Shown here piece after piece: positions 1-64,000 of a DNA stretch of 64,000 nt. The stretch comes from a virus: positions 1-64,000 of the IMG/VR virus record IMGVR_UViG_3300011113_000747; one strand, written 5' to 3'. The notes below the pieces were generated by a model. The model did no database searches and was not told the origin of the DNA. It was given only the letters and a program-made list of their open reading frames with translations. The position numbers and the translations under genes are program-made. Positions within the stretch are counted from its first letter, which is position 1. The number at the start of each line of letters is the position of its first letter.

Positions 1-2
1 AG

Positions 3-41
3 GCTCTAGTTGCAGCAAAGAAAGGTAAGAAGAAGGCCTAA
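3..41 (+). CDS. C-terminal end of a truncated upstream gene
   Basis: Only the last 12 codons and the TAA are in the window. They encode a Lys/Ala-rich tail (ALVAAKKGKKKA). A similar Lys/Ala-rich tail ends the minus-strand gene at 4469-4768. A terminator hairpin follows at 69-95, so this closes an upstream transcription unit. Function unknown. Confidence 0.6.
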   Translation, partial: ALVAAKKGKKKA

Positions 42-68
42 TAGGAAGCAATTGAAAGGATGTTAATA

Positions 69-105
69 GAGGGGTGAGTGAATAGCTCACCCCTCCTCTC
101 TTTAT
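69..105 (+). terminator. Rho-independent-type terminator
   Basis: A perfect 10-bp stem (69-78 with 86-95, GC-rich) with a 7-nt loop is followed by a pyrimidine/T-rich tract. It separates the upstream gene from the early promoter array. Confidence 0.8.
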
Positions 106-132
106 AATAAGGAAAGTCGATATAATATTGTT

Positions 133-411
133 ATGGAAACAGAACTGAAAAAGCGATGCCGCGGGTTTGCTCTTAAGCAATATAATGAAATGATTGAATG
201 GTTGGGGTCTGATTTCAATGATTCCTGGCATGTGGTAACCATCTCTGACAAGTCTGGTAACATCGAAGAGCTCGTTGGTGTGGGTGAGACGTTCAGTAAT
301 GTTAAGCGCGCTCTACGCGAAGGTTGGAAGCGTCTGCGTGAGAACTATGATGAGAACGATTTCTCAGTTGATCTTCTCGTTGATAGCCGCCTTCGCTCTT
401 ACGTCATCTAA
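133..411 (+). CDS. Small early protein, unknown function
   Basis: 92 aa, mixed charge, no signal peptide or membrane segment. The early promoter at 111 places the predicted transcript start on the ATG. I do not recognise the family. It is the first member of the tandem small-gene array; such early accessory genes in phages often encode host-takeover proteins, which is only context here. Confidence 0.8.
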   Translation: METELKKRCRGFALKQYNEMIEWLGSDFNDSWHVVTISDKSGNIEELVGVGETFSNVKRALREGWKRLRENYDENDFSVDLLVDSRLRSYVI

Positions 412-435
412 TTGGAAAGTCGATATAATAATAGT

Positions 436-717
436 ATGAGAAAGATTACACAATTTATTGTTGACACTTATGTCGATGATCTTGATGGGGGAGATTATCA
501 AGGAGGCTTTATTAGAGATGGCGCTGTTGGTGAGCTCGAGCCGCATGTTGTTGAGATTGTTGATAGTGAAAGTGTGGTTGTGAAAGGCAAGCAGGGTATG
601 TATGTGGTGACTGATATTGGCACTGATGATGAGTTTATCATGAGGCTCATCGAGCGTGTTGAACGCCGCGAGTATACCGAAGATGGTGAGGATGTGACAG
701 AGATAATCGAACTGTAA
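436..717 (+). CDS. Small acidic early protein, unknown function
   Basis: 93 aa, rich in Asp/Glu/Val. The frame is open from an upstream TTG at 412, but the early promoter at 414 ends on the ATG at 436, so MRKITQFIVD is taken as the N-terminus. The stop TAA runs directly into the next promoter (GGAA at 718). Family not recognised. Confidence 0.8.
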   Translation: MRKITQFIVDTYVDDLDGGDYQGGFIRDGAVGELEPHVVEIVDSESVVVKGKQGMYVVTDIGTDDEFIMRLIERVERREYTEDGEDVTEIIEL

Positions 718-739
718 GGAAAGTCGATATAATAATAGT

Positions 740-889
740 ATGAAAATTAAATTCAGCAAGTTACCTCTAGCTCAAGAACTCACAATTGTTACTCTCGGTG
801 ATTACTTTGGAGGTGGACTCCAAATTTTGTGCTAACTATCTGGAATGGTAAGATTGCTATTGTGAGTGGTGAATAATAGGAAAGTCGAT
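740..889 (+). pseudogene. Small early gene with apparent frameshift
   Basis: The ATG at 740 follows the promoter at 718 and reads 31 codons to a TAA at 833-835. A different frame continues without a stop from about 826 to a TAA at 873-875 (ending ...IWNGKIAIVSGE), just before the next promoter. The two frames join at a short T-run near 824-828, suggesting a one-base frameshift, a sequencing error, or rarely a recoding site. If intact, the product would be about 45 aa. The sequence does not form a classical slippery heptamer in frame. Confidence 0.55.
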
Positions 890-900
890 ATAATAATAGT

Positions 901-1098
901 ATGAAAGATCTTAGTGACTATATTGTGTTCCAAGATGGTAAGTTTTGGGTTGATACCGAGGATGTAGATACTGGGAGTGTGCCTTTCGAAGTGAACGTTC
1001 CTTTTAAGTTCGTCCATGAAGGTGTCGAGCTTGTTGGTGTCGTTGAATGTGATGATGGTGTGAATGAGTTTGCAATGATTCCGTTCACCGTCAAATAA
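901..1098 (+). CDS. Small acidic early protein, unknown function
   Basis: 65 aa, Asp/Glu/Val-rich, probably a small beta-rich dom​ain by its alternating hydrophobic pattern. Early promoter at 879; ATG at the predicted transcript start. Family not recognised. Confidence 0.8.
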   Translation: MKDLSDYIVFQDGKFWVDTEDVDTGSVPFEVNVPFKFVHEGVELVGVVECDDGVNEFAMIPFTVK

Positions 1099-1120
1099 GG
1101 AACTTCAATATAATAATAGT

Positions 1121-1303
1121 ATGAAAGTTAAAGATTTGCTTAAGATGCTCGAAGGTGTTAACCCTGAGGCTGATGTTGAAGTTGTGGCTGAGATTGAGTC
1201 TCATCGAAGTGTTTCTATTTGCAATGACGCAAGGCTCACAGCTTGTGAAGTTGAAGGTATCTTTCACATTTGTGTGAGTGGTGAAGAAAATGATTGGGAG
1301 TAA
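1121..1303 (+). CDS. Small early protein, unknown function
   Basis: 60 aa starting MKVKDLLKML, an amphipathic N-terminal helix. The promoter at 1099 is the GGAACTTCAA variant. The opening resembles many small phage proteins of the form 'MTVKELIEKLSKLDPEAEV', but I cannot assign a function. Confidence 0.8.
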   Translation: MKVKDLLKMLEGVNPEADVEVVAEIESHRSVSICNDARLTACEVEGIFHICVSGEENDWE

Positions 1304-1340
1304 TAAAATTAACGAAAAGGAAATTCAATATAATATTAAT

Positions 1341-1679
1341 ATGACGAACGAACAAATTGCTGCTGTTATCTCTATTCGCGAGCCTTCTGACATTACCTCT
1401 TTTAAGGTTGTAAGTGTGTATGAAGACGATCATGCGATGTGCGCTGATGTGGTCATTAATGGCACCCCGCTAGAGTTTCTCTGGTATGATAATGTTGGCT
1501 TCATTGAGTACTGGGATGAGTCGCCGAAAGCGATGAAGCATCTGGTTAACGCTATTATGGCTGCCGTTCAGATGAAGCTTGATGATGTTGATGAGTTGGA
1601 TAACTATCAAGTGCTGTATAAGAATATGGTTGAAGATTACTTCAATAGCATCATTGAACCTCGCTCCTCGCTGAGCTGA
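1341..1679 (+). CDS. Early protein, unknown function
   Basis: 112 aa. The frame is open from 1278, but the promoter at 1319 fixes the start at MTNEQIAAVI (1341). Soluble, acidic. It ends at the edge of a GC-rich structured patch (1687-1742), unlike the other array genes, whose stops run straight into the next promoter. Confidence 0.8.
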   Translation: MTNEQIAAVISIREPSDITSFKVVSVYEDDHAMCADVVINGTPLEFLWYDNVGFIEYWDESPKAMKHLVNAIMAAVQMKLDDVDELDNYQVLYKNMVEDYFNSIIEPRSSLS

Positions 1680-1686
1680 GCTCGTA

Positions 1687-1742
1687 GCGGGGCCAGGCCG
1701 CCAGGGTTTTGTGGTGACCTGAGCCCCGCGTGAGGCGCTCAC
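1687..1742 (+). terminator. GC-rich double hairpin (terminator or small RNA)
   Basis: Two adjacent stems: 1687-1697 with 1718-1729 (11 bp with one bulged A, very GC-rich), and GTGAG/CTCAC at 1730-1742. No long T-tract follows at once, so it could be a structured RNA rather than a plain terminator. The whole 1680-1765 patch is much richer in GC than its neighbours. Confidence 0.5.
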
Positions 1743-1793
1743 ACCCTCTCGCCGCCTGCAGATATTCATTTGGAAATAAGATATAATATTAGT

Positions 1794-1961
1794 ATGACAA
1801 AGACACCTAATTCAGTTCGTAATAAAGCTTTTGAAGTTATTGGTTTTCACAAGCCCGAATATAAGCGCCATTGGTCGTTCACAGGTCCGAAGCGTGGTTA
1901 TAAAAAGGCGGGATCGCTCCAACCGACTGCTGAGCGTTGGGCAATTTGTGATCGAATGTAA
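1794..1961 (+). CDS. Small basic early protein, unknown function
   Basis: 55 aa, strongly basic and aromatic. Start set by the promoter at 1772, although the frame is open from 1770. A strong terminator follows at 1980-2020. Basic composition is compatible with nucleic-acid binding, but no known domain is visible. Confidence 0.75.
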   Translation: MTKTPNSVRNKAFEVIGFHKPEYKRHWSFTGPKRGYKKAGSLQPTAERWAICDRM

Positions 1962-1979
1962 ATTTCTCTTGCATGCCAT

Positions 1980-2020
1980 ACCCCGCTCTGAGGTCTTTTC
2001 TTTCTCCCTCAGAGCGGGGT
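1980..2020 (+). terminator. Strong hairpin terminator
   Basis: A perfect 13-bp GC-rich stem (1981-1993 with 2007-2019) around a pyrimidine-rich loop, placed between the gene ending at 1961 and the promoter at 2030. Confidence 0.75.
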
Positions 2021-2051
2021 CGATAATAGGGAAAGTCGATATAATATTTGT

Positions 2052-2231
2052 ATGAATAAATTTGACACTCTCTTTGATGCCTGGGGTAAGTTTTGCGATG
2101 CTGCTAATAAGATCTCTGCTAGTGAGATGCAGAGTATGTATGATAAGATTAGTGATGAGTGCAGCCCTGAATATGATGAAGAGAAGAGTATGATGCTGCA
2201 TTGCATTATGCAAGCTCTTGAAATCAACTAA
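2052..2231 (+). CDS. Small acidic early protein, unknown function
   Basis: 59 aa (MNKFDTLFDAWGKF...), predicted helical and acidic. Promoter at 2030, ATG exactly 22 nt on. Its opening DTLFD echoes CDTLFDLF in the next gene, so the two may be distant paralogs. Confidence 0.75.
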   Translation: MNKFDTLFDAWGKFCDAANKISASEMQSMYDKISDECSPEYDEEKSMMLHCIMQALEIN

Positions 2232-2264
2232 ACGTCACAAAAGGATCATTGATATAATAATATT

Positions 2265-2489
2265 ATGAAAATCGAAATTGATATTGCTAAGCTTAATTGT
2301 GACACTCTCTTTGATCTCTTCAGCACTCTTAATAGCATTGAGCAGTATTATAAGTCGACAGAGCCTGATGCTGAGATTGCAAAAGAGATGGCTCAGCATA
2401 AGGCGGCCATTAATGAGTATCTTGCTGCTGATGACTTGAAGATCGTCAAGTGGTTTGATGGCACTTGGGTGGTCGACTCGATCGCTTAA
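2265..2489 (+). CDS. Small early protein, unknown function
   Basis: 74 aa, predicted mostly helical. The promoter at 2243 deviates (GGATCATTGA) but keeps the 22-nt spacing to the ATG. Shares a CDTLFD segment with the preceding gene. Function unknown. Confidence 0.75.
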   Translation: MKIEIDIAKLNCDTLFDLFSTLNSIEQYYKSTEPDAEIAKEMAQHKAAINEYLAADDLKIVKWFDGTWVVDSIA

Positions 2490-2529
2490 GCAAGAATATA
2501 TCAAAAGGGAAAGTCGATATAATATTATT

Positions 2530-2808
2530 ATGCAAAATAAAATTGATCTTATTAAAGGCGCGAAAGTGATTATCAAAGGCGAAGTTAGCGGTATTGACTT
2601 TGATCTGCGCGATGGTGATGTTGTTACCTTTGAAAGCTTTGATGAGCGGCCTTTAGAAAGCTTTGCTAACGATTGGCGTGAAACGTTCGCTGATGAAGTT
2701 GATGGTGATCTTAGCCGCCTTAAAGGTGTGATGCTTATTTTGGATGCAGAATGCTGCACCGGGTGGTTCCCAATTGATGTGCAGACTAAGACGATTCTTA
2801 GCTACTGA
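2530..2808 (+). CDS. Early protein, unknown function
   Basis: 92 aa, acidic. The frame is open from 2455; the promoter at 2508 sets the start at MQNKIDLIKG. Uses all four bases normally, in contrast with the cytosine-free gene that begins 42 nt after its stop. Confidence 0.75.
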   Translation: MQNKIDLIKGAKVIIKGEVSGIDFDLRDGDVVTFESFDERPLESFANDWRETFADEVDGDLSRLKGVMLILDAECCTGWFPIDVQTKTILSY

Positions 2809-2849
2809 GCACGAAGTGTCACTAAAAGGAAAGTTAATATAATATTATT

Positions 2850-3110
2850 ATGAAAGAAATAATTTTAATTAATGGTGAGAATAAAGTTTTAGGTGTGTGG
2901 GTGGGTGTGTGGGGAGAGAAAATATGGAATGAGATTAATGAGGAGTGTGAGGTGGGAATGGAGTTTGGGGAGTGGAGTGAGGGAGAGGAGAGAGGTGATG
3001 GGTGGAAGATTTATGAGAGTGATGGTATGGGTGTGTTGGTGGTTGATGAGGGGAGGGATTGGAAAAAATGTAAGAAAGAGTATTGGGGGATGGTGTTAAG
3101 AAAATATTAA
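2850..3110 (+). CDS. Cytosine-free small early gene
   Basis: 86 aa. The coding strand contains no C from 2823 to 3122, so Ala, Pro, Thr, His and Gln are entirely absent and the protein is rich in Gly, Glu, Val and Trp (starts MKEIILINGENK). The promoter at 2828 is the C-free variant. In a three-letter A/G/T sequence stop codons are frequent (3 of 27 codons), so an 86-codon open frame is unlikely by chance, which supports a real protein. No family recognised. Confidence 0.7.
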   Translation: MKEIILINGENKVLGVWVGVWGEKIWNEINEECEVGMEFGEWSEGEERGDGWKIYESDGMGVLVVDEGRDWKKCKKEYWGMVLRKY

Positions 3111-3150
3111 TTTAATTGAGAGCTTTTAGGAAAGTTAATATAATATTAAT

Positions 3151-3351
3151 ATGAAAATCATCGAAATTAATGTTGCTGAGAAGAGTGTTAAGATTGAGTA
3201 TGTGGGTAAAGAAAGGTTAGTGACTTTTAGTGATAATGGTGATATTGATGTTGAGCCTTTTGGTGACTTGAGTGATTGTGAAAGTGAAGTGTTGTTTGAT
3301 AGTATTTTGAATAGTGAAGAGATTAATTGTGCTCTTCCTTTTGAAGACTAA
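3151..3351 (+). CDS. Small acidic early protein, unknown function
   Basis: 66 aa, Glu/Asp/Val/Ser-rich. Promoter at 3129 (C-free variant). Cytosine use is low but not zero, intermediate between normal genes and the C-free neighbours. Terminator at 3369-3394 follows. Confidence 0.75.
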   Translation: MKIIEINVAEKSVKIEYVGKERLVTFSDNGDIDVEPFGDLSDCESEVLFDSILNSEEINCALPFED

Positions 3352-3368
3352 AAGAGAATTTGAGATAA

Positions 3369-3394
3369 GGCAGCAGGGTGAAAGCTCTGCTGCC
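3369..3394 (+). terminator. Hairpin terminator
   Basis: 8-bp perfect stem GGCAGCAG/CTGCTGCC (3369-3376 with 3387-3394) followed by a CTCCTCCC tract, between the gene ending at 3351 and the promoter at 3410. Confidence 0.65.
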
Positions 3395-3431
3395 TCCTCC
3401 CGTCGCTAAGGAAAATTAATATAATATTATT

Positions 3432-3713
3432 ATGCAAGAAATTAAAAATTATAATGGGCTTAGCAATGATGAAGAGGTGGAGTTGCTTAATGAGATGGTG
3501 GGTGAAATGTGTGATGAGTATGGTGATGGTTTGATTGGTTTGAGTGAGTTGGTGAGTGTGATTTGTGGTAAAGAGTTTTATAATAAGTATGATGATGAAG
3601 ATTTGGATTATGTGAAAGAGGTGATGAGGGAGTTTTGTAGGGTGAATGTGGAGTTTAATTTGGAGAATGAAGATGTGTATTTGGTGAGTTTTGTGGATGA
3701 AGATGAGGAGTGA
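3432..3713 (+). CDS. Nearly cytosine-free early gene
   Basis: 93 aa, very acidic (many Glu/Asp), with only four C residues, all in the first 55 nt; none from 3487 on. Ala, Pro, Thr and His are absent and only one Gln occurs. Promoter at 3410. Function unknown. Confidence 0.7.
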   Translation: MQEIKNYNGLSNDEEVELLNEMVGEMCDEYGDGLIGLSELVSVICGKEFYNKYDDEDLDYVKEVMREFCRVNVEFNLENEDVYLVSFVDEDEE

Positions 3714-3745
3714 AAAGGGAGAGGGAAAATTAATATAATATTAGT

Positions 3746-3988
3746 ATGAAAGAAATGAAAGTTAATATTGAAAATAAAGTTGTTGGAATTTTGGATGAAG
3801 ATAATGTTTTGGGGTTTGTGGAAGTGAATGAAGATGTGAAAGATTTGTGGAATGGTTGTTTGGTTGTTGAGAGTGGGAAGTATGGTTATATGGATGATAT
3901 GGTGGTGTTTGTTGGTGATAGTGAAGATGAAGTGAAGAAGGAAGTGAAAGAATTTTTGAAGAAAGAGATTGAAGAAAGAGATTGGTGA
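3746..3988 (+). CDS. Cytosine-free small early gene
   Basis: 80 aa, no C on the coding strand; Ala, Pro, Thr, His and Gln absent; rich in Val, Glu, Asp and Lys, with an acidic/basic helical C-terminus. Promoter at 3724. It lies in a 554-nt C-free run (3487-4040) that also covers its promoter and both flanks. Confidence 0.7.
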   Translation: MKEMKVNIENKVVGILDEDNVLGFVEVNEDVKDLWNGCLVVESGKYGYMDDMVVFVGDSEDEVKKEVKEFLKKEIEERDW

Positions 3989-4044
3989 GGGGTGTGGAGG
4001 GGAGAGGTGGAAGGATAAGAAAGGAAAATTAATATAATAACTTT

Positions 4045-4200
4045 ATGAAGACGCTATTTACAATTAAGATTGACAAAATGGATGCCTTTAATAAAGTGCG
4101 GCGCGGGCCGGCTGGTAAAGGTAAGTTTGGGGGTTATGCCTTTCGAGATAAGACGAAATATTGTCGCAAAGAGAAGTTCCGATCTCAGAGAGGGGTGTGA
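4045..4200 (+). CDS. Small basic early protein, unknown function
   Basis: 51 aa (MKTLFTIKIDKMDAF...), Lys/Arg-rich C-terminal half. Promoter at 4023 with the ATG at exactly +22. Followed by a strong terminator with T-run, so it ends the plus-strand half of the array. Family not recognised. Confidence 0.7.
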   Translation: MKTLFTIKIDKMDAFNKVRRGPAGKGKFGGYAFRDKTKYCRKEKFRSQRGV

Positions 4201-4224
4201 GCGATACAAAAACAATTTCTATAG

Positions 4225-4257
4225 AGCAGAGGGGTGTATAGCTCCTCTGCTTTTTTT
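4225..4257 (+). terminator. Rho-independent terminator
   Basis: Stem AGCAGAGG/CCTCTGCT (4225-4232 with 4244-4251) followed directly by TTTTTTT. Canonical intrinsic terminator ending the first plus-strand early block. Confidence 0.85.
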
Positions 4258-4468
4258 ATGGCTATTAGTTCCATTCTGATCTCTCTACTCCTTGCAGTTA
4301 TTAGAAAAGTTAGAACGCGACGAGAGAACAGGGGAAGAGCGCCCCCCTTTCGGAGAGCGCTCTCGGTTGTTTTATCAGATCAATACCTATTCAATTGACA
4401 GGCTTGACCTAATAGAATGAAAATTAGTAGAATTAATACAATCATATTTTGTTAAGTTAATGTTAGGC
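4258..4468. other. Intergenic gap between convergent early blocks
   Basis: No convincing ORF or promoter seen. It contains a hairpin with AGAGCGC/GCGCTCT arms (4336-4342 with 4357-4363), possibly a terminator for one of the two converging blocks. The rest is AT-rich. Confidence 0.5.
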
Positions 4469-4768
4469 TCAGGCCTTGGCTTTCGCCTTAGCCTTCTTAG
4501 CCTTCTGAGCTGCCAGCAGCTGGCGAGCCTCTTTCATCTTGAGCTTATAAGCCTCATAACGAGCCACCTTATTAGCGGCCTTCTCAGCCTCAGCCTCAGC
4601 ATTCACTTCAGCAGCCCAAGCCGCAATCTCAGCTTTATGCTGCAGCCCAAACTCAATCAGCTTATTCATAAGCTCTTTCTCGCCAATATTCAGCTCATCT
4701 CGCAGAGTCTGAACCAATTCTTTATCAGCATTGAAGACCATCGTAGCAGTGAATTTAGCTTCTTTCAT
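4469..4768 (-). CDS. Lys/Ala/Glu-rich helical protein
   Basis: 99 aa from MKEAKFTATM; a mostly helical Ala/Glu/Lys protein with a repetitive C-terminal tail of AK repeats. The frame stays open upstream through a (GAAA)n repeat to near 4819, but the first ATG is at 4768. The minus-strand early promoter at 4822-4837 would give a ~45-nt leader with a purine-rich AGAAAG stretch before the ATG, so unlike its neighbours this gene would not be leaderless. Basic tail suggests nucleic-acid binding (inference). Confidence 0.7.
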   Translation of the reverse strand: MKEAKFTATMVFNADKELVQTLRDELNIGEKELMNKLIEFGLQHKAEIAAWAAEVNAEAEAEKAANKVARYEAYKLKMKEARQLLAAQKAKKAKAKAKA

Positions 4769-4821
4769 ATTCTTTCTTTCTTTCTTTCTTTTTATTTTAT
4801 TTACTTTCTTCTTACTCAAAT

Positions 4822-4837
4822 ATTATATTAACTTTCC
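4822..4837 (-). promoter_or_regulatory. Minus-strand early promoter
   Basis: Reverse strand reads GGAAAGTTAATATAAT, the same element as in the plus-strand array. It directs the Lys/Ala-rich gene at 4469-4768; the predicted start near 4815 leaves a short leader. Confidence 0.7.
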
Positions 4838-4847
4838 CTTTCGCATT

Positions 4848-4982
4848 TTATATAAATTGCGCAAATTTAATATTAATATAACTTTCTTTCACATCATTAT
4901 TATATGCACTTTCCCTTTCAAGGGCTGCATTATTAATAAGCTTAATTTTAATAAGCTTATTTTTAATAATAACGTTTTGCAT
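4848..4982 (-). CDS. 44-aa basic early peptide
   Basis: ATG at 4982 lies 22 nt after the GGAA of the promoter at 4989-5004. Encodes a Lys/Ile/Asn-rich 44-aa peptide (MQNVIIKNKLIKIKLI...). A second promoter copy sits inside the frame (4899-4914), ending on a GTG that would give a 14-aa in-frame product. Short, so moderate confidence. Confidence 0.5.
   Translation of the reverse strand: MQNVIIKNKLIKIKLINNAALERESAYNNDVKESYINIKFAQFI
4899..4914 (-). promoter_or_regulatory. Minus-strand early promoter (internal)
   Basis: Reverse strand GGAAAGTGCATATAAT, 22 nt before an in-frame GTG. Nested inside the 44-aa ORF. Confidence 0.6.
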
Positions 4983-4988
4983 AATAAT

Positions 4989-5004
4989 ATTATATGCACT
5001 TTCC
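4989..5004 (-). promoter_or_regulatory. Minus-strand early promoter
   Basis: Reverse strand GGAAAGTGCATATAAT with ATG at 4982, the standard 22-nt spacing. Divergent from the plus-strand promoter at 5033. Confidence 0.7.
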
Positions 5005-5054
5005 CTTGCTGCCTTTTACCATCGTCGTAATCGGAAATACGATATAATATCGAT

Positions 5055-5216
5055 ATGCAAAAAGAACTTGAAGCTAAGCTCGCTGAAATTAATGCAGAAA
5101 TTGCAGAACTTGAGGGTGATACCGAAATGGAGACGGCATACTATCTCGGCAGAATCTGGGCTCTAAAGGATATGAAAGAGTGGCTTGAGGGTATGATTAC
5201 AAATTATTGCGAATAA
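5055..5216 (+). CDS. Small coiled-coil early protein
   Basis: 53 aa (MQKELEAKLAEINAEI...), an N-terminal heptad-like Leu/Ile/Ala coiled coil, then a mixed C-terminus. Promoter at 5033. Likely oligomeric or a small binding protein; function unknown. Confidence 0.7.
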   Translation: MQKELEAKLAEINAEIAELEGDTEMETAYYLGRIWALKDMKEWLEGMITNYCE

Positions 5217-5241
5217 TTTGGAACACATATATAATAATGAT

Positions 5242-5382
5242 ATGAGCAGAACGCTTCGCAAACCTTATACAAAATCAAAACGCTTTGACAAATCTTGTCG
5301 CTCTCATGGTGGTTGCTCTTATTGTTTGGGCAACAGAATGCATAATACGAAAAAGAGAGAGCTTGCTGCTAACGCTGAATAA
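5242..5382 (+). CDS. Small Cys/His-containing basic protein
   Basis: 46 aa, basic, with a Cys-His-Cys-x2-Cys-x5-His cluster (CRSHGGCSYCLGNRMH) that could bind zinc. Promoter at 5220; stop runs into the promoter at 5383. Proposed zinc binding is inference. Confidence 0.7.
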   Translation: MSRTLRKPYTKSKRFDKSCRSHGGCSYCLGNRMHNTKKRELAANAE

Positions 5383-5404
5383 GGAACCTCAATATAATAA
5401 TGAT

Positions 5405-5548
5405 ATGAGAGAATATCAATTCTATTATGAGACGCGAAAAAAGACTGGCACACATACTGTCCGTGCTGATGGTTATGTTGATGCTCTTCAGAAGCTCAAG
5501 AAAGAAATCCGAGGCATCATTTACTTCAAATCGATCGACAATCAGTAA
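5405..5548 (+). CDS. Small early protein, unknown function
   Basis: 47 aa (MREYQFYYETRKK...). The frame is open from 5285, but the promoter at 5383 fixes the ATG at 5405. Pattern resembles small phage beta-alpha 'DUF' proteins, but I cannot name a family. Confidence 0.75.
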   Translation: MREYQFYYETRKKTGTHTVRADGYVDALQKLKKEIRGIIYFKSIDNQ

Positions 5549-5570
5549 GGAACCCCAATATAATAATAGT

Positions 5571-5843
5571 ATGAGCAAACCATTCGATACGGGTAAGATG
5601 TTCGACGCTAGCAAGTTTTATTGGATTGGCAATCGTGGTATTGCTGATGCTTCTGAGCTCGGTCTCAAGGCTGGTGATGTGCCTTATAGTTACGTCTATT
5701 ATTATGAATGCGGTACTGGGATGATTCTCCACAATCCTAAGAAAGGAACGCGTATGGATTTTATCCTCGATTCGTCTGATGAAACTGGATGGCATTTCAA
5801 ATCGGTTGATGGTAAGGTGTTTGTTACCATCTATAACGACTAA
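5571..5843 (+). CDS. Early protein, unknown function
   Basis: 90 aa, starts MSKPFDTGKM; aromatic-rich, likely a small beta domain. Start chosen from the promoter at 5549 although the frame is open from 5427. Confidence 0.75.
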   Translation: MSKPFDTGKMFDASKFYWIGNRGIADASELGLKAGDVPYSYVYYYECGTGMILHNPKKGTRMDFILDSSDETGWHFKSVDGKVFVTIYND

Positions 5844-5866
5844 AGGAACCTCAATATAATATCGAT

Positions 5867-6043
5867 ATGAACGAAGAACTAAAAAATCATCGCATGCGAA
5901 TGCTTGCTCAGCATGTTTTGAGCGTACTAACCAATCCAGGTGTTGACAATCATTACGATATGGAGCGCATATTGTATGCCGCGCTCGATCTTGGATTGGT
6001 TGAATACAATAATGAAGATGAATTGGTGAAGAAGGAACACTGA
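5867..6043 (+). CDS. Small helical early protein
   Basis: 58 aa (MNEELKNHRMRM...), predicted helical. Its last codons and TGA (6041-6043) overlap the next promoter (GGAA at 6034), showing how tightly coding sequence and promoter are packed. Confidence 0.75.
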   Translation: MNEELKNHRMRMLAQHVLSVLTNPGVDNHYDMERILYAALDLGLVEYNNEDELVKKEH

Positions 6044-6055
6044 TATAATATCAAT

Positions 6056-6253
6056 ATGAACGACGAGCAAAAGCTCAAAATGCTCAATAAGTTTGCGAAA
6101 GACTTTGCCAAGCTTATGGCTAAATATCCAGACGTTAGTGTGTGGAGTGATCGAGATGGGGATGTGGTTGGGCATGTGAGCTTGCAAATGCCAAGTTACA
6201 AAAACAAACATGGCAACATTCAATTGACTTATCAAGGAAAGGTGATACAATAA
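6056..6253 (+). CDS. Early protein, unknown function
   Basis: 65 aa, N-terminal helix then a short beta-rich part. Promoter at 6034. Its C-terminal codons overlap the next promoter (6236). Family not recognised. Confidence 0.75.
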   Translation: MNDEQKLKMLNKFAKDFAKLMAKYPDVSVWSDRDGDVVGHVSLQMPSYKNKHGNIQLTYQGKVIQ

Positions 6254-6257
6254 CAAT

Positions 6258-6485
6258 ATGATAGAAATGACCAACACTGATTTCATCTGCTTCATGCATG
6301 AAGCCGCTCATCCACACGATAACCCATCTTCAGAACATGCTGAAATAATGGACGAAGCTGCTCGACGCATTCAGAAGCTTGAAGCTGAACTGCAAGCTTG
6401 GAAGAGGGCTGCTGATAATGGAGCAGGGTGTGATACCCCTGAAGGTTTAGCTAACTTCATTTATGATTGTGGCGATTACTGCTAG
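6258..6485 (+). CDS. Small acidic early protein
   Basis: 75 aa with a central helix (AARRIQKLEAELQAWKRA) of the kind seen in many small phage proteins. The promoter at 6236 has TACAAT in place of TATAAT. Confidence 0.75.
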   Translation: MIEMTNTDFICFMHEAAHPHDNPSSEHAEIMDEAARRIQKLEAELQAWKRAADNGAGCDTPEGLANFIYDCGDYC

Positions 6486-6506
6486 GAAAGTAGATAAAAT
6501 ATAAGT

Positions 6507-6596
6507 ATGAAAGAGCTAATTGAAAAGGTAAATGCAGGTGAAATTACCCTCGACCAAATGGTAGCTTTATTGGCTGCTATTAGTGAAGCGAAGTAG
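6507..6596 (+). CDS. 29-aa early peptide
   Basis: 29 aa (MKELIEKVNAGEITLDQM...), a possible two-helix micro-protein. Promoter at 6485 (TAAAAT variant) and correct spacing support it despite its length. Confidence 0.6.
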   Translation: MKELIEKVNAGEITLDQMVALLAAISEAK

Positions 6597-6617
6597 GAAC
6601 ACTGATATAATAATAGT

Positions 6618-6860
6618 ATGAAAGCAATTAAAACAACCGCAAATAATAAGATGACGATCAAAGACATTTTCAATATTGGTGACAAAGTTACTTGGACTAC
6701 AAGCTGGTTTGATGGTCGTGTTACAGAGTTTACAAAGCATAGTGGGCGAATTGTAAAGGTTAACAACAAAACTGTTAACGTTGCAACACCTGCAGGTAAT
6801 GTTGTGAAGCTTAGAGCGTTTAAGAATATTACCACTAAAGAGTGGATGGTTGGTGAATAA
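6618..6860 (+). CDS. Early protein, probable SH3-like fold
   Basis: 80 aa; the pattern 'NIGDKVTWTTSWFDGRVTEF...GRIVKVNNKTVNV' looks like a small SH3/KOW-type beta barrel (inference). Promoter at 6596. Confidence 0.75.
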   Translation: MKAIKTTANNKMTIKDIFNIGDKVTWTTSWFDGRVTEFTKHSGRIVKVNNKTVNVATPAGNVVKLRAFKNITTKEWMVGE

Positions 6861-6890
6861 TCAAAATAGGAACTCTGATATAATATTAGT

Positions 6891-7151
6891 ATGAAATTAG
6901 ATATGATCTGCTGGATGACAGAACAAGGCAATGAATGGCTCAAAGAAGAGTTTGAAGATTTGACTCCTGAATTGGTGGTAGATTATGTCAACCGAACCAA
7001 AACGCAAGCTGACAATCTGGTAAAAGGTTGGAGAAGGAATGGAGAAGAAGTTAGTCTAACTGTAGTTTTAGAAATCAATTCTTTGGTTAAGTTTGATCGA
7101 ATTGAAAGACTAAAACAAATCAACACTGTTCTAGATGAGCTAGGATTTTAA
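6891..7151 (+). CDS. Helical early protein, unknown function
   Basis: 86 aa, predicted helical. Promoter at 6869, the last member of the continuous early array; the next gene downstream carries a late-type promoter. Confidence 0.75.
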   Translation: MKLDMICWMTEQGNEWLKEEFEDLTPELVVDYVNRTKTQADNLVKGWRRNGEEVSLTVVLEINSLVKFDRIERLKQINTVLDELGF

Positions 7152-7186
7152 TATGAAATATCTACTAGTGGAGCATAAATAATGAT

Positions 7187-7600
7187 ATGAGCAAATCTAA
7201 CAATATCGTCGACAAACTAGCAAAGATCTATATGGAGTCAGTCCAACCAGGTAAAACAATCAACGAACAGAGCGGTGCAAAGGTGGTGTATATTGTGGTG
7301 TATGAATCACAATTTGAGGGTCAAACTCTAATGGGTATCTACTCCACTGAGGAAGCAGCTGAGCAAGCTCTCCAACAAGCAACTGATGAAGATAGTAGTG
7401 GTTATTCAGTTAAAGAGATTGCGATGGATAGACCAGCCGTTTGGGACCTACTCAACAATGCACGTAAGGTAAAGGTCAAACCGAAAGCAGCAGCACGTAA
7501 ACGTGAGACAGCACGAGAGCTTAATGCAGCTGCAGATCGTCGCAGACAACAACGCGTTGTTGATCGTGATGGTAGTATTAGAATGATAGGTCACCGCTGA
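7187..7600 (+). CDS. Capsid-tagged small late protein
   Basis: 137 aa. A late promoter (CATAAATAATGATATG) places the ATG at the transcript start. N-terminus contains two candidate cleavage motifs of the T4 prohead-protease type, IYME and TINEQ. The body is paralogous to the gene at 8588: both have KTINEQ-G, then a Val/Tyr strand, and QQAL/QAL helices. C-terminus is Arg/Lys-rich. Proposed role: internal head protein delivered with DNA (inference from the tag family). Confidence 0.75.
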   Translation: MSKSNNIVDKLAKIYMESVQPGKTINEQSGAKVVYIVVYESQFEGQTLMGIYSTEEAAEQALQQATDEDSSGYSVKEIAMDRPAVWDLLNNARKVKVKPKAAARKRETARELNAAADRRRQQRVVDRDGSIRMIGHR

Positions 7601-7618
7601 AAGGAGCTCCTAGGATCG

Positions 7619-7647
7619 GATTAGGATTGGAATAGGATTAGGATTGT
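7619..7647 (+). repeat. GGATTA short tandem repeat
   Basis: Several GGATT(A/G)-type units lie just upstream of the sigma70-like promoter. Could be a binding site or simple repeat. Confidence 0.5.
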
Positions 7648-7648
7648 G

Positions 7649-7676
7649 TTGACAATCCAAAAACATCCTCTATAAT
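7649..7676 (+). promoter_or_regulatory. Sigma70-like promoter
   Basis: Perfect TTGACA (7649-7654) and TATAAT (7671-7676) with a 16-nt spacer, preceded by a GGATTA-type repeat. It is the clearest classical host-type promoter in the window and differs from both phage promoter classes. It would drive the lipoprotein gene and/or the GC-rich RNA downstream. Confidence 0.8.
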
Positions 7677-7691
7677 CTAGATCAATTGCAT

Positions 7692-7880
7692 ATGAAACAT
7701 CTACTACTAGTATTGGTTAGTATGGTTATGGTTGGGTGTAGTGGTGTGGGTAGGGTAGAGGTAGATGGCGTCATCCCTTCCTGCATGATGGATTCCCTTC
7801 AGCTCGAACACTCGCTCAATCGTGGTAACCCTCTCGAGAAGCAGACCCTCTCCGAGAGAACCTGTCGCGAGACTTTGTAG
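7692..7880 (+). CDS. Putative small lipoprotein
   Basis: 62 aa with a hydrophobic signal (MKHLLLVLVSMVMVGC) ending in a lipobox-like V-M-V-G-C, so a lipid-anchored envelope protein is predicted. Expressed from the sigma70-like promoter at 7649. The C-terminal half falls in GC-rich sequence with no recognisable domain. Possible roles for such phage lipoproteins include superinfection exclusion or spanin-like function; neither can be shown here. Confidence 0.5.
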   Translation: MKHLLLVLVSMVMVGCSGVGRVEVDGVIPSCMMDSLQLEHSLNRGNPLEKQTLSERTCRETL

Positions 7881-8030
7881 TGAGAGAAGGACCGGGGCCC
7901 GGGTCTGGGGGTGCATGGTCCAAATTTTTCGCGCGCTCCCGGGGAGATTCTTAGAAAGGGGTTCCTCTATACCCGCGGGAGATTTTGCGCGCTCTTCCCC
8001 GAGACTTTCTATATAGGGGCTTAAATAATA
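7745..8030 (+). ncRNA. GC-rich island, possible structured RNA
   Basis: Composition is sharply GC-rich compared with flanks. From 7925 two imperfect copies of a unit built around TTTT-CGCGCGCTC-(C/T)-C-CCGGGAGA...CT(A/T)TA occur (about 7927-7975 and 7982-8022). Potentially transcribed from the promoter at 7649. No known RNA family recognised. Confidence 0.35.
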
Positions 8031-8032
8031 CT

Positions 8033-8359
8033 ATGACACGCAAAGACATTAATCTACTTGCTGAAGCTTATAAAGAAGCATCTATGGGGGACTGGGAAAC
8101 TGAATGGGATAATATGACACCACCTCCGAGCGTGTTTGAAAGAGCTCTTGCTGATCCTACCAATTTTGATCTACATATTACTAGTGAAGAAGGTCTTGAC
8201 TGGGATAACTTTAAGATGCATCCTGTATATACGGTATATGAAATTGGTAGTAATGGTAAGTATGGTGACTATGAAGTGGTATCTAACTATGCTGATATTG
8301 AAGATATTGTAGATGCATTTGAAAAAAAGAACCCACAAGGTATTAAAGATAAAAGATAA
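8033..8359 (+). CDS. Capsid-tagged late protein, MTRKDINLLAEAY family
   Basis: 108 aa. The frame is open from 7985 but the late promoter (TTAAATAATACTATG) sets the start at 8033. Begins with MTRKDINLLAEAY, shared almost exactly by four consecutive genes; it resembles T4 capsid-targeting peptides and contains an L-A-E cleavage motif. The remaining acidic body is unrelated to its neighbours. Function unknown. Confidence 0.8.
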   Translation: MTRKDINLLAEAYKEASMGDWETEWDNMTPPPSVFERALADPTNFDLHITSEEGLDWDNFKMHPVYTVYEIGSNGKYGDYEVVSNYADIEDIVDAFEKKNPQGIKDKR

Positions 8360-8367
8360 ATAATATC

Positions 8368-8583
8368 ATGACACGCAAAGACATTAATCTACTTGCTGAA
8401 GCCTACGGAAATTCTGATGAGGTTGGTAATTTAGCTAGGCAATTTCGCTATAATGATAAAGTTAGGCAAATACTAAAAGACTTAGCACATCACGGTAAAA
8501 TTTCAAACTTGGAAGCAGATAATGATGCATTTGAAGCAATGTTATATGCTTTTGCAGCAGGTTACCATATGAGAAATAAATAA
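8368..8583 (+). CDS. Capsid-tagged late protein, MTRKDINLLAEAY family
   Basis: 71 aa. Promoter GATAAATAATATCATG; tag followed by a helical body (VRQILKDLAHHGKIS...). Same tag DNA as its neighbours but a different body. Function unknown. Confidence 0.8.
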   Translation: MTRKDINLLAEAYGNSDEVGNLARQFRYNDKVRQILKDLAHHGKISNLEADNDAFEAMLYAFAAGYHMRNK

Positions 8584-8587
8584 TATC

Positions 8588-8869
8588 ATGACACGCAAAG
8601 ACATTAATCTACTTGCTGAAGCTTTCAGTTCGACTAAACCTAAAACTATTAATGAACAGAATGGTGATGCTGTGTATGGTCTTATTAATACCGCTGATGG
8701 TCCAACATTAGTTGGTTTGTATGTATCACAAGAACAAGCTCAGCAAGCTCTTGATGCCTTTTTAGCAACCCCAGAAGGTGAGAATGAAACTGATTATTTT
8801 TACATTACACCACTTGCGTTAGGTCAACCAGTTAACTTTGATTACATTTATGACACGCAAAGACATTAA
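8588..8869 (+). CDS. Capsid-tagged late protein, paralog of 7187 gene
   Basis: 93 aa. Tag MTRKDINLLAEAF, then KTINEQNG and a body matching that of the 7187 gene (QAQQALDAF versus AAEQALQQA, PVNFDYIYD versus PAVWDLLNN). Two (L/I)-x-E sites (LAE and INE) suggest removal of the whole leader. The end overlaps the start of the next gene by 20 nt. Confidence 0.8.
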   Translation: MTRKDINLLAEAFSSTKPKTINEQNGDAVYGLINTADGPTLVGLYVSQEQAQQALDAFLATPEGENETDYFYITPLALGQPVNFDYIYDTQRH

Positions 8870-9041
8870 TCTTATCACTGAAGCCTATGAGAAGAATAAG
8901 GTTGATGCAGAACAACTCAGAATCGGAATTGAAGTTGAACTTGAACATACCGATGATGAGAAAGTTGCTGAGAAGATCGCACGTGATCACTTAGCAGAAG
9001 ACCCTCACTATTACACCAAGTTAAAGAAAGCTGGACTATAA
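8850..9041 (+). CDS. Capsid-tagged DUF5661-like protein
   Basis: 63 aa. Tag MTRKDINLITEAY, then the pattern '(Q)LRIGIEVELEHTDD...VAEKIARDHLAEDPHYYTKL', which matches the family annotated DUF5661, common in phages and bacteria but of unknown function. Start at 8850 rather than 8838, by alignment of the tag. Confidence 0.8.
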   Translation: MTRKDINLITEAYEKNKVDAEQLRIGIEVELEHTDDEKVAEKIARDHLAEDPHYYTKLKKAGL

Positions 9042-9049
9042 ATAATAAT

Positions 9050-9454
9050 ATGAATCGCAACGATCAAAAATTACTCTCTAATCTCTATCTTGAGAACATT
9101 AATCAATTCGGCGCTAAGTCTGCTTCATCTGAAGAGATGGCTGGTATGTTAGCTAAGAATCCAGCAGCTGGTCAATCAATGGAGACATCTTATTCACTTA
9201 ATGCTCCTGAAGGTTATGAAGTTGATTATGATGGTAGTACTCTTACTGTAAAGAGAACAATCAATGGTCTTGAGTCTACAACGATGACAAAAATGGGTAA
9301 GAAGCCTATAGAAGAGGTTCAGAGAGATGTCGACTATCAAGTAGCTTATGATGAGTTTATGAGCAAAAGAGGTGGTGGAGCTAGCCCACAACAAGCAGCT
9401 GACGCAAAGAGTGCTTTCTTAGCTAAGCAGAAGCAGATTTACAGTAAGAAGTAA
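9050..9454 (+). CDS. Capsid-tagged late protein, unknown function
   Basis: 134 aa. Late promoter TATAAATAATAATATG. N-terminus MNRNDQKLLSNLYLENI is a diverged tag with L-Y-L-E. The rest is Ala/Gln/Lys-rich and soluble. Confidence 0.75.
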   Translation: MNRNDQKLLSNLYLENINQFGAKSASSEEMAGMLAKNPAAGQSMETSYSLNAPEGYEVDYDGSTLTVKRTINGLESTTMTKMGKKPIEEVQRDVDYQVAYDEFMSKRGGGASPQQAADAKSAFLAKQKQIYSKK

Positions 9455-9474
9455 ATAGCGAAAAAATCCGCTTT

Positions 9475-10176
9475 ATGTCCTTATTTGAAGAGAGATTTCT
9501 AGATAAGGTCGCATTTGTTTTACTCAACGCTATATTGTATACCGGTGAGTATAATGCGATCTTAGATAGGTTAAATCCAAACGAGAAGGTTAAACTCGTT
9601 AACTATCTTCCGGATGTTAAAATGGCTCCGGCGCAAAAGGAAAAGGTAAAGCAGGTTGTAATGACTAGCTTAAAGCAGGATCAAGCTGTTCCTAAAGCTA
9701 TTCCTTATACAGGTAGTTCCAATATAACCAAATTAAGGAAAGCTCTTATTGAGAAGCTTAAAAAGGAAGAAGGAGTTATTCCTCATATGTATAAAGACCA
9801 TTACGGAAATCTAACTATCGGTATTGGTCATTTAGTTACACCAAAAGAAGTTCCTTATTATCGTAATCGTACATTAACACAAAAGGAAATGTTAGACTTA
9901 CTTAATAAGGATATCGATTGGAAATTATCTCTCATTAAGAAAGACTTTCCTAAATTTAATTCATATCCTTTTGATTTGCAGATGATGATTGCAAATGGAT
10001 ACTTTAGAGGTGATCTTGCTGGTTCACCTCGCACTAAAATGCTTATCAGACAAGGAAAGTTTAAACAAGCTGCTGAAGAATATTTAGATAACGCTGAGTT
10101 TAAACGTGAAGCAAAAGTTAAATCTGGTGTATATAAAAGGATGCTTAAAAATGCGAACGTTTTAAGAAGCATGTAA
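9475..10176 (+). CDS. T4-type lysozyme (GH24) with N-terminal extension
   Basis: 233 aa. Residues ~90-230 form a T4 lysozyme-like glycoside hydrolase 24 domain that cleaves peptidoglycan: Glu99 (EEG), Asp108 (YKDHYG) and Thr114 (LTIGIGHLVT) have the same spacing as the T4 catalytic Glu11/Asp20/Thr26. Residues 1-80 are an extension not found in T4 gpe. Downstream of capsid-tagged genes, so it may be either the lysis endolysin or a virion lysozyme; no holin is adjacent. Confidence 0.85.
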   Translation: MSLFEERFLDKVAFVLLNAILYTGEYNAILDRLNPNEKVKLVNYLPDVKMAPAQKEKVKQVVMTSLKQDQAVPKAIPYTGSSNITKLRKALIEKLKKEEGVIPHMYKDHYGNLTIGIGHLVTPKEVPYYRNRTLTQKEMLDLLNKDIDWKLSLIKKDFPKFNSYPFDLQMMIANGYFRGDLAGSPRTKMLIRQGKFKQAAEEYLDNAEFKREAKVKSGVYKRMLKNANVLRSM

Positions 10177-10192
10177 GCTATAAATAATATAG

Positions 10193-10741
10193 ATGAAAGA
10201 TAGAGATACATTGTTGCTACAAGAAGCTTATGCTGCTATAAATACCCAACATCAGCTTAATGAATCATTTTTTAATACAGTTGCTGACGCCATTGAGTAT
10301 TTACAGAGTGGAGCTGGAGCAGCATTGTTAGTTGTGTTTCGTAAACAGATACATAGCATATTGAGAAAAGTAGGTGTACCATTAAAGGCTAATAAAAAAG
10401 AATTAATATCTTTACTAAATAAGGTTAACCAAGAACTTAGTTTATTACAAAATAATCAGCGTGCTAATACATTAGACACATTTAAATTATATGATGAGGT
10501 TATAGAAAAATTAAAATATAACTTAGAACCCACAACTACAGCTGCGTTGAGAACACAATCTAGAACACCTGGTATACGAACACATGCAGATGTTACTCAG
10601 TTAGGTAAGGCAATAAAAGGTGTTATTTATAGTTTAATTGGTAACATGCCTGACAGTAAATCATTACCAAAAACTAAAGCTGTTTTGATGATGGTATTAT
10701 TATCTATTGCTATAAAGCAAATTTTAGATTTATTTCACTAG
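10193..10741 (+). CDS. Capsid-tagged late protein with C-terminal hydrophobic segment
   Basis: 182 aa. Late promoter TATAAATAATATAGATG. N-terminus MKDRDTLLLQEAY contains L-Q-E, and LNES follows, a second candidate site. A hydrophobic helix sits near the C-terminus (AVLMMVLLSIAIKQIL), so membrane association after injection is possible. Function unknown. Confidence 0.75.
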   Translation: MKDRDTLLLQEAYAAINTQHQLNESFFNTVADAIEYLQSGAGAALLVVFRKQIHSILRKVGVPLKANKKELISLLNKVNQELSLLQNNQRANTLDTFKLYDEVIEKLKYNLEPTTTAALRTQSRTPGIRTHADVTQLGKAIKGVIYSLIGNMPDSKSLPKTKAVLMMVLLSIAIKQILDLFH

Positions 10742-10780
10742 CAAGTAAAATATTAAATAATATAGTAACCACAACAATTT

Positions 10781-10993
10781 ATGCCTTTACCTCTTTTAGC
10801 TAAAAAACTTTTCGGTCGTAAAAGAAAGAAATCTCCACCACAGTTTGTAATCAGAAATTACGGGTCGTTTAGATTACCTGATGAATTGTATTTTTTACCA
10901 GCTACAGGTAAAGCTAAAATTGTACTTGATCTTTATAAAAACCTATCATCCAGAAAACTCCAAAGTGAAAGGGATATTGTAGAAAGGGAATAA
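10781..10993 (+). CDS. Small basic late protein
   Basis: 70 aa, Lys/Arg-rich N-terminus (LLAKKLFGRKRKK). Late-promoter-like TTAAATAATATAG lies 25 nt upstream, leaving a short leader. Function unknown. Confidence 0.7.
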   Translation: MPLPLLAKKLFGRKRKKSPPQFVIRNYGSFRLPDELYFLPATGKAKIVLDLYKNLSSRKLQSERDIVERE

Positions 10994-11001
10994 ATATTAT
11001 T

Positions 11002-11289
11002 ATGGCAGAAGCAGCAGCAAGTAAATTAATTTCTAGAATCAACATTTCTTTAACTGGTGTTGCTAATCCATTTACACCAACGCAGTTTGCAAGGTTACAA
11101 GAAATTAAAGGGCTATTACAAAATCCATTATATTCAGGGGCTGGTGGTTTAGATCTCTTAAGACGTTTTGATAGACGTACTTTTAATGAGTATAATAGGC
11201 TATCGAGAAGTTTTAGTAATGCTACCACTAGACGAGATGCTCTTCCTGGATTTTTTGTTATACAAAGAAGTGTAACTCGCGGACTTTAG
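11002..11289 (+). CDS. Small late protein, unknown function
   Basis: 95 aa, basic, starts MAEAAASKLISRI. Late promoter AATAAATATTATTATG puts the ATG at the transcript start. Family not recognised. Confidence 0.7.
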   Translation: MAEAAASKLISRINISLTGVANPFTPTQFARLQEIKGLLQNPLYSGAGGLDLLRRFDRRTFNEYNRLSRSFSNATTRRDALPGFFVIQRSVTRGL

Positions 11290-11303
11290 TATTAAATAAA
11301 GTC

Positions 11304-11507
11304 ATGAAAATGTTATCTGAAAACTCAGTTAAGTTGTGCTGTAAAGCTAAAAAAGGTTGCCCAGAGTTAACCAAAGTGGATGAAGAATTTTATTCTATTA
11401 AGGACGACGACGGCAACGTTATAAAAATTCATAAAGATGAGCTTAAGCTTGTTGGTGATGCTGTTAAGTTAATTGATGAGTCGAGAGAAAAGCTTATCTT
11501 GGGATGA
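11304..11507 (+). CDS. Small Cys-containing late protein
   Basis: 67 aa with CCKAKKGCP near the N-terminus followed by an acidic beta/helix part ('DDGNVIKIHKDELKLVGDAV'). Late promoter TTAAATAAAGTCATG. Overlaps the next gene by 4 nt (ATGA), so translation is probably coupled. Confidence 0.75.
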   Translation: MKMLSENSVKLCCKAKKGCPELTKVDEEFYSIKDDDGNVIKIHKDELKLVGDAVKLIDESREKLILG

Positions 11508-11776
11508 CCACATTCGCAATAATCGGCCTTACCTTTATTCTCAAATACGGGGATATATTACATTCAATTAGGCAATCTTTATGTGAAAACTCAAGATATT
11601 TTACAAAGCTTTTTGAATGTGCATTGTGTCTGGGGTTTTGGTCTGGGTTATTTATCGGCATAGTAACAAAAGAAAATATTGTTACTATGCCTTTTTATGG
11701 AGCTGCAGTCTCTTTTTTTGCAGATTTAATTATGGAATTAATATATTCCACTATGCGTAGGTTAGATAAAGATTAA
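11504..11776 (+). CDS. Small membrane protein (DUF1360-like)
   Basis: 90 aa with hydrophobic segments near residues 1-15, 40-55 and 60-80 and a CALCLGFWSG motif, similar to the Cys-x2-Cys-x-G-F/V-W signature of DUF1360-type phage/bacterial membrane proteins. Coupled to the upstream gene by ATGA overlap. Role unknown. Confidence 0.65.
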   Translation: MTTFAIIGLTFILKYGDILHSIRQSLCENSRYFTKLFECALCLGFWSGLFIGIVTKENIVTMPFYGAAVSFFADLIMELIYSTMRRLDKD

Positions 11777-12120
11777 CCCTGTTTGTGAGCCTTAATAGCT
11801 TCTTTTAATTTACCTAAAACAAACACACAATAATCCATATCTTTTATTCTAGCATCTTCCATTTCTTTGGTAATCATCGCAAGTATAGTTTCTTTTCTGA
11901 CTTCACCTAAATCAGATTCTTCATATTCCACAGGTGCTGCTACTGTTGGGTTATATCCAATAGCTCTATCTACCTTATCAGGGTTTGTAGTAGGTGGTGG
12001 TCTTCTATAAGTGGTTGTTGCTTGTCTTTCTTGAGGTGGTGAATAATTTGTTAACGGGGTGTCTATACTTATACCATTATAGCCTTCATAAATTTTTTGT
12101 ATTTTTCGTAAGTCAGACAT
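11773..12120 (-). CDS. Capsid-tagged late protein on minus strand
   Basis: 115 aa; starts MSDLRKIQKIYEGYNG (I-Y-E cleavage motif), then a Pro/Thr-rich linker and a helical C-terminus. A TATAAATA element lies 10 nt upstream of the ATG. Convergent with the 11504 gene. Function unknown. Confidence 0.7.
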   Translation of the reverse strand: MSDLRKIQKIYEGYNGISIDTPLTNYSPPQERQATTTYRRPPPTTNPDKVDRAIGYNPTVAAPVEYEESDLGEVRKETILAMITKEMEDARIKDMDYCVFVLGKLKEAIKAHKQG

Positions 12121-12152
12121 TGTTTAATTATATTTATAGTATATAGTTTTGT

Positions 12153-12614
12153 ATGTTGAAAAAGTTCATAACATGGAATGAAATTCATAACTATATTAAA
12201 CAATCTGATGTAGTTAAAAATAATCAAGATGTGGATTTAGTTGTAGCTGTTGGTTCAGGTGGCATGATACCAGGTGTAATTATTGCAAAGTTGCTTGATA
12301 AGCCTGTTATTAATATCGGTGTTAAGACATATAACGCTAATTTGAACGAGCAAACATACATGGCACAATGGTATCAGAAGTTTGATTTTAAAAAATCGAA
12401 ACATAAAAAGCTTTTGGTTGTTGATGATATTAATGATACAGGATTTACTCTTGCAACTATTAACTCATTTTTAATGTCTGGATTTTATACAGAACAGGAT
12501 GTAAATTATTTTACAGTATTTTCAAAGCCAAGATCATATTTTAGATGTGATAGTGCTGCTGAAGTAGCTGATGACGCTTGGTTAGTTTTTCCATGGGAGG
12601 TAAATAATGAGTGA
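12153..12614 (+). CDS. Purine phosphoribosyltransferase-like protein
   Basis: 153 aa. Type I PRTase fold: a Val/Gly-rich strand-loop (VVAVGSGGMIPGVIIA) and the PRPP-binding motif LLVVDDINDTGFTL; the C-terminal DAWLVFPWE resembles xanthine-guanine phosphoribosyltransferases. Predicted to convert a free purine base plus PRPP to a nucleotide. Fits with GMP reductase and RNR nearby. Substrate is inferred. Confidence 0.8.
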   Translation: MLKKFITWNEIHNYIKQSDVVKNNQDVDLVVAVGSGGMIPGVIIAKLLDKPVINIGVKTYNANLNEQTYMAQWYQKFDFKKSKHKKLLVVDDINDTGFTLATINSFLMSGFYTEQDVNYFTVFSKPRSYFRCDSAAEVADDAWLVFPWEVNNE

Positions 12615-12975
12615 TAGAAAAGTAATATGTTTAATTACAGGTCAGTCTGTAATGATGGGTAAAGATTATTTTGCTAAAAAAGCAGAAGAGTATGGTAGTG
12701 AAGATAATCTACGTAAGTATTACATAAGCAAGAAGGCAAAAAGCTTAGTAAGGAGAGGTTATTCTGTAAATGAAATTCGTAAAATTCTAAATGTCACTGA
12801 ACCTGGATTACCTGGTGGTGATACACAAGATGTTATTGATATTATAAACTACCATAAAGTTGAAAAACAAAGTATATCAGAAAAACGGATTGATAGTGCT
12901 CAAAACTTTATGATGCAGTCTTCTGATGAAGATGTAAAAGAATTTATAAATAATATTAAGAAATTAAATTTATGA
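12607..12975 (+). CDS. Conserved-looking phage protein, unknown function
   Basis: 122 aa, basic helical protein (SKKAKSLVRRGYSVNEIRKIL). A real Shine-Dalgarno (GGAGGT) lies 5 nt before the ATG, which overlaps the end of the upstream PRTase gene, so the host uses SD-led translation. The helical repeat may bind nucleic acid (inference). Confidence 0.75.
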   Translation: MSDRKVICLITGQSVMMGKDYFAKKAEEYGSEDNLRKYYISKKAKSLVRRGYSVNEIRKILNVTEPGLPGGDTQDVIDIINYHKVEKQSISEKRIDSAQNFMMQSSDEDVKEFINNIKKLNL

Positions 12976-13202
12976 CAAAGCGTTTTATTCCATCCGTTTC
13001 AGGTACCAATCAGATTAAAATTTATAATGCTGAAACAGGCAATCTATATAAAGTTTTCAATGTGGGTGGTAAAATTACCGGTCAACCAATTGTAACAGAA
13101 TCAGAACTTTACGTAGAAGTTACCACAACAGGTAATAAAAAATTTATCAGATATTATAGCTTACCTAATTTTACTCTTAAAAAGTCTGTAAATTTAGATT
13201 AA
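12972..13202 (+). CDS. Small beta-rich protein, unknown function
   Basis: 76 aa; the pattern 'NQIKIYNAETGNLYKVFNVGGKITGQPIVTESELYVEV' resembles one or two beta-propeller/PQQ-like blades. Overlaps the previous stop (ATGA). Function unknown. Confidence 0.65.
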   Translation: MTKRFIPSVSGTNQIKIYNAETGNLYKVFNVGGKITGQPIVTESELYVEVTTTGNKKFIRYYSLPNFTLKKSVNLD

Positions 13203-13257
13203 AAAAAAGATAATAACTTGATTGTTTTGTATCATGGTATATACTAAATAGTATACT

Positions 13258-15726
13258 ATGAAGGTACTTAAGCGAAACGGTAAACTCGAAAATTTAAACG
13301 ATAAAAAAATTCACAAGTGTGTGGAACGCACTTGTAAGGGTCTTAAAAATGTAGACCCATTAACAGTTGTGTATAATGCAACCTTAAAGTTGTATGATGG
13401 TGTACCAACTGCTGAGATTGATAAATCTCTTATTAAGTCTGCTCGTGCTCTTATTGAACAGGAACCAGAATATTCTCACGTAGCAGCTCGTCTTCTTCTC
13501 AATACTCTTAATAAAGAGGTGTTTAAAGAAGGTGTTGATAGTGATGCATTTGAATTGCAATACAAGAAGTCGTTCATTACTAACTTGAAGGCTCTTGTTA
13601 AGAATGGAACTCTTCAGAAAGATCTTTTGAAGACGTTTGATCTCAAGGCTATCTCTGAAGCTATTGATATTAAGAGAGATTATCTTCTTGAATATCTTGG
13701 CTTACAGACTCTTGTTGATCGCTATCTTTGCCGCATTAATGATAAAATTGTGGAAAGTCCGCAAGGTTTCTTTATGCGAGTCGCAATGGGTATTGCTCTT
13801 GCGGAAAAGCCAGAGGAACGAACCGAATGGGCAATTAAGTTTTACAATAAGATCTCTTCGTTAGAATACGTTCCTTCAACACCTACGCTCTTTTATTCTG
13901 GAAACGTGAGAAACCAGCTCTCTTCTTGTTTCCTTAATACCTTCGAAGATAGTGTGTTTGGTATCTTTGATGGATTGCATCAGGAAGCTCAGAAGAGTAA
14001 GTTTGCAGGCGGACTTGGTATGGACTTTACTCCATTCCGTGCTGGTGGTGCTCGTATTAATACAACAGGTGGGCTTACCACAGGTGCTGTTTATACTTGG
14101 AAGCTCTTTAACGATATGCTGATTGCTATCAATCAGGGAGGAAAACGTAAGGGTGCTGGTTGTGGTTATCTCGAAACTTGGCATTATGACATCGAAGACT
14201 TCTTGGAATTAAGGAAGAACGTCGGTGAAGAACGTCGTCGTACCCATGATATGAATACTGCTAACTGGATTCCAGACTTGTTCATGAAGCAAGTTAAGAA
14301 TGAAGGTAAGTGGTATTTGTTCTCTCCAGAAGAAGTACCTGAACTTCATGAACTCTGGGGTGATGAGTTTGAAGCTAAATATTGGAAGTATGTTGAAAAG
14401 GGTAAGAATGGTGAACTTAGACTCTTTAGAGAGATCGAAGCAAAAGATCTTTGGAAGAAGATGCTTAAGATGCTTTTCGAAACTGGACATCCTTGGATTA
14501 CTTTCAAAGATCCTTGCAATATTCGTTACACGAATCAGCATTGCGGTACTGTTCATTCTTCAAATCTTTGTACTGAAATTACTCTTCATACTAAAGCAAC
14601 TTCATTCGAACCTAATAACGATCGCAAAATTAAAGAGTATGGTGAAACAGCTGTATGTAATCTCGGTTCTGTAAACCTTGCTCGTCATCTTGTATTAATT
14701 GATGGTAAATATCAGCTCGATTATCTCAAGCTGAGTGAGTCGGTAGCTATTGGTTGCCGTATGCTTGATAACGTTGTTGATATTAATTTTTATCCAACGC
14801 AAGAAGCTAAGCTCTCTAACATGAGACACCGTCCAGTTGGTCTTGGCTCTATGGGTTGGCATGACTTATTCCACGCTCTTGATGTTGTGTATGATAGTGA
14901 TGAAGCTACAAAGCTCTCTGGAGATGTTTATGAATTCATTTCATGGCATGCTATCAATCAGAGTTCAGTGCTAGCTAAAGAGCGTGGTAGTTATTCTACA
15001 TATGATGGCTCTCTTTGGAGTAAAAATGTATTCCCAGTTGATTCGTATATCGATCTTATGATGCGTCGTGATGAAAAATTCAATAAGACCTCAAAAGACT
15101 TCGAAAAAATGGATTGGAGCATTGTTCGTGAGAGAGTTAAAGAACATGGTATGAGAAATTCTAACGTGATGGCTATTGCTCCTACAGCAACTATTTCATC
15201 TATTGCTGGTTGTTCTTCTACAACTGAGCCTCTCTTCTCTAACATCTTTGCATATTCTACTTTGAGTGGTGACTTTACAATGGTAAATAAGTGGCTTATC
15301 AATGATTTGAAAGCTCTTGGCCTTTGGAATCACAACATGGTTGAACAGCTCAAAGCGGCTGATGGTGATATTAGTAAAGTTTCACTACCAGAAAATGTTA
15401 AAGAACGATTTGTATCTAAGTACAAAACAACATTCCAGATTGATCAGCTCAAGCTTCTCGACCAAGCTGCAGCTCGTGGTATTTGGATTGACCAAGCAAT
15501 GTCTGTAAATCTCTTTAATGATAAGACATCGCTTAAGTATCTTAACGATATTTACGAACATGCTTGGAATATTGGCCTCAAGACAACCTATTACCTTCGT
15601 AATAGGGGAGCATCTTCAATTGAAAAGGCTTCAGTAAAATCGGAGCAAGTGCTTAGTTCAATTGGAGATGACAAGTTAGGTAAAGCTTGCCTTATTAATG
15701 ATCCAACCTGCCAATCGTGCCAATGA
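13258..15726 (+). CDS. nrdA: Ribonucleotide reductase class I alpha subunit
   Basis: 822 aa. N-terminal ATP-cone (residues ~1-95), then the catalytic barrel with conserved LSSCFLNTFEDS (substrate Cys), GGLGMDFTPFR, NLCTEI (radical Cys) and GSVNLA, and the C-terminal redox pair CQSCQ. Makes deoxyribonucleoside diphosphates with the beta subunit at 16019. Full-length, no intein or intron seen. A TAAATA element lies just upstream of the ATG. Confidence 0.97.
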   Translation: MKVLKRNGKLENLNDKKIHKCVERTCKGLKNVDPLTVVYNATLKLYDGVPTAEIDKSLIKSARALIEQEPEYSHVAARLLLNTLNKEVFKEGVDSDAFELQYKKSFITNLKALVKNGTLQKDLLKTFDLKAISEAIDIKRDYLLEYLGLQTLVDRYLCRINDKIVESPQGFFMRVAMGIALAEKPEERTEWAIKFYNKISSLEYVPSTPTLFYSGNVRNQLSSCFLNTFEDSVFGIFDGLHQEAQKSKFAGGLGMDFTPFRAGGARINTTGGLTTGAVYTWKLFNDMLIAINQGGKRKGAGCGYLETWHYDIEDFLELRKNVGEERRRTHDMNTANWIPDLFMKQVKNEGKWYLFSPEEVPELHELWGDEFEAKYWKYVEKGKNGELRLFREIEAKDLWKKMLKMLFETGHPWITFKDPCNIRYTNQHCGTVHSSNLCTEITLHTKATSFEPNNDRKIKEYGETAVCNLGSVNLARHLVLIDGKYQLDYLKLSESVAIGCRMLDNVVDINFYPTQEAKLSNMRHRPVGLGSMGWHDLFHALDVVYDSDEATKLSGDVYEFISWHAINQSSVLAKERGSYSTYDGSLWSKNVFPVDSYIDLMMRRDEKFNKTSKDFEKMDWSIVRERVKEHGMRNSNVMAIAPTATISSIAGCSSTTEPLFSNIFAYSTLSGDFTMVNKWLINDLKALGLWNHNMVEQLKAADGDISKVSLPENVKERFVSKYKTTFQIDQLKLLDQAAARGIWIDQAMSVNLFNDKTSLKYLNDIYEHAWNIGLKTTYYLRNRGASSIEKASVKSEQVLSSIGDDKLGKACLINDPTCQSCQ

Positions 15727-15935
15727 TTTTCAGGCAAACATTTTTAGAAGCTCTTACAGAGGACGAACAGTCTCTGCTCTACTATATCGTAAATCAGCAC
15801 AAAAACCAGGGTGTTGTATACGAATTGGCCTATAGTAGAGTGGAGGTTGTTATACCTAAACTTAGAGTTGCAAACCTAACAGAAGAAGGTGATAGTCTCC
15901 GAGCTAGTATCTTAGAAAAATTCCAGACATTATAA
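15717..15935 (+). CDS. Small protein between RNR genes
   Basis: 72 aa, starts MPMIFRQTFLEAL and overlaps the last 10 nt of nrdA, so it is translationally coupled. Helical, acidic. FQTFLEALTEDEQSLL could be a small RNR-associated or regulatory protein, but no family is recognised. Terminator follows. Confidence 0.65.
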   Translation: MPMIFRQTFLEALTEDEQSLLYYIVNQHKNQGVVYELAYSRVEVVIPKLRVANLTEEGDSLRASILEKFQTL

Positions 15936-15941
15936 CTACAA

Positions 15942-15989
15942 AAGAATCAAAGATTTATAAGGGTAAAAACCTTTTTATCTTTGATTCTT
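15942..15989. terminator. Bidirectional hairpin terminator
   Basis: 13-bp perfect stem (15942-15954 with 15977-15989) with an inner AAGG/CCTT extension, located between nrdA and nrdB blocks. Confidence 0.75.
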
Positions 15990-16018
15990 CCCCTCTATAT
16001 ATTATACTAAATACACTT

Positions 16019-17017
16019 ATGAATAAAACAGGTTTAATTTTAGGTAAGGAAAAAGAGAGTGTTAATCAAATTCTACCTCACATGCATAAGTGGGCTTGGG
16101 ATTTATACAAAAATGGTAAAAGGAATAACTGGGACCCAGAAGAGGTTCCAATGAACAAAGATATTGTTAACTGGCGTAATGATAAGTTATCTGAAGCTGA
16201 GAAGCTTGTAGTGAAGCGTTGTCTTGGTTTCTTTGCTGGTTCTGAGTCTCTTGTAGGAAATAATCTTGTGTCTTTGTTTAGACATATTACAGATCCAGAG
16301 TGTCGCCAGTTTATGTCGCGTCAGATTTGGGAAGAATGCTTACATAATGATACAATCGTTTATATTTGCGACTCTCTTAATTTGGATATTAAGGAAGTAT
16401 ATGAAGCTTATGCAACCATACCAGCTATCAAAGCTAAAGATGACTTTTTGATGTCAGTTACAAAAGGTCTTAACCCTAATGTGGATACTTCTACAATTGA
16501 AGGTGTGAGAGAAGTTCTCAAAGCTGCATTCATTTATTGGATTGTTTGTGAAGGTACATTCTTCTTCTCTGGATTTGCAATGCTTCTTTCTATGAAAGAT
16601 AAGATTCCAGGTATTGGTGAGCAGATTGAATATACTCTTAGAGATGAATCTGGTCATATTAAGTTTGGTACAAGTCTTATCAAAGAGATTATCAAACAGC
16701 ATCCGGGAGCTTGGACACAAGAGTTCGAAGACGAACTTACCGGTTATCTTAAAAAGGCAGTCGAACTTGAAGTAGCATACGCGCATGATGCATTACCTAG
16801 AGGTATTTTAGGTCTTAATGCAGATATGTTCTTACAGTATATGCATTATATCGGTAATCGTCGCTTAGAGAATATTGGTATGAAGTTTAGATTTGAACAC
16901 GATAAAAATCCTTTTGATTTCTTATCTGAAGTTCAAGATCTTATCAAGGCTAAAAACTTCTTCGAAACCAGAGTTATTGAATATCAATCTGCTGGTGCAC
17001 TTGATGATGACTTTTAA
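16019..17017 (+). CDS. nrdB: Ribonucleotide reductase class I beta subunit
   Basis: 332 aa. Radical-generating di-iron subunit, with helices carrying the conserved E/H metal ligands (WEECLHND, EGTFFFSGF, RDESGHIKFG). Works with NrdA. Followed by a terminator, so it ends this unit. Confidence 0.96.
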   Translation: MNKTGLILGKEKESVNQILPHMHKWAWDLYKNGKRNNWDPEEVPMNKDIVNWRNDKLSEAEKLVVKRCLGFFAGSESLVGNNLVSLFRHITDPECRQFMSRQIWEECLHNDTIVYICDSLNLDIKEVYEAYATIPAIKAKDDFLMSVTKGLNPNVDTSTIEGVREVLKAAFIYWIVCEGTFFFSGFAMLLSMKDKIPGIGEQIEYTLRDESGHIKFGTSLIKEIIKQHPGAWTQEFEDELTGYLKKAVELEVAYAHDALPRGILGLNADMFLQYMHYIGNRRLENIGMKFRFEHDKNPFDFLSEVQDLIKAKNFFETRVIEYQSAGALDDDF

Positions 17018-17041
17018 TTAATTTACTAAAAAAACACACGA

Positions 17042-17069
17042 TGCCATGGTGAGAGCCATGGCATTTTTT
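17042..17069 (+). terminator. Rho-independent terminator
   Basis: Stem TGCCATGG/CCATGGCA (17042-17049 with 17056-17063) followed by TTTTTT. Ends the nrdB transcript. Confidence 0.85.
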
Positions 17070-17070
17070 G

Positions 17071-17078
17071 TATAAATA
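17071..17078 (+). promoter_or_regulatory. T4-type late promoter
   Basis: TATAAATA with ATG (17085) 6 nt downstream, the geometry in which the late transcript would begin at the start codon. Representative of more than 20 late sites in the window (e.g. before 7187, 8033, 8368, 8588, 9050, 10193, 11002, 42944, 54202, 59363, and minus-strand genes starting at 26512, 29330, 55977, 60661). Confidence 0.85.
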
Positions 17079-17084
17079 TTATGG

Positions 17085-17690
17085 ATGTTTGAAACTATAG
17101 ACCCAGATTTAAGAACCTCTATTATTGGCTTTGTATCGGGATTGCTAGGCACATTAGTAATTTTCATTAAAAAGATTTTAGATAAAGTAGCAGATAGATT
17201 ATTTGAACCTAAAGATAAAGTACTTGAAGTGCTTAATTTAGGTAAACTAATTAAAGATAGCTTAGAAAGCTTAAGAGTGGAATGGGGTGCAGATAGAGCA
17301 TCCATTGTACAATTTCATAATGGTGGTTATTTTTCTAATGGTGAGTCTATGCAAAAGCTTACTATTACCCATGAAGAAATTGGACCAGGTGTTAACCCTC
17401 TCTGCAATATCATCAAAAACATACCACTTACTAACGCTCTTTGGGTGGGTAATTTAATACAAGGTGAGTGTATAGCTAAAGTAGATAACATTCAAGATGT
17501 TATATCAAGAACATTCTTAGAAGAATTTGGTGTTAAATCTATTATTGGCTGCCCCCTTAAAAAGAATGATAAAGTTATCGGAATGGTAATGCTTCATTGG
17601 ACAAACCATAACGCTAATTTTGATGACGAATCTTATAAAAAATTAACTGAACAGTGCAAAAGTATTCCTGTCTTGTTAAACAAAATTTGA
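17085..17690 (+). CDS. Membrane-anchored GAF-like protein
   Basis: 201 aa. One N-terminal transmembrane helix (~residues 12-30, IIGFVSGLLGTLVIFI), then a GAF-like domain (SIVQFHNGGYFSNG... SIIGCPLKKNDKVIGMVMLHW). Such proteins sense small ligands or act as scaffolds in signalling; ligand unknown. Late promoter at 17071; ATG at predicted transcript start. Confidence 0.75.
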   Translation: MFETIDPDLRTSIIGFVSGLLGTLVIFIKKILDKVADRLFEPKDKVLEVLNLGKLIKDSLESLRVEWGADRASIVQFHNGGYFSNGESMQKLTITHEEIGPGVNPLCNIIKNIPLTNALWVGNLIQGECIAKVDNIQDVISRTFLEEFGVKSIIGCPLKKNDKVIGMVMLHWTNHNANFDDESYKKLTEQCKSIPVLLNKI

Positions 17691-17705
17691 GGTTTAAATA
17701 CTTAC

Positions 17706-18335
17706 ATGAAACATCCTATCTGGTTAAGCAATGGTGAAGAAGAACAGCCTTTAGAACAGATTATTCGAATAGAAGCGCCCGCTGATGATTCTAGTTTATC
17801 TCATATAAAGAGCACTGATAATACCATTTCATTTTACGGTGCGGTAGATATTATCACTTCTGGTGAAATTAATCGACTATTAACTGAGGTTGATATTAGA
17901 TTGCAGAATACAAAAAATATTCTTGGTGCTGATTACAACCCGACCATCCATCTTAAAATTAGATCAGATGGTGGTGGTCTCTTCGAAGGTCTTGCGATCT
18001 TAGATAGAATTCGCACTCTCAAGAGTAATTTACATACATACGTCGAAGGTGGTGCAGCAAGTGCAGCAACTCTTATTTCTATTGCTGGTAAAAAGAGATA
18101 CATTGGTAAAAATTCTCTTATGTTAATTCATCAGTTATCAGCTGGTAATTATGGTAACTTTCAACAACTTGAAGATCATCAAGAGAATTACCGTAGACTC
18201 ATGAACATTATAAAGGGTGTATACAAGCAGTATACTAAGTTGCCCATGAAGACTCTTGAAGAGATACTAAAGAGAGATCTTTGGTTAACTGCAGAAGAAT
18301 GTTTGAAATATGGTATGGTAGATGAAATCATTTAG
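17706..18335 (+). CDS. ClpP-like serine peptidase
   Basis: 209 aa. ClpP/crotonase fold with nucleophile Ser119 (GGAASAAT, GxASA type), His142 (LMLIHQ) and substrate-strand RSDGGG; C-terminal YGMVDEII is typical of ClpP. Degrades unfolded or tagged proteins with a Clp ATPase; none is in the window, so it may recruit the host's ClpX/A or act in head maturation. It coexists with a phage tmRNA at 58900, whose tag could feed it. Late-type promoter TTTAAATACTTACATG. Confidence 0.88.
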   Translation: MKHPIWLSNGEEEQPLEQIIRIEAPADDSSLSHIKSTDNTISFYGAVDIITSGEINRLLTEVDIRLQNTKNILGADYNPTIHLKIRSDGGGLFEGLAILDRIRTLKSNLHTYVEGGAASAATLISIAGKKRYIGKNSLMLIHQLSAGNYGNFQQLEDHQENYRRLMNIIKGVYKQYTKLPMKTLEEILKRDLWLTAEECLKYGMVDEII

Positions 18336-18370
18336 TTGATTTCATAGCGACTTAGACCATAATAATTATT

Positions 18371-19321
18371 ATGGATAAGAAGCTCTACTACGACGACGTT
18401 GCATTAGTTCCTGGATTCTCTAAATTTAAATCTAGATCTGAAATTGACGTTGGATGCTATATTGATGGAACAAAGTTCAGGCTTCCGGTTATTCCTGCTA
18501 ATATGAAATGCGTTATCGATGAAAAGATAGCGCATTTTCTGTCTAGTAATTTATACTTTTATATTATGCATCGATTTAATATCGATAACTATAAATTTGT
18601 CAAACATGCAAACGTAAATAGTTGGAGAGTTGTATCTATTTCTGTAGGTGTAAAAGATAAAGATAAAGATGAATTGCTAAAAATTCATAATGATAATCTT
18701 ATCGTAAATTTTATTACTATTGATATTGCTCATGGTCATAGCCAGTCAATGAAAGAAATGATTCAATATGTTAGATCATTATTTCCACTTGTAACTATTA
18801 TTGCTGGTAATGTTTGTACTAAATATGGTTATCATGATCTAGTGTATTGGGGAGCAGATGTTGTTAAGGTTGGTGTAGGACCTGGAGCTGCATGTACAAC
18901 TAAGTTAAAAACAGGATTTACTTATCCAATGTTTAGTTGTATTAAAGAAATCGCAGATTATAAAGATGAGCTTAAACTTATTGCTCCTATTATTGCAGAT
19001 GGTGGTATCTCTCATAATGGAGATATTGCTAAGGCTTTAGTTGCTGGAGCTGATTATGTAATGTGTGGTAAGCTCTTTAGTGAGTGTATTGACTCACCAG
19101 CACCATATATTAATGGAAAGAAGCTCTATTACGGCTCTGCATCAGAACATAATAAAGGTCATTCGAATAACATTGAAGGAAAATTAATTCAGGTAGAACA
19201 GAATGGAATGACATTTGAGCAGAAGCTTGGGGAAATTACTCAAGACTTGCAAAGTTCTGTTTCTTACTCCGGTTGTGATGGTATTTCTAATCTATGGATG
19301 ACACCATGGGTTAGAATTTAA
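18371..19321 (+). CDS. GMP reductase / IMPDH-family enzyme
   Basis: 316 aa. TIM-barrel of the IMPDH/GMPR family without CBS domains. The catalytic Cys loop GVGPGAACTTKLKTGFTYP, with Thr-Lys-x-K-T-G, fits GMP reductase (GMP to IMP, NADPH) better than IMP dehydrogenase. DGGI and CGKLF motifs complete the phosphate site. Unusual in a phage; may recycle guanylate toward IMP/AMP, or tune the GTP pool needed by FolE. Confidence 0.85.
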   Translation: MDKKLYYDDVALVPGFSKFKSRSEIDVGCYIDGTKFRLPVIPANMKCVIDEKIAHFLSSNLYFYIMHRFNIDNYKFVKHANVNSWRVVSISVGVKDKDKDELLKIHNDNLIVNFITIDIAHGHSQSMKEMIQYVRSLFPLVTIIAGNVCTKYGYHDLVYWGADVVKVGVGPGAACTTKLKTGFTYPMFSCIKEIADYKDELKLIAPIIADGGISHNGDIAKALVAGADYVMCGKLFSECIDSPAPYINGKKLYYGSASEHNKGHSNNIEGKLIQVEQNGMTFEQKLGEITQDLQSSVSYSGCDGISNLWMTPWVRI

Positions 19322-20584
19322 TTACTTACCTGTAATTGAAAACCCTTTACTCAATCCTGGAAAATTAAAAAGCCCAATTAAAAAAGTTTTTAGAAACGAG
19401 CTCGTTTTTTTATACTTTGGACCATCTTCTAACTGACTAGCAGCTGCTGGTTTATTATCATTTGTTATCTGAGCTTTATTTCTAAGTACTTCATTGACAC
19501 TTACGTTATTATCACTTTCTAACAATGTAAGTGGTAAGTTAGGAAATTCATGACCATGTGGTAATAGTTCTACAGCTTTATTGTTAGGACCTTGATTACC
19601 TAAATAAATTTTTATAGGAGCTATTTTAACAGATGGTAACGGTATTAATGTAACCCCTGTACCATCGACAAAGTCAGCAACATATGGGTATTGAGTTATA
19701 CCACCACCAACAGGAGTAAGAGGATCTTCAGCACCAAGTTTTTTAATAGCTGAGGTTGTAGCAGTACTACCTAAAAGACTAGCTGAAGGACCCCCGATAA
19801 CCGCAATACCAGAAATCCAAGATCCAAATTTTAGTACCCCTTCAGCACCCTCTTTTGTAAATCCAATTATGGTTTGTTGAATTTCTCTTGGTGCTGTTAT
19901 ATGGTTAATGAAGGTTTCACCTTCTGTATACATACCACCACGTACTACTATATTATTTTTTACACCAAGTGTACCATCCACAACTACCTGTCTCGCACTT
20001 TTTAAATTGAGAGTATCACCCACAATACTTACATTACTATTACCACTGATGGTTACATCTTCACCTAATACGACAGTTTGTGCACCAGAAACCTTTGTAG
20101 TTGTTTCACCAATTAACGATGCACTACCTGATGATACTAAATGTGCACCACCACCACCCGTTTTAACAGAAAATCTATTACCAACGTCGATATTATAATT
20201 ACCACATGGAAACATACTGTGGTTATCTACTTCTTGTATAGTTGGTGATCCTTTATCAATTACAAGTGTACCTTTACTTGATACTGCTATAGCAGCTGGT
20301 ATTTTTCTACCAACTGGGTCAATTCTACCTTGTGGTGTTAGATTAGTAGCAGCTCCTACAACTACGTGCATATTCTTAATAATATTTTGCACATAATTAC
20401 CACCATCACCTAAATCCTTTTCTATTTCATTTAAAGTTTCTTGTGTTTGTTTTACAAGATCAGACATACCGTTTCTTGTATCATTAATTGGTGCAGTTGC
20501 ACCTTCAGTGATAGGTGGGTTATCAGATACTAAATCTTTTATGTTTGGAGCATTTATTTTAAGATCTTTTGCTTTGATTGCCAT
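19322..20584 (-). CDS. Baseplate spike-like protein with beta-helical repeats
   Basis: 420 aa, last gene of a five-gene minus-strand baseplate cluster. Residues ~130-240 are rich in short Val/Gly/Ser/Thr strands (e.g. VSSGSASLIGETTTKVSGAQ) typical of gp5 C-terminal needle or other beta-helix. N-terminal part helical. Probably part of the puncturing device or hub; exact T4 counterpart unclear. Confidence 0.7.
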   Translation of the reverse strand: MAIKAKDLKINAPNIKDLVSDNPPITEGATAPINDTRNGMSDLVKQTQETLNEIEKDLGDGGNYVQNIIKNMHVVVGAATNLTPQGRIDPVGRKIPAAIAVSSKGTLVIDKGSPTIQEVDNHSMFPCGNYNIDVGNRFSVKTGGGGAHLVSSGSASLIGETTTKVSGAQTVVLGEDVTISGNSNVSIVGDTLNLKSARQVVVDGTLGVKNNIVVRGGMYTEGETFINHITAPREIQQTIIGFTKEGAEGVLKFGSWISGIAVIGGPSASLLGSTATTSAIKKLGAEDPLTPVGGGITQYPYVADFVDGTGVTLIPLPSVKIAPIKIYLGNQGPNNKAVELLPHGHEFPNLPLTLLESDNNVSVNEVLRNKAQITNDNKPAAASQLEDGPKYKKTSSFLKTFLIGLFNFPGLSKGFSITGK

Positions 20585-20618
20585 AGCTCTATTTAATTAT
20601 AAAATTATACATAACCAC

Positions 20619-21338
20619 TTATTTTAATTTTGTTGGTTGTGGTGTAGGATTTTGAATTTGTGGTATTGTAACACCCTTTACAGTTGTAGTAAGGGTATCG
20701 GTTACAGCTGATGCAGTAGACTTAACAATATCTCCAACAGCACCACCTACAATTTTAGTTATATCATTTACAACTGTTCCAGTGTTACCAATTGTACCTT
20801 GAATAGCACCATCGGTAAAATTTGAAAGTTTAACCACACCCGCTACCAACTGCGCGTTACCTGCTTCAACCAATCTATTAATATTACCTGTAACATTGTT
20901 AACTTGATTAACAACATTTGTAAGTCCTGTATTTACCTGGCCAATAACACCTTCTGTTTGCGATCTAACATCACTTGCTAACTCACCCAATGCATTGGTA
21001 ACAGCATACGTTGCAACATTTTTAGCTAAGTTTGTAACTATATTTTGAATACTAAATGCAATTTTAAGTGTTACATTATTTAAAATTTCACCAGATAAAA
21101 TTCTTTGTTGTAAGTTTTGAATACCAGCAGCGGGAGCATAAACAATCGTATCGACAGCACCTTGAATGGTATTTAAAGTGTTAATGGTTGATTGAATTGA
21201 TGACGCAATTGGTTGTGATATACCAGTTGCAAGTGTACAAAAAGGACCAACATCTTTTGTCGTTACAGAAGCTGGATTAATAGCTTGTGTAACAGTATTG
21301 GTATCTGATTTTTTTTCTGGTATATAAGGACTACTCAT
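20619..21338 (-). CDS. Helical baseplate-associated protein
   Basis: 239 aa, Ala/Val/Thr/Asn-rich, low complexity, with repeated 'VNQVNNVTGNI'-like amphipathic segments and no Trp. Lies between gp5-like needle genes, so probably structural (hub chaperone, tape or plug). Not recognised. Confidence 0.6.
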   Translation of the reverse strand: MSSPYIPEKKSDTNTVTQAINPASVTTKDVGPFCTLATGISQPIASSIQSTINTLNTIQGAVDTIVYAPAAGIQNLQQRILSGEILNNVTLKIAFSIQNIVTNLAKNVATYAVTNALGELASDVRSQTEGVIGQVNTGLTNVVNQVNNVTGNINRLVEAGNAQLVAGVVKLSNFTDGAIQGTIGNTGTVVNDITKIVGGAVGDIVKSTASAVTDTLTTTVKGVTIPQIQNPTPQPTKLK

Positions 21339-21339
21339 C

Positions 21340-21747
21340 TTATGCTATATTATTAATATCTATACCTGGTAAAATTGGATATGTTGGTATTTTAAGTTCT
21401 GGTGTAAGATTTGCAGCAGCTATTTTTGCAAATTCATCTGCCCAGCGTTGATAAGCATTTGTTTGCATTGCAATTGTTGGGCCTATTATTTCATAATAAT
21501 CCCCACCATCAACTCTCACTTCTCTATCACCTTTTACATATATATTATCATCACCCTTCACAGTAATGAAACGATCCATTGTCGTAGTAAGTCTATATGT
21601 ATTTGGTGTAAATTCACTTATACCACTAGAGTCAGTAACTTTTGAATTACCATGAAAGTCACCTGTTGCGACGTACTCATTACCTGTAACGTTTGAAACT
21701 ACTTTCTGTTCTGCTTTTGATATTGTAACTGAACCACTCTGCTGCAT
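21340..21747 (-). CDS. gp5 C-terminal needle-like protein
   Basis: 135 aa with a short Val-Gly-Asp repeat (ITVKGDDNIYVKGDREVRVDGG) like the triple-stranded beta-helix of the T4 gp5 needle, then a helical C-terminus. Late promoter (CTAAATAATTTTATG) on the minus strand. With the OB-fold protein next door it suggests gp5 functions are split among separate genes. Confidence 0.7.
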   Translation of the reverse strand: MQQSGSVTISKAEQKVVSNVTGNEYVATGDFHGNSKVTDSSGISEFTPNTYRLTTTMDRFITVKGDDNIYVKGDREVRVDGGDYYEIIGPTIAMQTNAYQRWADEFAKIAAANLTPELKIPTYPILPGIDINNIA

Positions 21748-21751
21748 AAAA

Positions 21752-22402
21752 TTATTTAGTTGAGGTTTGCGAATCGGGGTTGTTTAATCCTGTTGCTTTC
21801 ATCACACTACTAAAATCATAAATGTCTGGTAATGCACCAATATACACTGGAAAATTAATATTACCTTCAAAAAATGTTACTAACAGTGATGCACCAACTC
21901 TAGGTACAGTAAAATTACCTTTAGGTAAATTACTTAGCGCAGGAGCTCTACTATATGCGTTAACATCACCCTTTCTTACCATAAATTGTGAAGGGTTAGC
22001 GTAAGGCGACGCTGTATTTAAAATACCAGCTGCAGTTGAAAAACTTTGAGCAGGATTTGGTACTGCATCTAAAGATATACAGTCAGCTTCAGTAACACTA
22101 GCAACACCCTGTTCCGCATCATAGAAACCACTGCCTGTATCACCTGTCACGGGTGTGCAAGGTACACACCACGGGCAAAAAGTCTTTAACTGGTCTACAA
22201 CATCCTTGGTAAGAGCTGTTTGAATATTATTACCAACAAATCTAAAAGAATAATTAGTACTACCTTTAAAAAGAGATTCAAGCTGTGTAACATGCACGGC
22301 AGGTATAAACACTTGCACTCTACCACTCATTGGGTAGAGTGTATCATAGTTATCTATTACGATAGCTTTATAAACAGAAAAATCTTGCGTAAAATTAAAC
22401 AT
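21752..22402 (-). CDS. Baseplate hub OB-fold protein (gp5/VgrG-like)
   Basis: 216 aa. N-terminal strand 'GRVQVFIPAVHV' and C-terminal 'FTVPRVGASLLVTFFEGNINFPVYIGALPD' form the gp5 N-terminal/VgrG-type OB fold; WCVPCTPVTG lies between. A central insertion (~residues 85-150) is not typical. Lacks a lysozyme domain, unlike T4 gp5. Confidence 0.8.
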   Translation of the reverse strand: MFNFTQDFSVYKAIVIDNYDTLYPMSGRVQVFIPAVHVTQLESLFKGSTNYSFRFVGNNIQTALTKDVVDQLKTFCPWCVPCTPVTGDTGSGFYDAEQGVASVTEADCISLDAVPNPAQSFSTAAGILNTASPYANPSQFMVRKGDVNAYSRAPALSNLPKGNFTVPRVGASLLVTFFEGNINFPVYIGALPDIYDFSSVMKATGLNNPDSQTSTK

Positions 22403-23049
22403 TATCTAAAAGTAACATTGTTAAAGTTATTAATATCGTTGAGTTGAAGTGCTAGCTTATTAACTCTATTATTTTCTGCTCTCAAATAACTATCAGCAAT
22501 ACCAGGAACATTTATTTCATTTAAAAGCTTTTGTGATTTAACTCCAAGTGATTCTATAGATTCAATATTTGGGTTATTTAAATCTTTAAAAATTTCTGAG
22601 TCTACAATATTACGTTGTAAACCTCTAGCATATCTATTGTAAATTTTAAACCTAATACAAGCTCCAATTTGCGCTGCAATAAAATTACACCTTTCATCAT
22701 TTGCGTTAATATTAAAAAAATCTTTACCAATTTGTGAAATTTCACTAGCTAAATCTGTTACTAGTTGTTCAACACCACAAACTGTTTTAGCTAATCCTTC
22801 TACTTGGTTTTTAATGGTGGTTAATCTATTAGTTGTATTACCTATTACAGTTTGAAACTGCTGAGAAATATTTCTTGCAATTAATATTAAATTTTGCTTA
22901 AACTTTTCAGCTACAACTGCTGTAAATTCTCCAACAATATTTGCAGTTAGTAGTTTGTTTACAATTTGTGGTAAACATACAACATTTTGGATTACGTTAG
23001 ATGCGTAATTTTTGATATTTGTTACATTTTGTAAAAACTGCAATGCCAT
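22402..23049 (-). CDS. Helical baseplate-associated protein
   Basis: 215 aa, predicted coiled-coil/helical through ~30-190. First gene of the hub cluster, behind a late promoter (CTAAATAATTTTATG). Its end abuts the OB-fold gene. Could be a hub or tail-assembly protein; not recognised. Confidence 0.6.
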   Translation of the reverse strand: MALQFLQNVTNIKNYASNVIQNVVCLPQIVNKLLTANIVGEFTAVVAEKFKQNLILIARNISQQFQTVIGNTTNRLTTIKNQVEGLAKTVCGVEQLVTDLASEISQIGKDFFNINANDERCNFIAAQIGACIRFKIYNRYARGLQRNIVDSEIFKDLNNPNIESIESLGVKSQKLLNEINVPGIADSYLRAENNRVNKLALQLNDINNFNNVTFR

Positions 23050-23087
23050 AAAATTATTTAGTTGAATTTCTTCATATCAAAACTATA

Positions 23088-23900
23088 ATGAAATATATGT
23101 TAGTATCACACGAATCACCAATATCAATGTTACCGTTATCTATCGGATATAACGACTATGACTATGCTTTGGTTCATCTTTTTGAACAGTATCCGGAATA
23201 TTATCAGTTTTTCAAAAATAGTTTGCAGAGTGGTAGGGAAGTTTTACTTGATAACTCTATTTTCGAACTTGGAGTAGCTTTCGATTCAAATAAATTTTAT
23301 GATTATATTGTAGATCTGAAGCCTTCTTATTATGTTGTACCTGATGTGCTAGAAGATACAATTGGAACAGTTGAGTCATTTATCAGGTGGGATAAGGAAC
23401 ATGATCATAAACCGATAAGCCACATTCCACGTATTGGTGTGGTTCAAGGAAAGACCTTCACCGAGCTTGCTGATTGTTATGAGTTCATGTCCAAACATGC
23501 AGATTACATTGCAATCAGTTTTGACTATTCTTACTATCAGATTACAGGATTTGGGTCAAACAAGTTAGAAAAGCAGAGAAATGGACGTATCAAGCTATTA
23601 GAAGATCTGGTTAAATATGGCATTTGGAATAAAAATAAACCTCACCATCTTCTAGGGTGTTCATTACCGAATGAGTTTGGTCATTATATGTCTAATTATG
23701 TTTTTAATAACATTAGATCGATTGATACCTCAAATCCAGTTGTAGCTGGTATTCATAATATCAGGTATATGAAAGGTGTTGGTCTTATCGATAAACTTAG
23801 TATTAAACTTTGCGATCTTATCGATTATAAAGTTACAGAGACCAACAAAAAGAATATTCTTTTTAATACCAGTGAATTTAAACAGATTAACTCTCTATGA
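23088..23900 (+). CDS. DpdA-like DNA/tRNA guanine transglycosylase
   Basis: 270 aa. TIM-barrel of the tRNA-guanine transglycosylase superfamily: LLDNSIFELG (active-site Asp region), YVVPDVLED, IGVVQGKTF and a C-terminal HLLGCSLPNEFGHY. Phage proteins of this kind (DpdA families) exchange guanine in DNA for a 7-deazaguanine base. Clustered with QueF two genes on, supporting DNA modification. No C-terminal PUA domain, unlike tRNA TGTs. The exact DpdA subgroup is uncertain. Confidence 0.75.
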   Translation: MKYMLVSHESPISMLPLSIGYNDYDYALVHLFEQYPEYYQFFKNSLQSGREVLLDNSIFELGVAFDSNKFYDYIVDLKPSYYVVPDVLEDTIGTVESFIRWDKEHDHKPISHIPRIGVVQGKTFTELADCYEFMSKHADYIAISFDYSYYQITGFGSNKLEKQRNGRIKLLEDLVKYGIWNKNKPHHLLGCSLPNEFGHYMSNYVFNNIRSIDTSNPVVAGIHNIRYMKGVGLIDKLSIKLCDLIDYKVTETNKKNILFNTSEFKQINSL

Positions 23901-24442
23901 TTGTTCGATTAACAAAACAAGAATGTCTAGCTTTAGCAGAAACGCTTGATAGTAAGACTAAGTCCTATCTAGTTGATGACTGTATTGCAACATGGGATAG
24001 AAAAGATCTCTGGCATCAAGAACCTTTTGCATACATTGAAAATGATCAAATCATTAGTGTGATGTTTGCGAATATTGAAGAGTGTTCTAATGGTGAAGAA
24101 ATTCTCTATATTCAGAGAGTGTTTACATTACCTGAATATAGAAAGAAGGGATTCTTTAGAATGATCTTTAATGAGGTATATACACTCTATCATAAAAAAG
24201 GATGTAGATATTTAAAACTTTTCGTTGATGAAGATGCTTATAAAGCATACAAAGCAATGAAATTTATTATGAATGAAAAAACTGATAAAGGTTATTACTT
24301 TATTTTTGTACCGATGATTCATCAAGTACTTGAATATAATAACTTCATCAATTCACTCTCACCCAAACAATTCTTTTTAAGTCAATCTGCATATGATTTT
24401 TATCTGGATATGCAGAAAAAATACAATATAATTGAATTATGA
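23897..24442 (+). CDS. GNAT-family acetyltransferase
   Basis: 181 aa. GNAT fold: acceptor-side strand 'FAYIENDQIISVMFA', then the acetyl-CoA motif 'IQRVFTLPEYRKKGFFRMIFNEV' (R/Q-x-x-G-x-G/A-like) and 'YLKLFVDEDAYKAYKAMKFI'. Starts 4 nt before the stop of the DpdA-like gene, so co-translated. Its position between DpdA and QueF suggests acylation of an amine, possibly the preQ1 aminomethyl group (inference). Confidence 0.78.
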   Translation: MIVRLTKQECLALAETLDSKTKSYLVDDCIATWDRKDLWHQEPFAYIENDQIISVMFANIEECSNGEEILYIQRVFTLPEYRKKGFFRMIFNEVYTLYHKKGCRYLKLFVDEDAYKAYKAMKFIMNEKTDKGYYFIFVPMIHQVLEYNNFINSLSPKQFFLSQSAYDFYLDMQKKYNIIEL

Positions 24443-24999
24443 TTATTTCATTTACTGGTGCTCAATCCACAGGCAAGTCAACTCTTCTTAATAAATGTAT
24501 GGAAGAGTTTGGAGATAAGTTTGTTTACTTTCCGGAGATCACTCGTCAGATCAAAGCTGAATGTGGTGTTGCAATTAACGAAGCTGGTGATAGTATAACG
24601 CAAAATATTATTACTGCAGAGCATATTAAAAATATGCTTAAAGCTAGCAAGGGTAATACTATTCTTGATAGATGTATTCTTGATGGGCTTGTATATACAA
24701 TGTATTTGCATTTTGATAAAAAGCAGGTGGATGAATTTTCACTTGCATTTGCTATCAAGATTTTCGACAAGTTTATTGATAAAGTTGATGTAATCTTTTA
24801 TACAGACCCTAAAGATGTTCCGTTAGTTGATGATGGTGAACGTAGTATTAATGGTGAATTCAGAAACAGAATTATTGAAATCTTTGAATGGGTTATTAAA
24901 GAATACAAAGTAAAAAATATCGTCAAGCTCTCAGGTACTGTTGAAGAAAGAATGGATACAATCAGAAAAACATTGAAAAATAAAGGTATTAATCTATAA
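24439..24999 (+). CDS. AAA_28/NadR-like P-loop kinase
   Basis: 186 aa. Walker A GAQSTGKST at residues ~7-15, catalytic LDRCILDGLVY (DR motif of nucleoside-type kinases), VDVIFYTDP. Resembles nicotinamide-riboside kinase/AAA_28 proteins; substrate is unknown. Overlaps the GNAT stop (ATGA), placing it in the deazaguanine cluster. A paralog lies at 43575-44321. Confidence 0.8.
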   Translation: MIISFTGAQSTGKSTLLNKCMEEFGDKFVYFPEITRQIKAECGVAINEAGDSITQNIITAEHIKNMLKASKGNTILDRCILDGLVYTMYLHFDKKQVDEFSLAFAIKIFDKFIDKVDVIFYTDPKDVPLVDDGERSINGEFRNRIIEIFEWVIKEYKVKNIVKLSGTVEERMDTIRKTLKNKGINL

Positions 25000-25006
25000 T
25001 TATATT

Positions 25007-25921
25007 ATGCTAGAAAAACTCGATAATTCAAACATCAGCGTCCATCTTGGTAAGGCGTCTGAATACAAATCACAATACGATCCTGCTCTTCTTGTAAAAG
25101 AACCTCGTAGTAATAATCGTAAACATATTAATGTGTCTGATGATGACCTACCATTCGTTGGTTATGATACGTGGAATGCATATGAAGTGTCTGCATTGAC
25201 AAATAACGGATTACCTGTTACGGGTGTAGGTAAGATCGTTTACCCATCTGATAGTAAATACATTGTAGAATCAAAATCTCTTAAGCTCTACTTCAATTCA
25301 TTTAATATGTCTAAGCTCGGTGTCACACCTAGTGAAGTAAGAGAGAAAATTAAAGAGCTTGTTATTAAAGATCTTTCTGAACTACTTGAAACGACTGTAA
25401 TGGTTGAGATTTTTTCAGATAATGAAATTGTTATCAACAATGGTAAGCTTCTTGATGAATACTATGAAGGTTTTACAACTCTTGAAGAAGAGTATGAGCA
25501 TCAACTTACTGATGAGTTTACTGTTTATCAAGAGACTCCTGAACTGTTGAAATATACTGAAGGTGATACAGTTAAGAGAAAATATCATAGTGCTCTTCTT
25601 AAATCCAATTGCCGTGTGACTTCACAGCCAGACTGGGGAGATGTTTATATTACATATGAAGGTGATAGAGATGTCGACCCAGTCTCGCTTGTGAAATATA
25701 TTGTTTCATTCAGAGATGAATGTCATTTTCATGAGGAGATTTGTGAGACAATCTATGTAAGGTTGAATGAGATTCTCAAACCATCAAAACTTCATGTGAT
25801 GTGTTTATATGCTCGTCGTGGTGGTATTGATATCAATCCTCAAAGAGCAAGTGATGAATCTACATTACATTGGTCAGTGTGTAATACACATTTCAGTCAT
25901 ATCAAGACTCCAAAGCAGTAA
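25007..25921 (+). CDS. queF: NADPH-dependent preQ0 reductase QueF (long type)
   Basis: 304 aa, E. coli-type tandem T-fold enzyme. N-terminal half has YPSDSKYIVESKSLKLYFNSFN; C-terminal half has catalytic Cys202 (SNCRVTSQPDWG) and Asp209, spaced as in E. coli QueF, plus EICETIY (substrate Glu) and YARRGGIDINP. Reduces 7-cyano- to 7-aminomethyl-7-deazaguanine (preQ1). In a phage this implies preQ1-type DNA. Confidence 0.93.
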   Translation: MLEKLDNSNISVHLGKASEYKSQYDPALLVKEPRSNNRKHINVSDDDLPFVGYDTWNAYEVSALTNNGLPVTGVGKIVYPSDSKYIVESKSLKLYFNSFNMSKLGVTPSEVREKIKELVIKDLSELLETTVMVEIFSDNEIVINNGKLLDEYYEGFTTLEEEYEHQLTDEFTVYQETPELLKYTEGDTVKRKYHSALLKSNCRVTSQPDWGDVYITYEGDRDVDPVSLVKYIVSFRDECHFHEEICETIYVRLNEILKPSKLHVMCLYARRGGIDINPQRASDESTLHWSVCNTHFSHIKTPKQ

Positions 25922-25933
25922 ATAGATAATAAA

Positions 25934-25963
25934 AAAGCCCGCTGAATTAATTCAGCGGGCTTT
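25934..25963. terminator. Bidirectional terminator
   Basis: 13-bp perfect stem AAAGCCCGCTGAA/TTCAGCGGGCTTT with 4-nt loop and A/T tails on both sides, between converging queF and the minus-strand head block. Confidence 0.88.
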
Positions 25964-25975
25964 CCTATATATGAA

Positions 25976-26512
25976 TTAGGCTTCGTAACCCTGACGAAGT
26001 CTTACTTGACGACCAACAGTGCGATACACAACATTTGATGATGTTAATCCACCAAATGTAGAAGTATAATCACCATCACTTGCTAAAATAACTAAAGGAT
26101 TATCAAGATTACTTGTACTCAATGCTAATGCTGAAGTACCTCTTGCTGAAATATCGATATTAGTTGTAACATAGTTGGGATCGTTAAACTTGATAGTAGC
26201 TGTAATAGTAGATGTACTAGCAGTAAATGTAGATGAATGAACTTTACCATAAACAACTACATTACCGAGATTAGAGCCTTGTGTTAATCTAATACCTGTT
26301 GCTGTAGCGCTAACCCCATTGAGAGATGAATTAGGTGTAAGGGTAAATGTAACAGAAAGATTACTTACAGTTGTGTTACCACTAAGAGGTGGTGCTACAA
26401 GAGTTGTGGCAGCTGAAAGGGATAAAGTACCATTAATAGCTGATGTAGCACCAGTACGTGTAACTGTTTGAACTGTACGATTGGAAAGGGGTAAAAGGTA
26501 TTCGTAAGGCAT
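25976..26512 (-). CDS. Beta-rich putative head decoration protein
   Basis: 178 aa from MPYEYLLPLS. The frame is open to 26569, but the late promoter CATAAATATTATTATG fixes the start at 26512. Ser/Thr/Asn-rich, Cys-free, many short beta strands, Ig-like overall. Directly downstream of gp23 beyond its terminator; likely a capsid decoration or fibre-type protein (inference). Confidence 0.7.
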   Translation of the reverse strand: MPYEYLLPLSNRTVQTVTRTGATSAINGTLSLSAATTLVAPPLSGNTTVSNLSVTFTLTPNSSLNGVSATATGIRLTQGSNLGNVVVYGKVHSSTFTASTSTITATIKFNDPNYVTTNIDISARGTSALALSTSNLDNPLVILASDGDYTSTFGGLTSSNVVYRTVGRQVRLRQGYEA

Positions 26513-26544
26513 AATAATATTTATGCCTTTTAGTGTATTTTTTA

Positions 26545-26581
26545 CAATAAAAAACCCTTGATGTAGCAATCCATCAAGGGT
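26545..26581 (-). terminator. gp23 transcript terminator
   Basis: 10-bp stem ACCCTTGATG/CATCAAGGGT (26554-26563 with 26572-26581); on the minus strand it is followed by TTTTTTATTG. Sits directly after the capsid gene. Confidence 0.85.
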
Positions 26582-26605
26582 AGAAAAACTTTCGTTTTAG
26601 AAGTA

Positions 26606-28126
26606 TTACAAGTAAACAGACTGTGTACCTGGAGTGAACGCAGTACCGAGACCGGTTACAATTACAACGTGGTAATAGAGATTTGCACCAAAGATGTTAT
26701 CGACAACACCATAACGAGTAAGCAAGCCTACGCGTGGAGCGAAGTCGTTTGGACCGATGGTTCTCTGTACCATGATAGGAATGTAAGGGCAATAGATGAT
26801 ACCTGTATCATAGAACTCTGGACCCTTGTAGCCAAGCAATGCATATTCAAGAGCTGTTGAGCGTGTTGAATATCCAGTGTTTGTATAACCTGGGTTTTGA
26901 GCTTCTGTACGTGTATCACGGTAAACTGTGAATCTACCACCAACTGTACCAACCTTAGCAATACCTACACCTTGTGTGTTGACGTTTCCATCAACAGACA
27001 TCCACTGGAATTCAGGGAGCATTTCAAGGATAGCGCACACACGTGGTGTTGCTACGATGAAGTTTGCTGCCCCTCTTCTGTTGCGGACGGCGATACGGTT
27101 TGCTTCGATGATAAGCTTCTGATAGAAGTCACGATTGCGTTCTGCTAACCAGCGACCGTCAGCTGAGGCTGGACTCCAGAAAGAGTAACCTGCTGTAGCG
27201 CCACCGTTAAGAGCTGATTGGATCATTCTCATTACCATTTCACGGTCGATTTCTGCTTGAATTTCATACGACATTGCGTTGGTTAATTCAGCATCGATAT
27301 CGATACCGTTCATGTTTTTGAGATCCTGCTCTAATTCGATGGACCAGCGAGCACCTAATCTACGAGTACCTGCTTCAACGGAGGTTTTCTCGAAACTTAC
27401 TTCAACTGTAGGGATATTGGAGTTGATTTCGAAATTCTTAAGAATTTCTGCAACACCTTGATCAGGAGCGAGGAACTCGAAAGCAGAACCTGTACCAAGA
27501 CCACTAAGGGCCCCAGCAGAAGTACCTGTAAAGCGAGTTTCAAGGAACTGATATCCTAATTCGTTGTTGCCAGCGGAAGGTGTAACTGAATAGCTAACAC
27601 CAATCTGGTTGTGGGCTGCACCGGTAGCTGAAGCTGCAGTAGGTGGAGTACCATTAGTGAAGTAACCATCTGTGAGGTTAGCACCACCAAGGGTCTGTGA
27701 ACCATACTTGTAGCGAAGCGCGAATGCAAGACCAACTGGACCAGACATAGGCTGGACACCAACGATTTCGTTAGAAATAAGCTCTGGGAATGTACGTCTG
27801 ATCATCGGAATAAGGATCTTAGGAAGGCGTGCGTCACCAGTAGCATAGTTGTCACCATTTGGTACTGCACCACCGTAATTGTTCAGGTTAACTGAACCGT
27901 TACTGAATGCAGAACCGGTACCACCAGCTTGGTTAGCTTCACGGAAGCAGAACTGTTCTTGGTTCTCAAGAAGTACTGCAGTCGCATAGCGCTTATAAGA
28001 ATCCTCGATTGGAGCAACTGTATCTGACGAATAGTCAAGTACAGGAGCCCACTTTTCAAGAAGAGCGTCAGCTCTTGATTGATCGATGAAGGACTGTGGA
28101 GCGTTGATTTTCATACGTTTTATCAT
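26606..28126 (-). CDS. Major capsid protein, gp23-like
   Basis: 506 aa. HK97-fold T4 gp23 homologue: '(L)IPMIRRTFPELISNEIVGVQPMSGPVGLAFALRYKYG' matches the T4 'VRRAIPNLIAFDICGVQPM' region; FEKTSVEAGTRRLGARWSIELEQDLKNMNGIDID and C-terminal GPNDFAPRVGLLTRYG are also typical. The start at 28126 (MIKRMKINAPQ) is chosen because GAGG lies 6 nt upstream; the frame extends to 28138. It has an SD-bearing leader, unlike most late genes here. Confidence 0.93.
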   Translation of the reverse strand: MIKRMKINAPQSFIDQSRADALLEKWAPVLDYSSDTVAPIEDSYKRYATAVLLENQEQFCFREANQAGGTGSAFSNGSVNLNNYGGAVPNGDNYATGDARLPKILIPMIRRTFPELISNEIVGVQPMSGPVGLAFALRYKYGSQTLGGANLTDGYFTNGTPPTAASATGAAHNQIGVSYSVTPSAGNNELGYQFLETRFTGTSAGALSGLGTGSAFEFLAPDQGVAEILKNFEINSNIPTVEVSFEKTSVEAGTRRLGARWSIELEQDLKNMNGIDIDAELTNAMSYEIQAEIDREMVMRMIQSALNGGATAGYSFWSPASADGRWLAERNRDFYQKLIIEANRIAVRNRRGAANFIVATPRVCAILEMLPEFQWMSVDGNVNTQGVGIAKVGTVGGRFTVYRDTRTEAQNPGYTNTGYSTRSTALEYALLGYKGPEFYDTGIIYCPYIPIMVQRTIGPNDFAPRVGLLTRYGVVDNIFGANLYYHVVIVTGLGTAFTPGTQSVYL

Positions 28127-28188
28127 TTTGGACCTCATGGGATTGGATACCCAAGCAACTCAAGTCATACGATTGACTTCATTAAACC

Positions 28189-29034
28189 TTACTTCTTACC
28201 AAGTTGACCGAGATAAGAAGAAATTAGTGGATTATGGCTTTGACCTTTGTTGCTTTCTGTAACAACTTTAGGTGCATCACTCTTAACAGTGCGATTATTG
28301 AATGCTTGTTCCTTAATGGTTTCAAGCTGTTCAGCTTCTCTCTTGTCATAGAGTTTTGATACATAATCAAAATTCTCTTGCACAAACTTAAGATCTTTAT
28401 CAGAAAGAATCTTTTTGATGTATTCTTTCTTAGATACTGTCATTTTAGCGACATTAGACTCAATGAATAAATTCTTATTCATGTCATCAATTTTCTTCTT
28501 AAGTTGAGCGTTTTCTGTTGCAAGCTTATTTGCTTGTTGGGTAGCTTCATCAATTTGTTGCTTACCCTCAACAACTGCATCTTTGATAGACTCTTTCATA
28601 AGAGCTGAATCAACTGCAAGTGTCTTTCTTAAACCTTCAAGAATTGCAACTGCTTGCTTATTCTTAGTAGCTTCTTCGATTGCTTCTGCTGGAATAGCTT
28701 CGTCAATATAAGCTTCAAGGTATGTGGAAATATTATCTACAATCTGTGATTTGAATGTAGAAGCGGACTCATTTAATTCTGTTTCGTATTTCTTTACGAT
28801 ATTAATGAGCTTTGCGGAATTGTTTTTGTCAATAGCTTCAACGACCTTAGTAAGCTTTTCAGAGTGGTCTTTGTTGATAGCTTCAAGAAGTGACTTTAAT
28901 TTTGAAGCGTAAAGTTCATCTTGCTTAGCAAGAGCTGATTCAACATGAAGATTAAGCTTTTGTGTAAATGCATTTTCAATTGCATTAACTGACTCTTCTG
29001 ATAAGATGTTCTGTGGGATTAGGTCCTTAAGCAT
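28189..29034 (-). CDS. Prohead core scaffold protein, gp22-like
   Basis: 281 aa, almost entirely helical, Lys/Glu/Ala-rich with coiled coils. Position between gp21 and gp23 as in T4. The scaffold is expected to be degraded by the gp21 protease during head maturation. N-terminus MLKDLIPQNILSEES contains ILSE. Confidence 0.85.
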   Translation of the reverse strand: MLKDLIPQNILSEESVNAIENAFTQKLNLHVESALAKQDELYASKLKSLLEAINKDHSEKLTKVVEAIDKNNSAKLINIVKKYETELNESASTFKSQIVDNISTYLEAYIDEAIPAEAIEEATKNKQAVAILEGLRKTLAVDSALMKESIKDAVVEGKQQIDEATQQANKLATENAQLKKKIDDMNKNLFIESNVAKMTVSKKEYIKKILSDKDLKFVQENFDYVSKLYDKREAEQLETIKEQAFNNRTVKSDAPKVVTESNKGQSHNPLISSYLGQLGKK

Positions 29035-29039
29035 AAATT

Positions 29040-29330
29040 TTAAAAAAGTGTTGGCTTGATAGCTTGAGAAATTCTCTCCATGATCTTATTCTCAATTACC
29101 TGCTTCAAATATTTATTAGCTTCAGCATAATTTTCTTCACTGACGCACTTAATAAAGTTTGCAATTAACACATTTTCTTTGACAACCTTTTTATTTTTAC
29201 CTTCTTTTTTACTTTTACCCTTTGTTGCACCAGTAATAACATCAGCACGGGTAACCTTATCATAAGGTGGAGCTAACTTAGCAAGTTTTTTAGCTTTTGT
29301 TTTTTTAGAAGTCTTTTTAGCCTTTGCCAT
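29040..29330 (-). CDS. Lys-rich prohead core protein (gp67/gp68-like position)
   Basis: 96 aa, very basic N-terminus (AKKTSKKTKAKKLAKL) and helical C-terminus. Late promoter TATAAATAACTATATG. Small core proteins sit near gp21 in T4; sequence alone does not prove homology. Confidence 0.6.
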   Translation of the reverse strand: MAKAKKTSKKTKAKKLAKLAPPYDKVTRADVITGATKGKSKKEGKNKKVVKENVLIANFIKCVSEENYAEANKYLKQVIENKIMERISQAIKPTLF

Positions 29331-29338
29331 ATAGTTAT

Positions 29339-30001
29339 TTATAGTCTAGAGATAAATTTTAGGATTTGTTCTGTAAGAAATTTATCCATATCCTTTTTAG
29401 GTAATGTACTAATACCTTTTTGAAATGATTCATAAGCTTCTTCAAACTTACCATCAGCTGCAAGAACAAATTGTTTTGATTCAAGAATACCATTAACGAA
29501 AGCTTTTGGGCATGATGGATCTGCAACACAGTCAACAGCAATAAGTCTCATATTACGTACTGTATTAAATTTTGAACTCTCTTCTAATGTACCTAATGCA
29601 CGAGAAGACATACCAACTTTTACACCATCATTGATAAGTGATTTAACAATCAACCCACATGGTGTAGATAACACCTTTGATTTACCAACGTAAATATTAC
29701 CCTCGCAATGCATTTCAGTTACAAGGTGGCAAGCTCTTTCGAGATCAACATCAGCTGATGTTGGGTGGTTAAGTTCACCCATTGCGCGCTGTGTTTTAAT
29801 CATCTCTTCGTTGTAACGTCTTACTTCACGTTCAAGTTCTTCTTTTGGATATCTACGGTTATTCTTATTGACATCTTCTGCCATCATATAAGGTCCTTTG
29901 ATAAACAAAGACGACGGAGCGTTTCTATTTTGTTCTTCGTAAATGTACTCGAACTCTTCTTTAATTGGTTTTTCTACTAATAGATTTAGACGCATTGCCA
30001 T
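29339..30001 (-). CDS. Prohead maturation protease, gp21-like
   Basis: 220 aa. T4 gp21 family serine protease: catalytic His79 (MGELNHP) and Ser132/133 (VGMSSRALG). Cleaves head proteins after (L/I)-x-E; the many small genes with such sites near their N-termini are candidate substrates. Late promoter region TAAATAAATA just upstream. Confidence 0.92.
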   Translation of the reverse strand: MAMRLNLLVEKPIKEEFEYIYEEQNRNAPSSLFIKGPYMMAEDVNKNNRRYPKEELEREVRRYNEEMIKTQRAMGELNHPTSADVDLERACHLVTEMHCEGNIYVGKSKVLSTPCGLIVKSLINDGVKVGMSSRALGTLEESSKFNTVRNMRLIAVDCVADPSCPKAFVNGILESKQFVLAADGKFEEAYESFQKGISTLPKKDMDKFLTEQILKFISRL

Positions 30002-30005
30002 ATAT

Positions 30006-30455
30006 TTATTTATTTACTGTTAGATGTTTTTCTGTGATTATTATAAACTCTAAGCCTTTTTTATTGCACCACTCACGAGCAGCTTGCCATTTAGCTTGAT
30101 TTGTTACGTACATTGTTTGTTCGTAAATTAGATTTGACTTTTTACGGTACTTTGTTTTAGGTGGTTGTAATTGACCTGAAGGTTTTATCTCTACTAGATA
30201 TCTTTTTACCTTATCACCTTCTTTTATTTGAACAAAATTATCTACAAAATAGCGATGCATTTTACCATCTAATGGGTTGAAATAAGGTATAATAACGTTT
30301 TCAGATCCCCATTTAATTACATTCTCGTTTACATCGCAGAATTTCATAAATCGTAATTCTAACGACGAACGATAAAAAGCTTTACTACCAATAAACTTAT
30401 CTTTGTTTTTTGGTATAAAAATACCTTGAGTAAACTTTGGATTTTTTTTAAGCAT
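30006..30455 (-). CDS. Head completion protein, gp4-like
   Basis: 149 aa matching the T4 gp4 (50/65) head-completion family, which has a TnsA/PD-(D/E)XK-like nuclease fold: SKAFYRSSLELRFMKFCD, YRYFVDNF and KRYLVEIKPSGQ (E-x-K). Needed to finish DNA-filled heads before tail joining. Confidence 0.87.
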   Translation of the reverse strand: MLKKNPKFTQGIFIPKNKDKFIGSKAFYRSSLELRFMKFCDVNENVIKWGSENVIIPYFNPLDGKMHRYFVDNFVQIKEGDKVKRYLVEIKPSGQLQPPKTKYRKKSNLIYEQTMYVTNQAKWQAAREWCNKKGLEFIIITEKHLTVNK

Positions 30456-31600
30456 TATCCAACAAAGAACATTACAGGGTCATTATCACCAAATCCAGGT
30501 GAAGCACCTTCATAAAGTTGTTTTTCAAGTTCAGCTTTTTCGGTTCTACCTTCTTCCAATAAATCATAATTGAGAGAACCACCACCAAGAAGAGCTACTT
30601 GACCAAATTTACCACGTACTCTACCTACTGAAATTTTTGTTAGAGCAAGAGCGTATTGGTAAATCCAAGGTTCCATAATAATATCTCGAATTGCCTTTTC
30701 AATGTAGCAAGTCACAGCCCCATAAAACTGCGACGTATCACGTGGTTGGGGATATATTTTGAGCATCTGTGTTCTATCATTGAATTCATAAGAGCGTCTG
30801 ATAGCTAACATTTTTTCACGCATATCAATCCACTCTTTTAAAGTATACCATGAAACAAGATCAAAGCCGTAATTACCCAATGCATATGAATAATATGTTT
30901 GTTGAGCAAGAGTTTGTTCTAGAGTAAACAATGTATTAATACCAGTTGTACTACCTTCTTCAAAATTAGCAACTGCTATAACTTTTCTATAATCTAAAAT
31001 ATCATAATCATATACAGAGTTAATTGTCGTACCTGTAACAGGTGATTGTGATACTGTTGGTGTTGGTACGTATGACGATTTAAATGAGCTAGATAACCCT
31101 GAATTAAAAGTTATAATTTCATTATATGTTGGTACACTTATAAGTTCATATGTATTGATACCATTCGTAAACACACTAAGCGATGTCGACGAAGTAAATA
31201 TAGAACTGGCTATAGCAGATGTACAAACATATGCCGTATTTGAAATGTTATAATAATATGACGAGCTTGGGTTAGAGATTAAATGCTCATTTTGTTGTGT
31301 CTGTGTTAATCCTGTTTTAGCTAAAGTGTAGAGTTTATCTAAAGGTATACCAACGTCATGTATATACAATCTCGAATCAAAAACAAGATATTCTTTTGTA
31401 TATCCAGCATACTTGGTAAACATCTCAATAGCTATAGAAATATTTTCATAAAGCTGATCTTTATGTACCTCTACAGTTACTAGTGGGTAACCTAACGCTC
31501 TTAAAATTCTATCACCTAACCTATCAAATGTTGTAATCTTTGAATTAAGATTTGTAGATTGGAAAGCTGAAATTGGGGTAATGGAACAAGGTAAGCTCAT
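30455..31600 (-). CDS. Neck protein, gp13-like
   Basis: 381 aa. 'RLGDRILRALGYPLVTVEVHKDQLYENISIAIEMFTKYAGYTKEYLVFDS' is typical of the T4-superfamily neck protein gp13. Lies directly downstream of the portal. Has a Ser/Thr-rich middle (residues ~105-200) that looks like an insertion. Late promoter TTAAATAAAATAAATG. Confidence 0.75.
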   Translation of the reverse strand: MSLPCSITPISAFQSTNLNSKITTFDRLGDRILRALGYPLVTVEVHKDQLYENISIAIEMFTKYAGYTKEYLVFDSRLYIHDVGIPLDKLYTLAKTGLTQTQQNEHLISNPSSSYYYNISNTAYVCTSAIASSIFTSSTSLSVFTNGINTYELISVPTYNEIITFNSGLSSSFKSSYVPTPTVSQSPVTGTTINSVYDYDILDYRKVIAVANFEEGSTTGINTLFTLEQTLAQQTYYSYALGNYGFDLVSWYTLKEWIDMREKMLAIRRSYEFNDRTQMLKIYPQPRDTSQFYGAVTCYIEKAIRDIIMEPWIYQYALALTKISVGRVRGKFGQVALLGGGSLNYDLLEEGRTEKAELEKQLYEGASPGFGDNDPVMFFVG

Positions 31601-31609
31601 TTATTTTAT

Positions 31610-33385
31610 TTAAGCTGTTGGAGCTTCACCTGCTGGAGGTGCTTCTGGAGGTGTTGCTTCACCCTCTACTGGTGGTGTTTCACCACCAATTTCAGCTGGA
31701 CCTCCACCAAATGCTGGAGGGGCTCCACCACCTCCTCCTCCACCACCGAGAGGTGCAGCTCCACCCTCTGTAGGGGATCCCCCAGCTTCAATAGCTTCTT
31801 TCCAGTTAGGACCACCATTTTGAATTTGTTGAATCTCCCACTGAAACTCTGCATCTTTTCTAAGATACTCTCTGTTAGCAAGGATTTGTAGATCAGTCCA
31901 GTTAAGATATCTTTTCTGAGCGTAAGTCTTAGAAATAAACTCACTCTGAGTGATATTATTATATGTGGTTGTTTTCAACTCCATCTTCTGATTTTCACGC
32001 AAATCATAGAAGTTAGTTGGTGCGTTAAATTCTACAGAAAGATTAGTTTCTTTAAGTTCGTATTCATCCCAAATCTTTTTTAATTTAAGATGTGTAACGA
32101 AAGTCTTTTTAATTGCTGAAGAAAATCTCTGTTGCATTCTTATAATAAAACGAGCAAACTTAAGTTCTTCTCTTAAAATTTCATTACCATCTCTAAATGC
32201 ATCTTGTGGGTCAAGTCTTGAAGTTGGTACTTTAAGTGAGCGATAAAGTTTTTTAATAAAGTACATCAAATCTGATAGTTCACCAAGATTAGCACCACCA
32301 GGTAATTGTGTTACTTTAGTACCTTCAGACCCTTGTCTTTTAGCAAACCAGAATGCATCAAGCATCGATTGTGGTGTAAATTTTTGCACCATATCATTTT
32401 GATCCACATCAATTGTTTTTGTAGACCAGTAATTTTGAATAAGCTTACGAAGGTATGCTTCTGCTTTAGGTGGTGGCATGTTACCAACATCAACGTCAAA
32501 TACAAGACGTTCAGGTGCTCTTACCATTCTATAAATGACAATAGCGTCTTCAATAAGTGAGAGCTGTCTATAAGCTCTTCTAGCATTTTCTAGAATTGGT
32601 AAAACAAATGTTTTATTTTCATCATATATACCAGAGCTAATATATACAATCTGATTTTCATCCATTGGGATGTAATCATATTTTTCTACTTTCTGTGGTT
32701 GTTTCGGATCAAGAATAGGCTTTTTATAGATATAGCCTTTAATCATTAAATTTTGTAAGTTATTATATACAGGGTCGCAAAGCTCAGCTGGTATATTAAC
32801 AAAACCTAAAATACCTTGATCTGAATAATCCTTATGGATAATATTTTCAAAGTACACTTCACCTTCAATAAGAAACTGTCTGATATATGACCAACCTCTA
32901 TTTTCTAAGTCAAAATATTCTACAATTTTACTAAACTCTTTCTTAAGAGTTTGTTGTTGTTCATCTGTAAGTTTTTTATCTCTAAACTCCAAATGTACAA
33001 TATCACCATTTTCATCTTTATTAATAAATTCATCGCAAATTTCATCCAATGCATCAGCTACATCTGAATATGCTGCCATAATACGATAATCACGTAATCT
33101 ACCCGACTTATCTGAATTGACATTAGAATATAAAACAGATTGTAGTGTTTTATCTTGATTGAAAAGACCACCACCAGGTTCATTTAACCTACCAATTGCA
33201 ATGGAATTATTAGCTAAAGCTTCTGCACGCTTTGGTCCATTCTTTGCGAAAAGTTCATATTTAGGATTTTTTTCCTGAATATTATCTACTTCTTTATATG
33301 AATAAGGCAACCTTTGCGCAATATAGGTCATTAGACCTCTGCCGAATGTTGATGATTTACCTGTATTGTTTTCTTGCATCGCCAT
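31610..33385 (-). CDS. Portal vertex protein, gp20-like
   Basis: 591 aa. T4 gp20 family: YRIMAAYSDVADALDEICDEFINKDENG, WSYIRQFLIEGEVYFENIIH, RAPERLVFDVDVGNMPPPKAEAYL, and LPGGANLGELSDLMYFIKKLYRSLKVP. The C-terminal ~60 residues are a low-complexity Gly/Pro/Ala/Glu tail, unusual for portals. Confidence 0.95.
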   Translation of the reverse strand: MAMQENNTGKSSTFGRGLMTYIAQRLPYSYKEVDNIQEKNPKYELFAKNGPKRAEALANNSIAIGRLNEPGGGLFNQDKTLQSVLYSNVNSDKSGRLRDYRIMAAYSDVADALDEICDEFINKDENGDIVHLEFRDKKLTDEQQQTLKKEFSKIVEYFDLENRGWSYIRQFLIEGEVYFENIIHKDYSDQGILGFVNIPAELCDPVYNNLQNLMIKGYIYKKPILDPKQPQKVEKYDYIPMDENQIVYISSGIYDENKTFVLPILENARRAYRQLSLIEDAIVIYRMVRAPERLVFDVDVGNMPPPKAEAYLRKLIQNYWSTKTIDVDQNDMVQKFTPQSMLDAFWFAKRQGSEGTKVTQLPGGANLGELSDLMYFIKKLYRSLKVPTSRLDPQDAFRDGNEILREELKFARFIIRMQQRFSSAIKKTFVTHLKLKKIWDEYELKETNLSVEFNAPTNFYDLRENQKMELKTTTYNNITQSEFISKTYAQKRYLNWTDLQILANREYLRKDAEFQWEIQQIQNGGPNWKEAIEAGGSPTEGGAAPLGGGGGGGGAPPAFGGGPAEIGGETPPVEGEATPPEAPPAGEAPTA

Positions 33386-33405
33386 ATTTATTTTATTTAT
33401 TTAAC

Positions 33406-34539
33406 TCAAATAAGCGTAAAAACAATATTTTTGGACTTAAATGATGAATCCCAACCAACTTCATTTGCAACAACTATGGTGAAATTACCAGTCTGTTGTG
33501 TATAAGGTAAAGTAAAATATAGTAAGTTATCGTTTACTATAGTGTAATCATCTAGAAGGAACCCACTTACTGTACCTTGCTTAATTGTAGAAATTGATGT
33601 AATGTTTGGATATAAACTAGTATTATTAGATGAAAGCATCAAATATAATACATCGCTTTCTTTATACCATTCACCCCCCACTGAAAATGTTAAGTTCGAT
33701 AACTGATTACGTACCGTTGTATTTTCGGTTATTTCTGCTTGAGCTTTTGTACTGAAGGATGTTCTAGCATATATACTTTTCACAGAAGGTATACCAGATA
33801 TAGAGAATGATTCTGTTACACCTGACAAGTTCATACCCGAAAGCGTAAAGTATGAATTATATGTTAGAGGTGGTCCTGACTTTGCTGTGAGATTGTAGAA
33901 GTTTGTATCTACAACAAAAATGTTTGATGTTTCTTCAAACTTTTTAAATAACCAACCTTTAATTGTAAAGGTGGTATCAGCTACAATATTGTATTTGTCT
34001 GAAGAAGTTAAGTCTATAGGTGATGTAAGACTCACACTACCATCCCATAATACTTCTGATCTTATTTCACCATAATAATTTAACCCAGCTGACTCTGGAA
34101 CTTTCCATGATAGTATAATATATGGGTTATTATATGGTACAAAATTTGATAGAATCTGATCAATATCAGTCTGAAATTTTGCAATTATAGATAGTGAAAC
34201 TGTTAAATTAACTGGCGTTGGGGTTGGTATTTTACTATACGTTCCGGTGTTTCTATTGTACACCTTTTGCATATAAAATCCATCTAGTTTATTAAACACA
34301 CGTTCATTATCACGTGCTACGCTAGTTAAATTAACAGCAACAACTGGTAAAGTTATGTTTTGTTGTTCGTTTATAATATCATAAAGAACACGCTGCTTTG
34401 GAGCTAATACATATCTTACTTCAATATTTGACTTTGGTACCCTATTGTTATCATACCTCTTAATAATACAGTCATTAAACGCAGCTAAAAACTGCGTAAG
34501 TAAATCCTTTATTTCAAAATGGTATGTATAATTCTTCAC
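33406..34539 (-). CDS. Tail completion/sheath stabiliser, gp15-like, extended
   Basis: 377 aa. Residues 1-215 align in pattern with T4 gp15 (FNDCIIKRYD, LPVVAVNLTSVARDNERVFNK, TPTPVNLTVSLSIIAKFQTDIDQILSNFVPY, FTIKGWLFK). Residues ~215-377 are two Ig/IPT-like beta domains absent from T4 gp15. Terminates the tail tube and sheath in T4. Confidence 0.78.
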   Translation of the reverse strand: MKNYTYHFEIKDLLTQFLAAFNDCIIKRYDNNRVPKSNIEVRYVLAPKQRVLYDIINEQQNITLPVVAVNLTSVARDNERVFNKLDGFYMQKVYNRNTGTYSKIPTPTPVNLTVSLSIIAKFQTDIDQILSNFVPYNNPYIILSWKVPESAGLNYYGEIRSEVLWDGSVSLTSPIDLTSSDKYNIVADTTFTIKGWLFKKFEETSNIFVVDTNFYNLTAKSGPPLTYNSYFTLSGMNLSGVTESFSISGIPSVKSIYARTSFSTKAQAEITENTTVRNQLSNLTFSVGGEWYKESDVLYLMLSSNNTSLYPNITSISTIKQGTVSGFLLDDYTIVNDNLLYFTLPYTQQTGNFTIVVANEVGWDSSFKSKNIVFTLI

Positions 34540-34550
34540 CTTAATATTTA

Positions 34551-36185
34551 TCAGACAAATCGGTCGATAAAATATTTAGGTAAGATATCAGTATTATTTT
34601 TCAATACATTGAGCACTGTAGCATCTAAGATATATGTCACGCAATGATCGTCTTTTGATCTAATTCCACGACCACAAGCTTGAATAAGAGAGCATAACAT
34701 TTTATTTTCATACCACTTTTTATCTGCATCAAATAGAATTTTAATTCTCTGATCTGTGAGTGGTAGGTAAGGAGCTTTTACAATGATTTGAAATCTTGCA
34801 AGATCATCTTTTAAGTCAACACCATGAGTAAGTGAAGGTGATACAAGTACTGTCGGCTCATCGGTTTCATAATGAAGTTTGAGAATTTCATCATTCATTA
34901 CACCTTGCTCACGATACAAAAATCGTTTTTCACCACATTTCGGTTTGATTGCATTCGTGATAGCTAACGTATGGGTGTGAATGATACCTTTATCATTTTT
35001 ATGCATTTCACAAATACTCTGCACCATATCAACAATAATAGGTAGAGTTGACTTCATCGAATACGCATTCAATCTATGCTTTGCATTTACATAAATTGGA
35101 GCCTTTTTACTATCAAAAGGTGATGCAATATCGATAAACTTAAACTTCTCAATACCTAAAGTTTTTGCAAAGTTCTTTTCATCAATAATGGTTGCAGACA
35201 TCAAAACAATCTTTTTACCGTAATCAAAAAGATATTTTGTAAGCCTATCAATTTTGAGAGGTGTAAATGTGATGGTATTGCCATTTTTCTTTTCAATGAG
35301 ATACTCACAATCATTCCACGATTCAATAAGCAATTGCAGTTTGCTGTTAAGGTTTTTCAACCCAATCATCTTCTTTTTCTCGTTTTCGAGATAATTAGTT
35401 AACTTGTCATTACCTTTGATAGTCAATTCAATTGCCTTGACTTTCTCTTGAATTGACAATGCAAGAGCTTCTACACCACGATATGCCTTTGCATAATCAC
35501 CAGTTGGAATACTGCTAGAGTAAAAATTAATATCACACTCATCTAGAAAGTCAGTATCGATATTACATGTAAACTCTTTTACAAATTCATCCTCAAGTTC
35601 CGATGCCTCATCACAAATAATGTATTCGCGATGTTTAACATGATCAGGCAATGAGAAAAACATCTTGTAGTTCAAAGTTGCAAATGGACCAACAATTGCT
35701 TCGTTTCTATCTCTATAATAGGTACAGAAGTTTTTTCTCCAACATTCATCTCTTAGTTTCTTAATATGAACACATGGAGCTGTTTCAACAGAATAATTTT
35801 TATCTACTTCACAAAGGTAGTTATTTTTACCTTTTAGTACTTTCACATCATCAAAGAACTGCTTATACTGATCTTGAAGACCCTTTGTTACAGTTAATGC
35901 AAAACAGCCAAATGGTTGCTTCTCAGTTTCATTAACACAATCATATTCATATTCTCCATCTTGCTTATATGCAAGATATGATGTAATAAGATCTCTAAAT
36001 TCTTTAGAGCATTGATTTGAAGCATTAGCTACAGTTTTAGAGATAAAAGATTTACCAGTACCAGTAGGTGCTCTTACTATTACAAATTTATGACCTTCTA
36101 AAAAGGCTTGCTCAATATTATTGAGTACAATTTGTTGAGACTCGTTAGGCTTATATCCAGATGGAAAACAATTAATTAATTTCAC
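34551..36185 (-). CDS. XPD/DinG-type Fe-S helicase
   Basis: 544 aa. Superfamily 2 helicase: Walker A APTGTGKS (~residues 40-47), DEAS box in place of DEAH (IICDEASELED), four Cys (C133, C147, C158, C163 approx.) forming a probable 4Fe-4S domain, and the C-terminal motif VI QACGRGIRS. 5'-3' DNA helicase expected in repair or replication. Confidence 0.88.
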   Translation of the reverse strand: MKLINCFPSGYKPNESQQIVLNNIEQAFLEGHKFVIVRAPTGTGKSFISKTVANASNQCSKEFRDLITSYLAYKQDGEYEYDCVNETEKQPFGCFALTVTKGLQDQYKQFFDDVKVLKGKNNYLCEVDKNYSVETAPCVHIKKLRDECWRKNFCTYYRDRNEAIVGPFATLNYKMFFSLPDHVKHREYIICDEASELEDEFVKEFTCNIDTDFLDECDINFYSSSIPTGDYAKAYRGVEALALSIQEKVKAIELTIKGNDKLTNYLENEKKKMIGLKNLNSKLQLLIESWNDCEYLIEKKNGNTITFTPLKIDRLTKYLFDYGKKIVLMSATIIDEKNFAKTLGIEKFKFIDIASPFDSKKAPIYVNAKHRLNAYSMKSTLPIIVDMVQSICEMHKNDKGIIHTHTLAITNAIKPKCGEKRFLYREQGVMNDEILKLHYETDEPTVLVSPSLTHGVDLKDDLARFQIIVKAPYLPLTDQRIKILFDADKKWYENKMLCSLIQACGRGIRSKDDHCVTYILDATVLNVLKNNTDILPKYFIDRFV

Positions 36186-36207
36186 ATCTTTATTATAGCT
36201 TATACCT

Positions 36208-36549
36208 TCATTCAGTCAACATATATAAAAAGTTATCATACATTTTATTAGATGTCTTTTTATCTGTTGTTTTGAGTTTATAATAAAGCTCTGAACTATT
36301 ACTATTACAAAAACTACTCAAAGTATATTCAAATACTAGAGAGTTATTTGTTTCGTGAATTTTGTAAGGATAAGGCACTTCAAAAACTTTAATTTCATTA
36401 TCAATATCAAGATTAAACTTAATAAAGAATTGCTTAATTGTAAAAATTTTTAACTTGCCTTTTTTGATTACCTTATTATTAAGTTTGAAAGTAACAGGCT
36501 TAAGTAAGAAGTTGTTTATTTTTTTCTCTATTGAATCTTTGTTTCTCAT
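36208..36549 (-). CDS. Unknown phage protein
   Basis: 113 aa, basic, Lys/Phe/Asn-rich; its start overlaps the stop of the gene upstream (ATGA at 36546-36549), so co-translated. No family recognised. Confidence 0.7.
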   Translation of the reverse strand: MRNKDSIEKKINNFLLKPVTFKLNNKVIKKGKLKIFTIKQFFIKFNLDIDNEIKVFEVPYPYKIHETNNSLVFEYTLSSFCNSNSSELYYKLKTTDKKTSNKMYDNFLYMLTE

Positions 36550-36917
36550 GACATCATAAAGTTAATTTTTTGTTGTGTGGTCATTAAACGTAGACTATTA
36601 TTGAAATATTTCCAGAACTCATCATTGCCTGGAATTCTATTTAACACCGTTACTGTTTCAGCAGGGATGTTTCTAAAGTCTTGCATTAAAACATCCCACA
36701 CAATAACTAATCCTTCTGATTCAGGATTAAACTTTGGAGCTTGTACTGGAGCTCTATAACCTAACGAAATTAAACCGTTATTTGAGTTTAAAATATTATT
36801 GCTTTTAGTGCATATCATTCGCCTTGTTAGTGGTTTATTTTTTACAGGTAACCGTCTAACAAAGCGAATATCTAGCACATTTTCAGCTAATAATGAATTT
36901 AACTCAGTCGTTGTCAT
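36546..36917 (-). CDS. SH3-fold DUF2693-like protein
   Basis: 123 aa. Pattern 'ENVLDIRFVRRLP...TRRMICT...NPESEGLVIVWDVLMQDFRNIPAETVTVL' matches the DUF2693/SH3 beta-barrel family widespread in large phages, function unknown. Overlaps neighbours on both sides. Confidence 0.75.
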   Translation of the reverse strand: MTTTELNSLLAENVLDIRFVRRLPVKNKPLTRRMICTKSNNILNSNNGLISLGYRAPVQAPKFNPESEGLVIVWDVLMQDFRNIPAETVTVLNRIPGNDEFWKYFNNSLRLMTTQQKINFMMS

Positions 36918-37317
36918 TTGTTTCTAAAGGTTTGCAGATGCCAAAAATGCGCTGTTCATTTAAAAACATTCCCTTTTTGAGCAAACCATAACCATCAACT
37001 TCAATATTTGCAACTGTAATTCCTTTATCATTTGGAAAGATTACAATGTCACCCTTTTTAGTGAACTTGACATTTGGTCCAACTAGAATTACTTCAGCTT
37101 TTCGCCATGCAGCTCTTACTGCATTTGCTTTGATAAATAGTGATCCACGTTTAATTAAATCACCATCATCGGCATCCATGTCAATATATTTGACAAGAAT
37201 AATATCATCAAAAATGAAGGTGAGCTTGTGGTCTTGTAAACCAAAGTCACCTTCACTATGTGAACTTAAATCAATTACGCTTTTTTGTGTTGGTAAAATA
37301 TCAATATCTGCAGGCAT
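36904..37317 (-). CDS. GroES/gp31-like co-chaperonin
   Basis: 137 aa. Cpn10 fold: 'LTFIFDDIILVKYID', 'AEVILVGPNVKFTKKGDIVIFPNDKGI' and 'MFLNEQRIFGICK' correspond to the GroES barrel strands; the central mobile loop (~residues 50-65) differs, as in T4 gp31. Replaces host GroES to fold the large capsid protein (known for T4; inferred here). Confidence 0.8.
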   Translation of the reverse strand: MPADIDILPTQKSVIDLSSHSEGDFGLQDHKLTFIFDDIILVKYIDMDADDGDLIKRGSLFIKANAVRAAWRKAEVILVGPNVKFTKKGDIVIFPNDKGITVANIEVDGYGLLKKGMFLNEQRIFGICKPLETNDND

Positions 37318-37333
37318 ACAGATAATTAATAAA

Positions 37334-37678
37334 TTATTTCAACATATCAACGTACAAATCTAATTCTCTTTTTGATAAAAATTCCCGTTTAACGGGTTGT
37401 ACATCATCTGCTTCTTTTTTTGTTTTTTTAATGTACGATATTTTTTTAAATCTTAATTTTGGTAAAAAGTTAAAATAAAATTCATACAACGCAGTTTTAT
37501 CTTCAAATGGTAAAACACGATTCAAAAAATTATTAACAAAGACAGCAAGATCATTGTTATACATAGAGGTCCATCTATTTATCATAAATGGACCTCCGAA
37601 TGCGTTTTCATCCTCTAAATTCAAATCAATTTTCTTCTTTGAATAAAGGATGCTATTGAGAATATCAAATATTGTCAT
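37334..37678 (-). CDS. Unknown phage protein
   Basis: 114 aa, basic with helical N-terminus. In an operon-like run of short minus-strand genes; starts overlapping the 37665 gene. Not recognised. Confidence 0.7.
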   Translation of the reverse strand: MTIFDILNSILYSKKKIDLNLEDENAFGGPFMINRWTSMYNNDLAVFVNNFLNRVLPFEDKTALYEFYFNFLPKLRFKKISYIKKTKKEADDVQPVKREFLSKRELDLYVDMLK

Positions 37679-37874
37679 TTAATGCTAACTTAACATTATC
37701 ACTAATTTTATTCAAAAATTGTTTCATAATGTCATTCAACGCTTTATTAGCAGCTGTTGGGTCCATTGCTAAAACATCTTTACGATTAAGCTTAATGGTG
37801 TATTCAATACTCTTATCATTTAAAGCTACATTTGTGGTGATTGTAACTACGTCTGGTTCTGTTTTTGGTTTCAT
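37665..37874 (-). CDS. Unknown small phage protein
   Basis: 69 aa, beta-alpha pattern (VTITTNVALNDKSIEYTIKLNRKDV). Lies 1-2 nt from the DUF366 gene upstream and overlaps the downstream gene, so co-translated. Confidence 0.7.
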   Translation of the reverse strand: MKPKTEPDVVTITTNVALNDKSIEYTIKLNRKDVLAMDPTAANKALNDIMKQFLNKISDNVKLALNDNI

Positions 37875-37875
37875 G

Positions 37876-38457
37876 TTAAACTATTACTTTGGATGTTGCG
37901 ACAAAAATGTCATTGGTTAAATTATAAAATTCTGTTTCCACTTCAGCCATAAACTCCAAACACTTTTCAATTGATAAGTTGGTTGAATATGCAAAATTAG
38001 GAGCAAGCGGACCTGCAACAATATTGATACCAGTATGACCAATTGCAACATTATCTTTACTATATGTAATGCTCACACTTGCTTTCCCCTTTTCTTGTTC
38101 TGTACCATCACTACCGATAAATTTATCGTATACCATAATATCATCACCCTTTACAGAAATACTCTTGTTGATATATTTGTAAAGAATGCTAGCAATCTTA
38201 GTATTAAAAAGTCTCTGAAAACAAACTGCTCCAAAACTATCTAAGTTAGGAATTTCCCAACAGAAGTTCATAGCACCTTGACTTACAATATAGTCGTTTG
38301 ACATTGAATCTTCTAAGTCAATTAAGTTTGTGGACACCAACATAGGTCCAATAAACGAAACAATATCACCAGTTGCACAAACATTTTTCTTCAAAAATCT
38401 ATAAGCAAATCTCTGATGAATAAGAGAGCCGTCGTAATTTTTTTCTTCAATATACAT
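37876..38457 (-). CDS. DUF366 family protein
   Basis: 193 aa. 'FIGPMLVSTNLIDLEDSMSNDYIVSQGAMNFCWEIPN', 'CFQRLF', 'VKGDDIMVYD' and 'KASVSITYSKDNVAIGHTGINI' match the DUF366 family of archaea, bacteria and phages. Function is not established; biotin/lipoate-ligase-like folds have been suggested for it. Head of a six-gene run. Confidence 0.75.
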   Translation of the reverse strand: MYIEEKNYDGSLIHQRFAYRFLKKNVCATGDIVSFIGPMLVSTNLIDLEDSMSNDYIVSQGAMNFCWEIPNLDSFGAVCFQRLFNTKIASILYKYINKSISVKGDDIMVYDKFIGSDGTEQEKGKASVSITYSKDNVAIGHTGINIVAGPLAPNFAYSTNLSIEKCLEFMAEVETEFYNLTNDIFVATSKVIV

Positions 38458-38463
38458 ATCTTA

Positions 38464-39462
38464 TTATGGTATAAGATTAGCGTTTTTCAACTTTAAAACT
38501 GTTTGTTTTACTGCCATCCACATATCCATATATGTGTAAGTTGCTAACCTACCTAGAAAAATAACATTATCTTCTTTATCAGCTAACTCTTTATATTTTG
38601 TATACATTTGCAACCCCTCACCCCATGGAATTGGATAAAATGGAATATTTTTACCGTTATATGGTTCTGGATATTCTTCTGTTATAATAGTGGTGCCTTT
38701 GTGGTTTGGTGTAAAAAAGCTGTGATCATACGTTCTTGTAAAATCAACAGCTTTTGTATTTTGATTGTATACCACTGCATCAAATTTATTTTCAGAGGTA
38801 ATATGCTTAAACCACAAAGATCTGTATGGTAACTGACCGAAACAATAATTAAAATACTCATCAATTTTACCAGTATATATTGTAAGATCTGCTTGTTCTT
38901 TTTTCCATTCATCAATAGTGCAGTTAAGTCTCACTTCAATACCTTGTAACATTTTTTCAAACATTTTTGTATAACCTTCTTTAGGAATGCATTGATATTT
39001 CTGTCCCTCAAACCAAGTAGGATCTTCACAATCTTTTGTTTTAGGGATTCGGTTAGTAATAGATTTAGGAATTTGATCAAAAGGTACACCCCACTGTTTT
39101 TCGGAATAATCTGCGAAAATTACATCGATAATCTCTTCTTGGGACAATTCTCTTTTAAGTTCACTTTCTGTTTTCTTGCTATATGGTAATGAAATAATAC
39201 CTAGTTTTGTTGCACCTTTGGGTTTATATTCAAACGGAACCCATTCTGTAAATTGTGACAAAAACGCAAAAACTTCTTCATCATCTGTATGAAAAATATG
39301 AGGTCCATAATTGTGCACTATTGTACCGCAAATATTTGAATCATAGCAGTTGCCGCCTATGTGGTTTCGTGATTCAAATATTGTCACTTCATGCCCATGA
39401 TCTTTTAAAAGACGTGCTGCGACCACACCAGATAACCCACAGCCTACTATATTAGCTTTCAT
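38464..39462 (-). CDS. glf: UDP-galactopyranose mutase
   Basis: 332 aa. FAD-binding GxGxxG (GCGLSGVVAARLL), NIGGNCYD, 'HNYGPHIFHTDDEEVF', 'YTGKIDEYF' and 'PYRSLWF' are hallmarks of Glf, which interconverts UDP-galactopyranose and UDP-galactofuranose. Clustered with glycosyltransferase-like genes, so the phage may decorate its virion, DNA base or the host surface with galactofuranose. Confidence 0.93.
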   Translation of the reverse strand: MKANIVGCGLSGVVAARLLKDHGHEVTIFESRNHIGGNCYDSNICGTIVHNYGPHIFHTDDEEVFAFLSQFTEWVPFEYKPKGATKLGIISLPYSKKTESELKRELSQEEIIDVIFADYSEKQWGVPFDQIPKSITNRIPKTKDCEDPTWFEGQKYQCIPKEGYTKMFEKMLQGIEVRLNCTIDEWKKEQADLTIYTGKIDEYFNYCFGQLPYRSLWFKHITSENKFDAVVYNQNTKAVDFTRTYDHSFFTPNHKGTTIITEEYPEPYNGKNIPFYPIPWGEGLQMYTKYKELADKEDNVIFLGRLATYTYMDMWMAVKQTVLKLKNANLIP

Positions 39463-40069
39463 GCACCCAGAAATTATTGTTTATGATTTTAAATGATTCG
39501 CCGAATGATTCAGTTACAGCTTTTTTAACACCAGGCCAAGTATCCGTATAATCATCCCCGAACATTACTCCGTTCTTATTTAACAGCTTTTTGTAGTTGT
39601 GTATATCTGATAAAACATCTTCATATTCGTGTGACGCATCAATATACATTAAATCTGCTTTTATACCATGATATGATAATACTTTATGGGCTATATTTGA
39701 TGGTAATGGTAACGGTGTAATGTACTCGTCTGTTTCTGTATGGACAACATTTGATAAAAACTGGAAATATATTTGTGGGTACCCATTTTTCAAAAGTAAA
39801 TTTCTCTCTTCTGTATTTGCTAGATTTGTCCAAAATTCTACAGCACCCAGCCATGTATCAATACAAAAAATTTGACATTGTATATTATGCTTCTTACATA
39901 TGCGTGCCATGTTAATAGCCGATGCACCTTTCCATGTTCCTACCTCCACTATTACAGCTGGTTTTGTTTGTAGTATTAATGATTCAAAGACATTATCATT
40001 GCTGTTCCATCCTCTTAAATCGAGGGGAAGTAAATTTATATTTTTATAGATGGTTTTATCGTTTATCAT
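39452..40069 (-). CDS. Class I SAM methyltransferase
   Basis: 205 aa. Methyltransf_24-type: VEVGTWKGASAINMA (motif I), IFCIDTWLG, 'LMYIDASHEYEDVLSDIHNYKKLLNKNGVMFGDDY'. In the glycan cluster, so a sugar- or GT-product-modifying role is likely (inference). Overlaps glf by 11 nt. Confidence 0.8.
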   Translation of the reverse strand: MINDKTIYKNINLLPLDLRGWNSNDNVFESLILQTKPAVIVEVGTWKGASAINMARICKKHNIQCQIFCIDTWLGAVEFWTNLANTEERNLLLKNGYPQIYFQFLSNVVHTETDEYITPLPLPSNIAHKVLSYHGIKADLMYIDASHEYEDVLSDIHNYKKLLNKNGVMFGDDYTDTWPGVKKAVTESFGESFKIINNNFWVHES

Positions 40070-40732
40070 TTAAATATTTACAGTCATATTATCAATAGGG
40101 GTCTGTCCCCAATTTGATTTGTTTTTATACAAATCAATATGCGGATAATATTCTGTTCTTCTATTTGTTTTTGTTCCGTACCAGTCATCAGGTTCTGTAA
40201 CTACAAAACCACTATATTCACCATACACTGCTGGGGTGGGTCCTGTTCTCCACAGCAAAAAATCCTCGTTTTCTACATGCCATTTTTTACAGTTTAAAAT
40301 ACCCTGATGTGTATAGTCTTTGTTCTTTATAGAAAGAATTAGTTGTTTGTTTGCCAACAGGTAGTCTCCTCTGTATGCACCTATCGACATTGACGGCATG
40401 TCTTTGATGGCTATTTTTTCAGGATTGTCTGCTGGTATATTTTCTATTTTGTTCTTAAAATTTCTACCTACTTTGCATGTATCATGCAACAAAAACCAAT
40501 AGTCTTCTTGGAGGTTATTTTCCACTATACCTATAAGTGCTGTTAACTCAAATGTATTGTTATCTAACAAATAACTAGTACACCCATATAACTCTTTTTT
40601 ATCACAAACGCTATAACCACCAATAAAAATAATTATATCGTTAACAGTGTAACCTGCATCCAGTAGTGATGGTAATAACGTTGGTAATGTTTTTTCGTAA
40701 AAATCTATATTTGAAGCTATAGCTATTTTCAT
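40070..40732 (-). CDS. Glycosyltransferase-like protein
   Basis: 220 aa from MKIAIASNID. The ATG at 40732 overlaps the preceding TGA (ATGA), preferred over 40741. GT-A-like: 'YTVNDIIIFIGG', 'DYWFLLHDTCKVG' (acidic motif region), 'HQGILNCKKW'. Family not assigned with certainty. Confidence 0.65.
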   Translation of the reverse strand: MKIAIASNIDFYEKTLPTLLPSLLDAGYTVNDIIIFIGGYSVCDKKELYGCTSYLLDNNTFELTALIGIVENNLQEDYWFLLHDTCKVGRNFKNKIENIPADNPEKIAIKDMPSMSIGAYRGDYLLANKQLILSIKNKDYTHQGILNCKKWHVENEDFLLWRTGPTPAVYGEYSGFVVTEPDDWYGTKTNRRTEYYPHIDLYKNKSNWGQTPIDNMTVNI

Positions 40733-41412
40733 TTCATCCATTTTTTGTTAAAAACTGCTGTCTGGTTATAAGTCATTTCTTGTAATTTAGTTGATGGTAC
40801 CGTATCATGTGAACTACTTGTTTCATGATACACTCTTGATGTTGTTACAAGCGCATGTGGTATAGAATGCTGCTGTAATGTTAACCCATAGTCATTATCT
40901 TGATACCAGAAATTAAATGTTTCATCGAATAAATTACACTGATCAATAACACTTTTATGTACTACAATACACCAACCTGCAATTTCATGTGCAGCTCTAT
41001 AACCATAGTGGTGTGTTACATCATTATTTAGCCCATGCTGTTTATGCCAATTTGGCTCATAAGGTGACATTGACAGTACTTCAGGTACTTTTTTTTGAAA
41101 AATCATTAATTTGGTAAACCAGTTTTCAGTGTAAATAACGTCATTATTTGATATTACAATCCAATCAGATTTACACTCAGTAAGACCGATGTTTAAAAAT
41201 CTATTATAATTAAATTCTTCACCAGGAATTATAACTGTTGAATTATGATAAACATATCCATCTTGCAAATAATTGGGGTTTGTTTCAACTATAATTTCAT
41301 TAAATTTAAATTCCTTTTCACTAGCTCTTAGTGTATTAAGTGTTCTAGTAGTTAAACCGTAATGTTTTAGACTAGCTGTATTTGATAAGATAATAATATC
41401 TACTTGTTGCAT
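40729..41412 (-). CDS. Family 2-like glycosyltransferase
   Basis: 227 aa, GT-A fold: 'VDIIILSNTASLKHYGLTTRTLNTL', NNDVIY in the metal-binding position, 'AGWCIVVHKSVIDQCNLFDETFNFWYQDNDYGLTL' typical of GT2 acceptor sites. Co-translated with neighbours. Confidence 0.85.
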   Translation of the reverse strand: MQQVDIIILSNTASLKHYGLTTRTLNTLRASEKEFKFNEIIVETNPNYLQDGYVYHNSTVIIPGEEFNYNRFLNIGLTECKSDWIVISNNDVIYTENWFTKLMIFQKKVPEVLSMSPYEPNWHKQHGLNNDVTHHYGYRAAHEIAGWCIVVHKSVIDQCNLFDETFNFWYQDNDYGLTLQQHSIPHALVTTSRVYHETSSSHDTVPSTKLQEMTYNQTAVFNKKWMK

Positions 41413-41413
41413 T

Positions 41414-42127
41414 TTATAATAATGTTATAATGTCTTGGTAATATTTTTGTCTTACCAGTTCACCGTATTTTTTTAAATTTTCATCAGGATGTGTACCACC
41501 AAAATCAATGTCAGTATCTGGTTTAGTAGGATTATAACTCTGCACACGCCATGACATACCTTCATAGTGAATATATTTTTTATTTCTAAAATCCATATCT
41601 CCTATTGTTAAACCATTTAACTTTATATCTTCATACATAGTTGAACCAATATTATAAACTCTAGAAGTTGCTTTACTTTTACGTGTTCGTTCTTCATCAA
41701 AGAATACAATATTATGTTTGTTTATTTGATCTAGATCAATAAAACAAAAACTTGGATCCACTCTAGGGTAAAGTAATTTACCACCTTCATCACCTACAAC
41801 TCTACCCGCTAATGCTACCCCACTACTCACAAATTTATTGAACAGTGGTTGTAAATTATCAATAATAATTACATCTGAGTCTACTAGTAAAACATATTTT
41901 GTTTTAATTTGTTTTAATCCATAATTAACACCATTACCATGAACAGCACCTTTTAAATTTATAAAATTTAAATTATTAGAAACTAAAACCTTTTGTGATT
42001 CATCTTCTGTAGATGTATTCACAATAAAAAAATTATACTCTAACTTACTATTTTTATCAAATGATTTCTTTAAATTTAAAATAAGATCAGGTGTATTATA
42101 ATTACAGGTTAATACTGTTAAGTTCAT
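41414..42127 (-). CDS. Family 2-like glycosyltransferase
   Basis: 237 aa. 'LTVLTCNYNTPDLILNLKKSF', DSD metal motif (LLVDSDVII), then a variable acceptor half. Overlaps the upstream gene by 26 nt. Confidence 0.85.
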   Translation of the reverse strand: MNLTVLTCNYNTPDLILNLKKSFDKNSKLEYNFFIVNTSTEDESQKVLVSNNLNFINLKGAVHGNGVNYGLKQIKTKYVLLVDSDVIIIDNLQPLFNKFVSSGVALAGRVVGDEGGKLLYPRVDPSFCFIDLDQINKHNIVFFDEERTRKSKATSRVYNIGSTMYEDIKLNGLTIGDMDFRNKKYIHYEGMSWRVQSYNPTKPDTDIDFGGTHPDENLKKYGELVRQKYYQDIITLL

Positions 42128-42896
42128 TAATTTTTTGTTTGCAAAATTTTGTTATTTCACTCACCGATTGTAGTGGTATTTGTAATGGTAAACATCCATG
42201 TTTTTCAACAAATATTTTATCAGCATCTTTCATCATTTGTTGGTGGTTTGGTTTTGATGAAATTGTAGATTTTTCTAAACTCCATTCTTCATCACCTAAA
42301 TAGTCCCATGAATTTTCAATATCTGCAAAATACCAAAAAGGAGGATGCATACCTGCTTTAATTATTTCATAAGTGTGATCTACATGCTCACATGCATTGT
42401 AATATCTTTCATCAATTATACCTATTTTATCAATGCATTTTCGAGTATAAAGAGAAAATGCACCCACACAATGTGGGTATAGTGGTAACTTTATTTTACC
42501 ATAATCAACAACAATTCGAGGATTAGGTGTACCTGCAGGCCATGATTTATTCATCATACCATGTTGTGAAAAATTGAAATGTTGAATACCAGTAAGTTTT
42601 GATGCTTCAATATATTTGCTAAAAACAGATACATCTTTAATATAAATATCATCCTCAATCAAAAACAAATAATCACATCCTTTTTCCATGAGGTATTTTA
42701 ACGCTTTGTTTTTTGATTTACCCACACCTAAGTTAACTTCGTTTTCAATTAATACACCATTACCAATATCAAATGGTAATGGTTTACCGTCATTCACAAC
42801 GACAATTTCATTAACTTGTGCAGGTATTAACGAATTTAAACACTTACGTAAAAGTTCTGGTCTATTATGGGTTATAATACCAACTCCAATTTTCAT
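42102..42896 (-). CDS. Family 2-like glycosyltransferase
   Basis: 264 aa. 'GVGIITHNRPELLRKCLNSL', 'EIVVVNDGK', 'NLGVGKSKNKALKYL', EDD motif (FLIEDDIYI), 'GAFSLYTRKCIDKIG'. First gene of the sugar cluster, reading away from the 42944 structural gene. Confidence 0.87.
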   Translation of the reverse strand: MKIGVGIITHNRPELLRKCLNSLIPAQVNEIVVVNDGKPLPFDIGNGVLIENEVNLGVGKSKNKALKYLMEKGCDYLFLIEDDIYIKDVSVFSKYIEASKLTGIQHFNFSQHGMMNKSWPAGTPNPRIVVDYGKIKLPLYPHCVGAFSLYTRKCIDKIGIIDERYYNACEHVDHTYEIIKAGMHPPFWYFADIENSWDYLGDEEWSLEKSTISSKPNHQQMMKDADKIFVEKHGCLPLQIPLQSVSEITKFCKQKINELNSINL

Positions 42897-42943
42897 ATTT
42901 AAAATTTAATATCCAATCCGCTAAACTCAACATAAATAATAGT

Positions 42944-43594
42944 ATGCAGACTAACGGTAAAGACATTTACGTAAATATAAAAGAGTTACCTCTTGTTAAT
43001 GAGGTACAGGCAGGTGATTTTTTTATTGTCGAAACCACACAAGGTACAAATATTATTGATTTTTCTAATATTATCATACCACCTGAAAATACTTCTTTTT
43101 ATGGAGAAATACAGCAACTTCAAACTGACGTTGCTGGTCTTTCAACACTTTATGATTTACAGACAGCTTTAATTGTAGCTGTATCTGGGGAGTTAGATAC
43201 CAAGATTGATTCTACTTCTGCAGAACTTCAAACATCTATCGATAGTGTATCTGCAAATCTTTATGAAAGATTTTATCTTGTAGGTGGTGGTGTTACCTTT
43301 GATGGTAACAGTGTTGAAACAACTGCAGGTGTGAGATGTTTTGCTATCCGAAATGGTGTTGGTAATTATAGTATTGTTTTTGATGACAGTATTGCTACTG
43401 CAGTAGCATCATCTAATCAAGATAAAACAATCGTTCTTGGTGTTGATGGTAACGTAGCTACCGTACAAACATTCCAACTTTCTTATACCTTTGATGTATC
43501 TGGTGGTAGTGGTACTACAGCGATTTCAGCTATTGAAACAGCTCTTTCTTATGAACCGTTTGATGCAGATATTGTTACTGTGATGGGGTTTTAA
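42944..43594 (+). CDS. Putative tail fibre or virion surface protein
   Basis: 216 aa. Late promoter CATAAATAATAGTATG. N-terminal ~50 residues form a typical fibre-attachment-like beta start (VNEVQAGDFFIVETTQGTNIIDF), residues ~55-110 a coiled coil (ELDTKIDSTSAELQTSIDSV), then a beta-rich Ser/Thr/Val C-terminal domain. Exact role unknown. Overlaps the end of the 43575 kinase gene by 20 nt in opposite orientation. Confidence 0.65.
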   Translation: MQTNGKDIYVNIKELPLVNEVQAGDFFIVETTQGTNIIDFSNIIIPPENTSFYGEIQQLQTDVAGLSTLYDLQTALIVAVSGELDTKIDSTSAELQTSIDSVSANLYERFYLVGGGVTFDGNSVETTAGVRCFAIRNGVGNYSIVFDDSIATAVASSNQDKTIVLGVDGNVATVQTFQLSYTFDVSGGSGTTAISAIETALSYEPFDADIVTVMGF

Positions 43595-44321
43595 TTTCAC
43601 TAATTAGTTTATTGATTTCATCATCATAGGCTTTTTGCTCTTTTTGTTCTTTGAGCAGCTGCTCCATAATATCTAACTGTTCACCACTAAAGATGCTATG
43701 TTCTTCACCGTAGAGTTCACCACCCTCACCAATATAGTCACCAATTGTAATAAGTCTATTTTCTCTAGATCCCCAAATATCAATTACACCTGGTGAATCA
43801 TTTTTTGGCCAAAATACATCAGCATCAAAATTAGTCTTATACTGATCAATAATACCTTTAAAAATCTGATCAATTTGTTCTCTGTAGATAACACTTACAT
43901 CTCTAAATTCATCATCAACAATACCAAAATTGCATTTATCTGCAGGGATGTAAAAAATAATGTCAAGATTTCTCATTGACTCTTTAACCATGTCAATGGT
44001 TTCATCTACAAACTTACCGTCAATAGAACCAGGCATATATCTATATGCCCAGAGAGTATATACAAGATTATCTAACAAGCAACGATCATAAACAATCTTA
44101 TCACCTTGCTTATTTTTTTTAATTTCACCGTACATCCAATCACGAATTAAACGCTGAGTTTCCTGAGTTGTATTTGAAGAATGGGTAAGTCCATTCTCTT
44201 TAATTACATCCCTATAGCTTTTATCTAAAGTTTTATATTGCGGCCAACAAGTAAGAAAGTCTCTAATTAGTGTTGTCTTACCGGTATTTTGTGCGCCTGA
44301 AAAAGCTATTCTCATAATCAA
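43575..44321 (-). CDS. AAA_28-type P-loop kinase
   Basis: 248 aa. Walker A GAQNTGKTT, VYDRCLLDNLVYTLWA (nucleoside-kinase-like DR motif), 'DIIFYIPAD'. Paralogous to 24439-24999 but with a longer C-terminus. Adjacent to thyX, so nucleotide metabolism is plausible; substrate unknown. Confidence 0.78.
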   Translation of the reverse strand: MIMRIAFSGAQNTGKTTLIRDFLTCWPQYKTLDKSYRDVIKENGLTHSSNTTQETQRLIRDWMYGEIKKNKQGDKIVYDRCLLDNLVYTLWAYRYMPGSIDGKFVDETIDMVKESMRNLDIIFYIPADKCNFGIVDDEFRDVSVIYREQIDQIFKGIIDQYKTNFDADVFWPKNDSPGVIDIWGSRENRLITIGDYIGEGGELYGEEHSIFSGEQLDIMEQLLKEQKEQKAYDDEINKLISEIKTPSQ

Positions 44322-44329
44322 TATATAGT

Positions 44330-44980
44330 TTAATGTCCGAAAGCTTCAATGGTATATTTGAAAGGATTACCTTCAATGTTTTTTACAAGATCAAGCATGG
44401 TTGCGGCAATGTCACGAATTTCTTTCTGTGCATCAGGCTTGTTACGAAGCCTCAAGAAATGATGAAAAGACCTCCAATTGAACATTACATCAGCTTGAAT
44501 CTGAGAGTTGTATGTCTTGAAGAAACGGGCAGATTCTTTTGCACGCTTGCGACCAAGAACAGGTTCAAGGTCTTTGAGGCATTGATGATAAATTCTATTA
44601 CCTAATTCAGTATATTCCTTCAAAGCATCTAACCAAGTTTCACCCGTTTTCTTCCAAGAAATTTCTATATCTTCCCAATCATCAGGAATGTAATATTTGT
44701 CTTCTTTCAGTTCTTTATACCTAGCACTCTCACCATTGATTGAAACACCAATGCGATGCTTAAGAAGGTGAATGTGAGAAGCAATGTCGCAATCCACAAG
44801 AAAATGCAGGCTGCTTTTCTCGAAAGGGGTATGGTGTCCTGCATCTGCAAGCATTTTGAGGAGTTTCGGAATGCGTTCACGTTTTTCTTCTGTAATGTCA
44901 CGGCTAGTAGAGGTCCATGCAGAGCATGCATGAATCTCGTCACTGCCGTAAAATCCAATTAGTTCAACTTTGTTTTTCAT
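44330..44980 (-). CDS. thyX: FAD-dependent thymidylate synthase ThyX
   Basis: 216 aa. ThyX signature region LLKHRIGVSINGESARYKEL (K-H-R..S-x-N-x-x-S-x-R), 'GHHTPFEKSSLHFLV' and C-terminal 'FNWRSFHHFLRLR'. Makes dTMP from dUMP using CH2-H4folate, FAD and NADPH. Confidence 0.94.
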   Translation of the reverse strand: MKNKVELIGFYGSDEIHACSAWTSTSRDITEEKRERIPKLLKMLADAGHHTPFEKSSLHFLVDCDIASHIHLLKHRIGVSINGESARYKELKEDKYYIPDDWEDIEISWKKTGETWLDALKEYTELGNRIYHQCLKDLEPVLGRKRAKESARFFKTYNSQIQADVMFNWRSFHHFLRLRNKPDAQKEIRDIAATMLDLVKNIEGNPFKYTIEAFGH

Positions 44981-45339
44981 TCAAGTGTGAGCAAATACAT
45001 TAACTGATTAATTTCAGCTTCAATTTCATCTTTGATATTAAGAAGGTCTTTATTATCACCATTAGCTAAATCCTGTGAAAGATCTGCCATAATTTTATCT
45101 TTATATTCCTGAATAATGTTTACAAAAGACTGTAAAGAATAAGAGTCAAGACTAAAACCGTATTGCATTTCTTTTTCTGGTCGTCCATACTTACCATAAT
45201 AAACTTCAACAAATCTATCAAATAGTTTATCTAAAGCTTCATATGCGTTACCAAGAGCAATATGTTGTGCATAAGATCTAGTTTGCCAGTGAAAAATTTT
45301 AATCTGACTTAGGAATGCTAGGAATGTAGTTAATTTCAT
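44977..45339 (-). CDS. DUF5856-like helical protein
   Basis: 120 aa. 'IKIFHWQTRSYAQHIALGNAYEALDKLFDRFVEVYYGKYGRP' resembles the DUF5856/Dps-like family common in phages; predicted four-helix bundle. Lacks complete ferritin ligands as far as I can see. Overlaps thyX by 4 nt. Confidence 0.75.
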   Translation of the reverse strand: MKLTTFLAFLSQIKIFHWQTRSYAQHIALGNAYEALDKLFDRFVEVYYGKYGRPEKEMQYGFSLDSYSLQSFVNIIQEYKDKIMADLSQDLANGDNKDLLNIKDEIEAEINQLMYLLTLE

Positions 45340-45959
45340 TTTGTTATATTGTAAATGTAATGGTCTGAAGTTTCAATCTTGCGACTATTTTCCACAGAAT
45401 ATAAATTCATATCAATAAGATATCCAGGATTTTTTTCAATTCTATTTTTAATCCAAGCATCATCATACCAAATAACTCTGTTATTTGGATAGGCAAAATA
45501 ATTACCTTCATCCATTTTAAATACATGAGCACATTTATGTTCAGATGTTTCTGAAAAATTTATATCAGTAGCTCCTGATTTATTTTCCCAAGACCAATCT
45601 AATGTAAACATATAAATGCCTTGTAGCTTTTCTTGTTTATAAGTTATAAGCTCTGCTCTAAGACCTGATAATCTCTGCCTTACCTGCACATCAATATAGG
45701 GTGAAAAACAATCCCAATACATATGCTCATTCAACGGTCTTACTGGAGCATCTTTTTTCCAACAAAAAGCATTGATGGGTCTACGAGTCCAGTTAACACC
45801 ATTTTCTAAAAATGCTTCAAATAACGGTGAGCGTTTTTCTATAGATGCTACACTATGTACATCACATAGTGTAAATTGTCCATGCCCTTTAGTATGGTTA
45901 AACATATACTCATTACGAATGTAACAAGTAATTACAGGTATATTGTGATTAAGATACAT
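45336..45959 (-). CDS. Conserved-looking phage protein, unknown function
   Basis: 207 aa, Trp/Tyr/His-rich, ('IPVITCYIRNEYMFN...GHGQFTLCDVHSVAS'). I have a sense of seeing this in large phages without a function. Overlaps its upstream SET-protein gene by 11 nt and the downstream gene by 4 nt. Confidence 0.75.
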   Translation of the reverse strand: MYLNHNIPVITCYIRNEYMFNHTKGHGQFTLCDVHSVASIEKRSPLFEAFLENGVNWTRRPINAFCWKKDAPVRPLNEHMYWDCFSPYIDVQVRQRLSGLRAELITYKQEKLQGIYMFTLDWSWENKSGATDINFSETSEHKCAHVFKMDEGNYFAYPNNRVIWYDDAWIKNRIEKNPGYLIDMNLYSVENSRKIETSDHYIYNITK

Positions 45960-46350
45960 TCCAGTCTCTTTCTTTTGGCAAGTAGTAGCAAGTCAATTCT
46001 TCACCTGAAATAATATTTCTAATGGCCCAATATTCATCTGTTTCAGAGTCATAATGAAGATTGGGGTTATCAGAATGATTTACAAAATATGATGCATTGA
46101 TATCATTGGGTGGTCTATCAATAATAATTCCAGATTCGTTTGTATGACAAATTGATTTAAAATATGATAATGAAATAAATGGAATTACATCCCATGGTAA
46201 GGTGTAATTGCGTTTTGGTTTAAACACTAAAGTGTCTTTTGCTATGTTGGTGACAGCAAACACACCAACCCCACCTTTATCAATAATAGATGGTTTGAGC
46301 CTCACAATATGCTCTTCTTTAAACGCTTGTAATATATCTAGATAGTTCAT
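45949..46350 (-). CDS. SET-domain protein
   Basis: 133 aa, nearly all SET domain: KGGVGVFAVTNIAKDTLVF, 'ASYFVNHSDNPNLHYDSETDEYWAIRNIISGEELTCYYL' (NHS..PN and Y motifs of SET lysine methyltransferases). Substrate unknown; could methylate a host or phage protein. Coupled to queE. Confidence 0.85.
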   Translation of the reverse strand: MNYLDILQAFKEEHIVRLKPSIIDKGGVGVFAVTNIAKDTLVFKPKRNYTLPWDVIPFISLSYFKSICHTNESGIIIDRPPNDINASYFVNHSDNPNLHYDSETDEYWAIRNIISGEELTCYYLPKERDWNVS

Positions 46351-47123
46351 ACCTTTAAAGCTTTATCCCAGAGAAGTAAATGAAGTCGAGGACTGAAATT
46401 AACATTCATTGCTTTTGCATACTCTGCAACTGCAGGAGCTTTTTCAATATGTTCAGCACGAGAACCACAACATGGCATAAACCAAATACGATGTAATGGT
46501 ACATTAATACCTTTATCATCATTCACATACTTTTTCCAAACCTCTTCAATATCTTTATCCGTATTAATAACAAATTTAAATCCACTTTCATATTGACTAT
46601 GCCATCTAAGTGCATCTGGTTTGTAAGTTCTATTTTCAGGATCACCATTATGAGTTAATTTTGGTGATGTTGTAAATGTTGCAAAGAAATCTGTCTTCCA
46701 GTTTTGATCAGGAATAATTGTTGCATTAGTTTCAAAATCAATTCGTGGTGTTTTTCCAAGCTTATTTGAAATATATTCAACAAACTTCAACAACTTAATT
46801 TCCTGAATTAGAGGTTCACCACCAGTTAGTTTAAGAATGGCACCTTTATTAAGTTTTTCAGCATAACCACTTTTTAAGAAGAACTCTTCCCAAATATCAG
46901 CAAATTTCATTTTATTTTTTACTGACCATGAAATGTATGAATCACATCCATGAGGTGAATCAGCACTTGCAAATCCTTTACATGTAAGATTGCACATTGA
47001 CATTCTCATAAACACTGAAGGTTGACCAATATATTCACCTTCACCTTCTAGCGTATAAAATAGTTTATCGTCTGATAAGAAGATTACCTCGTCGTCTAAA
47101 TTCATATTTATAGTATAAAACAT
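46347..47123 (-). CDS. queE: 7-carboxy-7-deazaguanine synthase QueE (radical SAM)
   Basis: 258 aa. 'YTLEGEGEYIGQPSVFMRMSMCNLTC...GCDSYISW' is the QueE radical-SAM opening, with cluster Cys spaced C-x3-C-x11-C instead of C-x3-C-x2-C; 'LTGGEPLIQ' binds SAM. Converts 6-carboxytetrahydropterin to CDG in the preQ0 pathway. The ATG at 47105 (MNLDDEV) is an alternative start. Confidence 0.88.
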   Translation of the reverse strand: MFYTINMNLDDEVIFLSDDKLFYTLEGEGEYIGQPSVFMRMSMCNLTCKGFASADSPHGCDSYISWSVKNKMKFADIWEEFFLKSGYAEKLNKGAILKLTGGEPLIQEIKLLKFVEYISNKLGKTPRIDFETNATIIPDQNWKTDFFATFTTSPKLTHNGDPENRTYKPDALRWHSQYESGFKFVINTDKDIEEVWKKYVNDDKGINVPLHRIWFMPCCGSRAEHIEKAPAVAEYAKAMNVNFSPRLHLLLWDKALKV

Positions 47124-47172
47124 GTTTTGGTCATTTCAACTTGCATTTTGAAAAATAGATAAATATTTGCAT

Positions 47173-47949
47173 ATGTCTAAAAAAACTCGTAAACGTGACG
47201 AAAGTCACGAGTTGGTGACGGAATTATATGATAATTTTAACAGAAATGCATACCTCAATTATGAGATAAAAATGCCATTTCAATTTAACGAAAGACATAC
47301 AGAAATGTTACATCTTTTACAAACAAATAAAACCAAAATGGTTTTTGTAGATGGACCAGCTGGAACAGCTAAAACATATATTGCTGTATTAGCAGGATTA
47401 CATCTCCTTAAGGAGCATTACATTGACAATATTTACTATATTAGATCTATTGTCGAGTCTGCATCAAGGCAAATAGGCTCTCTACCTGGAGAAATTGATG
47501 ACAAATTCTTACCATGGTCAATGCCTCTTATTGATAAAATTACAGAGATCTCTGGTAAAATAACTGCTGATAATCTTTACAAAGGTGAAATGATTAAAGG
47601 TTTACCGGTTAATTTTTGTAGAGGTTTAACATTTAACAAATCATTAGTAATTGTTGATGAAGCTCAAAACCTTACTAAAGAAGAGCTTACAACAATTCTT
47701 ACAAGATTTGGTCATAAATCCAAATACGTTATCGTTGGGGATACATTCCAATCAGACATAAAAAACTCCGGATTCAAGGACATATATAATGCCTTCAATA
47801 CGGAGTTTAGTAAAGATAACCAGATTTATTGCCTCAAATTTTATAATGAGGATATTGTAAGATCAGAAATTCTCAAACACATTGTAAGAGTGCTTGAGAG
47901 TATTCCAAAAACTCAACCCCATCTAGTACCAGCAAACAAACCTGAATAA
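47173..47949 (+). CDS. phoH: PhoH-like ATPase
   Basis: 258 aa. PhoH family P-loop ATPase: 'FVDGPAGTAKTYIAVLAGLHLL' (Walker A), 'IYYIRSIVESASRQIGSLPGEIDDKFLPW', 'SLVIVDEAQNLTKEELTTILTRFG' (Walker B, DEAQ) and 'IVGDTFQSDI'. Start at ATG 47173 after a late promoter (GATAAATATTTGCATATG), not the upstream TTG. Frequent in marine T4-like phages; role debated. Confidence 0.92.
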   Translation: MSKKTRKRDESHELVTELYDNFNRNAYLNYEIKMPFQFNERHTEMLHLLQTNKTKMVFVDGPAGTAKTYIAVLAGLHLLKEHYIDNIYYIRSIVESASRQIGSLPGEIDDKFLPWSMPLIDKITEISGKITADNLYKGEMIKGLPVNFCRGLTFNKSLVIVDEAQNLTKEELTTILTRFGHKSKYVIVGDTFQSDIKNSGFKDIYNAFNTEFSKDNQIYCLKFYNEDIVRSEILKHIVRVLESIPKTQPHLVPANKPE

Positions 47950-48599
47950 TTACCACTTGTAGGTTGTTTACCAACAGGAGCTGCAGTATCATTTACTGGT
48001 CCTTGTACCGGAGCCACTTCTTGCTCTTTAAGTTGTTCCGCAGTTATTTCTAATTGTTTTTGTTGAACTGCAGCTTCTTGAGTAAGATATGTTTTAACTA
48101 ACTCTTCTGCTGTCTCTAAATTTGTTGTGGTAAGCATACCATGATCAACAAATTTAGGATTTACATATATTGCAGAGTTTTTTTCATGTTCAAACACTTC
48201 TACTTTTTCCACCCAACGAAGTCCTCCGAAACGTTTCTCTAAGAAATCAGTCGCAATATTAAAGCATAATTCTGCAGTACGTTCAATACCAACACCTTTT
48301 TCAAAAATACGAAGATCAATTACACCCTTTTCGTGTAACTGTCTAAAATCTTCTAAAAACGGATCATCTTGAGCTACACAAAATGTATGATCAAAAATTG
48401 TATTGAGTGTATTTTTAAGTTCGTCAAGATCACCAAAATCGACAACCCAATTACGATTATCGAGAAAATCTCCTCCGAAATAAAATTTAGCTTTTAATTC
48501 ATAACCGTGAATTTTTGAACAATGACTAGTCGTTGCTCTCCACTGACGAAATGCACACGAACCCAAACTAATTAACTTTGTTGATTGATATAATCCCAT
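47913..48599 (-). CDS. queD: 6-carboxytetrahydropterin synthase-like QueD
   Basis: 228 aa. T-fold QueD: 'CAFRQWRATTSHCSKIHGYELKAKFYF', 'VVDFGDLDELKNTLNTIFDHTF', 'VGIERTAELCFNIATDFL'. The usual H-x-H of CxxxHGH reads H-G-Y, and the start is Cys-rich; zinc ligation may be altered. Residues ~155-228 are a Gln/Pro/Val-rich extension. Converts dihydroneopterin triphosphate in the preQ0 pathway. Overlaps the end of phoH. Confidence 0.82.
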   Translation of the reverse strand: MGLYQSTKLISLGSCAFRQWRATTSHCSKIHGYELKAKFYFGGDFLDNRNWVVDFGDLDELKNTLNTIFDHTFCVAQDDPFLEDFRQLHEKGVIDLRIFEKGVGIERTAELCFNIATDFLEKRFGGLRWVEKVEVFEHEKNSAIYVNPKFVDHGMLTTTNLETAEELVKTYLTQEAAVQQKQLEITAEQLKEQEVAPVQGPVNDTAAPVGKQPTSGNYSGLFAGTRWG

Positions 48600-48740
48600 A
48601 TTAATAATTATAACGTTTTATTTTTGGGTTTCAACTTTTTTTTTTATTCTCTTATTTATTTAATATTATATATCACCAAAAATCAACTGACTTTTTTTAA
48701 CTTTTTTTCTTGAACATTTAAAAAAAGATGCCATATTATA
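48600..48740. other. AT-rich divergent intergenic region
   Basis: 141 nt between divergent queD and folE. Long T and A tracts and a TATAAT (48733-48738 region, followed by GTATATG) that fits a -10 for folE. No GGAA element at -22. Confidence 0.5.
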
Positions 48741-49352
48741 ATGTATATGAGTCAAAAATACGATTTAATTGCAGCTGAAGAAGCTTATGGTAAATTTTTA
48801 GAGGCTTTAGGCTTCGATTGGAAAAATAATCCGCATATGGAAGATACCCCACATCGAGTTGCTAAAGCTTGGGTGCATGATCTTGCAAGAGGTTGTTTTG
48901 AAAACGAACCAAAGATTACAGCATTTGAAAACGATGGTCAGTATGATGGTATGGTTTGTCAAACAAACATTCCAGTAATCAGTATGTGTGCACATCATAA
49001 TCTTCCTTTTATGGGTTATGCTCACGTTGCATACATTCCATCTCCAGATGGTAAAGTGATTGGTCTTTCGAAATTGAATCGAATTGTCGATTATATTTCT
49101 CGTCGTCCTTCTGTGCAAGAAACTTTGAATATGGACATTCATAAGTTCATTGATAAAGTTTGCTCTAATAATAAAGGTGTTGCAGTTATGGTTGAAGCAA
49201 ATCATACTTGTTGCTCTTTGCGTGGTATTAAGCAGAATTCAACAATGAGAACAGCTCGTATGTCTGGTTCATTTCATGAGCTTGGAGATAATAGCCGAAA
49301 TGAATTCTATAAATTTATTGAATTTGCACAAAATAGTCGGTCGTTAGTTTAA
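48741..49352 (+). CDS. folE: GTP cyclohydrolase I FolE
   Basis: 203 aa. 'DTPHRVAKAWVHDL', zinc ligands CAHHNLPF and 'NHTCCSLRGIKQ', 'GLSKLNRIVDYISRRPSVQETL' define FolE, which converts GTP to dihydroneopterin triphosphate, the first step to preQ0. A second ATG at 48747 is possible. Confidence 0.95.
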   Translation: MYMSQKYDLIAAEEAYGKFLEALGFDWKNNPHMEDTPHRVAKAWVHDLARGCFENEPKITAFENDGQYDGMVCQTNIPVISMCAHHNLPFMGYAHVAYIPSPDGKVIGLSKLNRIVDYISRRPSVQETLNMDIHKFIDKVCSNNKGVAVMVEANHTCCSLRGIKQNSTMRTARMSGSFHELGDNSRNEFYKFIEFAQNSRSLV

Positions 49353-49374
49353 GGAAATATTATATAATTCGGTT

Positions 49375-49911
49375 ATGAATATTTTTGTAACCGATGAAGA
49401 TCCTGTTGTATCAGCAATTAATCTTTGTGATCAACATGCAAGATCTAAAATGATTATCGAGTCCTGCATTATGCTACAAAACGCATTTTCGCAGGACTCG
49501 CTTTCTCATGAATCATGCCCTCGAACTAAAACAGGTCGAGTACGCAGACGAGGTAAAGGGTATGCAAAACATCAGTGCACTCTTTGGACGATTGAATCGC
49601 AATCTAATTTCGAATGGTTGCTTGAACATGCTCTTGCAATGGTTGATGAACGAAACTTCAGATGGCCTAATAGTCCAGAACATTTTAGTGTATCGTTTTT
49701 AAAATGGTGTAAGGAAAATCGGTATAATACGATTATTGAAAGAAAAGGTTTAACACCATTTACTGTTGCGATAAGTCAAGATAGTGAATGCCGTCAGATC
49801 AAAGCTTTCAATAAGCTCTCTGTTATTGATCAATATAGACAATATATTGTCCATGACAAAGACTTCGCAACCTGGACAAAAAGAAAAAAGCCTTTTTGGT
49901 ATGGAAAATAA
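49375..49911 (+). CDS. Conserved phage protein, Pyr_excise-like
   Basis: 178 aa. 'MNIFVTDEDPVVSAINLCDQHARSKMIIES...' plus 'HQCTLWTIESQSNFEWLLEHALAMVDE' is a pattern I associate with phage proteins sometimes annotated as pyrimidine-dimer glycosylase-like; the assignment is weak. An early promoter (GGAA at 49353, TATAAT) gives the ATG at +22, so an early, leaderless gene outside the main array. Confidence 0.7.
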   Translation: MNIFVTDEDPVVSAINLCDQHARSKMIIESCIMLQNAFSQDSLSHESCPRTKTGRVRRRGKGYAKHQCTLWTIESQSNFEWLLEHALAMVDERNFRWPNSPEHFSVSFLKWCKENRYNTIIERKGLTPFTVAISQDSECRQIKAFNKLSVIDQYRQYIVHDKDFATWTKRKKPFWYGK

Positions 49912-49936
49912 GCTCAGCTAATATAAATAAAATTAG

Positions 49937-50038
49937 ATGAACCATAATGTCACATACCTCAATACAGGCGCCTTTAGTAAAGGTTGCGAGGGGTATGATT
50001 GGTCTAATCCGATGCCGCAACGAATTTCGAAAAGATAA
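49937..50038 (+). CDS. Possible 33-aa late peptide
   Basis: TATAAATA at 49922 with an ATG 7 nt on; 33 codons (MNHNVTYLNTGAF...). An overlapping 47-codon frame from ATG 49947 to 50090 (MSHTSIQAPLVKV...) is an equally possible product. Short; low confidence. Confidence 0.35.
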   Translation: MNHNVTYLNTGAFSKGCEGYDWSNPMPQRISKR

Positions 50039-50062
50039 TTTAAGAAAAGAAGTTGAAGTAAA

Positions 50063-50078
50063 GGAAAAAGACTATAAT
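50063..50078 (+). promoter_or_regulatory. Early promoter of the tRNA array
   Basis: GGAAAAAGACTATAAT; predicted start near 50085. First of six copies of the early promoter that lead tRNA blocks. Confidence 0.7.
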
Positions 50079-50084
50079 ATAAAG

Positions 50085-50266
50085 ACATAACACAAAAGGT
50101 TCACGACGAGGGATGACCAAAACAGCCCAAGAGCTCGCAGAATGCGACGTAAAGCGAAAAGCTGACAGTGATATAAAGTATTGAAATAAAATAAAGCATA
50201 TGGGTTAGTAATGCAAATTGCATGAGGCTCCCCCGGTGTAGCCACCACAAGCCATGAATTTCAAAA
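50085..50266 (+). ncRNA. Leader of tRNA array, structured RNA candidate
   Basis: No tRNA recognised. Nucleotides ~50200-50257 can form GGCT/AGCC and GGTG/CACC stems and end in the same ATTTCAAA spacer that follows mature tRNA 3' ends, suggesting it is processed like a tRNA. Family unknown. Confidence 0.4.
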
Positions 50267-50341
50267 GGCTGCTTAGCTGAGATAGATTAGCGTCTGCCTG
50301 AAGAGCAGAATAGACTGGAGCGTTACCAGTAGCAGCCACCA
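50267..50341 (+). tRNA. tRNA-Phe (GAA)
   Basis: Acceptor GGCTGCT/AGCAGCC, discriminator A, CCA encoded. Anticodon stem TCTGC/GCAGA, loop CTGAAGA. T-stem ACTGG/CCAGT but T-loop AGCGTTA in place of TTCRANY; D-loop lacks GG. Confidence 0.85.
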
Positions 50342-50409
50342 TTTTTAGTTGGAGAACTGATCCTTCAGACTTTCGGTGATCTGAAGCAAAGAAAACACCG
50401 TACAATTTC

Positions 50410-50498
50410 GGGACCTGCCCCCATCAATGGACTGTAAATCCATTGCCATTAATAAGATGGGAAGTTGGCAAGTGGTGCGTTACCACCAGGGCCCACCA
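50410..50498 (+). tRNA. tRNA-Tyr (GTA), no normal D-arm
   Basis: Acceptor GGGACCT/AGGGCCC with one A-G mismatch, CCA encoded. Anticodon arm ATGGA-CTGTAAA-TCCAT follows only 10 nt after the acceptor, so there is no room for a D-arm. Long variable region (TGCCA/TGGCA); T-loop TGCGTTA. CCCATC before the anticodon arm could pair with GATGGG in the variable region. Confidence 0.7.
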
Positions 50499-50592
50499 TT
50501 TCAAGTTGGAGACATCGCGCTGTGTTGTCTTTAAAACGCTAACCAACAAGAACAAACCAGTCGTGTCTGCTGGTATAGAAAAAGACACACAT
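50499..50592 (+). ncRNA. Inter-tRNA segment, possible structured RNA
   Basis: Starts AGTTGGAGA, a start shared with the segment at 50347. Forms GTTGG/CCAAC, ACCAG/CTGGT and GTGTC/GACAC stems. Not a recognisable tRNA. May be a leader or sRNA. Confidence 0.35.
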
Positions 50593-50685
50593 GGAGAGAG
50601 TCCGGCTAGACGAGGAGCAATCTTGGAAAGATTGTAGACGCAGCTCTGCTGGGTCTGGTGGGTGCGAGTCCCCCTCTCTCCTCCA
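50593..50685 (+). tRNA. tRNA-Ser (GGA)
   Basis: Acceptor GGAGAGA/TCTCTCC, CCA encoded. Anticodon loop TTGGAAA, long variable arm as expected for Ser. T-loop TGCGAGT (G at position 55). Confidence 0.88.
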
Positions 50686-50691
50686 TTTTCT

Positions 50692-50781
50692 GGGTAGTTA
50701 ACTAGACAAGCGCGCTAGGACCGACTTGAAATCGGATCGAGGTGTAAAAGCCTTGGGGTGCAAGCCCTCAGCTGCCCGCCA
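50692..50781 (+). tRNA. tRNA-Ser (TGA)
   Basis: Acceptor GGGTAGT/GCTGCCC. Anticodon loop CTTGAAA; long variable arm. D-loop ACAAGCGCG without GG; T-loop TGCAAGC. Confidence 0.85.
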
Positions 50782-50787
50782 TTTTTT

Positions 50788-50862
50788 GCGGATATAATTC
50801 AGTGGTAGAATATCTCGTTGCCAACGAGAGTGTCGTCGGTTCAAATCCGACTATCCGCTCCA
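50788..50862 (+). tRNA. tRNA-Gly (GCC)
   Basis: Fully canonical cloverleaf: acceptor GCGGATA/TATCCGC, D-loop AGTGGTA, anticodon loop TTGCCAA, T-loop TTCAAAT, T-CCA. Confidence 0.97.
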
Positions 50863-50871
50863 TTTTCAAAA

Positions 50872-50946
50872 GCGGTGTAGATGTTAATGGCTGCACACCT
50901 GACTTCCAATCAGAAGGAGGGGGTTCGATTCCCCCACACCGCACCA
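50872..50946 (+). tRNA. tRNA-Gly (TCC)
   Basis: Acceptor GCGGTGT/ACACCGC, anticodon loop CTTCCAA, T-stem GGGGG/CCCCC with TTCGATT. Canonical elbow. Confidence 0.95.
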
Positions 50947-50953
50947 ATTTTAA

Positions 50954-51030
50954 CGGGATGTAGCTCAGCCTGGTAGAGCGCTTGCTTTGGGAGCAAGATG
51001 TCGTCGGTTCGAATCCGGCTATCCCGACCA
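50954..51030 (+). tRNA. tRNA-Pro (TGG)
   Basis: C1:G72 acceptor CGGGATG/TATCCCG typical of Pro, D-loop AGCCTGGTA, anticodon loop TTTGGGA, T-loop TTCGAAT, ACCA end. Canonical. Confidence 0.97.
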
Positions 51031-51035
51031 TTTAT

Positions 51036-51128
51036 GGAGAGTTAACTGGACAAGCGCGCCAGGGATGTTTGCTAAACATCACGCACTTCCCTCAGAGGTG
51101 TGCGGGGCAGGACCGCAGCTCTCCTCCA
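51036..51128 (+). tRNA. tRNA-Ser (GCT)
   Basis: Acceptor GGAGAGT/GCTCTCC, anticodon loop TTGCTAA, long variable arm. D-loop ACAAGCGCG (no GG), T-loop GGCAGGA. Confidence 0.85.
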
Positions 51129-51136
51129 TTTTTATT

Positions 51137-51213
51137 CGGGTGGTGTCTGGACAAGTAAACGAGCTCGGTTTGGATCCGAGTATATGTGGGAGCGTTACCC
51201 ACTCACCCGACCA
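51137..51213 (+). tRNA. tRNA-Pro (TGG), second copy, atypical elbow
   Basis: C1:G72 acceptor CGGGTGG/TCACCCG, A73. Anticodon stem CTCGG/CCGAG, loop TTTGGAT. D-arm weak, without GG; T-loop AGCGTTA. Confidence 0.75.
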
Positions 51214-51223
51214 ATTTCAAAAA

Positions 51224-51312
51224 TCCCCCTTAGCTCAGTGGTAGAGCGCTTGGCTGTTAACCAGGAGGCCCTTATAAGGTATAGCGACGATCGTAACGTC
51301 GAGGGGGAGCCA
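51224..51312 (+). tRNA. tRNA-Asn (GTT) with enlarged variable region
   Basis: Acceptor TCCCCCT/AGGGGGA, canonical D-arm (AGTGGTA) and anticodon loop CTGTTAA. A 19-nt variable region with CCTT/AAGG and a T-loop ATCGTAA are atypical for Asn. Confidence 0.8.
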
Positions 51313-51321
51313 ATTTCAAAA

Positions 51322-51407
51322 GCAGGTGTGGGTCAATTGGTTGACCAACAGACTTTTAATCTGTGCGAGTAATCGCTATGTGGGTTCGAGTCCCATCGCC
51401 TGCACCA
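51322..51407 (+). tRNA. tRNA-Lys (TTT) with variable-arm hairpin
   Basis: Acceptor GCAGGTG/CGCCTGC, anticodon loop CTTTTAA, T-loop TTCGAGT. Variable region carries a GCGA/TCGC hairpin, unusual for Lys. Confidence 0.88.
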
Positions 51408-51416
51408 ATTTCAAAT

Positions 51417-51493
51417 ATCCGGCCATGTTCCAAGGCTAGGCGACGCGGACTCCAAATTTGCGTGGGTCAGTTCAATTCTGACGCCGGATGCCA
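51417..51493 (+). tRNA. tRNA-Trp (CCA)
   Basis: Acceptor ATCCGGC/GCCGGAT, anticodon stem with G-T pairs and loop CTCCAAA, T-stem GTCAG/CTGAC with TTCAATT, G73. Confidence 0.85.
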
Positions 51494-51501
51494 TTTCAAA
51501 T

Positions 51502-51577
51502 GCCCCATTAGTATAACGGACAGAACACTCGGCTACGAACCGAGAGAAGGTAGGTTCAATTCCTCCATGGGGTACCA
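51502..51577 (+). tRNA. tRNA-Arg (ACG)
   Basis: Acceptor GCCCCAT/ATGGGGT, anticodon arm CTCGG-CTACGAA-CCGAG, T-loop TTCAATT with one T-stem mismatch. Confidence 0.9.
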
Positions 51578-51580
51578 TTT

Positions 51581-51655
51581 CGCGCAATGGTGTAAGGTAA
51601 AGCACGCTGGCCACACTGGCGCCAGAGGAAGGGTGAAAAGCCTGATGCGCAACCA
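51581..51655 (+). tRNA. tRNA-like, possibly Val (CAC)
   Basis: Ends in CCA between two tRNAs; acceptor CGCGCAA/ATGCGCA has a C-A first pair and one A-A mismatch. A CGCTG/TGGCG stem presents GCCACAC (anticodon CAC, C at 33). T-arm weak. Could be degenerate. Confidence 0.4.
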
Positions 51656-51663
51656 TTTCAAAT

Positions 51664-51742
51664 GCTCCAGAAGCTACAGTAGACGGGCAGCTGGCTCTTA
51701 ACCAGAAGATTCGTGTGGTTGCAACTACCACCTGGAGTACCA
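51664..51742 (+). tRNA. tRNA-Lys (CTT)
   Basis: Acceptor GCTCCAG/CTGGAGT, anticodon loop CTCTTAA, T-stem GTGGT/ACCAC with loop TGCAACT. Confidence 0.85.
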
Positions 51743-51752
51743 ATTTCAAAAA

Positions 51753-51829
51753 GCCCCGGTAGCATAACTGGTAACTGCAGCAGTCTCAAACACTGAAGAG
51801 TGTCGGTTCGAATCCGACTCGGGGTACCA
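51753..51829 (+). tRNA. tRNA-Leu (CAA), short variable arm
   Basis: Acceptor GCCCCGG/TCGGGGT, anticodon loop CTCAAAC, T-loop TTCGAAT. The variable loop is 5 nt, whereas bacterial tRNA-Leu normally has a long arm. Very similar to the Leu (TAG) gene at 52129. Confidence 0.85.
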
Positions 51830-51834
51830 ATTAA

Positions 51835-51921
51835 GGAAGCACCAGCTGAGATGGACGCTCTGCGGAGAAGTGTTACTTGTGCAAGAAAGCTAAACGAACG
51901 CTTTCCAGCTGACTTCCACCA
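51835..51921 (+). tRNA. tRNA-like RNA, unassigned
   Basis: CCA-ended segment with GGAAG/CTTCC outer stem, inner CAGCTG/CAGCTG pairing, an AGC/GCT D-arm-like hairpin with GG, and GAAAGC/GCTTTC hairpin. No clean anticodon arm. Possibly a degenerate tRNA or another RNA. Confidence 0.35.
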
Positions 51922-51928
51922 ATTTCAT

Positions 51929-52027
51929 GGGAGTGTGAAGCCAAAGGCTAGGCTAGTGGTTCGATTCCACTTTAATTGCTGGTGCACTCGACGGAGCAAG
52001 AGGGTTCGAATCCCTTCACTTCCACCA
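51929..52027 (+). tRNA. tRNA-Ser-like (CGA by position)
   Basis: Acceptor GGGAGTG/CACTTCC, D-stem GCC/GGC, anticodon-position arm AGTGG-TTCGATT-CCACT (CGA), a ~30-nt variable arm with TTGCT/AGCAA, T-loop TTCGAAT. Anticodon loop itself looks like a T-loop, so the assignment is uncertain. Confidence 0.55.
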
Positions 52028-52036
52028 ATTTCAAAT

Positions 52037-52120
52037 GGGCTTGTGGATAACCAGAAACAGCAGAATGGCTCGGCTTAAACCCGATGATCCTTGAGGGTGC
52101 AACTCCCTTCAAGCCTACCA
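52037..52120 (+). tRNA. tRNA-Leu (TAA), short variable arm
   Basis: Acceptor GGGCTTG/CAAGCCT, A73. Anticodon loop CTTAAAC. D-stem CCA/TGG with a loop lacking GG; T-loop TGCAACT; variable region short. Confidence 0.78.
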
Positions 52121-52128
52121 ATTTCAAT

Positions 52129-52205
52129 GCCCTGGTAGCATAACTGGCAACTGCGTCTGACTTAGGATCAGAAGAATGGGGGTTCGAATCCCTCTCAGGG
52201 TACCA
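52129..52205 (+). tRNA. tRNA-Leu (TAG), short variable arm
   Basis: Acceptor GCCCTGG/TCAGGGT, anticodon loop CTTAGGA, T-loop TTCGAAT; 5-nt variable loop, unlike normal class II Leu. Confidence 0.88.
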
Positions 52206-52213
52206 ATTTCAAA

Positions 52214-52288
52214 GGCCTATAAGCATAGATAGCGATGTATCCGTTTTGTAGTCGGAATAGGAGTGCGCAAGTCACTCATGGGCCTCCA
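52214..52288 (+). tRNA. tRNA-Thr (TGT)
   Basis: Acceptor GGCCTAT/ATGGGCC. Anticodon loop TTTGTAG. D-arm GCAT-AGATAGCG-ATGT without GG; T-stem GAGTG/CACTC with loop CGCAAGT. Same elbow pattern as Thr (GGT) at 56907. Confidence 0.8.
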
Positions 52289-52294
52289 TTTTAT

Positions 52295-52369
52295 TACCCT
52301 CTAGTGTAATGGTTAACACACCTGACTTTGACTCAGGTAGTCCTCGTTCGAATCGAGGGAGGGTAGCCA
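52295..52369 (+). tRNA. tRNA-Gln (TTG)
   Basis: Acceptor TACCCTC/GAGGGTA, anticodon arm CCTGA-CTTTGAC-TCAGG, T-loop TTCGAAT. Canonical. Confidence 0.95.
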
Positions 52370-52379
52370 ATTTTCAAAT

Positions 52380-52442
52380 GGGGTGTCCTGTGCCGCCTAG
52401 CAGGGTAATGGAAAATCTTGGGCTAACCTCCACATTCCACCA
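52380..52442 (+). tRNA. 63-nt CCA-ended tRNA-like RNA
   Basis: Acceptor-type stem GGGGTGT/ACATTCC plus A-CCA and an internal CCTGT/GCAGG hairpin, but no complete anticodon or T-arm. Too short for a normal tRNA; possibly a minimised or degenerate one. Confidence 0.35.
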
Positions 52443-52451
52443 ATTTCAAAT

Positions 52452-52529
52452 AACCCTATCGTATAGTCTGGTTGAGTATGTCTGTCTCTGAAACAGAAGG
52501 CCCTGGTTCAAATCCAGGTAGGGTTGCCA
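52452..52529 (+). tRNA. tRNA-Gln (CTG)
   Basis: Acceptor AACCCTA/TAGGGTT, anticodon arm TCTGT-CTCTGAA-ACAGA, T-loop TTCAAAT. Canonical. Confidence 0.94.
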
Positions 52530-52551
52530 ATTTCAAACAACAAACACAAAC

Positions 52552-52833
52552 ATGTGGCCAAGCATTAATAATTTTAAAATCTTATCACCAAAAGAAAAAT
52601 GTATAGCTGCATTTCATTATTGGGTTGAAACACAAACAGATGGTAGTGTTTCTTGGAGACATGCAAATACATGTACAACTTCTCTAACACAAAAGCAGCA
52701 GATGCATTATAGAAAATATTATGAAGTGCTTCATGCAATTAGGTTTGTTATTCATACTGAACGCTATGATTTGCTAATTTCTGAGCATCAAGCATTGAAT
52801 GCTCTCAATGATGGCAACAATGTTTTAGTTTAG
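52552..52833 (+). CDS. Small protein inside the tRNA array
   Basis: 93 aa, His/Trp/Thr-containing helical protein (MWPSINNFKILSPKE...). Sits between the Gln and Met tRNAs with only short gaps, so it is co-transcribed with tRNAs. Function unknown. Confidence 0.7.
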   Translation: MWPSINNFKILSPKEKCIAAFHYWVETQTDGSVSWRHANTCTTSLTQKQQMHYRKYYEVLHAIRFVIHTERYDLLISEHQALNALNDGNNVLV

Positions 52834-52839
52834 TAAAAA

Positions 52840-52914
52840 TGCTCTCGGGAGGTAAGGATCTCGGACCGTCTCATAAGCGGTGTTAAGTGGGTGCAATCCC
52901 CACGGGAGCGACCA
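52840..52914 (+). tRNA. tRNA-Met/Ile2 (CAT)
   Basis: Acceptor TGCTCTC/GGGAGCG, anticodon arm ACCGT-CTCATAA-GCGGT, T-stem GTGGG/CCCAC with loop TGCAATC. Elongator Met or lysidine-modified Ile; lacks initiator GGG/CCC stem. Confidence 0.85.
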
Positions 52915-52920
52915 ATTTAA

Positions 52921-52936
52921 GGAAATACGATATAAT
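52921..52936 (+). promoter_or_regulatory. Early promoter before Glu tRNA block
   Basis: GGAAATACGATATAAT, start predicted near 52943, immediately before tRNA-Glu. Confidence 0.8.
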
Positions 52937-52957
52937 AATAGAGTAATAAATTTAAAA

Positions 52958-53035
52958 GTCCCTGTAGTTAACGGAAGGCTATAACATCGCCCTTTCACGG
53001 CGAAATACCCGGTTCGACCCCGGGTGGGGATGCCA
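52958..53035 (+). tRNA. tRNA-Glu (TTC)
   Basis: Acceptor GTCCCTG/TGGGGAT, anticodon arm TCGCC-CTTTCAC-GGCGA, T-stem CCCGG/CCGGG. Canonical. Confidence 0.94.
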
Positions 53036-53044
53036 ATTTCAAAT

Positions 53045-53118
53045 GACCCTGTAGATTAATAGTAAATCGCCACGCTTTCAACGTGAAGACGACGGAGCAT
53101 AACCGTCCTGGGTTGCCA
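53045..53118 (+). tRNA. tRNA-Glu-like (TTC), atypical elbow
   Basis: Acceptor GACCCTG/CTGGGTT with one mismatch. D-arm GATT-AATAGTA-AATC lacks GG; anticodon stem CACG/CGTG, loop CTTTCAA; T-stem GACGG/CCGTC with loop AGCATAA. Confidence 0.7.
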
Positions 53119-53127
53119 ATTTCAAAT

Positions 53128-53205
53128 AGAGCCGAAGTCAAACAGCATTGACGCTCGCCTGTCGAGCGAGATATAAAGTGGGGGCAGCACCCATCGGCTC
53201 TGCCA
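53128..53205 (+). tRNA. tRNA-Asp (GTC)
   Basis: Acceptor AGAGCCG/CGGCTCT, G73. D-loop AACAGCAT (no GG), anticodon arm CTCGC-CTGTCGA-GCGAG, T-loop GGCAGCA. Confidence 0.85.
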
Positions 53206-53213
53206 ATTTCAAT

Positions 53214-53289
53214 CCTTCTGTAGCTGAGTGGTTTTTAGCAGCGTCTTGATAAGGCGCAGACGTAGGTTCAATTCCTACCAGAAGGACCA
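53214..53289 (+). tRNA. tRNA-Ile (GAT)
   Basis: Acceptor CCTTCTG/CAGAAGG, anticodon arm GCGTC-TTGATAA-GGCGC, T-stem GTAGG/CCTAC with TTCAATT. Canonical. Confidence 0.93.
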
Positions 53290-53297
53290 ATTTCAAA

Positions 53298-53373
53298 AGC
53301 CCTATAGCCCAACAGCAGAGGCAATACGTTAAGGGCGTATTCAGTGCAGGTGCAAATCCTGCTAGGGGTACCA
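53298..53373 (+). tRNA. tRNA-Leu (AAG), short variable arm
   Basis: Acceptor AGCCCTA/TAGGGGT with one G-G mismatch. D-stem GCC/GGC, loop without GG. Anticodon arm ATACG-TTAAGGG-CGTAT. T-stem GCAGG/CCTGC with TGCAAAT. Unmodified A34 is unusual. Confidence 0.7.
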
Positions 53374-53378
53374 ATTTT

Positions 53379-53561
53379 ATGAAAATAATTGTCAACACAG
53401 AACAAGAAAAGATTGCTTTATTAAAAGCTTCAAAATACATTCATGATCTAAAATGTTTAGATACAAGCGATGATGCTGTTAATACAATAGCTCATTTGTA
53501 TTGTGCACCATTTTTAATTGAAGTTGATCCTAATTTAAAAATTTCAGTTGAACAACAATAG
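53379..53561 (+). CDS. Small protein inside the tRNA array
   Basis: 60 aa (MKIIVNTEQEKIALLKAS...), likely soluble alpha/beta. The frame begins 6 nt after the Leu tRNA. The next early promoter begins right at its stop. Function unknown. Confidence 0.65.
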   Translation: MKIIVNTEQEKIALLKASKYIHDLKCLDTSDDAVNTIAHLYCAPFLIEVDPNLKISVEQQ

Positions 53562-53576
53562 GAAAGAGTATATAAT
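53561..53576 (+). promoter_or_regulatory. Early promoter before Asn tRNA block
   Basis: GGAAAGAGTATATAAT, start predicted near 53583, overlapping the end of the 53379 CDS. Confidence 0.75.
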
Positions 53577-53593
53577 ATTGTTGTAGATAAAAA

Positions 53594-53669
53594 TCCCAAG
53601 TAGCTCAGCGGTAGTAGCGAGTGGCTGTTAACCACTAGGTCGCTGGTTCGATCCCAGCCTTGGGAGCCA
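53594..53669 (+). tRNA. tRNA-Asn (GTT), canonical copy
   Basis: Acceptor TCCCAAG/CTTGGGA, G73, anticodon arm AGTGG-CTGTTAA-CCACT, T-stem GCTGG/CCAGC with TTCGATC. Confidence 0.95.
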
Positions 53670-53679
53670 TTTTCAAAAT

Positions 53680-53753
53680 TGCAGGTAGGTGGTCTAGTGA
53701 CCATTCTGGGCTCATAACCCGGAGAGCGTGGTGCGATTCCCGGCCTGTTACCA
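53680..53753 (+). tRNA. Initiator tRNA-fMet (CAT)
   Basis: Anticodon stem CTGGG/CCCGG has three consecutive G-C pairs next to the CTCATAA loop, and the first acceptor pair is unpaired (T-T): both initiator hallmarks. T-arm is weak with TGCGATT. Confidence 0.8.
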
Positions 53754-53761
53754 ATTTCAAT

Positions 53762-53837
53762 GCCCGGTTAGCTCAGCGGTAGTAGCACCGCCTTTACACG
53801 GCGACTGTCGCAGGTTCAATCCCTGCACCGGGTACCA
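53762..53837 (+). tRNA. tRNA-Val (TAC)
   Basis: Acceptor GCCCGGT/ACCGGGT, anticodon loop TTTACAC, T-stem GCAGG/CCTGC with TTCAATC. Canonical. Confidence 0.94.
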
Positions 53838-53843
53838 GTTTAT

Positions 53844-53919
53844 GGGGCCATAGCACAATTGGTAGTGCACCTGCTTTGCAAGCAGAAGGTTACCGGTTCG
53901 ACTCCGGTTGGCTCCACCA
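53844..53919 (+). tRNA. tRNA-Ala (TGC)
   Basis: Acceptor GGGGCCA/TGGCTCC with the G3-T70 pair that identifies tRNA-Ala; anticodon loop TTTGCAA; T-loop TTCGACT; A-CCA. Canonical. Confidence 0.97.
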
Positions 53920-53929
53920 ATTTCTAAAT

Positions 53930-54025
53930 GATCGGCGTCTGAAAAGGTAAGAGAAACCTCTCCCACTGCAAACGTTAGCAGATGAAGTTTTGAGCTTTCA
54001 TAACGACGAGTATACCTGGTCACCA
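53930..54025 (+). ncRNA. CCA-ended multibranch RNA
   Basis: Outer stem GATCGG/CCTGGTC, then CGTC/GACG enclosing AGGT/ACCT, CTGC/GCAG and ATGAA/TTCAT hairpins. Ends A-CCA and the usual ATTTC spacer, but is not a standard cloverleaf. Confidence 0.45.
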
Positions 54026-54030
54026 ATTTC

Positions 54031-54150
54031 AGAACATTCAATCAACCGCAACACAGAGGTCGATCTTGCAAGCCGAGTACCTCTGACGGCTCTGATAACA
54101 GGTGCGCTTGCACGAGCCTTGCGAATGGTTCTGCATGCACCAGCTGAATT
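54031..54150 (+). ncRNA. Structured RNA ending in CCA
   Basis: Outer AGAAC-ATTC/GAAT-GGTTCT stem, a CAGAGGT/ACCTCTG hairpin, and CGGCTC/GAGCC enclosing GTGC-GCTT-GCAC. Ends GCATGCACCA. No CDS in this stretch. Not a tRNA; family unknown. Confidence 0.45.
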
Positions 54151-54201
54151 AGCTACTCAGTGTGGTGCTAAATTTTTTAATTAACTATAATAAATATTAA
54201 C

Positions 54202-54660
54202 ATGAAAAAAGATTTAAAACTCATTGCAGAAGCTTATAACAAGGTTATTATTGAACAAATAACTGATGATTGGTTTCAACAAGGAGCATTTCAAGCTTAT
54301 AAAAAGCCAGCAAAAGAACCATATCAAGTTGCAAAGCAAGATGGTGTGTTACAGACCTTAGAAGGACCACAACAATACAAAGCTGGTTTTTATATTATTA
54401 CAGGACCGAAAGGTGAAAAATATTCGATGCCTCCAGAAAAATTCAATGAATTAAAAGATGATAACGGGGATGGTACAGCTTCACCTAAAAAAATTATTAA
54501 GCAAGTAAAATTAGCTGATTCAGATGGTGTTGTAAAAACTTCATGGGGAGCTGATTTACAATATAAGTCTGGGGAAGATTATATTGTTAAACATGGTCCG
54601 GGTGATTATGGTGTGGTAAAGAAAGATATTTTTCAGCAAACATACGTATCCGAACAATAA
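54202..54660 (+). CDS. Capsid-tagged late protein in the tRNA array
   Basis: 152 aa. Late promoter AATAAATATTAACATG. N-terminus MKKDLKLIAEAYNKVIIEQ has I-A-E and I-I-E sites of the tag family. The body has two related halves (residues ~45-90 and ~100-145: 'DGVLQTLEGPQQYKAGFYIITGPKGEKY' and 'DGVVKTSWGADLQYKSGEDYIVKHGPGDY'), an internal duplication of a small beta domain. Function unknown. Confidence 0.8.
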   Translation: MKKDLKLIAEAYNKVIIEQITDDWFQQGAFQAYKKPAKEPYQVAKQDGVLQTLEGPQQYKAGFYIITGPKGEKYSMPPEKFNELKDDNGDGTASPKKIIKQVKLADSDGVVKTSWGADLQYKSGEDYIVKHGPGDYGVVKKDIFQQTYVSEQ

Positions 54661-54670
54661 ATTTTTCAAT

Positions 54671-54745
54671 GCGCAATGAGCCAGCTGGCGTAGGCAGCGG
54701 TCTGCAAAATCGCTTAGTAGGGTTCGATTCCCTAATTGCGCTCCA
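54671..54745 (+). tRNA. tRNA-Cys (GCA)
   Basis: Acceptor GCGCAAT/ATTGCGC, T73. D-stem GCC/GGC with GG; anticodon stem GCGGT/ATCGC, loop CTGCAAA; T-stem TAGGG/CCCTA with TTCGATT. Confidence 0.9.
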
Positions 54746-54770
54746 ATTCTAGTACGCGTATCCGGCGCTA

Positions 54771-54836
54771 GGCTCGTCGCTGGTTAATTCTAGACATCTG
54801 AGATTCCAAATTTCAGATGAAGTTAACGGGCCGCCA
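54771..54836 (+). tRNA. 66-nt tRNA-like RNA with CCA anticodon-like loop
   Basis: GGCTCGT/ACGGGCC stem plus G-CCA end. A 9-bp hairpin carries TTCCAAA (anticodon CCA). No T-arm. May be a degenerate tRNA-Trp. Confidence 0.35.
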
Positions 54837-54858
54837 ATTTTTTTAGTTGAATTAGATA

Positions 54859-54874
54859 GGAAATATCTTATAAT
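54859..54874 (+). promoter_or_regulatory. Early promoter before Arg tRNA block
   Basis: GGAAATATCTTATAAT, start predicted near 54881, followed by tRNA-Arg. Confidence 0.75.
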
Positions 54875-54897
54875 AAAGGTGTAAACAAACAACAAAA

Positions 54898-54980
54898 GCC
54901 CCGGTAGCGGATCCGCCTTCTAAGCGGAGCATTGTACCGTAATTGGACGCATACAGGTTCGAGTCCTGTTCGGGGTACCA
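54898..54980 (+). tRNA. tRNA-Arg (TCT), D-arm missing or displaced
   Basis: Acceptor GCCCCGG/TCGGGGT, T-stem ACAGG/CCTGT with TTCGAGT. The anticodon arm TCCGC-CTTCTAA-GCGGA starts only 7 nt after the acceptor; a D-like CGT-AATTGG-ACG hairpin lies instead between anticodon arm and T-arm. Confidence 0.75.
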
Positions 54981-54990
54981 TTTTTCAAAA

Positions 54991-55067
54991 TCCCTGCGTA
55001 TCATAATTAGTTAATGTCCTCGCCTGTGAAGCGAGCTAAGACGGGGCAGAACCGTCCCAGGGAACCA
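54991..55067 (+). tRNA. tRNA-His (GTG), atypical
   Basis: Acceptor TCCCTG/CAGGGA, anticodon arm CTCGC-CTGTGAA-GCGAG, T-stem GACGG/CCGTC with GGCAGAA; D-loop without GG. Has A73 and no evident G-1, the usual HisRS determinant. Confidence 0.78.
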
Positions 55068-55074
55068 TTTCATC

Positions 55075-55362
55075 ATGACAACCACACGCAAAGATAAAAT
55101 TTTAGTTTTCCAACACAAAATAACTAATTTATATTTAGCAGTATGGCGTGAGCCGGGATCAACTTCTTATTTTTGGACATATGATGTTAATGATGCTATG
55201 CAGTCAAATGTATGGGATGAAAATCATGCAATTTTTCAGAACATTGAAAAGGCAGACCCTGCAAAATATTTTGACCCCATGAGAAGCAATGAAATTAAAG
55301 ATTGCAAACTTGTAATGTTTGAAAAAGAGTCTACAATCAATTACAAACAAATTTCATCATGA
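55075..55362 (+). CDS. Small protein inside the tRNA array
   Basis: 95 aa, starts MTTTRKDKILVFQHK; alpha/beta, Trp/Phe-rich. Begins 7 nt after the His tRNA; overlaps the next gene by 4 nt (ATGA). Confidence 0.7.
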   Translation: MTTTRKDKILVFQHKITNLYLAVWREPGSTSYFWTYDVNDAMQSNVWDENHAIFQNIEKADPAKYFDPMRSNEIKDCKLVMFEKESTINYKQISS

Positions 55363-55706
55363 CAACATCAACAATCATCAATGAAGATTATGCAATGGAG
55401 CTTACGATGTTGCATCGTTACAGAGACCTTTCAGATGGTCTTTCGGTAATAGAATTTGATTGCAACTTTGATTGGTATCATGGTGATCATTGTCCAAAGT
55501 TTGATTTGAGTCTGAGATTATTCAATTGGACTATTTTTGAGTTTAACATCTACAACAGACATCATGTTGTAGATGAAATAGGCGATGTTTTATTGCCTTG
55601 GGCAAAACAAGATTTTGAAGAATCAGACAAAGCTTTTATAGAGCTTGTAAAAAATTCCGGAATAGTTGCAAACGAGGGTTCGAAACCTCCAGTAGCATCT
55701 AACTGA
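55359..55706 (+). CDS. Small protein inside the tRNA array
   Basis: 115 aa, acidic, Trp/His-rich ('FDCNFDWYHGDHCPKFDLSLRLFNWTIFEFNIYNRHHV'). Coupled to the 55075 gene. Its 3' end contains GAGGGTTCGAAACCTCC, resembling a tRNA T-arm, perhaps from an old tRNA overlap. Confidence 0.7.
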   Translation: MTTSTIINEDYAMELTMLHRYRDLSDGLSVIEFDCNFDWYHGDHCPKFDLSLRLFNWTIFEFNIYNRHHVVDEIGDVLLPWAKQDFEESDKAFIELVKNSGIVANEGSKPPVASN

Positions 55707-55710
55707 GATT

Positions 55711-55786
55711 CAAAGCATCGAAGTTTATAGGTTTGAACGACGGGTTGTTGGCCCGGTAGGTGTGTTCGAGTGCACACGTGCTTTGA
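55711..55786 (+). tRNA. tRNA-like, possibly Asn (GTT)
   Basis: CAAAGCA/TGCTTTG acceptor extendable to 11 bp with flanks, D-arm GTT...GAAC with GG, anticodon arm CGGG-TTGTTGG-CCCG, T-arm GTGTG/CACAC with TTCGAGTG. No encoded CCA, unlike its neighbours. Confidence 0.45.
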
Positions 55787-55797
55787 GTCTCGACAAT

Positions 55798-55872
55798 TCA
55801 TCTGGCTGTTGCAATGAGGTAAAGACCCAACGCAATGCCAAATAGTCCAAAAAGTAAGAGTAAAATATTCAT
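55798..55872 (-). CDS. 24-aa transmembrane micro-peptide
   Basis: MNILLLLFGLFGIALGLY... then IATAR: almost entirely one hydrophobic helix. Second of two tiny minus-strand membrane ORFs (with 55891-55977), downstream of a late promoter. Confidence 0.55.
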   Translation of the reverse strand: MNILLLLFGLFGIALGLYLIATAR

Positions 55873-55890
55873 AAGGGCTGCATTTCAAAA

Positions 55891-55977
55891 CTATGGCAAA
55901 GCTTTTGCTATAGCGATGAAAATTGCAGCAATGCAAAAAAATCCAAGAAACATGTGGATTATCTCAAGGAAGTTCAT
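55891..55977 (-). CDS. 28-aa transmembrane micro-peptide
   Basis: MNFLEIIHMFLGFFCIAAIF then IAIAKALP: one transmembrane helix. Late promoter AATAAATAACTATATG sits right before the ATG, which supports expression. Function unknown; holin-like or membrane-protein regulator are possibilities. Confidence 0.65.
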   Translation of the reverse strand: MNFLEIIHMFLGFFCIAAIFIAIAKALP

Positions 55978-55996
55978 ATAGTTATTTATTCAAAAT

Positions 55997-56084
55997 GCTG
56001 GTGTGGCTGAGCGGCCTAAAGCACTAGTTTTGTAAACTAGCGGGAGTGATCCCATCGTCAGTTCGAATCTGACCACCAGCTCCA
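55997..56084 (+). tRNA. tRNA with Thr anticodon (TGT) and class II arm
   Basis: Acceptor GCTGGTG/CACCAGC, T73. Anticodon arm CTAGT-TTTGTAA-ACTAG. Variable arm CGGGA-GTGA-TCCCATC forms a Ser/Leu-type hairpin. T-stem GTCAG/CTGAC, TTCGAAT. The body looks Ser-like, the anticodon Thr-like. Confidence 0.85.
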
Positions 56085-56090
56085 TCTTCC

Positions 56091-56270
56091 ATGAACAATC
56101 GCAGATCATTCTTCAAAAGACTCATTGGCTTAATCGCTGCACCAAAGGTTGCGAAAGCAACACACTCAAGCAACATAGTCAAAATGTGGACACCTGAAAC
56201 AGGTGTTACATATGGTGAGTATATTCATCCAGGCATTTGTATTAAACAAATTGACAAAACGGGGAGTTAG
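56091..56270 (+). CDS. Small protein with twin-arginine-like N-terminus
   Basis: 59 aa, MNNRRSFFKRLIGLIAAPKV: R-R-x-F-F-K followed by a hydrophobic stretch, resembling a short Tat signal. C-terminal 'VKMWTPETGVTYGEYIHPGICIKQID'. Its stop TAG (56268-56270) lies inside the 5' part of the next tRNA. Confidence 0.6.
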   Translation: MNNRRSFFKRLIGLIAAPKVAKATHSSNIVKMWTPETGVTYGEYIHPGICIKQIDKTGS

Positions 56271-56334
56271 TATAGAAGCAGTACATTGGCTCGACACGCC
56301 AAAGAAGAAGGAGCGTTACCTTCACTCCCTACCA
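56261..56334 (+). tRNA. tRNA-Val (GAC), C33
   Basis: Acceptor GGGGAGT/ACTCCCT, D-arm GTA-TAGAAGCAG-TAC (no GG), anticodon arm TTGGC-TCGACAC-GCCAA with C at position 33, T-stem GAAGG/CCTTC with AGCGTTA. Overlaps the upstream CDS by 10 nt; its CCA is part of the next gene's late promoter. Confidence 0.75.
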
Positions 56335-56345
56335 TAAATATATTC

Positions 56346-56828
56346 ATGAAGTTTGATGATGTTGTAAACGAAGCACTTTCACGTCTTTCGCCTGTAAAAC
56401 TATATAGAGGAGCTGAACCAGATGAGGATCCTTCGAGTGAAGTAGAAAGACCTTGGGCCCAAGGTCGTGAATTAGATTTTCGTGCTGCATTTATGAAAGG
56501 AGATGTTGATGAAGTTATCAGCATGCTGCGTAAGCATGCTGGTGATTCTGGTGTAAGAGCAAAAGGTATAAAGTCATATTCTTTGAATAGAGATGTAGCA
56601 AAAGAGTTTATTTTCGACAAAGGTATAATTAAAGAATTAGATATACCCGCTAAAAACATAATTTCATCAAGACAAAGACTACAAACAATTTTATCTTTAC
56701 CTGATCAACAAAAACAGCAACTGCTCGATCAGGGTGTAGGATTCAACGTTAATAGATTGCTTTCCAAATATAAATTTGCTGCATCTGATCCAGATACAGA
56801 GCAAGAAATAATGATTTACAAAAAGTAA
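56346..56828 (+). CDS. R-S-E mono-ADP-ribosyltransferase
   Basis: 160 aa from MKFDDVVNEALSRL. ART fold: Arg21 (KLYRG), Ser77-Tyr-Ser79 (STS-type), Glu152-Gln-Glu154 (ExE), the R-S-E triad of arginine-type ARTs such as T4 Alt/ModA. Late promoter CATAAATATATTCATG; start at 56346 not 56286. The N-terminus V-N-E could be a capsid tag. Expected to modify host proteins with NAD+; target unknown. Confidence 0.8.
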   Translation: MKFDDVVNEALSRLSPVKLYRGAEPDEDPSSEVERPWAQGRELDFRAAFMKGDVDEVISMLRKHAGDSGVRAKGIKSYSLNRDVAKEFIFDKGIIKELDIPAKNIISSRQRLQTILSLPDQQKQQLLDQGVGFNVNRLLSKYKFAASDPDTEQEIMIYKK

Positions 56829-56906
56829 GCCAACTATCGCTCCACCCGACAGATAGCTTTGCATGACGGTGCAAATGACCCTGAAAATCGCAAGGAGCAA
56901 AATCAT
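56829..56906 (+). ncRNA. Short structured segment between CDS and tRNA
   Basis: CTATC/GATAG and TTTGCA/TGCAAA hairpins. Possibly a tRNA remnant or processing element. Confidence 0.3.
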
Positions 56907-56981
56907 GGTTTCTAAGCATAGACAGCGATGCACACGATTGGTATTCGTGATAGAGGAGCGCAAATCTCCTAGGAGCCTCCA
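56907..56981 (+). tRNA. tRNA-Thr (GGT)
   Basis: Acceptor GGTTTCT/AGGAGCC, D-arm GCAT-AGACAGCG-ATGC, anticodon arm CACGA-TTGGTAT-TCGTG, T-stem AGGAG/CTCCT with loop CGCAAAT. Shares its unusual elbow with the other short-arm Thr tRNA. Confidence 0.82.
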
Positions 56982-57001
56982 TTTTTCAGTGGAACCTTAA
57001 A

Positions 57002-57017
57002 GGAACTACGTTATAAT
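57002..57017 (+). promoter_or_regulatory. Early promoter of the 57055 gene
   Basis: GGAACTACGTTATAAT. The start would be near 57024, so the ATG at 57055 gets a ~30-nt leader; GTG at 57022 is too close. Confidence 0.75.
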
Positions 57018-57054
57018 AAAAGTGAAGTTAAAACAAAAACTAAACTTAAAACAT

Positions 57055-58071
57055 ATGACAGAAACGTTAGAACAACTCAAAGAAACAGTCAAAAGCCATA
57101 CCATTGTGCCTTTTAGCGCACGTAATATTGCTTGCGAAAAAAATACACTCATTATCAATGACCGATATGTTGTTGATCAACCAAAGAAAGTTCTCGAGAC
57201 TCTAGGTATTCGAGATAATCTCATCAAGGAAATTTTTGATAAACCTGATGTTAATTGGGGCGCCATTCGTGATGCTCTTAATACTATCGATGATAAAAAG
57301 TCTTTTGGTGGTATTGTGGATAAAAACAACCGCATGCTTAATCTCACTAAGGCTGTAAAAGAAGAAACTCAGCTTGACTTTGATAAGCGTCTTGATGAGC
57401 TTTTTAATGCTATTGATGGTAGCCAAAGTAATGAACTTCAGAGTGCAATTTGGAGTCCAAGTGATTGTGCAGTTCATGTCAATTCTATTAATCGCTCAAG
57501 TGATATTGATTGCGGTGCTGGTGATATTTGGAAGTTTGGTACAACTACTATCATTGGAGACGCTATGCAACAGTTCAAGAATTATTTTCTTCGTCTAGTC
57601 TGCACAAACGGTATGACCACACGAGATAACATTGCATATCGAGCTGCTACAGCTTCTGTTAATATTGCTAAGCAGTTTGTGAAGTTTGCTAGCGATGGTG
57701 CTTTTGCAAATCAAATTACCCCTCGTGTTAATCGTCTTCGCAACAATCGAGCTTCTCTTTATGAGCTTACCTCTGTTGCTGATTGTCTTAACGCAGAACA
57801 GCGTGATACGTTTATGCCTGAATATGGCTATACCGTTGAACACTTTAAGAACGCTGGTCACCCAGTCGACGGCTTCTCAGCAGCTCGTAAGAAATTTGTT
57901 TATACAAATGAAAATCTTTATGATGTCTTTAATGTTGCAACCAATCTCGCAACACATCAGCGCGATGTGATCGGTGATGCTGCAGCAATGAGGCTCAATA
58001 AGGTTGCTGGTGAAATCTTCTCAAAAGGTCCGAATCTTGATATTCAGATTTTAGATCTTTGGAAGAACTAA
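57055..58071 (+). CDS. DUF932-like protein
   Basis: 338 aa from MTETLEQLKE (an upstream in-frame GTG at 57022 is unlikely because of the promoter). 'AMQQFKNYFLRLVCTNGMTTRDN' matches the DUF932 phage/plasmid family. Soluble alpha/beta. Function unknown. Early expressed; strong terminator follows. Confidence 0.75.
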   Translation: MTETLEQLKETVKSHTIVPFSARNIACEKNTLIINDRYVVDQPKKVLETLGIRDNLIKEIFDKPDVNWGAIRDALNTIDDKKSFGGIVDKNNRMLNLTKAVKEETQLDFDKRLDELFNAIDGSQSNELQSAIWSPSDCAVHVNSINRSSDIDCGAGDIWKFGTTTIIGDAMQQFKNYFLRLVCTNGMTTRDNIAYRAATASVNIAKQFVKFASDGAFANQITPRVNRLRNNRASLYELTSVADCLNAEQRDTFMPEYGYTVEHFKNAGHPVDGFSAARKKFVYTNENLYDVFNVATNLATHQRDVIGDAAAMRLNKVAGEIFSKGPNLDIQILDLWKN

Positions 58072-58078
58072 AAACTTC

Positions 58079-58122
58079 GGTGGGTAACTAGTACATAAAA
58101 AATATTAGTTACCCACCAAAAA
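58079..58122 (+). terminator. Hairpin terminator
   Basis: 12-bp stem GGTGGGTAACTA/TAGTTACCCACC (58079-58090 with 58106-58117), followed by an A-rich tract. Ends the DUF932-like gene. Confidence 0.75.
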
Positions 58123-58138
58123 ATAGTAGATTTATAAA

Positions 58139-58154
58139 GGAAAGTAGCTAAAAT
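58139..58154 (+). promoter_or_regulatory. Early promoter variant
   Basis: GGAAAGTAGCTAAAAT, the TAAAAT variant also used at 6485. Predicted start near 58161, leading into the 58161-58531 region. Confidence 0.6.
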
Positions 58155-58160
58155 AAATAC

Positions 58161-58531
58161 ATAAGAGCGACAAAAAGCTCGATGATCTTTGATAAATTCC
58201 GTGGTGGCAGAACAATGGGTCGCCAGCCCATAATGCACTAAGCAACGTCTGAAAAGACGCCAGGTAGGTTGAAAAAGTTATGCCGGATAAAGCTGAAATA
58301 ACCAAGATTGGTCAAATCTTGAGTGACGTAAGAAGACAACAAATCGTTATTATACGACTGATGGCTGTATTGTCTTGGAGGTAACCATTCCTCTCTATCA
58401 TTAACAATGAGAGTAATTAACTCATTGGATAGTGGCTGAATAATCCGACATAATGGAGACTTGTGAGTAGTCAGGAATCTCACCCACACTAATTTCTCTC
58501 GCAAGAGAATAGAAAGGAAACACACATACAC
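58161..58531 (+). ncRNA. Long non-coding leader, possibly structured RNA
   Basis: About 370 nt between the promoter at 58139 and the CDS at 58532. Contains several short stems, e.g. GAGC/GCTC (58167-58182) and AACGTCT/AGACG (58244-58258). A 34-codon ORF (58280-58384) is possible but weak. May be an sRNA or regulatory leader. Confidence 0.4.
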
Positions 58532-58747
58532 ATGAATAAAAACGCATATGAAATCAGGCTAGATGTTCTTGGTATGGCTCATGGTACTATCATGAATCAA
58601 TACCACGAAAAGATTGGTCAGCTTCGCGATAATGCAAATCGTACAAATCATCAGTTTGATGTTGAGCTTATTGATAAGCTTATGCCGAAAACGGCAGACA
58701 TCATTGCTTATGCAAACGAATTGTATTCCTTCGTAGAAGGCAAATAG
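58532..58747 (+). CDS. Small helical phage protein
   Basis: 71 aa, MNKNAYEIRLDVLGMAHGTI... resembling small proteins common in marine T4-like phages. Preceded by GAAAGGAAA (SD-like). Function unknown. Confidence 0.78.
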   Translation: MNKNAYEIRLDVLGMAHGTIMNQYHEKIGQLRDNANRTNHQFDVELIDKLMPKTADIIAYANELYSFVEGK

Positions 58748-58797
58748 AGTCAAAGTGGTGCTGGATAACCACATTAAACACCAGTAAATATATACAT

Positions 58798-58893
58798 GCT
58801 CCAGTAGCTCAATTGGTAGAGCGGAAGGCTTATACCCTTCGTATGCACCAGATTAGTGCGCGGTTGTCGGTTCGAGCCCGGCCTGGAGTACCA
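58798..58893 (+). tRNA. tRNA-Ile (TAT) with long variable arm
   Basis: Acceptor GCTCCAG/CTGGAGT, canonical D-arm and anticodon arm GAAGG-CTTATAC-CCTTC, T-stem GTCGG/CCGGC. A 25-nt variable arm with GCAC/GTGC hairpin is unusual. The UAU anticodon (AUA codon) is rare in bacteria, which use lysidine-CAU. Confidence 0.9.
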
Positions 58894-58899
58894 ATTTTC

Positions 58900-59343
58900 G
58901 GGGGCGTTCTGGTTTCGACTCAATTGGTTGAATCAAGTTCGCATGCAGAGGTAGACTAGCTGGCCTCTATAAAAGCAAGTCAAAAAACATAAACGCAGAA
59001 GACACTGAAGTCGATGCCCTCTTAGCACAAGCTGAGTACATCTTCAACAACGCTGACGAATTCGTCACCGCTGATGTTGAAGAAGCTCTCTTTGCCTAAG
59101 CAAAAACAGAAATGGATCCTATTAAAATTTCTGAGGTAACCAATAGGTTGAGCTGAACAATGTATGCTCTTAAATCAAACATTGGGGTGACCTCGGACTC
59201 TTCACCGAAGTAGGTAGGCTCTAAAACTTAGGTTGATACGCCATGCAAACCTGTTGCCAATGAAATTGCAAATGTATCTAAGCATGTAGACAACTTAGCT
59301 GATACTATTGAACACAGGGGTTCGACTCCCCTCGCCTCCACCA
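58900..59343 (+). ncRNA. ssrA: tmRNA with a 34-codon tag
   Basis: 444 nt. 5' GGGGGCG-TTCTGG-TTTCGAC and 3' GGGG-TTCGACT-CCCC, acceptor CGCCTCC, A-CCA form the tRNA-Ala-like domain, with the G3-T70 pair. Resume codon GCA at 58995 after TAAAC; tag ORF to TAA 59097-59099 reads AEDTEVDALLA...EEALFA (34 aa encoded). One-piece type. Rescues stalled ribosomes; typical tags are 8-15 aa long, so this is notably long. Confidence 0.93.
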
Positions 59344-59362
59344 TTTTAGAATAAATAAAGAC

Positions 59363-59884
59363 ATGTACCAGCTGTTTTTAGACGATGAACGTATGCCAGA
59401 AGATGTATTTTGGATTAACATTCCAAAAGGAGATTACGTTATCGTGCGTACTGCAGAACAATTTAAGCAGTATATTCAAGAACATGGATTACCTTCACAT
59501 GTTTCATTTGATCATGACTTAGGGGATGATCCTAATGGTTATGACTGCGCAAAGTGGTTAGTAAACTATTGCATTGAAACAGATCAAAAGTTTCCATCAT
59601 ATACAGTACACTCTCAAAACCCAATCGGTAAAGATAACATCATTGGATATATTGATAATTACAAACGAGTGTATGGTGAAAGTGCAAAGCTAACATTCGA
59701 GCAATACTTTTATATCACTGAAAAGAAAAAGAGTATTCATGACCCTGTAAGACCAGGTATACTCAAGAGACAAACAAAGGGTAAGATGACTTGCTCGAAA
59801 GCGAGAGCGTTAAAGTCTAAGCAGAAGAACAAAGGTAATAATACAGCTAAAGCTGCTCAACGCTACCTAAACTATCATTGTTAA
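59363..59884 (+). CDS. Cyclic-phosphate-processing receiver-like protein
   Basis: 173 aa. 'LFLDDERMPED' ... 'VSFDHDLGDDPNGYDCAKWLV' and 'YTVHSQNPIGKDNIIGYIDNY' match the cREC/cyclic-phosphate-processing receiver family. Residues ~125-173 are a Lys/Arg-rich tail. Late promoter AATAAATAAAGACATG. Possibly linked to RNA end processing or anti-signalling (inference). Confidence 0.78.
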   Translation: MYQLFLDDERMPEDVFWINIPKGDYVIVRTAEQFKQYIQEHGLPSHVSFDHDLGDDPNGYDCAKWLVNYCIETDQKFPSYTVHSQNPIGKDNIIGYIDNYKRVYGESAKLTFEQYFYITEKKKSIHDPVRPGILKRQTKGKMTCSKARALKSKQKNKGNNTAKAAQRYLNYHC

Positions 59885-60321
59885 TAGTTAACTTCGATAT
59901 TATCATCGAATATATTCTTTGCTCCTACATCGATTAGAGCATCAAGCTCATTCATAATAAAGTCTTTACCGATGAGTACTGGGTATTCATTATTACCTCT
60001 ATTACCAATAGAGAATTTAACATTATCAAATTCTTTATCTCCTATTTTGATATTGAATTCAACTACTGGTCTATCTTCAAAATTGCCAGCACCCACGTTA
60101 ATCTTAATATGATTCACGACAGGTTTAGTGAGGGTTCTACCATTAACGGTATTGAATGTTACTTGATCATCTTTAACCGATACACCTTCACCATGTAATA
60201 CATTGTAAGCACCATTACCGCTATCAACCTTAGCTTGAACTTCACCAATATCATTGATATAGATGGTTTCAATTAAACCAATTACTGTCTTTTCTTGGAA
60301 ATATTGTTTGAATTTAATCAT
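59881..60321 (-). CDS. Capsid-tagged retropepsin-like protease
   Basis: 146 aa from MIKFKQYFQE (upstream frame to 60357 rejected because the tag motif and the previous stop fix 60321). Aspartic-protease-like: 'VQAKVDSGNGAYNVL' (D-S-G), 'YPVLIGKDFIMNELDALIDVG'. Resembles PF05618/retropepsin-like proteins. Probably a capsid-delivered protease (inference). Confidence 0.72.
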   Translation of the reverse strand: MIKFKQYFQEKTVIGLIETIYINDIGEVQAKVDSGNGAYNVLHGEGVSVKDDQVTFNTVNGRTLTKPVVNHIKINVGAGNFEDRPVVEFNIKIGDKEFDNVKFSIGNRGNNEYPVLIGKDFIMNELDALIDVGAKNIFDDNIEVNY

Positions 60322-60322
60322 A

Positions 60323-60661
60323 TTATTCGCAACCACATCCTTTATCTTGATGTTCATATTCGAGCCAGTGATAAACTGAAGATATATAGTCAGATGCTTT
60401 GGTAATTTTAGCAGCTACCCAACCTTCAAGACCATCAACTTGATCAACCATTTCATAGAGCTTTTGAGAATATTCTGCAAGCTTTCTAAGATCAGCTTTA
60501 GCCATATGGATTTCACTTGGATCACTTTCATCTACGTTGTGACCTTCTGCATCACTAGCCATACCTGGTTGGTGGGTTTCTGGTGAGAGATCAGCTGCTC
60601 TTGCTATAAAAATAGCGTTTTCATATAAAGCTGCAATAGAAAGTTTGTCCTTTTTATCCAT
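60323..60661 (-). CDS. Capsid-tagged helical protein
   Basis: 112 aa. MDKKDKLSIAALYEN contains L-Y-E. C-terminus 'LEGWVAAKITKASDYISSVYHWLEY' is a pattern frequent in marine T4-like phages. Late promoter TTAAATAACTATATG. Ends CGCE. Function unknown. Confidence 0.78.
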   Translation of the reverse strand: MDKKDKLSIAALYENAIFIARAADLSPETHQPGMASDAEGHNVDESDPSEIHMAKADLRKLAEYSQKLYEMVDQVDGLEGWVAAKITKASDYISSVYHWLEYEHQDKGCGCE

Positions 60662-60665
60662 ATAG

Positions 60666-61268
60666 TTATTTAATACGTTCCCTTATTGCATTATACGTTT
60701 TATTTACCAAAATACTTGGTATCATACGAGACATACCTTGTTTGAAAAGATCTATATCATTATCGAGAGCAGCTTTTCTGAGTTTTGAGGCACTCATACC
60801 TTCAACGCCTTCTGAATCTGGATCTCTTTCACCTGCTGATTCAAACTTATAGTCTGCAAATTGAAAAGGGATATTACCCTTTGAATCTGGTTTACCATTA
60901 TATCTCTCAATCAATCCTTCAAATTCAGGAATTCGATCACTACCTGCAATATGAATTATATTTGCATATCCTTTCTCTTGTAAATCTTTTAAAACTGAAA
61001 TTAAATTAGCACCGGATTCCAAAATTTGAATATTTGGTGGTGTCATATACTTCAAAATTTCTTCCTTTTCTTTAAAAGATAGCGGATCCTTTTTATTATT
61101 TTGTGTATGTGAAGGTACGAGAAACCCATTACCATTTACTCTTTTAGTAACTTCAGCTAGTTTATTAATAAGCTTCTCATGACCAACAGTAGGTGGGTTA
61201 TATCTACCGTATGCAATAACTGCAGTTTTACCTTGTTGTTCTAATATAAATTGTTTAAATGATTTCAT
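60666..61268 (-). CDS. Capsid-tagged nucleotidyltransferase
   Basis: 200 aa. MKSFKQFILEQ (I-L-E) then a HIGH-type cytidylyltransferase fold: 'GRYNPPTVGHEKLI' (T-V-G-H) and 'GMSASKLRKAAL' (S-x-S-x-x-R). Similar to NMN/cytidylyl transferases; substrate unknown. Coupled to the ligase gene (ATGA overlap at 61265). Confidence 0.8.
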   Translation of the reverse strand: MKSFKQFILEQQGKTAVIAYGRYNPPTVGHEKLINKLAEVTKRVNGNGFLVPSHTQNNKKDPLSFKEKEEILKYMTPPNIQILESGANLISVLKDLQEKGYANIIHIAGSDRIPEFEGLIERYNGKPDSKGNIPFQFADYKFESAGERDPDSEGVEGMSASKLRKAALDNDIDLFKQGMSRMIPSILVNKTYNAIRERIK

Positions 61269-62536
61269 TTTGTTTGTACACCTCCTGGTTTACCTGTTTG
61301 AAAATTAGCAGCTGAAAATTCTTTTCTATCTACAAACTTAGTAATTTCAGGACCACCTTGTGTACGTGATACAGCATAACCTTCTGGTGGTGTGGTTTTC
61401 CAATTACCACCACCTTGATCCATATATGTACCAAGATAAGAATTTTTAGTCATTTCGTTGAAGATTTTAACGAGATTATTCTTTAAAGTTGCAACTATTT
61501 TTGTAATATCAAAAACTGCTTTGATAGATTTTTTAGCTCCTTTAAGTTCCTTCACCGCAGCTTCAAGCTGAGCTTTCTTTTTCATCTTACCAGACTCACT
61601 TTTAAGAGCATTCAATTCTTTCTGAAATCTACCAGCAATATATTCAATAAACTGCTGAGTTGAAATGGAGGTGTTGTCTAAAAACTTACCACCTCTAATC
61701 TCAGAATTAATATATGTTTTCATTTCCATAGCATATTTTTGTATCATGGAAAAATCGATTGTTTTAAGTAATGCACTAACTTGAGCTTTTTTCTTATCTA
61801 CATCCTTTAAAAGCATATTGAGAATACGCTTATTTGGGTTAGCTTGCTTGTCGATAAGAACGTTAAATACAAATACATCTTTTGAACGTGCAAATTCAGT
61901 TGGTGATGTTGTATATTTTTTAACTCTAAGAATACCACCAACTACTTCATACTCGATATGAATAGCAACACCTATCTGTGAATTTTGAATTTCTCTACCA
62001 AAAGGACTTTCTGGTGATACAGCATATTTAATGGTATTAGGTTTAAAAGAAATAAATGTATTAGTGTTACGAATACCATCTATTGTATTTGGTGTTTCTG
62101 TTTGTTTAATTTGATTATCAAACATATAATCCATTTGATAAATACCCTTCAAATTTAATGATGGTATATATTGAAGAGCTAACTTAAGCTTTTCAGCTAA
62201 ACCAGGACTGTTAGAGTGGTTTGCATCAATGTCATCTTCTGTATAATTTATCTTTGGATTTTTTGCAAATGCTGATTTACTTGCAACGAAGAACTTACCC
62301 TGAGGGTCTTTACCTGCAACAATAGCAGGTGAGCCATCAAACTTTGTAGAGATCTGATAGTCAGTTTCACTTACAAAGTATTCAATAGCCTTATCGATAT
62401 ACTCCAAAGCCTCGATCACACCATCACGACCTTTATTGATAATATTTTCTTCTAAATGGTCAATATGCTTGACAGCTCCTTCAACTTCATCGAAGAACTC
62501 TAGAAATATTTTATTGTATTGTTTAAATGTTATCAT
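61265..62536 (-). CDS. Capsid-tagged ligase-like nucleotidyltransferase
   Basis: 423 aa. MITFKQYNKIFLEFF tag. 'ISTKFDGSPAIVAGKDPQGKFFVASKSAF' carries the K-x-D-G ligase motif (KFDG at ~residue 66) and downstream motifs IYQMDYMF and HIEYEVV; resembles DUF6267/RNA-ligase-like phage proteins. Substrate unknown. Confidence 0.72.
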   Translation of the reverse strand: MITFKQYNKIFLEFFDEVEGAVKHIDHLEENIINKGRDGVIEALEYIDKAIEYFVSETDYQISTKFDGSPAIVAGKDPQGKFFVASKSAFAKNPKINYTEDDIDANHSNSPGLAEKLKLALQYIPSLNLKGIYQMDYMFDNQIKQTETPNTIDGIRNTNTFISFKPNTIKYAVSPESPFGREIQNSQIGVAIHIEYEVVGGILRVKKYTTSPTEFARSKDVFVFNVLIDKQANPNKRILNMLLKDVDKKKAQVSALLKTIDFSMIQKYAMEMKTYINSEIRGGKFLDNTSISTQQFIEYIAGRFQKELNALKSESGKMKKKAQLEAAVKELKGAKKSIKAVFDITKIVATLKNNLVKIFNEMTKNSYLGTYMDQGGGNWKTTPPEGYAVSRTQGGPEITKFVDRKEFSAANFQTGKPGGVQTK

Positions 62537-62540
62537 TTTT

Positions 62541-63959
62541 TTATTGATTGAGAGTTATACCAACACTCGTTCTTGTTGGATCAATTGACATATTAATAAT
62601 AAAGCCAGTGCTAAACATTTCGAAAAATCTAGGAATTTCACTATTTAAATTACCTTCACCTGTAAATACAACTGGGTAAAACTTTTTAGTTTCATCATTC
62701 GTGAATACAATACCATTGAACAATTTATCATTATGGTAACACGCTAAATGAATAGCAGCAATCAAAGGTCTTAACTTTGTGGAAACTGGATCTAAAAATT
62801 CCTGATAATTATCAGGTGTTACAACATTTTTAATACCCACTGTTAAATCATCAATATTAGCGCCTTTATAATTTCTTGTATTAACAAAACCATTAATAAT
62901 ATCATCATAAGATAGATTATTATCTTTCATAAAGAATGTAGCTATACTAGTAGAAAACGACATGTTTTTTCCTTTAATTTTAGAAACTTTATTATAGCTC
63001 GTCTCAATAGTTTTTATTACACTTTGTTTAACTTTTTGATCTCTAGCAGGGTTAGGATCAAAAACAACAGAACTAATCACATTTTTTATTTCTTCTATAT
63101 TATCAGTATCTTTAATTGATTTTGAAATTTTTGCTCCATGCGCAGCCCATCTAAGCTTACCAATAACGTTGCTGACAGAATTTATTACTTTCTGTTTAAC
63201 CGCTTGAAGACTTTTAAGACCTAAATCCGCAGAATTATTACTTAAAATTTCTTCTAATTTTTTAGGAGTTTGTAAAGTATAACCATCACCACCTAACCTA
63301 GCACCTGTACCTTTAACTTCATATTCACCAAACCCTGGAAAATCTAAATCACCCACGTCGCCTTTTTTGGCATCGGAAATTAACGTACTAATTAATTCAC
63401 CTTTACCCACACTGACTGTATTTACAAGAAACTTAACATTATAAAGTCTTTCGAATGCATCTTTTGCATCCTCAGGCATTTCAAATAAATCTATAAACTC
63501 ACTAGGTAATGTATTATACCAACTTTTAACACCTTTTGATAATAACATATTTCGAAATGGTGTATTAGGTGAACCTTGTAGTTTAGTAAATTTGGAAATA
63601 GTTTCGTTGTTTATTTTTAAATCATAGGACTTTAAAATATACATTACAGGGTTTAATACATCTGTAGTATAAGCAGAATTACCTTCATACCACCCTTTAG
63701 TCTGTAAAATATTATCAATAATTGTTTCGAAAGACCCACCACCAGCACCTTCAAATTTTTTATTTGTATTAATTTCTCTCTTTACCTTTTTAACAAAGTC
63801 ATCTGTAACAGGTTCGTTAATGATGGTCTCACCATTTTTTAAAACTGTAAGTTGAGCATCTTCTCTTATAACCTTGTAGATATCTTGCAAAGTTTTTGTC
63901 TGTTTGTGTTTTTTTCTATTACAAACCTGTTCATATAGTTTTGTTAAATTATAGTCCAT
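62541..63959 (-). CDS. Capsid-tagged PD-(D/E)XK-like protein
   Basis: 472 aa from MDYNLTKLYEQV (63959). Tag L-Y-E. 'GDVGDLDFPGFGEYEVKGTGARLGG' fits a D...E-x-K nuclease core. Otherwise helical; C-terminus reads 'TSVGITLNQ'. Starts just before the window end. Likely injected with DNA (inference). Confidence 0.65.
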   Translation of the reverse strand: MDYNLTKLYEQVCNRKKHKQTKTLQDIYKVIREDAQLTVLKNGETIINEPVTDDFVKKVKREINTNKKFEGAGGGSFETIIDNILQTKGWYEGNSAYTTDVLNPVMYILKSYDLKINNETISKFTKLQGSPNTPFRNMLLSKGVKSWYNTLPSEFIDLFEMPEDAKDAFERLYNVKFLVNTVSVGKGELISTLISDAKKGDVGDLDFPGFGEYEVKGTGARLGGDGYTLQTPKKLEEILSNNSADLGLKSLQAVKQKVINSVSNVIGKLRWAAHGAKISKSIKDTDNIEEIKNVISSVVFDPNPARDQKVKQSVIKTIETSYNKVSKIKGKNMSFSTSIATFFMKDNNLSYDDIINGFVNTRNYKGANIDDLTVGIKNVVTPDNYQEFLDPVSTKLRPLIAAIHLACYHNDKLFNGIVFTNDETKKFYPVVFTGEGNLNSEIPRFFEMFSTGFIINMSIDPTRTSVGITLNQ

Positions 63960-64000
63960 ATGTATTATTAATTGCAATTATAGTCCATACTTATTATCGA

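What the first reader, a model, noticed from the sequence alone, without database searches (positions are those of the whole stretch)
2823..4040. Cytosine-free early genes: 300-nt and 554-nt stretches with no C on the coding strand
Positions 2823-3122 and 3487-4040 have zero C on the + strand (zero G on the template). They cover two complete genes (86 and 80 aa) that entirely lack Ala, Pro, Thr, His and Gln, most of a third gene, and their promoters, which are C-free variants of the array motif. Neighbours on both sides use C normally. The ORFs stay open although an A/G/T alphabet is rich in stops, so coding is under selection. Explanations to test: escape from a C-dependent RNase or from CTP depletion during infection; template strands without G so that host RNAP never meets 7-deazaguanine; or directional C-to-T deamination. 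I know of no described precedent.
Basis: partly seen in the sequence, partly recalled or inferred. Interest (0 to 1): 0.95.

Follow-up and report, generated by a model that had tools for sequence, protein, structure and literature searches.

The report
Phage genes written without cytosine
A family of uncultured T4-like phages carries a few small protein genes whose coding strand contains no cytosine at all. It is real coding sequence, it recurs in at least four related phages, and it is not explained by C-to-T decay, so the virus seems to keep C out of these particular messages for a reason not yet known.

Summary
Positions 2823-3122 and 3487-4040 contain no C. The next longest C-free run in the 184.5-kb phage genome is 64 nt. 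Two complete genes (86 and 80 aa) have zero C and a third (93 aa) has four. Same-composition shuffles leave the frames open in 3, 0 and 1 of 20,000 trials, so coding is real. The same thing recurs in three related IMG/VR phages (G001/G002, G024, G048), in arrays of tiny genes with TATAAT-N6-ATG (leaderless-type) promoters. Across eleven such genes C is 0.75% inside ORFs but 13% just upstream. Eleven other phages examined, including T4, 9g and CP220, have no gene of 50 aa or more with 5% C or less. Two homologous gene pairs show the same protein encoded with C in one phage and almost without it in the other. C is replaced by T, G and A alike (12/10/5), so deamination is rejected. A 7-deazaguanine pathway is present, but comparison argues against it as the cause. 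Best explanation: selection for cytidine-free transcripts because each C makes a message costly (a C-analogue terminator such as ddhCTP, a C-specific RNase, or CTP shortage). The effector is inferred, not shown. No precedent was found.

The parts
2823..3122 (+). C-free tract 1 (300 nt): promoter, complete gene and 12 nt after the stop
2828..2849 (+). promoter GGAAAGTTAATATAATATTATT; TATAAT-N6-ATG spacing implies a leaderless transcript starting at the A of ATG
   Evidence: sequence; promoter set; leaderless start is inference
2850..3110 (+). C-free gene, 86 aa, G 41%; no family match; AlphaFold poor (pLDDT 52)
3151..3351 (+). C-poor gene between the tracts, 66 aa, 12 C in 201 nt
3368..3395 (+). 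hairpin GGCAGCAGGGTGAAAGCTCTGCTGCC separating the two C-free units; it keeps its C
   Evidence: -24.3 kcal/mol, z = -3.8
3432..3713 (+). third gene, 93 aa; 4 C in the first 55 nt, then none
3487..4040 (+). C-free tract 2 (554 nt): rest of the third gene, promoter, complete fourth gene, C-free spacer and the next promoter up to -5
3495..3713 (+). in-frame ATG 8 nt inside tract 2: a complete C-free 72-aa ORF (alternative start of the third gene)
3746..3988 (+). C-free gene, 80 aa; single-sequence AlphaFold pLDDT 82, strand-strand-helix-strand-strand-helix; no fold match
4045..4200 (+). next gene of the array, normal C (14%), with the same TTAA-type promoter
4222..4255 (+). intrinsic-terminator-like hairpin plus T run after gene 4045-4200
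   Evidence: -21.5 kcal/mol

Best explanation
These are genuine small phage proteins expressed from individual leaderless-type promoters whose messages have been purged of cytidine by selection acting on the transcribed sequence, not by mutation pressure. The most likely reason is that at some stage of infection every C in a message is costly, so a few genes that must be made then are kept C-free while their neighbours are not. The cost could be chain termination by a C analogue such as viperin's ddhCTP, cutting by a C-specific RNase, or lack of CTP. Shown: C-lessness, coding, recurrence in related phages, restriction mainly to the ORF in relatives, and a replacement pattern that is not deamination. 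Inferred: leaderless starts, early timing, that the RNA rather than the template is what is selected, and which effector acts.
For: Zero C over 300 and 554 nt, next run 64 nt. Open frames far beyond chance. Recurrence in G001/G002, G024 and G048, found by pattern or relatives searches. C-poor genes are mostly not homologous between G000, G001 and G024, so composition, not one protein, is what recurs. In eleven C-poor genes of four phages C is 20/2667 (0.75%) in ORFs, 41/308 (13%) at -40..-13 and 19/220 (8.6%) in the 20 nt after the stop (one wrong row replaced). In G048 a C-free run ends exactly at the stop codon, followed by CCC. Same protein with and almost without C: G048:5659 vs G024:223525 (69% id), and the reverse for G048:3670 vs G024:220770 (39% id), with T/G/A opposite the lost C 12/10/5. 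NNC codons are avoided as well as Ala/Pro/Thr/His/Gln, so the pressure is on nucleotides, not only residues. The near-absolute loss of C suggests a cost per single C.
Against: No effector has been identified: the host is unknown, and no viperin, C-specific RNase or CTP-depleting system is linked to it. In G000 the spacer after the last C-free gene and the first promoter are also C-free, which an ORF-only rule does not need. The start of gene 3432 and gene 3151 keep some C. G is positively favoured over A and T (GTG 25 of 34 Val codons, p = 2e-8), which simple C avoidance does not predict. There are no transcription data. Selection on the template (no G) would leave the same sequence.
Confidence: 0.42

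Rival explanations
1. Template strands without G: the phage carries 7-deazaguanine DNA, and host RNA polymerase reads modified template G poorly, so genes needed first avoid G in the template.
For: FolE, QueC and QueF in G000, and FolE and QueC in G024 and G048. The constraint follows the transcribed part.
Against: No TGT/DpdA found (divergent DpdA could be missed, and preQ genes may serve tRNA). 9g, CAjan and CP220 have no C-free coding runs, and the lowest-C gene of 9g and of the CP220 part examined has 14.5% and 6.5% C. Neighbouring genes with the same promoter have normal template G.
Confidence: 0.12
2. Evasion of Rho-dependent termination: Rho loads on C-rich, G-poor RNA through YC contacts, and a C-free, G-rich message cannot be loaded, which matters for foreign AT-rich genes.
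For: The direction fits: C goes to zero and G rises; rut sites are C-rich/G-poor with YC contacts (PMC9160355). T4 delayed-early RNA is sensitive to rho alleles (PMC2988021).
Against: Ordinary array genes already have more G than C, so loss of the last C should gain little; isolated C would be tolerated. Post-stop spacers, where Rho would load, keep C in G048. The neighbours are not protected.
Confidence: 0.12
3. R-loop formation: a C-free, G-clustered non-template strand makes a stable RNA:DNA hybrid used as a replication or recombination start, as at T4 R-loop origins.
For: The only two R-loop-forming-sequence motifs of G000 lie in C-free gene 2850, and all five of G001 lie in its C-poor repeat array.
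Against: C-free genes 3432/3746, G001:74.6 kb and G024:220.8 kb have no such motif, while G024 has six elsewhere. ORF-exact boundaries in G048 are not expected. R-loops tolerate a few C.
Confidence: 0.08
4. Structure-free leaderless mRNA: without C no G-C pairs form, giving an open message for 70S initiation and escape from RNase III-type enzymes.
For: Predicted folding is -0.048 kcal/mol per nt against -0.20 in the surrounding array; adding one C lowers the energy by 2 kcal/mol on average.
Against: Compared with shuffles of equal composition the C-free messages show no significant bias (z +1.35 and +0.84). Structure matters mainly at the 5' end, yet the whole ORF is C-free. The other leaderless-type genes do not do this.
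Confidence: 0.1
5. Directional C-to-T deamination of the displaced strand during transcription, followed by selection for open frames.
For: Strand-specific and concentrated in transcribed regions; conversion is complete.
Against: Third-position T unchanged (0.40 to 0.41) while G doubles (0.195 to 0.402); bases opposite lost C in homologous pairs are T 12, G 10, A 5; no PF00383 deaminase in G000.
Confidence: 0.05

Closest known systems
T4 Alc protein and hydroxymethylcytosine DNA (Straboviridae)
   Same: T4-like phage; cytosine identity decides whether a gene can be transcribed, since Alc terminates RNA polymerase on unmodified-C DNA (PMC2988021)
   Different: T4 modifies C everywhere and has no C-free genes (lowest ORF 9.1% C). 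No thymidylate synthase/dCMP hydroxymethylase-type gene is found in G000, G024 or G001. Here C is removed from a few coding strands while the template keeps C.
Phages with 7-deazaguanine DNA (9g, CAjan, CP220)
   Same: preQ0/preQ1 genes FolE, QueC, QueF
   Different: no DpdA/TGT detected; those phages have no C-free coding runs
Prokaryotic viperins (ddhCTP/ddhGTP/ddhUTP chain terminators)
   Same: a known defence one of whose products ends RNA at C (PMC12926258); a C-free message would be immune to that product
   Different: no viperin or phage response to it is linked to this phage; pure analogy
Ig switch-type / GC-skewed R-loop sequences
   Same: G-clustered, C-poor non-template strand (G000 gene 2850, G001 repeats)
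   Different: protein-coding, often without G clusters, C strictly absent

Membership tests
T4-like myovirus (gp23/gp20 clade) | T4-type major capsid, portal, DNA polymerase | tested here: met
   PF07068 2e-89, PF07230 2e-103, phrog_262 1e-197; GenBank gp23 identity below 60%, best listed about 35%
7-deazaguanine DNA-modified phage | preQ pathway genes FolE, QueC, QueF | tested here: met
7-deazaguanine DNA-modified phage | DpdA/TGT-type DNA transglycosylase | tested here: not met
   PF01702 no match up to E 10 in G000, G024, G001; a divergent DpdA could be missed
7-deazaguanine DNA-modified phage | modified G in virion DNA | not testable with these tools
   needs mass spectrometry or nanopore
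T4 HMC/Alc system | dCMP hydroxymethylase (thymidylate synthase fold) | tested here: not met
   PF00303 absent in G000, G024, G001; found in T4 as control
Diversity-generating retroelement or other RT-based mutator | reverse transcriptase | tested here: not met
   PF00078 absent
Deaminase hypermutation | C replaced by T | tested here: not met
R-loop-forming sequence | G clusters followed by a zone of at least 40% G | tested here: inconclusive
   met at gene 2850 and the G001 repeats, not at the other C-free genes
Counter-defence to ddhCTP (viperin) | C-free genes needed in viperin hosts | not testable with these tools
   host unknown, no experiment

The most novel reading that the evidence does not exclude
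A coding-level form of viral counter-defence: key small proteins are written in a three-letter (A, G, U) message so that they can still be made when C-containing transcripts are terminated or destroyed, for example by viperin's ddhCTP or a C-specific RNase.
Probability: 0.2. Interest if true: 0.95.

Novelty: categorically new. Interest (0 to 1): 0.82.

Why it matters
Whole protein genes without one of the four bases, kept open and recurring in related phages, would be a kind of sequence constraint I found no description of. If the cause is a defence that acts on C in RNA, the genes point to an unknown or under-appreciated antiviral pressure, and the small proteins themselves are prime candidates for early counter-defence. 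It also gives natural C-less messages that can be tested directly.

Tried and rejected
Artefact or low complexity: rejected (normal flanks, open frames, one product folds at pLDDT 82, independent contigs; short tandem repeats only). Deamination: rejected by replacement pattern. Reverse-transcriptase mutator, C5-methyltransferase, dCMP hydroxymethylase: not found. C-free hits in G025, G030 and G001:4.4-5.4 kb: Pro-Thr-type repeats or AT-rich DNA, not parallels. CP220, P-SSM2 and phage G runs of at least 100 nt: an AT-only stretch, a single stretch in a gene of otherwise ordinary C, and C-poor genes (5.6-8.7% C) of phage G that are not C-free. Two genome-contig hits: very AT-rich contigs. GenBank homologues of the locus: none; no IMG/VR homologue of proteins 2850 and 3432; Pfam/PHROG/Rfam: nothing convincing. 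Fold search of protein 3746: nothing significant. Apparent homology of protein 2850 with the G001 repeat proteins arose only by iteration on low-complexity sequence and was not used. G001 and G002 are nearly identical, so their few SNPs are uninformative. SD-like motifs are as expected from composition. Literature: no description of cytosine-free genes in phages.

Full report
Observation. The window is the first 64 kb of a 184.5-kb virus record. Its ends share about 127 nt (window 1-127 matches the last 127 nt of the record), so the genome is probably complete. It is a T4-like myovirus (gp23, gp20, T4-type DNA polymerase) with no close GenBank relative (best listed gp23 about 35% identity). 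Positions 2823-3122 and 3487-4040 have no C; nothing comparable exists elsewhere in the genome (next run 64 nt, longest G-free run 84 nt).

Anatomy. The locus lies in an array of tiny genes, most with their own promoter GGAA...TATAAT-N6-ATG. This spacing puts the expected transcription start on the A of the ATG, so the messages are probably leaderless (inference). Gene 2850-3110 and gene 3746-3988 have no C, gene 3432-3713 has four in its first 55 nt, and gene 3151-3351 has 6%. Tract 2 starts 8 nt before an in-frame ATG of the third gene, so the tract by itself holds a complete C-free 72-aa ORF. A strong hairpin (3368-3395) separates the two units and a terminator-like hairpin follows gene 4045; these keep their C. 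All five block promoters have TTAATATAAT, against 4 of 52 others.

Coding. Shuffles of the same composition give open frames in 3, 0 and 1 of 20,000, and the other two forward frames contain 5-16 stops each. The 80-aa product is predicted with confidence from its single sequence (pLDDT 82); the 86-aa one is not. Neither has a convincing family match, and the 80-aa model has no fold match.

Recurrence. A pattern search for the promoter followed by C-free sequence found IMG/VR records G001/G002 with three C-poor genes (0, 1.9, 2.0% C) behind the same promoter type, plus a second C-poor array of degenerate repeats. A C-free-run scan of 48 records found G024 (one gene with 2 C in 321 nt). A pattern for G024's promoter found G048, with a block of four genes at 0.5, 0, 1.5 and 0% C; G048 shares gp23 (68%), FolE and QueC with G000. 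In eleven other phages or records (G003, G006, G011, G020, G025, G030, G033, T4, 9g, and parts of CP220 and P-SSM2) no ORF of 50 aa or more has 5% C or less. The array genes tested are not shared between G000, G001 and G024, so what recurs is the composition.

What is constrained. In eleven C-poor genes of four phages C is 0.75% of the ORFs, 13% at -40..-13 and 8.6% in the 20 nt after the stop (the third G001 row used wrong coordinates and was replaced). In G048 one C-free run ends exactly at the stop codon, followed by CCC, and promoters keep their C. So the constraint follows the message, not a stretch of DNA; G000 is the exception in that its promoters and one spacer are also C-free.

Not deamination. 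Against 53 control genes, third-position C falls from 0.207 to 0.004, G rises from 0.195 to 0.402 and T is unchanged; GTG is 25 of 34 Val codons (p = 2e-8). In two homologous pairs between G024 and G048 (69% and 39% identity), the C-free copy is in G048 in one pair and in G024 in the other, and the bases opposite C are T 12, G 10, A 5. Both 'C-containing' copies are themselves C-poor (about 5-6%), and the counts are small. G000 has no PF00383 deaminase.

Mechanism. Near-absolute loss of C over whole ORFs, against the cost of giving up five amino acids, suggests each single C is costly. That fits events that act per C on the message: a chain-terminating C analogue (ddhCTP of prokaryotic viperins, described in PMC12926258), a C-specific RNase, or CTP shortage. 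It fits less well with Rho evasion (PMC9160355), R-loops (motifs present at some but not all C-free genes) or unstructured mRNA (no bias beyond composition). Template modification has a basis in the preQ genes, but no DpdA was detected and phages with known 7-deazaguanine DNA have no C-free coding runs. The preQ genes of DpdA-less phages may serve other uses (PMC6884629, lists QueC in phages without DpdA). The effector remains inferred.

Limits. There are no transcription data, the host is unknown, the four phages belong to one clade so are not fully independent, and pattern searches with a fixed promoter will miss cases. T4 Alc (PMC2988021) is the nearest known case where cytosine decides transcription in a T4-like phage.

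Noticed in passing
G001 66.3-68.7 kb (L132:6300-8730): About ten tiny ORFs made of a degenerate repeat (GATGAGGTATGGGATAAGGTA, protein VWDEVWGEV...), several with their own TATAAT-N6-ATG promoter and very C-poor; a relative with ordinary C lies at 70311-70643.
   Followed up: partly
window 8033-9041: Four consecutive genes share the N-terminal peptide MTRKDINL(L/I)(A/T)EAY followed by unrelated sequence; similar MNRKDQKDI starts lie at about L014:14972 and 15336. Looks like a shared targeting or processing leader.
   Followed up: no
window 48741-49349, L009:12791-13516 and a QueF ORF among those scanned: FolE, QueC and QueF: a preQ0/preQ1 pathway without a detectable TGT/DpdA.
   Followed up: partly
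one ORF of L011-L014 (alignment A3): Strong match (3e-42) to Tad3, an inhibitor of type I Thoeris defence.
   Followed up: no
window 1-127 and L015:416-542: The record's ends are identical over about 127 nt, so the 184.5-kb genome is probably complete.
   Followed up: partly
window 50788-58893: 21 tRNA genes on one strand.
   Followed up: no
window 4469-4819 (-) and L015:127-453: Paralogous genes with Lys/Ala-rich tails flank part of the array on both sides of the record junction.
   Followed up: no

What the first reader, a model, noticed from the sequence alone, without database searches (positions are those of the whole stretch)
8033..8885. DNA-level repeat of promoter-tag module fused to unrelated bodies
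The tag DNA is identical in four adjacent genes while the bodies differ. This looks like homologous-recombination shuffling of a packaging-tag cassette onto new cargo.
Basis: inference. Interest (0 to 1): 0.7.

Follow-up and report, generated by a model that had tools for sequence, protein, structure and literature searches.

The report
Shared packaging-tag cassette on phage genes
In an uncultured T4-like phage, four neighbouring genes with unrelated bodies carry a near-identical stretch of DNA of about 23 to 47 bases that looks like a late-gene start signal joined to a short "load me into the virus head" tag, so the phage seems to keep an easily copied cassette for adding new cargo proteins to its particles.

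Summary
ATGACACGCAAAGACATTAATC occurs exactly four times (8033, 8368, 8588, 8850; 0 expected). In three copies the identity runs on to +35 and back through a T4-type late promoter (TAAATA at -11), then stops abruptly at the bodies. The fourth copy has no promoter, is shorter, and overlaps the end of gene 3. Bodies 1-4 are mutually unrelated; body 4 is DUF5661.

Best reading: MTRKDINLLAEA is a T4-style capsid-targeting propeptide ending in a prohead-protease site ([L/I]xE), copied as DNA onto different cargo. T4 ipII and ipIII show the same pattern (36+ identical bases, then unrelated bodies), so the kind of system is known. Different here: four copies; a tag family (MxxKDxxLLxEAY) on dozens of cargoes in related uncultured phages; and a cassette joining a late promoter directly to the start codon, with no ribosome-binding site.

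Body exchange is supported by DUF5661 with other fronts in other phages, a gene 3 paralogue with another front, and a PGDYG protein, 83% identical in two phages, carrying each phage's own tag type. Homologous recombination as the agent is inferred; no orthologous array was found.

By-product: this phage clade appears largely leaderless.

The parts
8022..8032 (+). T4-type late promoter core TAAATA at -11 plus spacer, copy 1 (TAAATAATACT)
   Evidence: sequence; TAAATA starts at -11 in 35 of 277 called genes of this genome
8033..8359 (+). gene 1, 108 aa: tag MTRKDINLLAEAY + body with no detectable relative
8033..8067 (+). tag DNA copy 1 (35 nt)
8357..8367 (+). late promoter core plus spacer, copy 2 (TAAATAATATC)
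8368..8583 (+). gene 2, 71 aa: tag + body with no detectable relative (tag DNA 8368-8402)
8577..8587 (+). late promoter core plus spacer, copy 3 (TAAATAATATC, identical to copy 2)
8588..8869 (+). gene 3, 93 aa: tag + body paralogous to the ORF at 7187; its last codons are encoded by gene 4's tag DNA in another frame
   Evidence: BLASTP E 5e-10 to 7187-7597; body z 13.4 against shuffles
8850..9041 (+). gene 4, 63 aa: variant tag MTRKDINLITEAY without a promoter + DUF5661 body
   Evidence: Pfam PF18905 E 7e-17 over residues 16-60; homologues in 27 viral loci with other N-termini
7187..7600 (+). 137 aa, DUF7336-type body paralogous to gene 3 behind a different N-terminus (MSKSNNIVDKLAKIYMESV), own late promoter at -11
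9050..9454 (+). neighbour with a decayed tag-like start (MNRNDQKLLSNLY) and late promoter TATAAATA at 9037-9044; lacks the LxE site
10193..10741 (+). 182 aa, diverged tag MKDRDTLLLQEAY, promoter TATAAATA at 10179-10186
54202..54660 (+). 152 aa, diverged tag MKKDLKLIAEAY + PGDYG body; 83% identical to a tagged protein of another phage (L118)
29339..30001 (-). prohead protease (T4 gp21 type, Peptidase_S77), the expected processing enzyme; itself starts MAMRLNLLVE
   Evidence: PF03420 E 1.3e-33
28189..29034 (-). scaffold protein (by gp22 position and relatives), with an N-terminal ILSE|E candidate cleavage site
26606..28138 (-). major capsid protein gp23 with candidate cleavage site LLE|N at residues 56-59; E58 present in 99% of an 81-row alignment

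Best explanation
Four adjacent genes carry copies of one DNA cassette: a T4-type late promoter (TAAATA at -11; three of the four copies), an ATG placed where transcription should begin, and 12 codons for a propeptide, MTRKDINLLAEA. Shown: the DNA is copied, ends sharply at the bodies, and the bodies are unrelated. Inferred: the propeptide acts like the T4 capsid-targeting sequence. It binds the scaffold core, carries the cargo into the prohead, and is removed by the gp21-type protease after LAE or ITE, leaving small cargo proteins in the head that are injected with the DNA, probably to counter host defences or aid takeover. Also inferred: because promoter, start codon and tag fit in about 47 bp with no ribosome-binding site, copying that stretch in front of a new reading frame makes it late-expressed and packaged in one step; repeats of this length are good substrates for T4-type recombination (UvsX is present), which would copy, homogenise or delete cargo. 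Copy 4 joined without the promoter and would depend on read-through from gene 3.
For: Exact four-fold repeat, zero in shuffles. Codon identity unlikely by independent origin, sharp boundaries, unrelated bodies. The genome has a gp21-type protease, a gp55-like late sigma factor and UvsX. The protease, scaffold and major capsid protein of this clade have N-terminal L-x-E candidate sites (LLVE, ILSE, LLEN); the gp23 glutamate is 99% conserved over 81 rows, and the tag ends LLAE|A. The genome has 7 genes with the tag pattern and no hit for the reversed control pattern. The same tag form with a late promoter occurs in 45 viral stretches, about 42 distinct cargoes, almost none with a known domain. 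All four tagged records larger than 138 kb among ten tested have the protease. Tags are more alike within a phage (0.79) than between phages (0.55); 0 of 5000 permutations reach this. T4 ipII and ipIII show the same DNA pattern; of these IPIII's targeting was tested directly (PMC9026906). In T4 the first 10 residues of IPIII suffice for targeting and the cleavage motif is L/I-X-E; IPI and IPIII act against host defence.
Against: No virion proteomics; packaging and cleavage are not demonstrated. The tag does not match the T4 targeting sequence MKTYQEFIAEA residue by residue (LxE at 9-11 rather than 8-10). Across late-promoter genes of this clade the frequency of an N-terminal [LI]xE is only modestly above background (14.5% against 7.9%). 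Bodies 1 and 2 have no relatives found, so their function is unknown. The pattern used to find tags in relatives required D5, L8, E11 and Y13, so their conservation there is partly circular.
Confidence: 0.72

Rival explanations
1. Old tandem paralogues: one tagged gene duplicated in tandem and the bodies diverged beyond recognition while selection kept the tag.
For: The genes are adjacent and on one strand; gene 3 and the ORF at 7187 are true paralogues.
Against: The tag DNA is identical including rare synonymous codons (p about 4e-5 per copy), while bodies 1-4 have no significant similarity; body 4 is a DUF5661 domain found in other viruses with unrelated N-termini. Other tags in the same genome keep the peptide pattern with different codons, so peptide selection alone does not freeze the DNA.
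Confidence: 0.08
2. The shared DNA is a regulatory element: a late promoter plus a translation-start region for leaderless mRNA, kept at the nucleotide level and not mainly a packaging tag.
For: Identity includes the promoter and abuts the ATG; leaderless translation can depend on the first codons (own knowledge).
Against: Other late-promoter genes in the same genome do not share these codons; in relatives the amino-acid pattern is kept while the nucleotides differ; copy 4 keeps the tag without the promoter.
Confidence: 0.1
3. The N-terminal segment is a targeting signal for another place (tail, membrane or a host factor), with the LxE fortuitous.
For: No direct localisation data; the tag sequence is not that of T4.
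Against: LxE at the tag end matches candidate sites in three head proteins of the same phage; a tagged cargo in a relative resembles a PARP/ADP-ribosyltransferase domain, the class of the known T4 head-injected protein Alt (annotation).
Confidence: 0.1

Closest known systems
T4 internal protein genes ipII and ipIII (capsid targeting sequence, CTS)
   Same: Adjacent small genes; identical 5' DNA module (from about -12 to beyond +32) followed by unrelated bodies; N-terminal propeptide of 10-13 residues ending in [L/I]-x-E|A, cleaved in T4 by gp21.
   Different: Here four copies; the tag is MTRKDINLLAEA rather than MKTYQEFIAEA; the shared module carries the late promoter and no ribosome-binding site, whereas in T4 it carries the ribosome-binding site (AAAGGAAACAT).
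T4 Alt and the polymorphic T-even internal-protein loci
   Same: Diverse cargo behind a conserved CTS, described as a way to incorporate various proteins into T4-like capsids (PMC3012670, PMC9026906).
   Different: No Alt homologue identified among the four array genes; relatives' cargo includes one PARP-like protein (L097), just under Pfam's cut-off.
DUF5661 domain proteins of phages
   Same: Gene 4 body, E 7e-17.
   Different: Elsewhere the domain sits in much longer proteins that look like prohead proteases or portal proteins, or behind MKAFKSFFKEV.

Membership tests
T4-type capsid-targeted internal proteins | short N-terminal propeptide shared by proteins with unrelated bodies | tested here: met
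T4-type capsid-targeted internal proteins | propeptide ends in the gp21 cleavage motif L/I-x-E | tested here: met
   LAE in genes 1-3, ITE in gene 4; motif from PMC9026906
T4-type capsid-targeted internal proteins | gp21-type prohead protease in the same genome | tested here: met
   PF03420 E 1.3e-33
T4-type capsid-targeted internal proteins | late expression | tested here: inconclusive
   late-promoter sequence at -11 for genes 1-3 and a gp55-like sigma factor; expression itself not measured; gene 4 has no promoter of its own
T4-type capsid-targeted internal proteins | sequence of the T4 CTS (MKTYQEFIAEA) | tested here: not met
   similar in length and cleavage motif only; so 'works like', not shown 'homologous to'
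T4-type capsid-targeted internal proteins | proteins found inside the mature head in cleaved form | not testable with these tools
   needs virion proteomics
T4-type capsid-targeted internal proteins | injected into the host and active there (for example against restriction) | not testable with these tools
   bodies 1 and 2 have no relatives found
DUF5661 (PF18905), gene 4 body | score above Pfam's curated cut-off | tested here: met
   62 bits against 27

The most novel reading that the evidence does not exclude
A widespread clade of uncultured T4-like phages makes mostly leaderless mRNAs, with the -10 box of early (AAGGAA-N6-TATAAT-N6-ATG) and late (TATAAATA-N5-ATG) promoters fixed to the start codon. 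This shrinks 'express late and package' to a cassette of about 47 bp that is copied onto arbitrary reading frames, so head-delivered effectors can be gained in one recombination step.
Probability: 0.4. Interest if true: 0.7.

Novelty: new variant of a known kind. Interest (0 to 1): 0.5.

Why it matters
If true, one can list the head-delivered (likely anti-defence) proteins of many uncultured aquatic phages by the tag alone, most of which have no known domain. The array catches cargo acquisition at the DNA level and gives a comparison for the T4 ipII/ipIII pair. The leaderless cassette gives a simple reason why acquisition could be easy in this clade and raises a testable question about how the unknown hosts start translation.

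Tried and rejected
No DNA relative of the region in 50,697 phage records. The gene 1 body, the neighbouring lysozyme and the gene 3 body gave no relatives in viral contigs, so the direct test on an orthologous array could not be made; the gene 2 body was not scanned there. The tag back-translated with degenerate codons (MTRKDINLL) is absent from other viral contigs. The ORF at 10193 has only chance-level hits in phages. Rfam found no RNA family in window 1-16000, and the GC-rich stretch before gene 1 folds no better than shuffles. Convergent evolution of the peptide was rejected on codon identity. Early-promoter pattern hits in bacterial genome contigs are single and scattered, i.e. look like chance. 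The UvsY search was empty but had no positive control. The primary paper on T-even polymorphism (Repoila et al. 1994) was not held. No structure prediction was run: bodies 1 and 2 have no relatives to align.

Full report
What is there. Window 8033-9041 holds four genes in a row on the + strand (108, 71, 93 and 63 aa). Each begins with the same 22 bases, exact, none expected by chance. Copies 1-3 share 35 bases of coding DNA; copies 2 and 3 also share all 12 bases before the ATG, and copy 1 shares 9 of them. These contain TAAATA starting at -11, the core of a T4-type late promoter. Copy 4 keeps 23 bases, then diverges (CTTATCACT for CTACTTGCT) and rejoins at CTGAAGC; it has no promoter and begins inside the end of gene 3, whose last codons are read from the tag DNA in another frame.

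More than a conserved peptide. Given the codon usage of this phage, a second gene coding the same 11 residues would use the same codons with probability 4e-5. Identity between copies drops to near background at +36. Bodies 1-4 show no significant similarity to each other (the best pair, 1 and 3, only equals its top shuffle). The body of gene 3 is paralogous to the ORF at 7187 (E 5e-10), which has a different N-terminus.

The setting. The window is part of a 184,542-base virus record of a T4-like phage with a gp23 major capsid protein only about 34% identical to that of isolated phages but up to 74% to uncultured ones. It encodes a gp21-type prohead protease, a gp55-like late sigma factor and UvsX. 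Three further genes (10193, 54202 and 123009-123701 on the - strand of the record) carry the same peptide pattern with different codons; the reversed control pattern gives none.

What the tag is. T4 internal proteins have 10-19-residue propeptides that target them to the prohead core and are cut by gp21 after L/I-x-E; the first 10 residues of IPIII suffice (PMC9026906). The tag here is 11-12 residues and ends LLAE|A or LITE|A. In this clade the protease (LLVE), the scaffold (ILSE) and gp23 (LLE|N; E in 99% of 81 rows) have comparable N-terminal sites. The T4 pair ipII/ipIII, compared here, is identical from -12 to beyond +32 and its bodies are unrelated (z -1.6). So the kind of arrangement is known; the present case has more copies, another tag sequence, and a promoter in place of the ribosome-binding site.

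Relatives. A pattern for late promoter + tag finds 45 stretches in viral contigs and about 42 distinct cargoes. Few domains are recognisable: DUF5661, PGDYG and a PARP-like domain (24.5 bits, cut-off 26.7), plus marginal matches. Some stretches carry several tagged genes: five in L118, four in L110. Tags within a phage are more alike than between phages (0.79 against 0.55; 0 of 5000 permutations). The PGDYG protein at 54202 and its relative in L118 are 83% identical, yet their tags differ at the four variable positions of DxxLLxEAY, and the L118 tag is of the type of its neighbours (QQLLEEAY). Shared descent of tags within a lineage, co-adaptation with the scaffold, or copying could each produce this; the identical DNA in the window shows that copying does occur.

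Body exchange. DUF5661 (gene 4) is found in 27 viral loci, with matches mostly starting at query residues 15-21, just behind the tag. There it sits in long proteins resembling prohead proteases or portals, in short proteins without the tag, or behind MKAFKSFFKEV with a late promoter (L155, L156). This supports a mobile body meeting a local tag. It does not identify the recombination route. T4 is known to recombine at 2-10 bp repeats (PMC9391042), so a 23-47 bp repeat would be ample; that step is inference.

Leaderless architecture. In 277 called genes TATAAT starts at exactly -12 in 41, and TAAATA at -11 in 35 and at -12 in 10, where 0.2-0.3 per position are expected; only 6 have a Shine-Dalgarno-like motif. 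The early class also has the G, G, A, A of AAGGAA at 90% or more, at -24 to -19. Relatives chosen by gp23 show the same (TAAATA at -11 in 152 and at -12 in 54 of 918 genes), HTVC008M in part (8 of 49), T4 and cyanophage S-SM2 not. gp21 orthologues keep TAAATA at -11 in 28 of 58; but gp23 genes of the clade often have an AAGGA-type motif instead (35 of 79), so the clade is not wholly leaderless. Gene calling here was a simple longest-ORF scheme, which would blur rather than create fixed spacing. Transcription starts were not measured.

Verdict. Observation confirmed; interpretation partly supported; a new variant of the T4 internal-protein kind. Searches of the held literature found no report of leaderless promoters in such phages, which is weak evidence of novelty since most subscription papers are missing.

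Noticed in passing
whole record G000, e.g. window 5033-6896 (early) and 7187-11002 (late): Promoter -10 boxes at fixed distance from ATG (TATAAT at -12 in 41 genes, TAAATA at -11/-12 in 45 of 277) with almost no Shine-Dalgarno motifs: predicted leaderless mRNAs, also in gp23 relatives and partly in pelagiphage HTVC008M.
   Followed up: partly
early genes of G000, e.g. window 6594-6620: Conserved AAGGAA at -24 to -19, six bases before TATAAT, in place of a recognisable -35 box; clusters of 3-7 such sites occur in about ten other viral contigs (L194, L195, L224, L233, L251 and others).
   Followed up: partly
window 7601-8016: GC-rich stretch (49% against 35%) with a textbook TTGACA/TATAAT promoter, a short lipoprotein-like ORF (7686-7880, MKHLLLVLVSMVMVGCSG) and GC-rich repeats; no relative found, looks foreign.
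   Followed up: partly
window 56346-56828 (+): 160-aa ORF resembling an R-S-E ADP-ribosyltransferase by eye (LYRGAEP ... EQEI), with late promoter at -11 and MKFDDVVNEAL start; no Pfam hit.
   Followed up: partly
window 60666-61268 (-): Cytidylyltransferase-like protein (weak Pfam match) starting MKSFKQFILEQ, which resembles the T4 targeting sequence; possible enzyme cargo of the head.
   Followed up: no
L097:2292-3050: Tagged cargo (MTNKDIALIAEAY) with a PARP-like domain just below Pfam's cut-off, reminiscent of T4 Alt.
   Followed up: partly
L142, L146-L152, L143, L145: DUF5661 domain inside long proteins that look like prohead proteases or portal proteins, suggesting a role in the phage head.
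   Followed up: no
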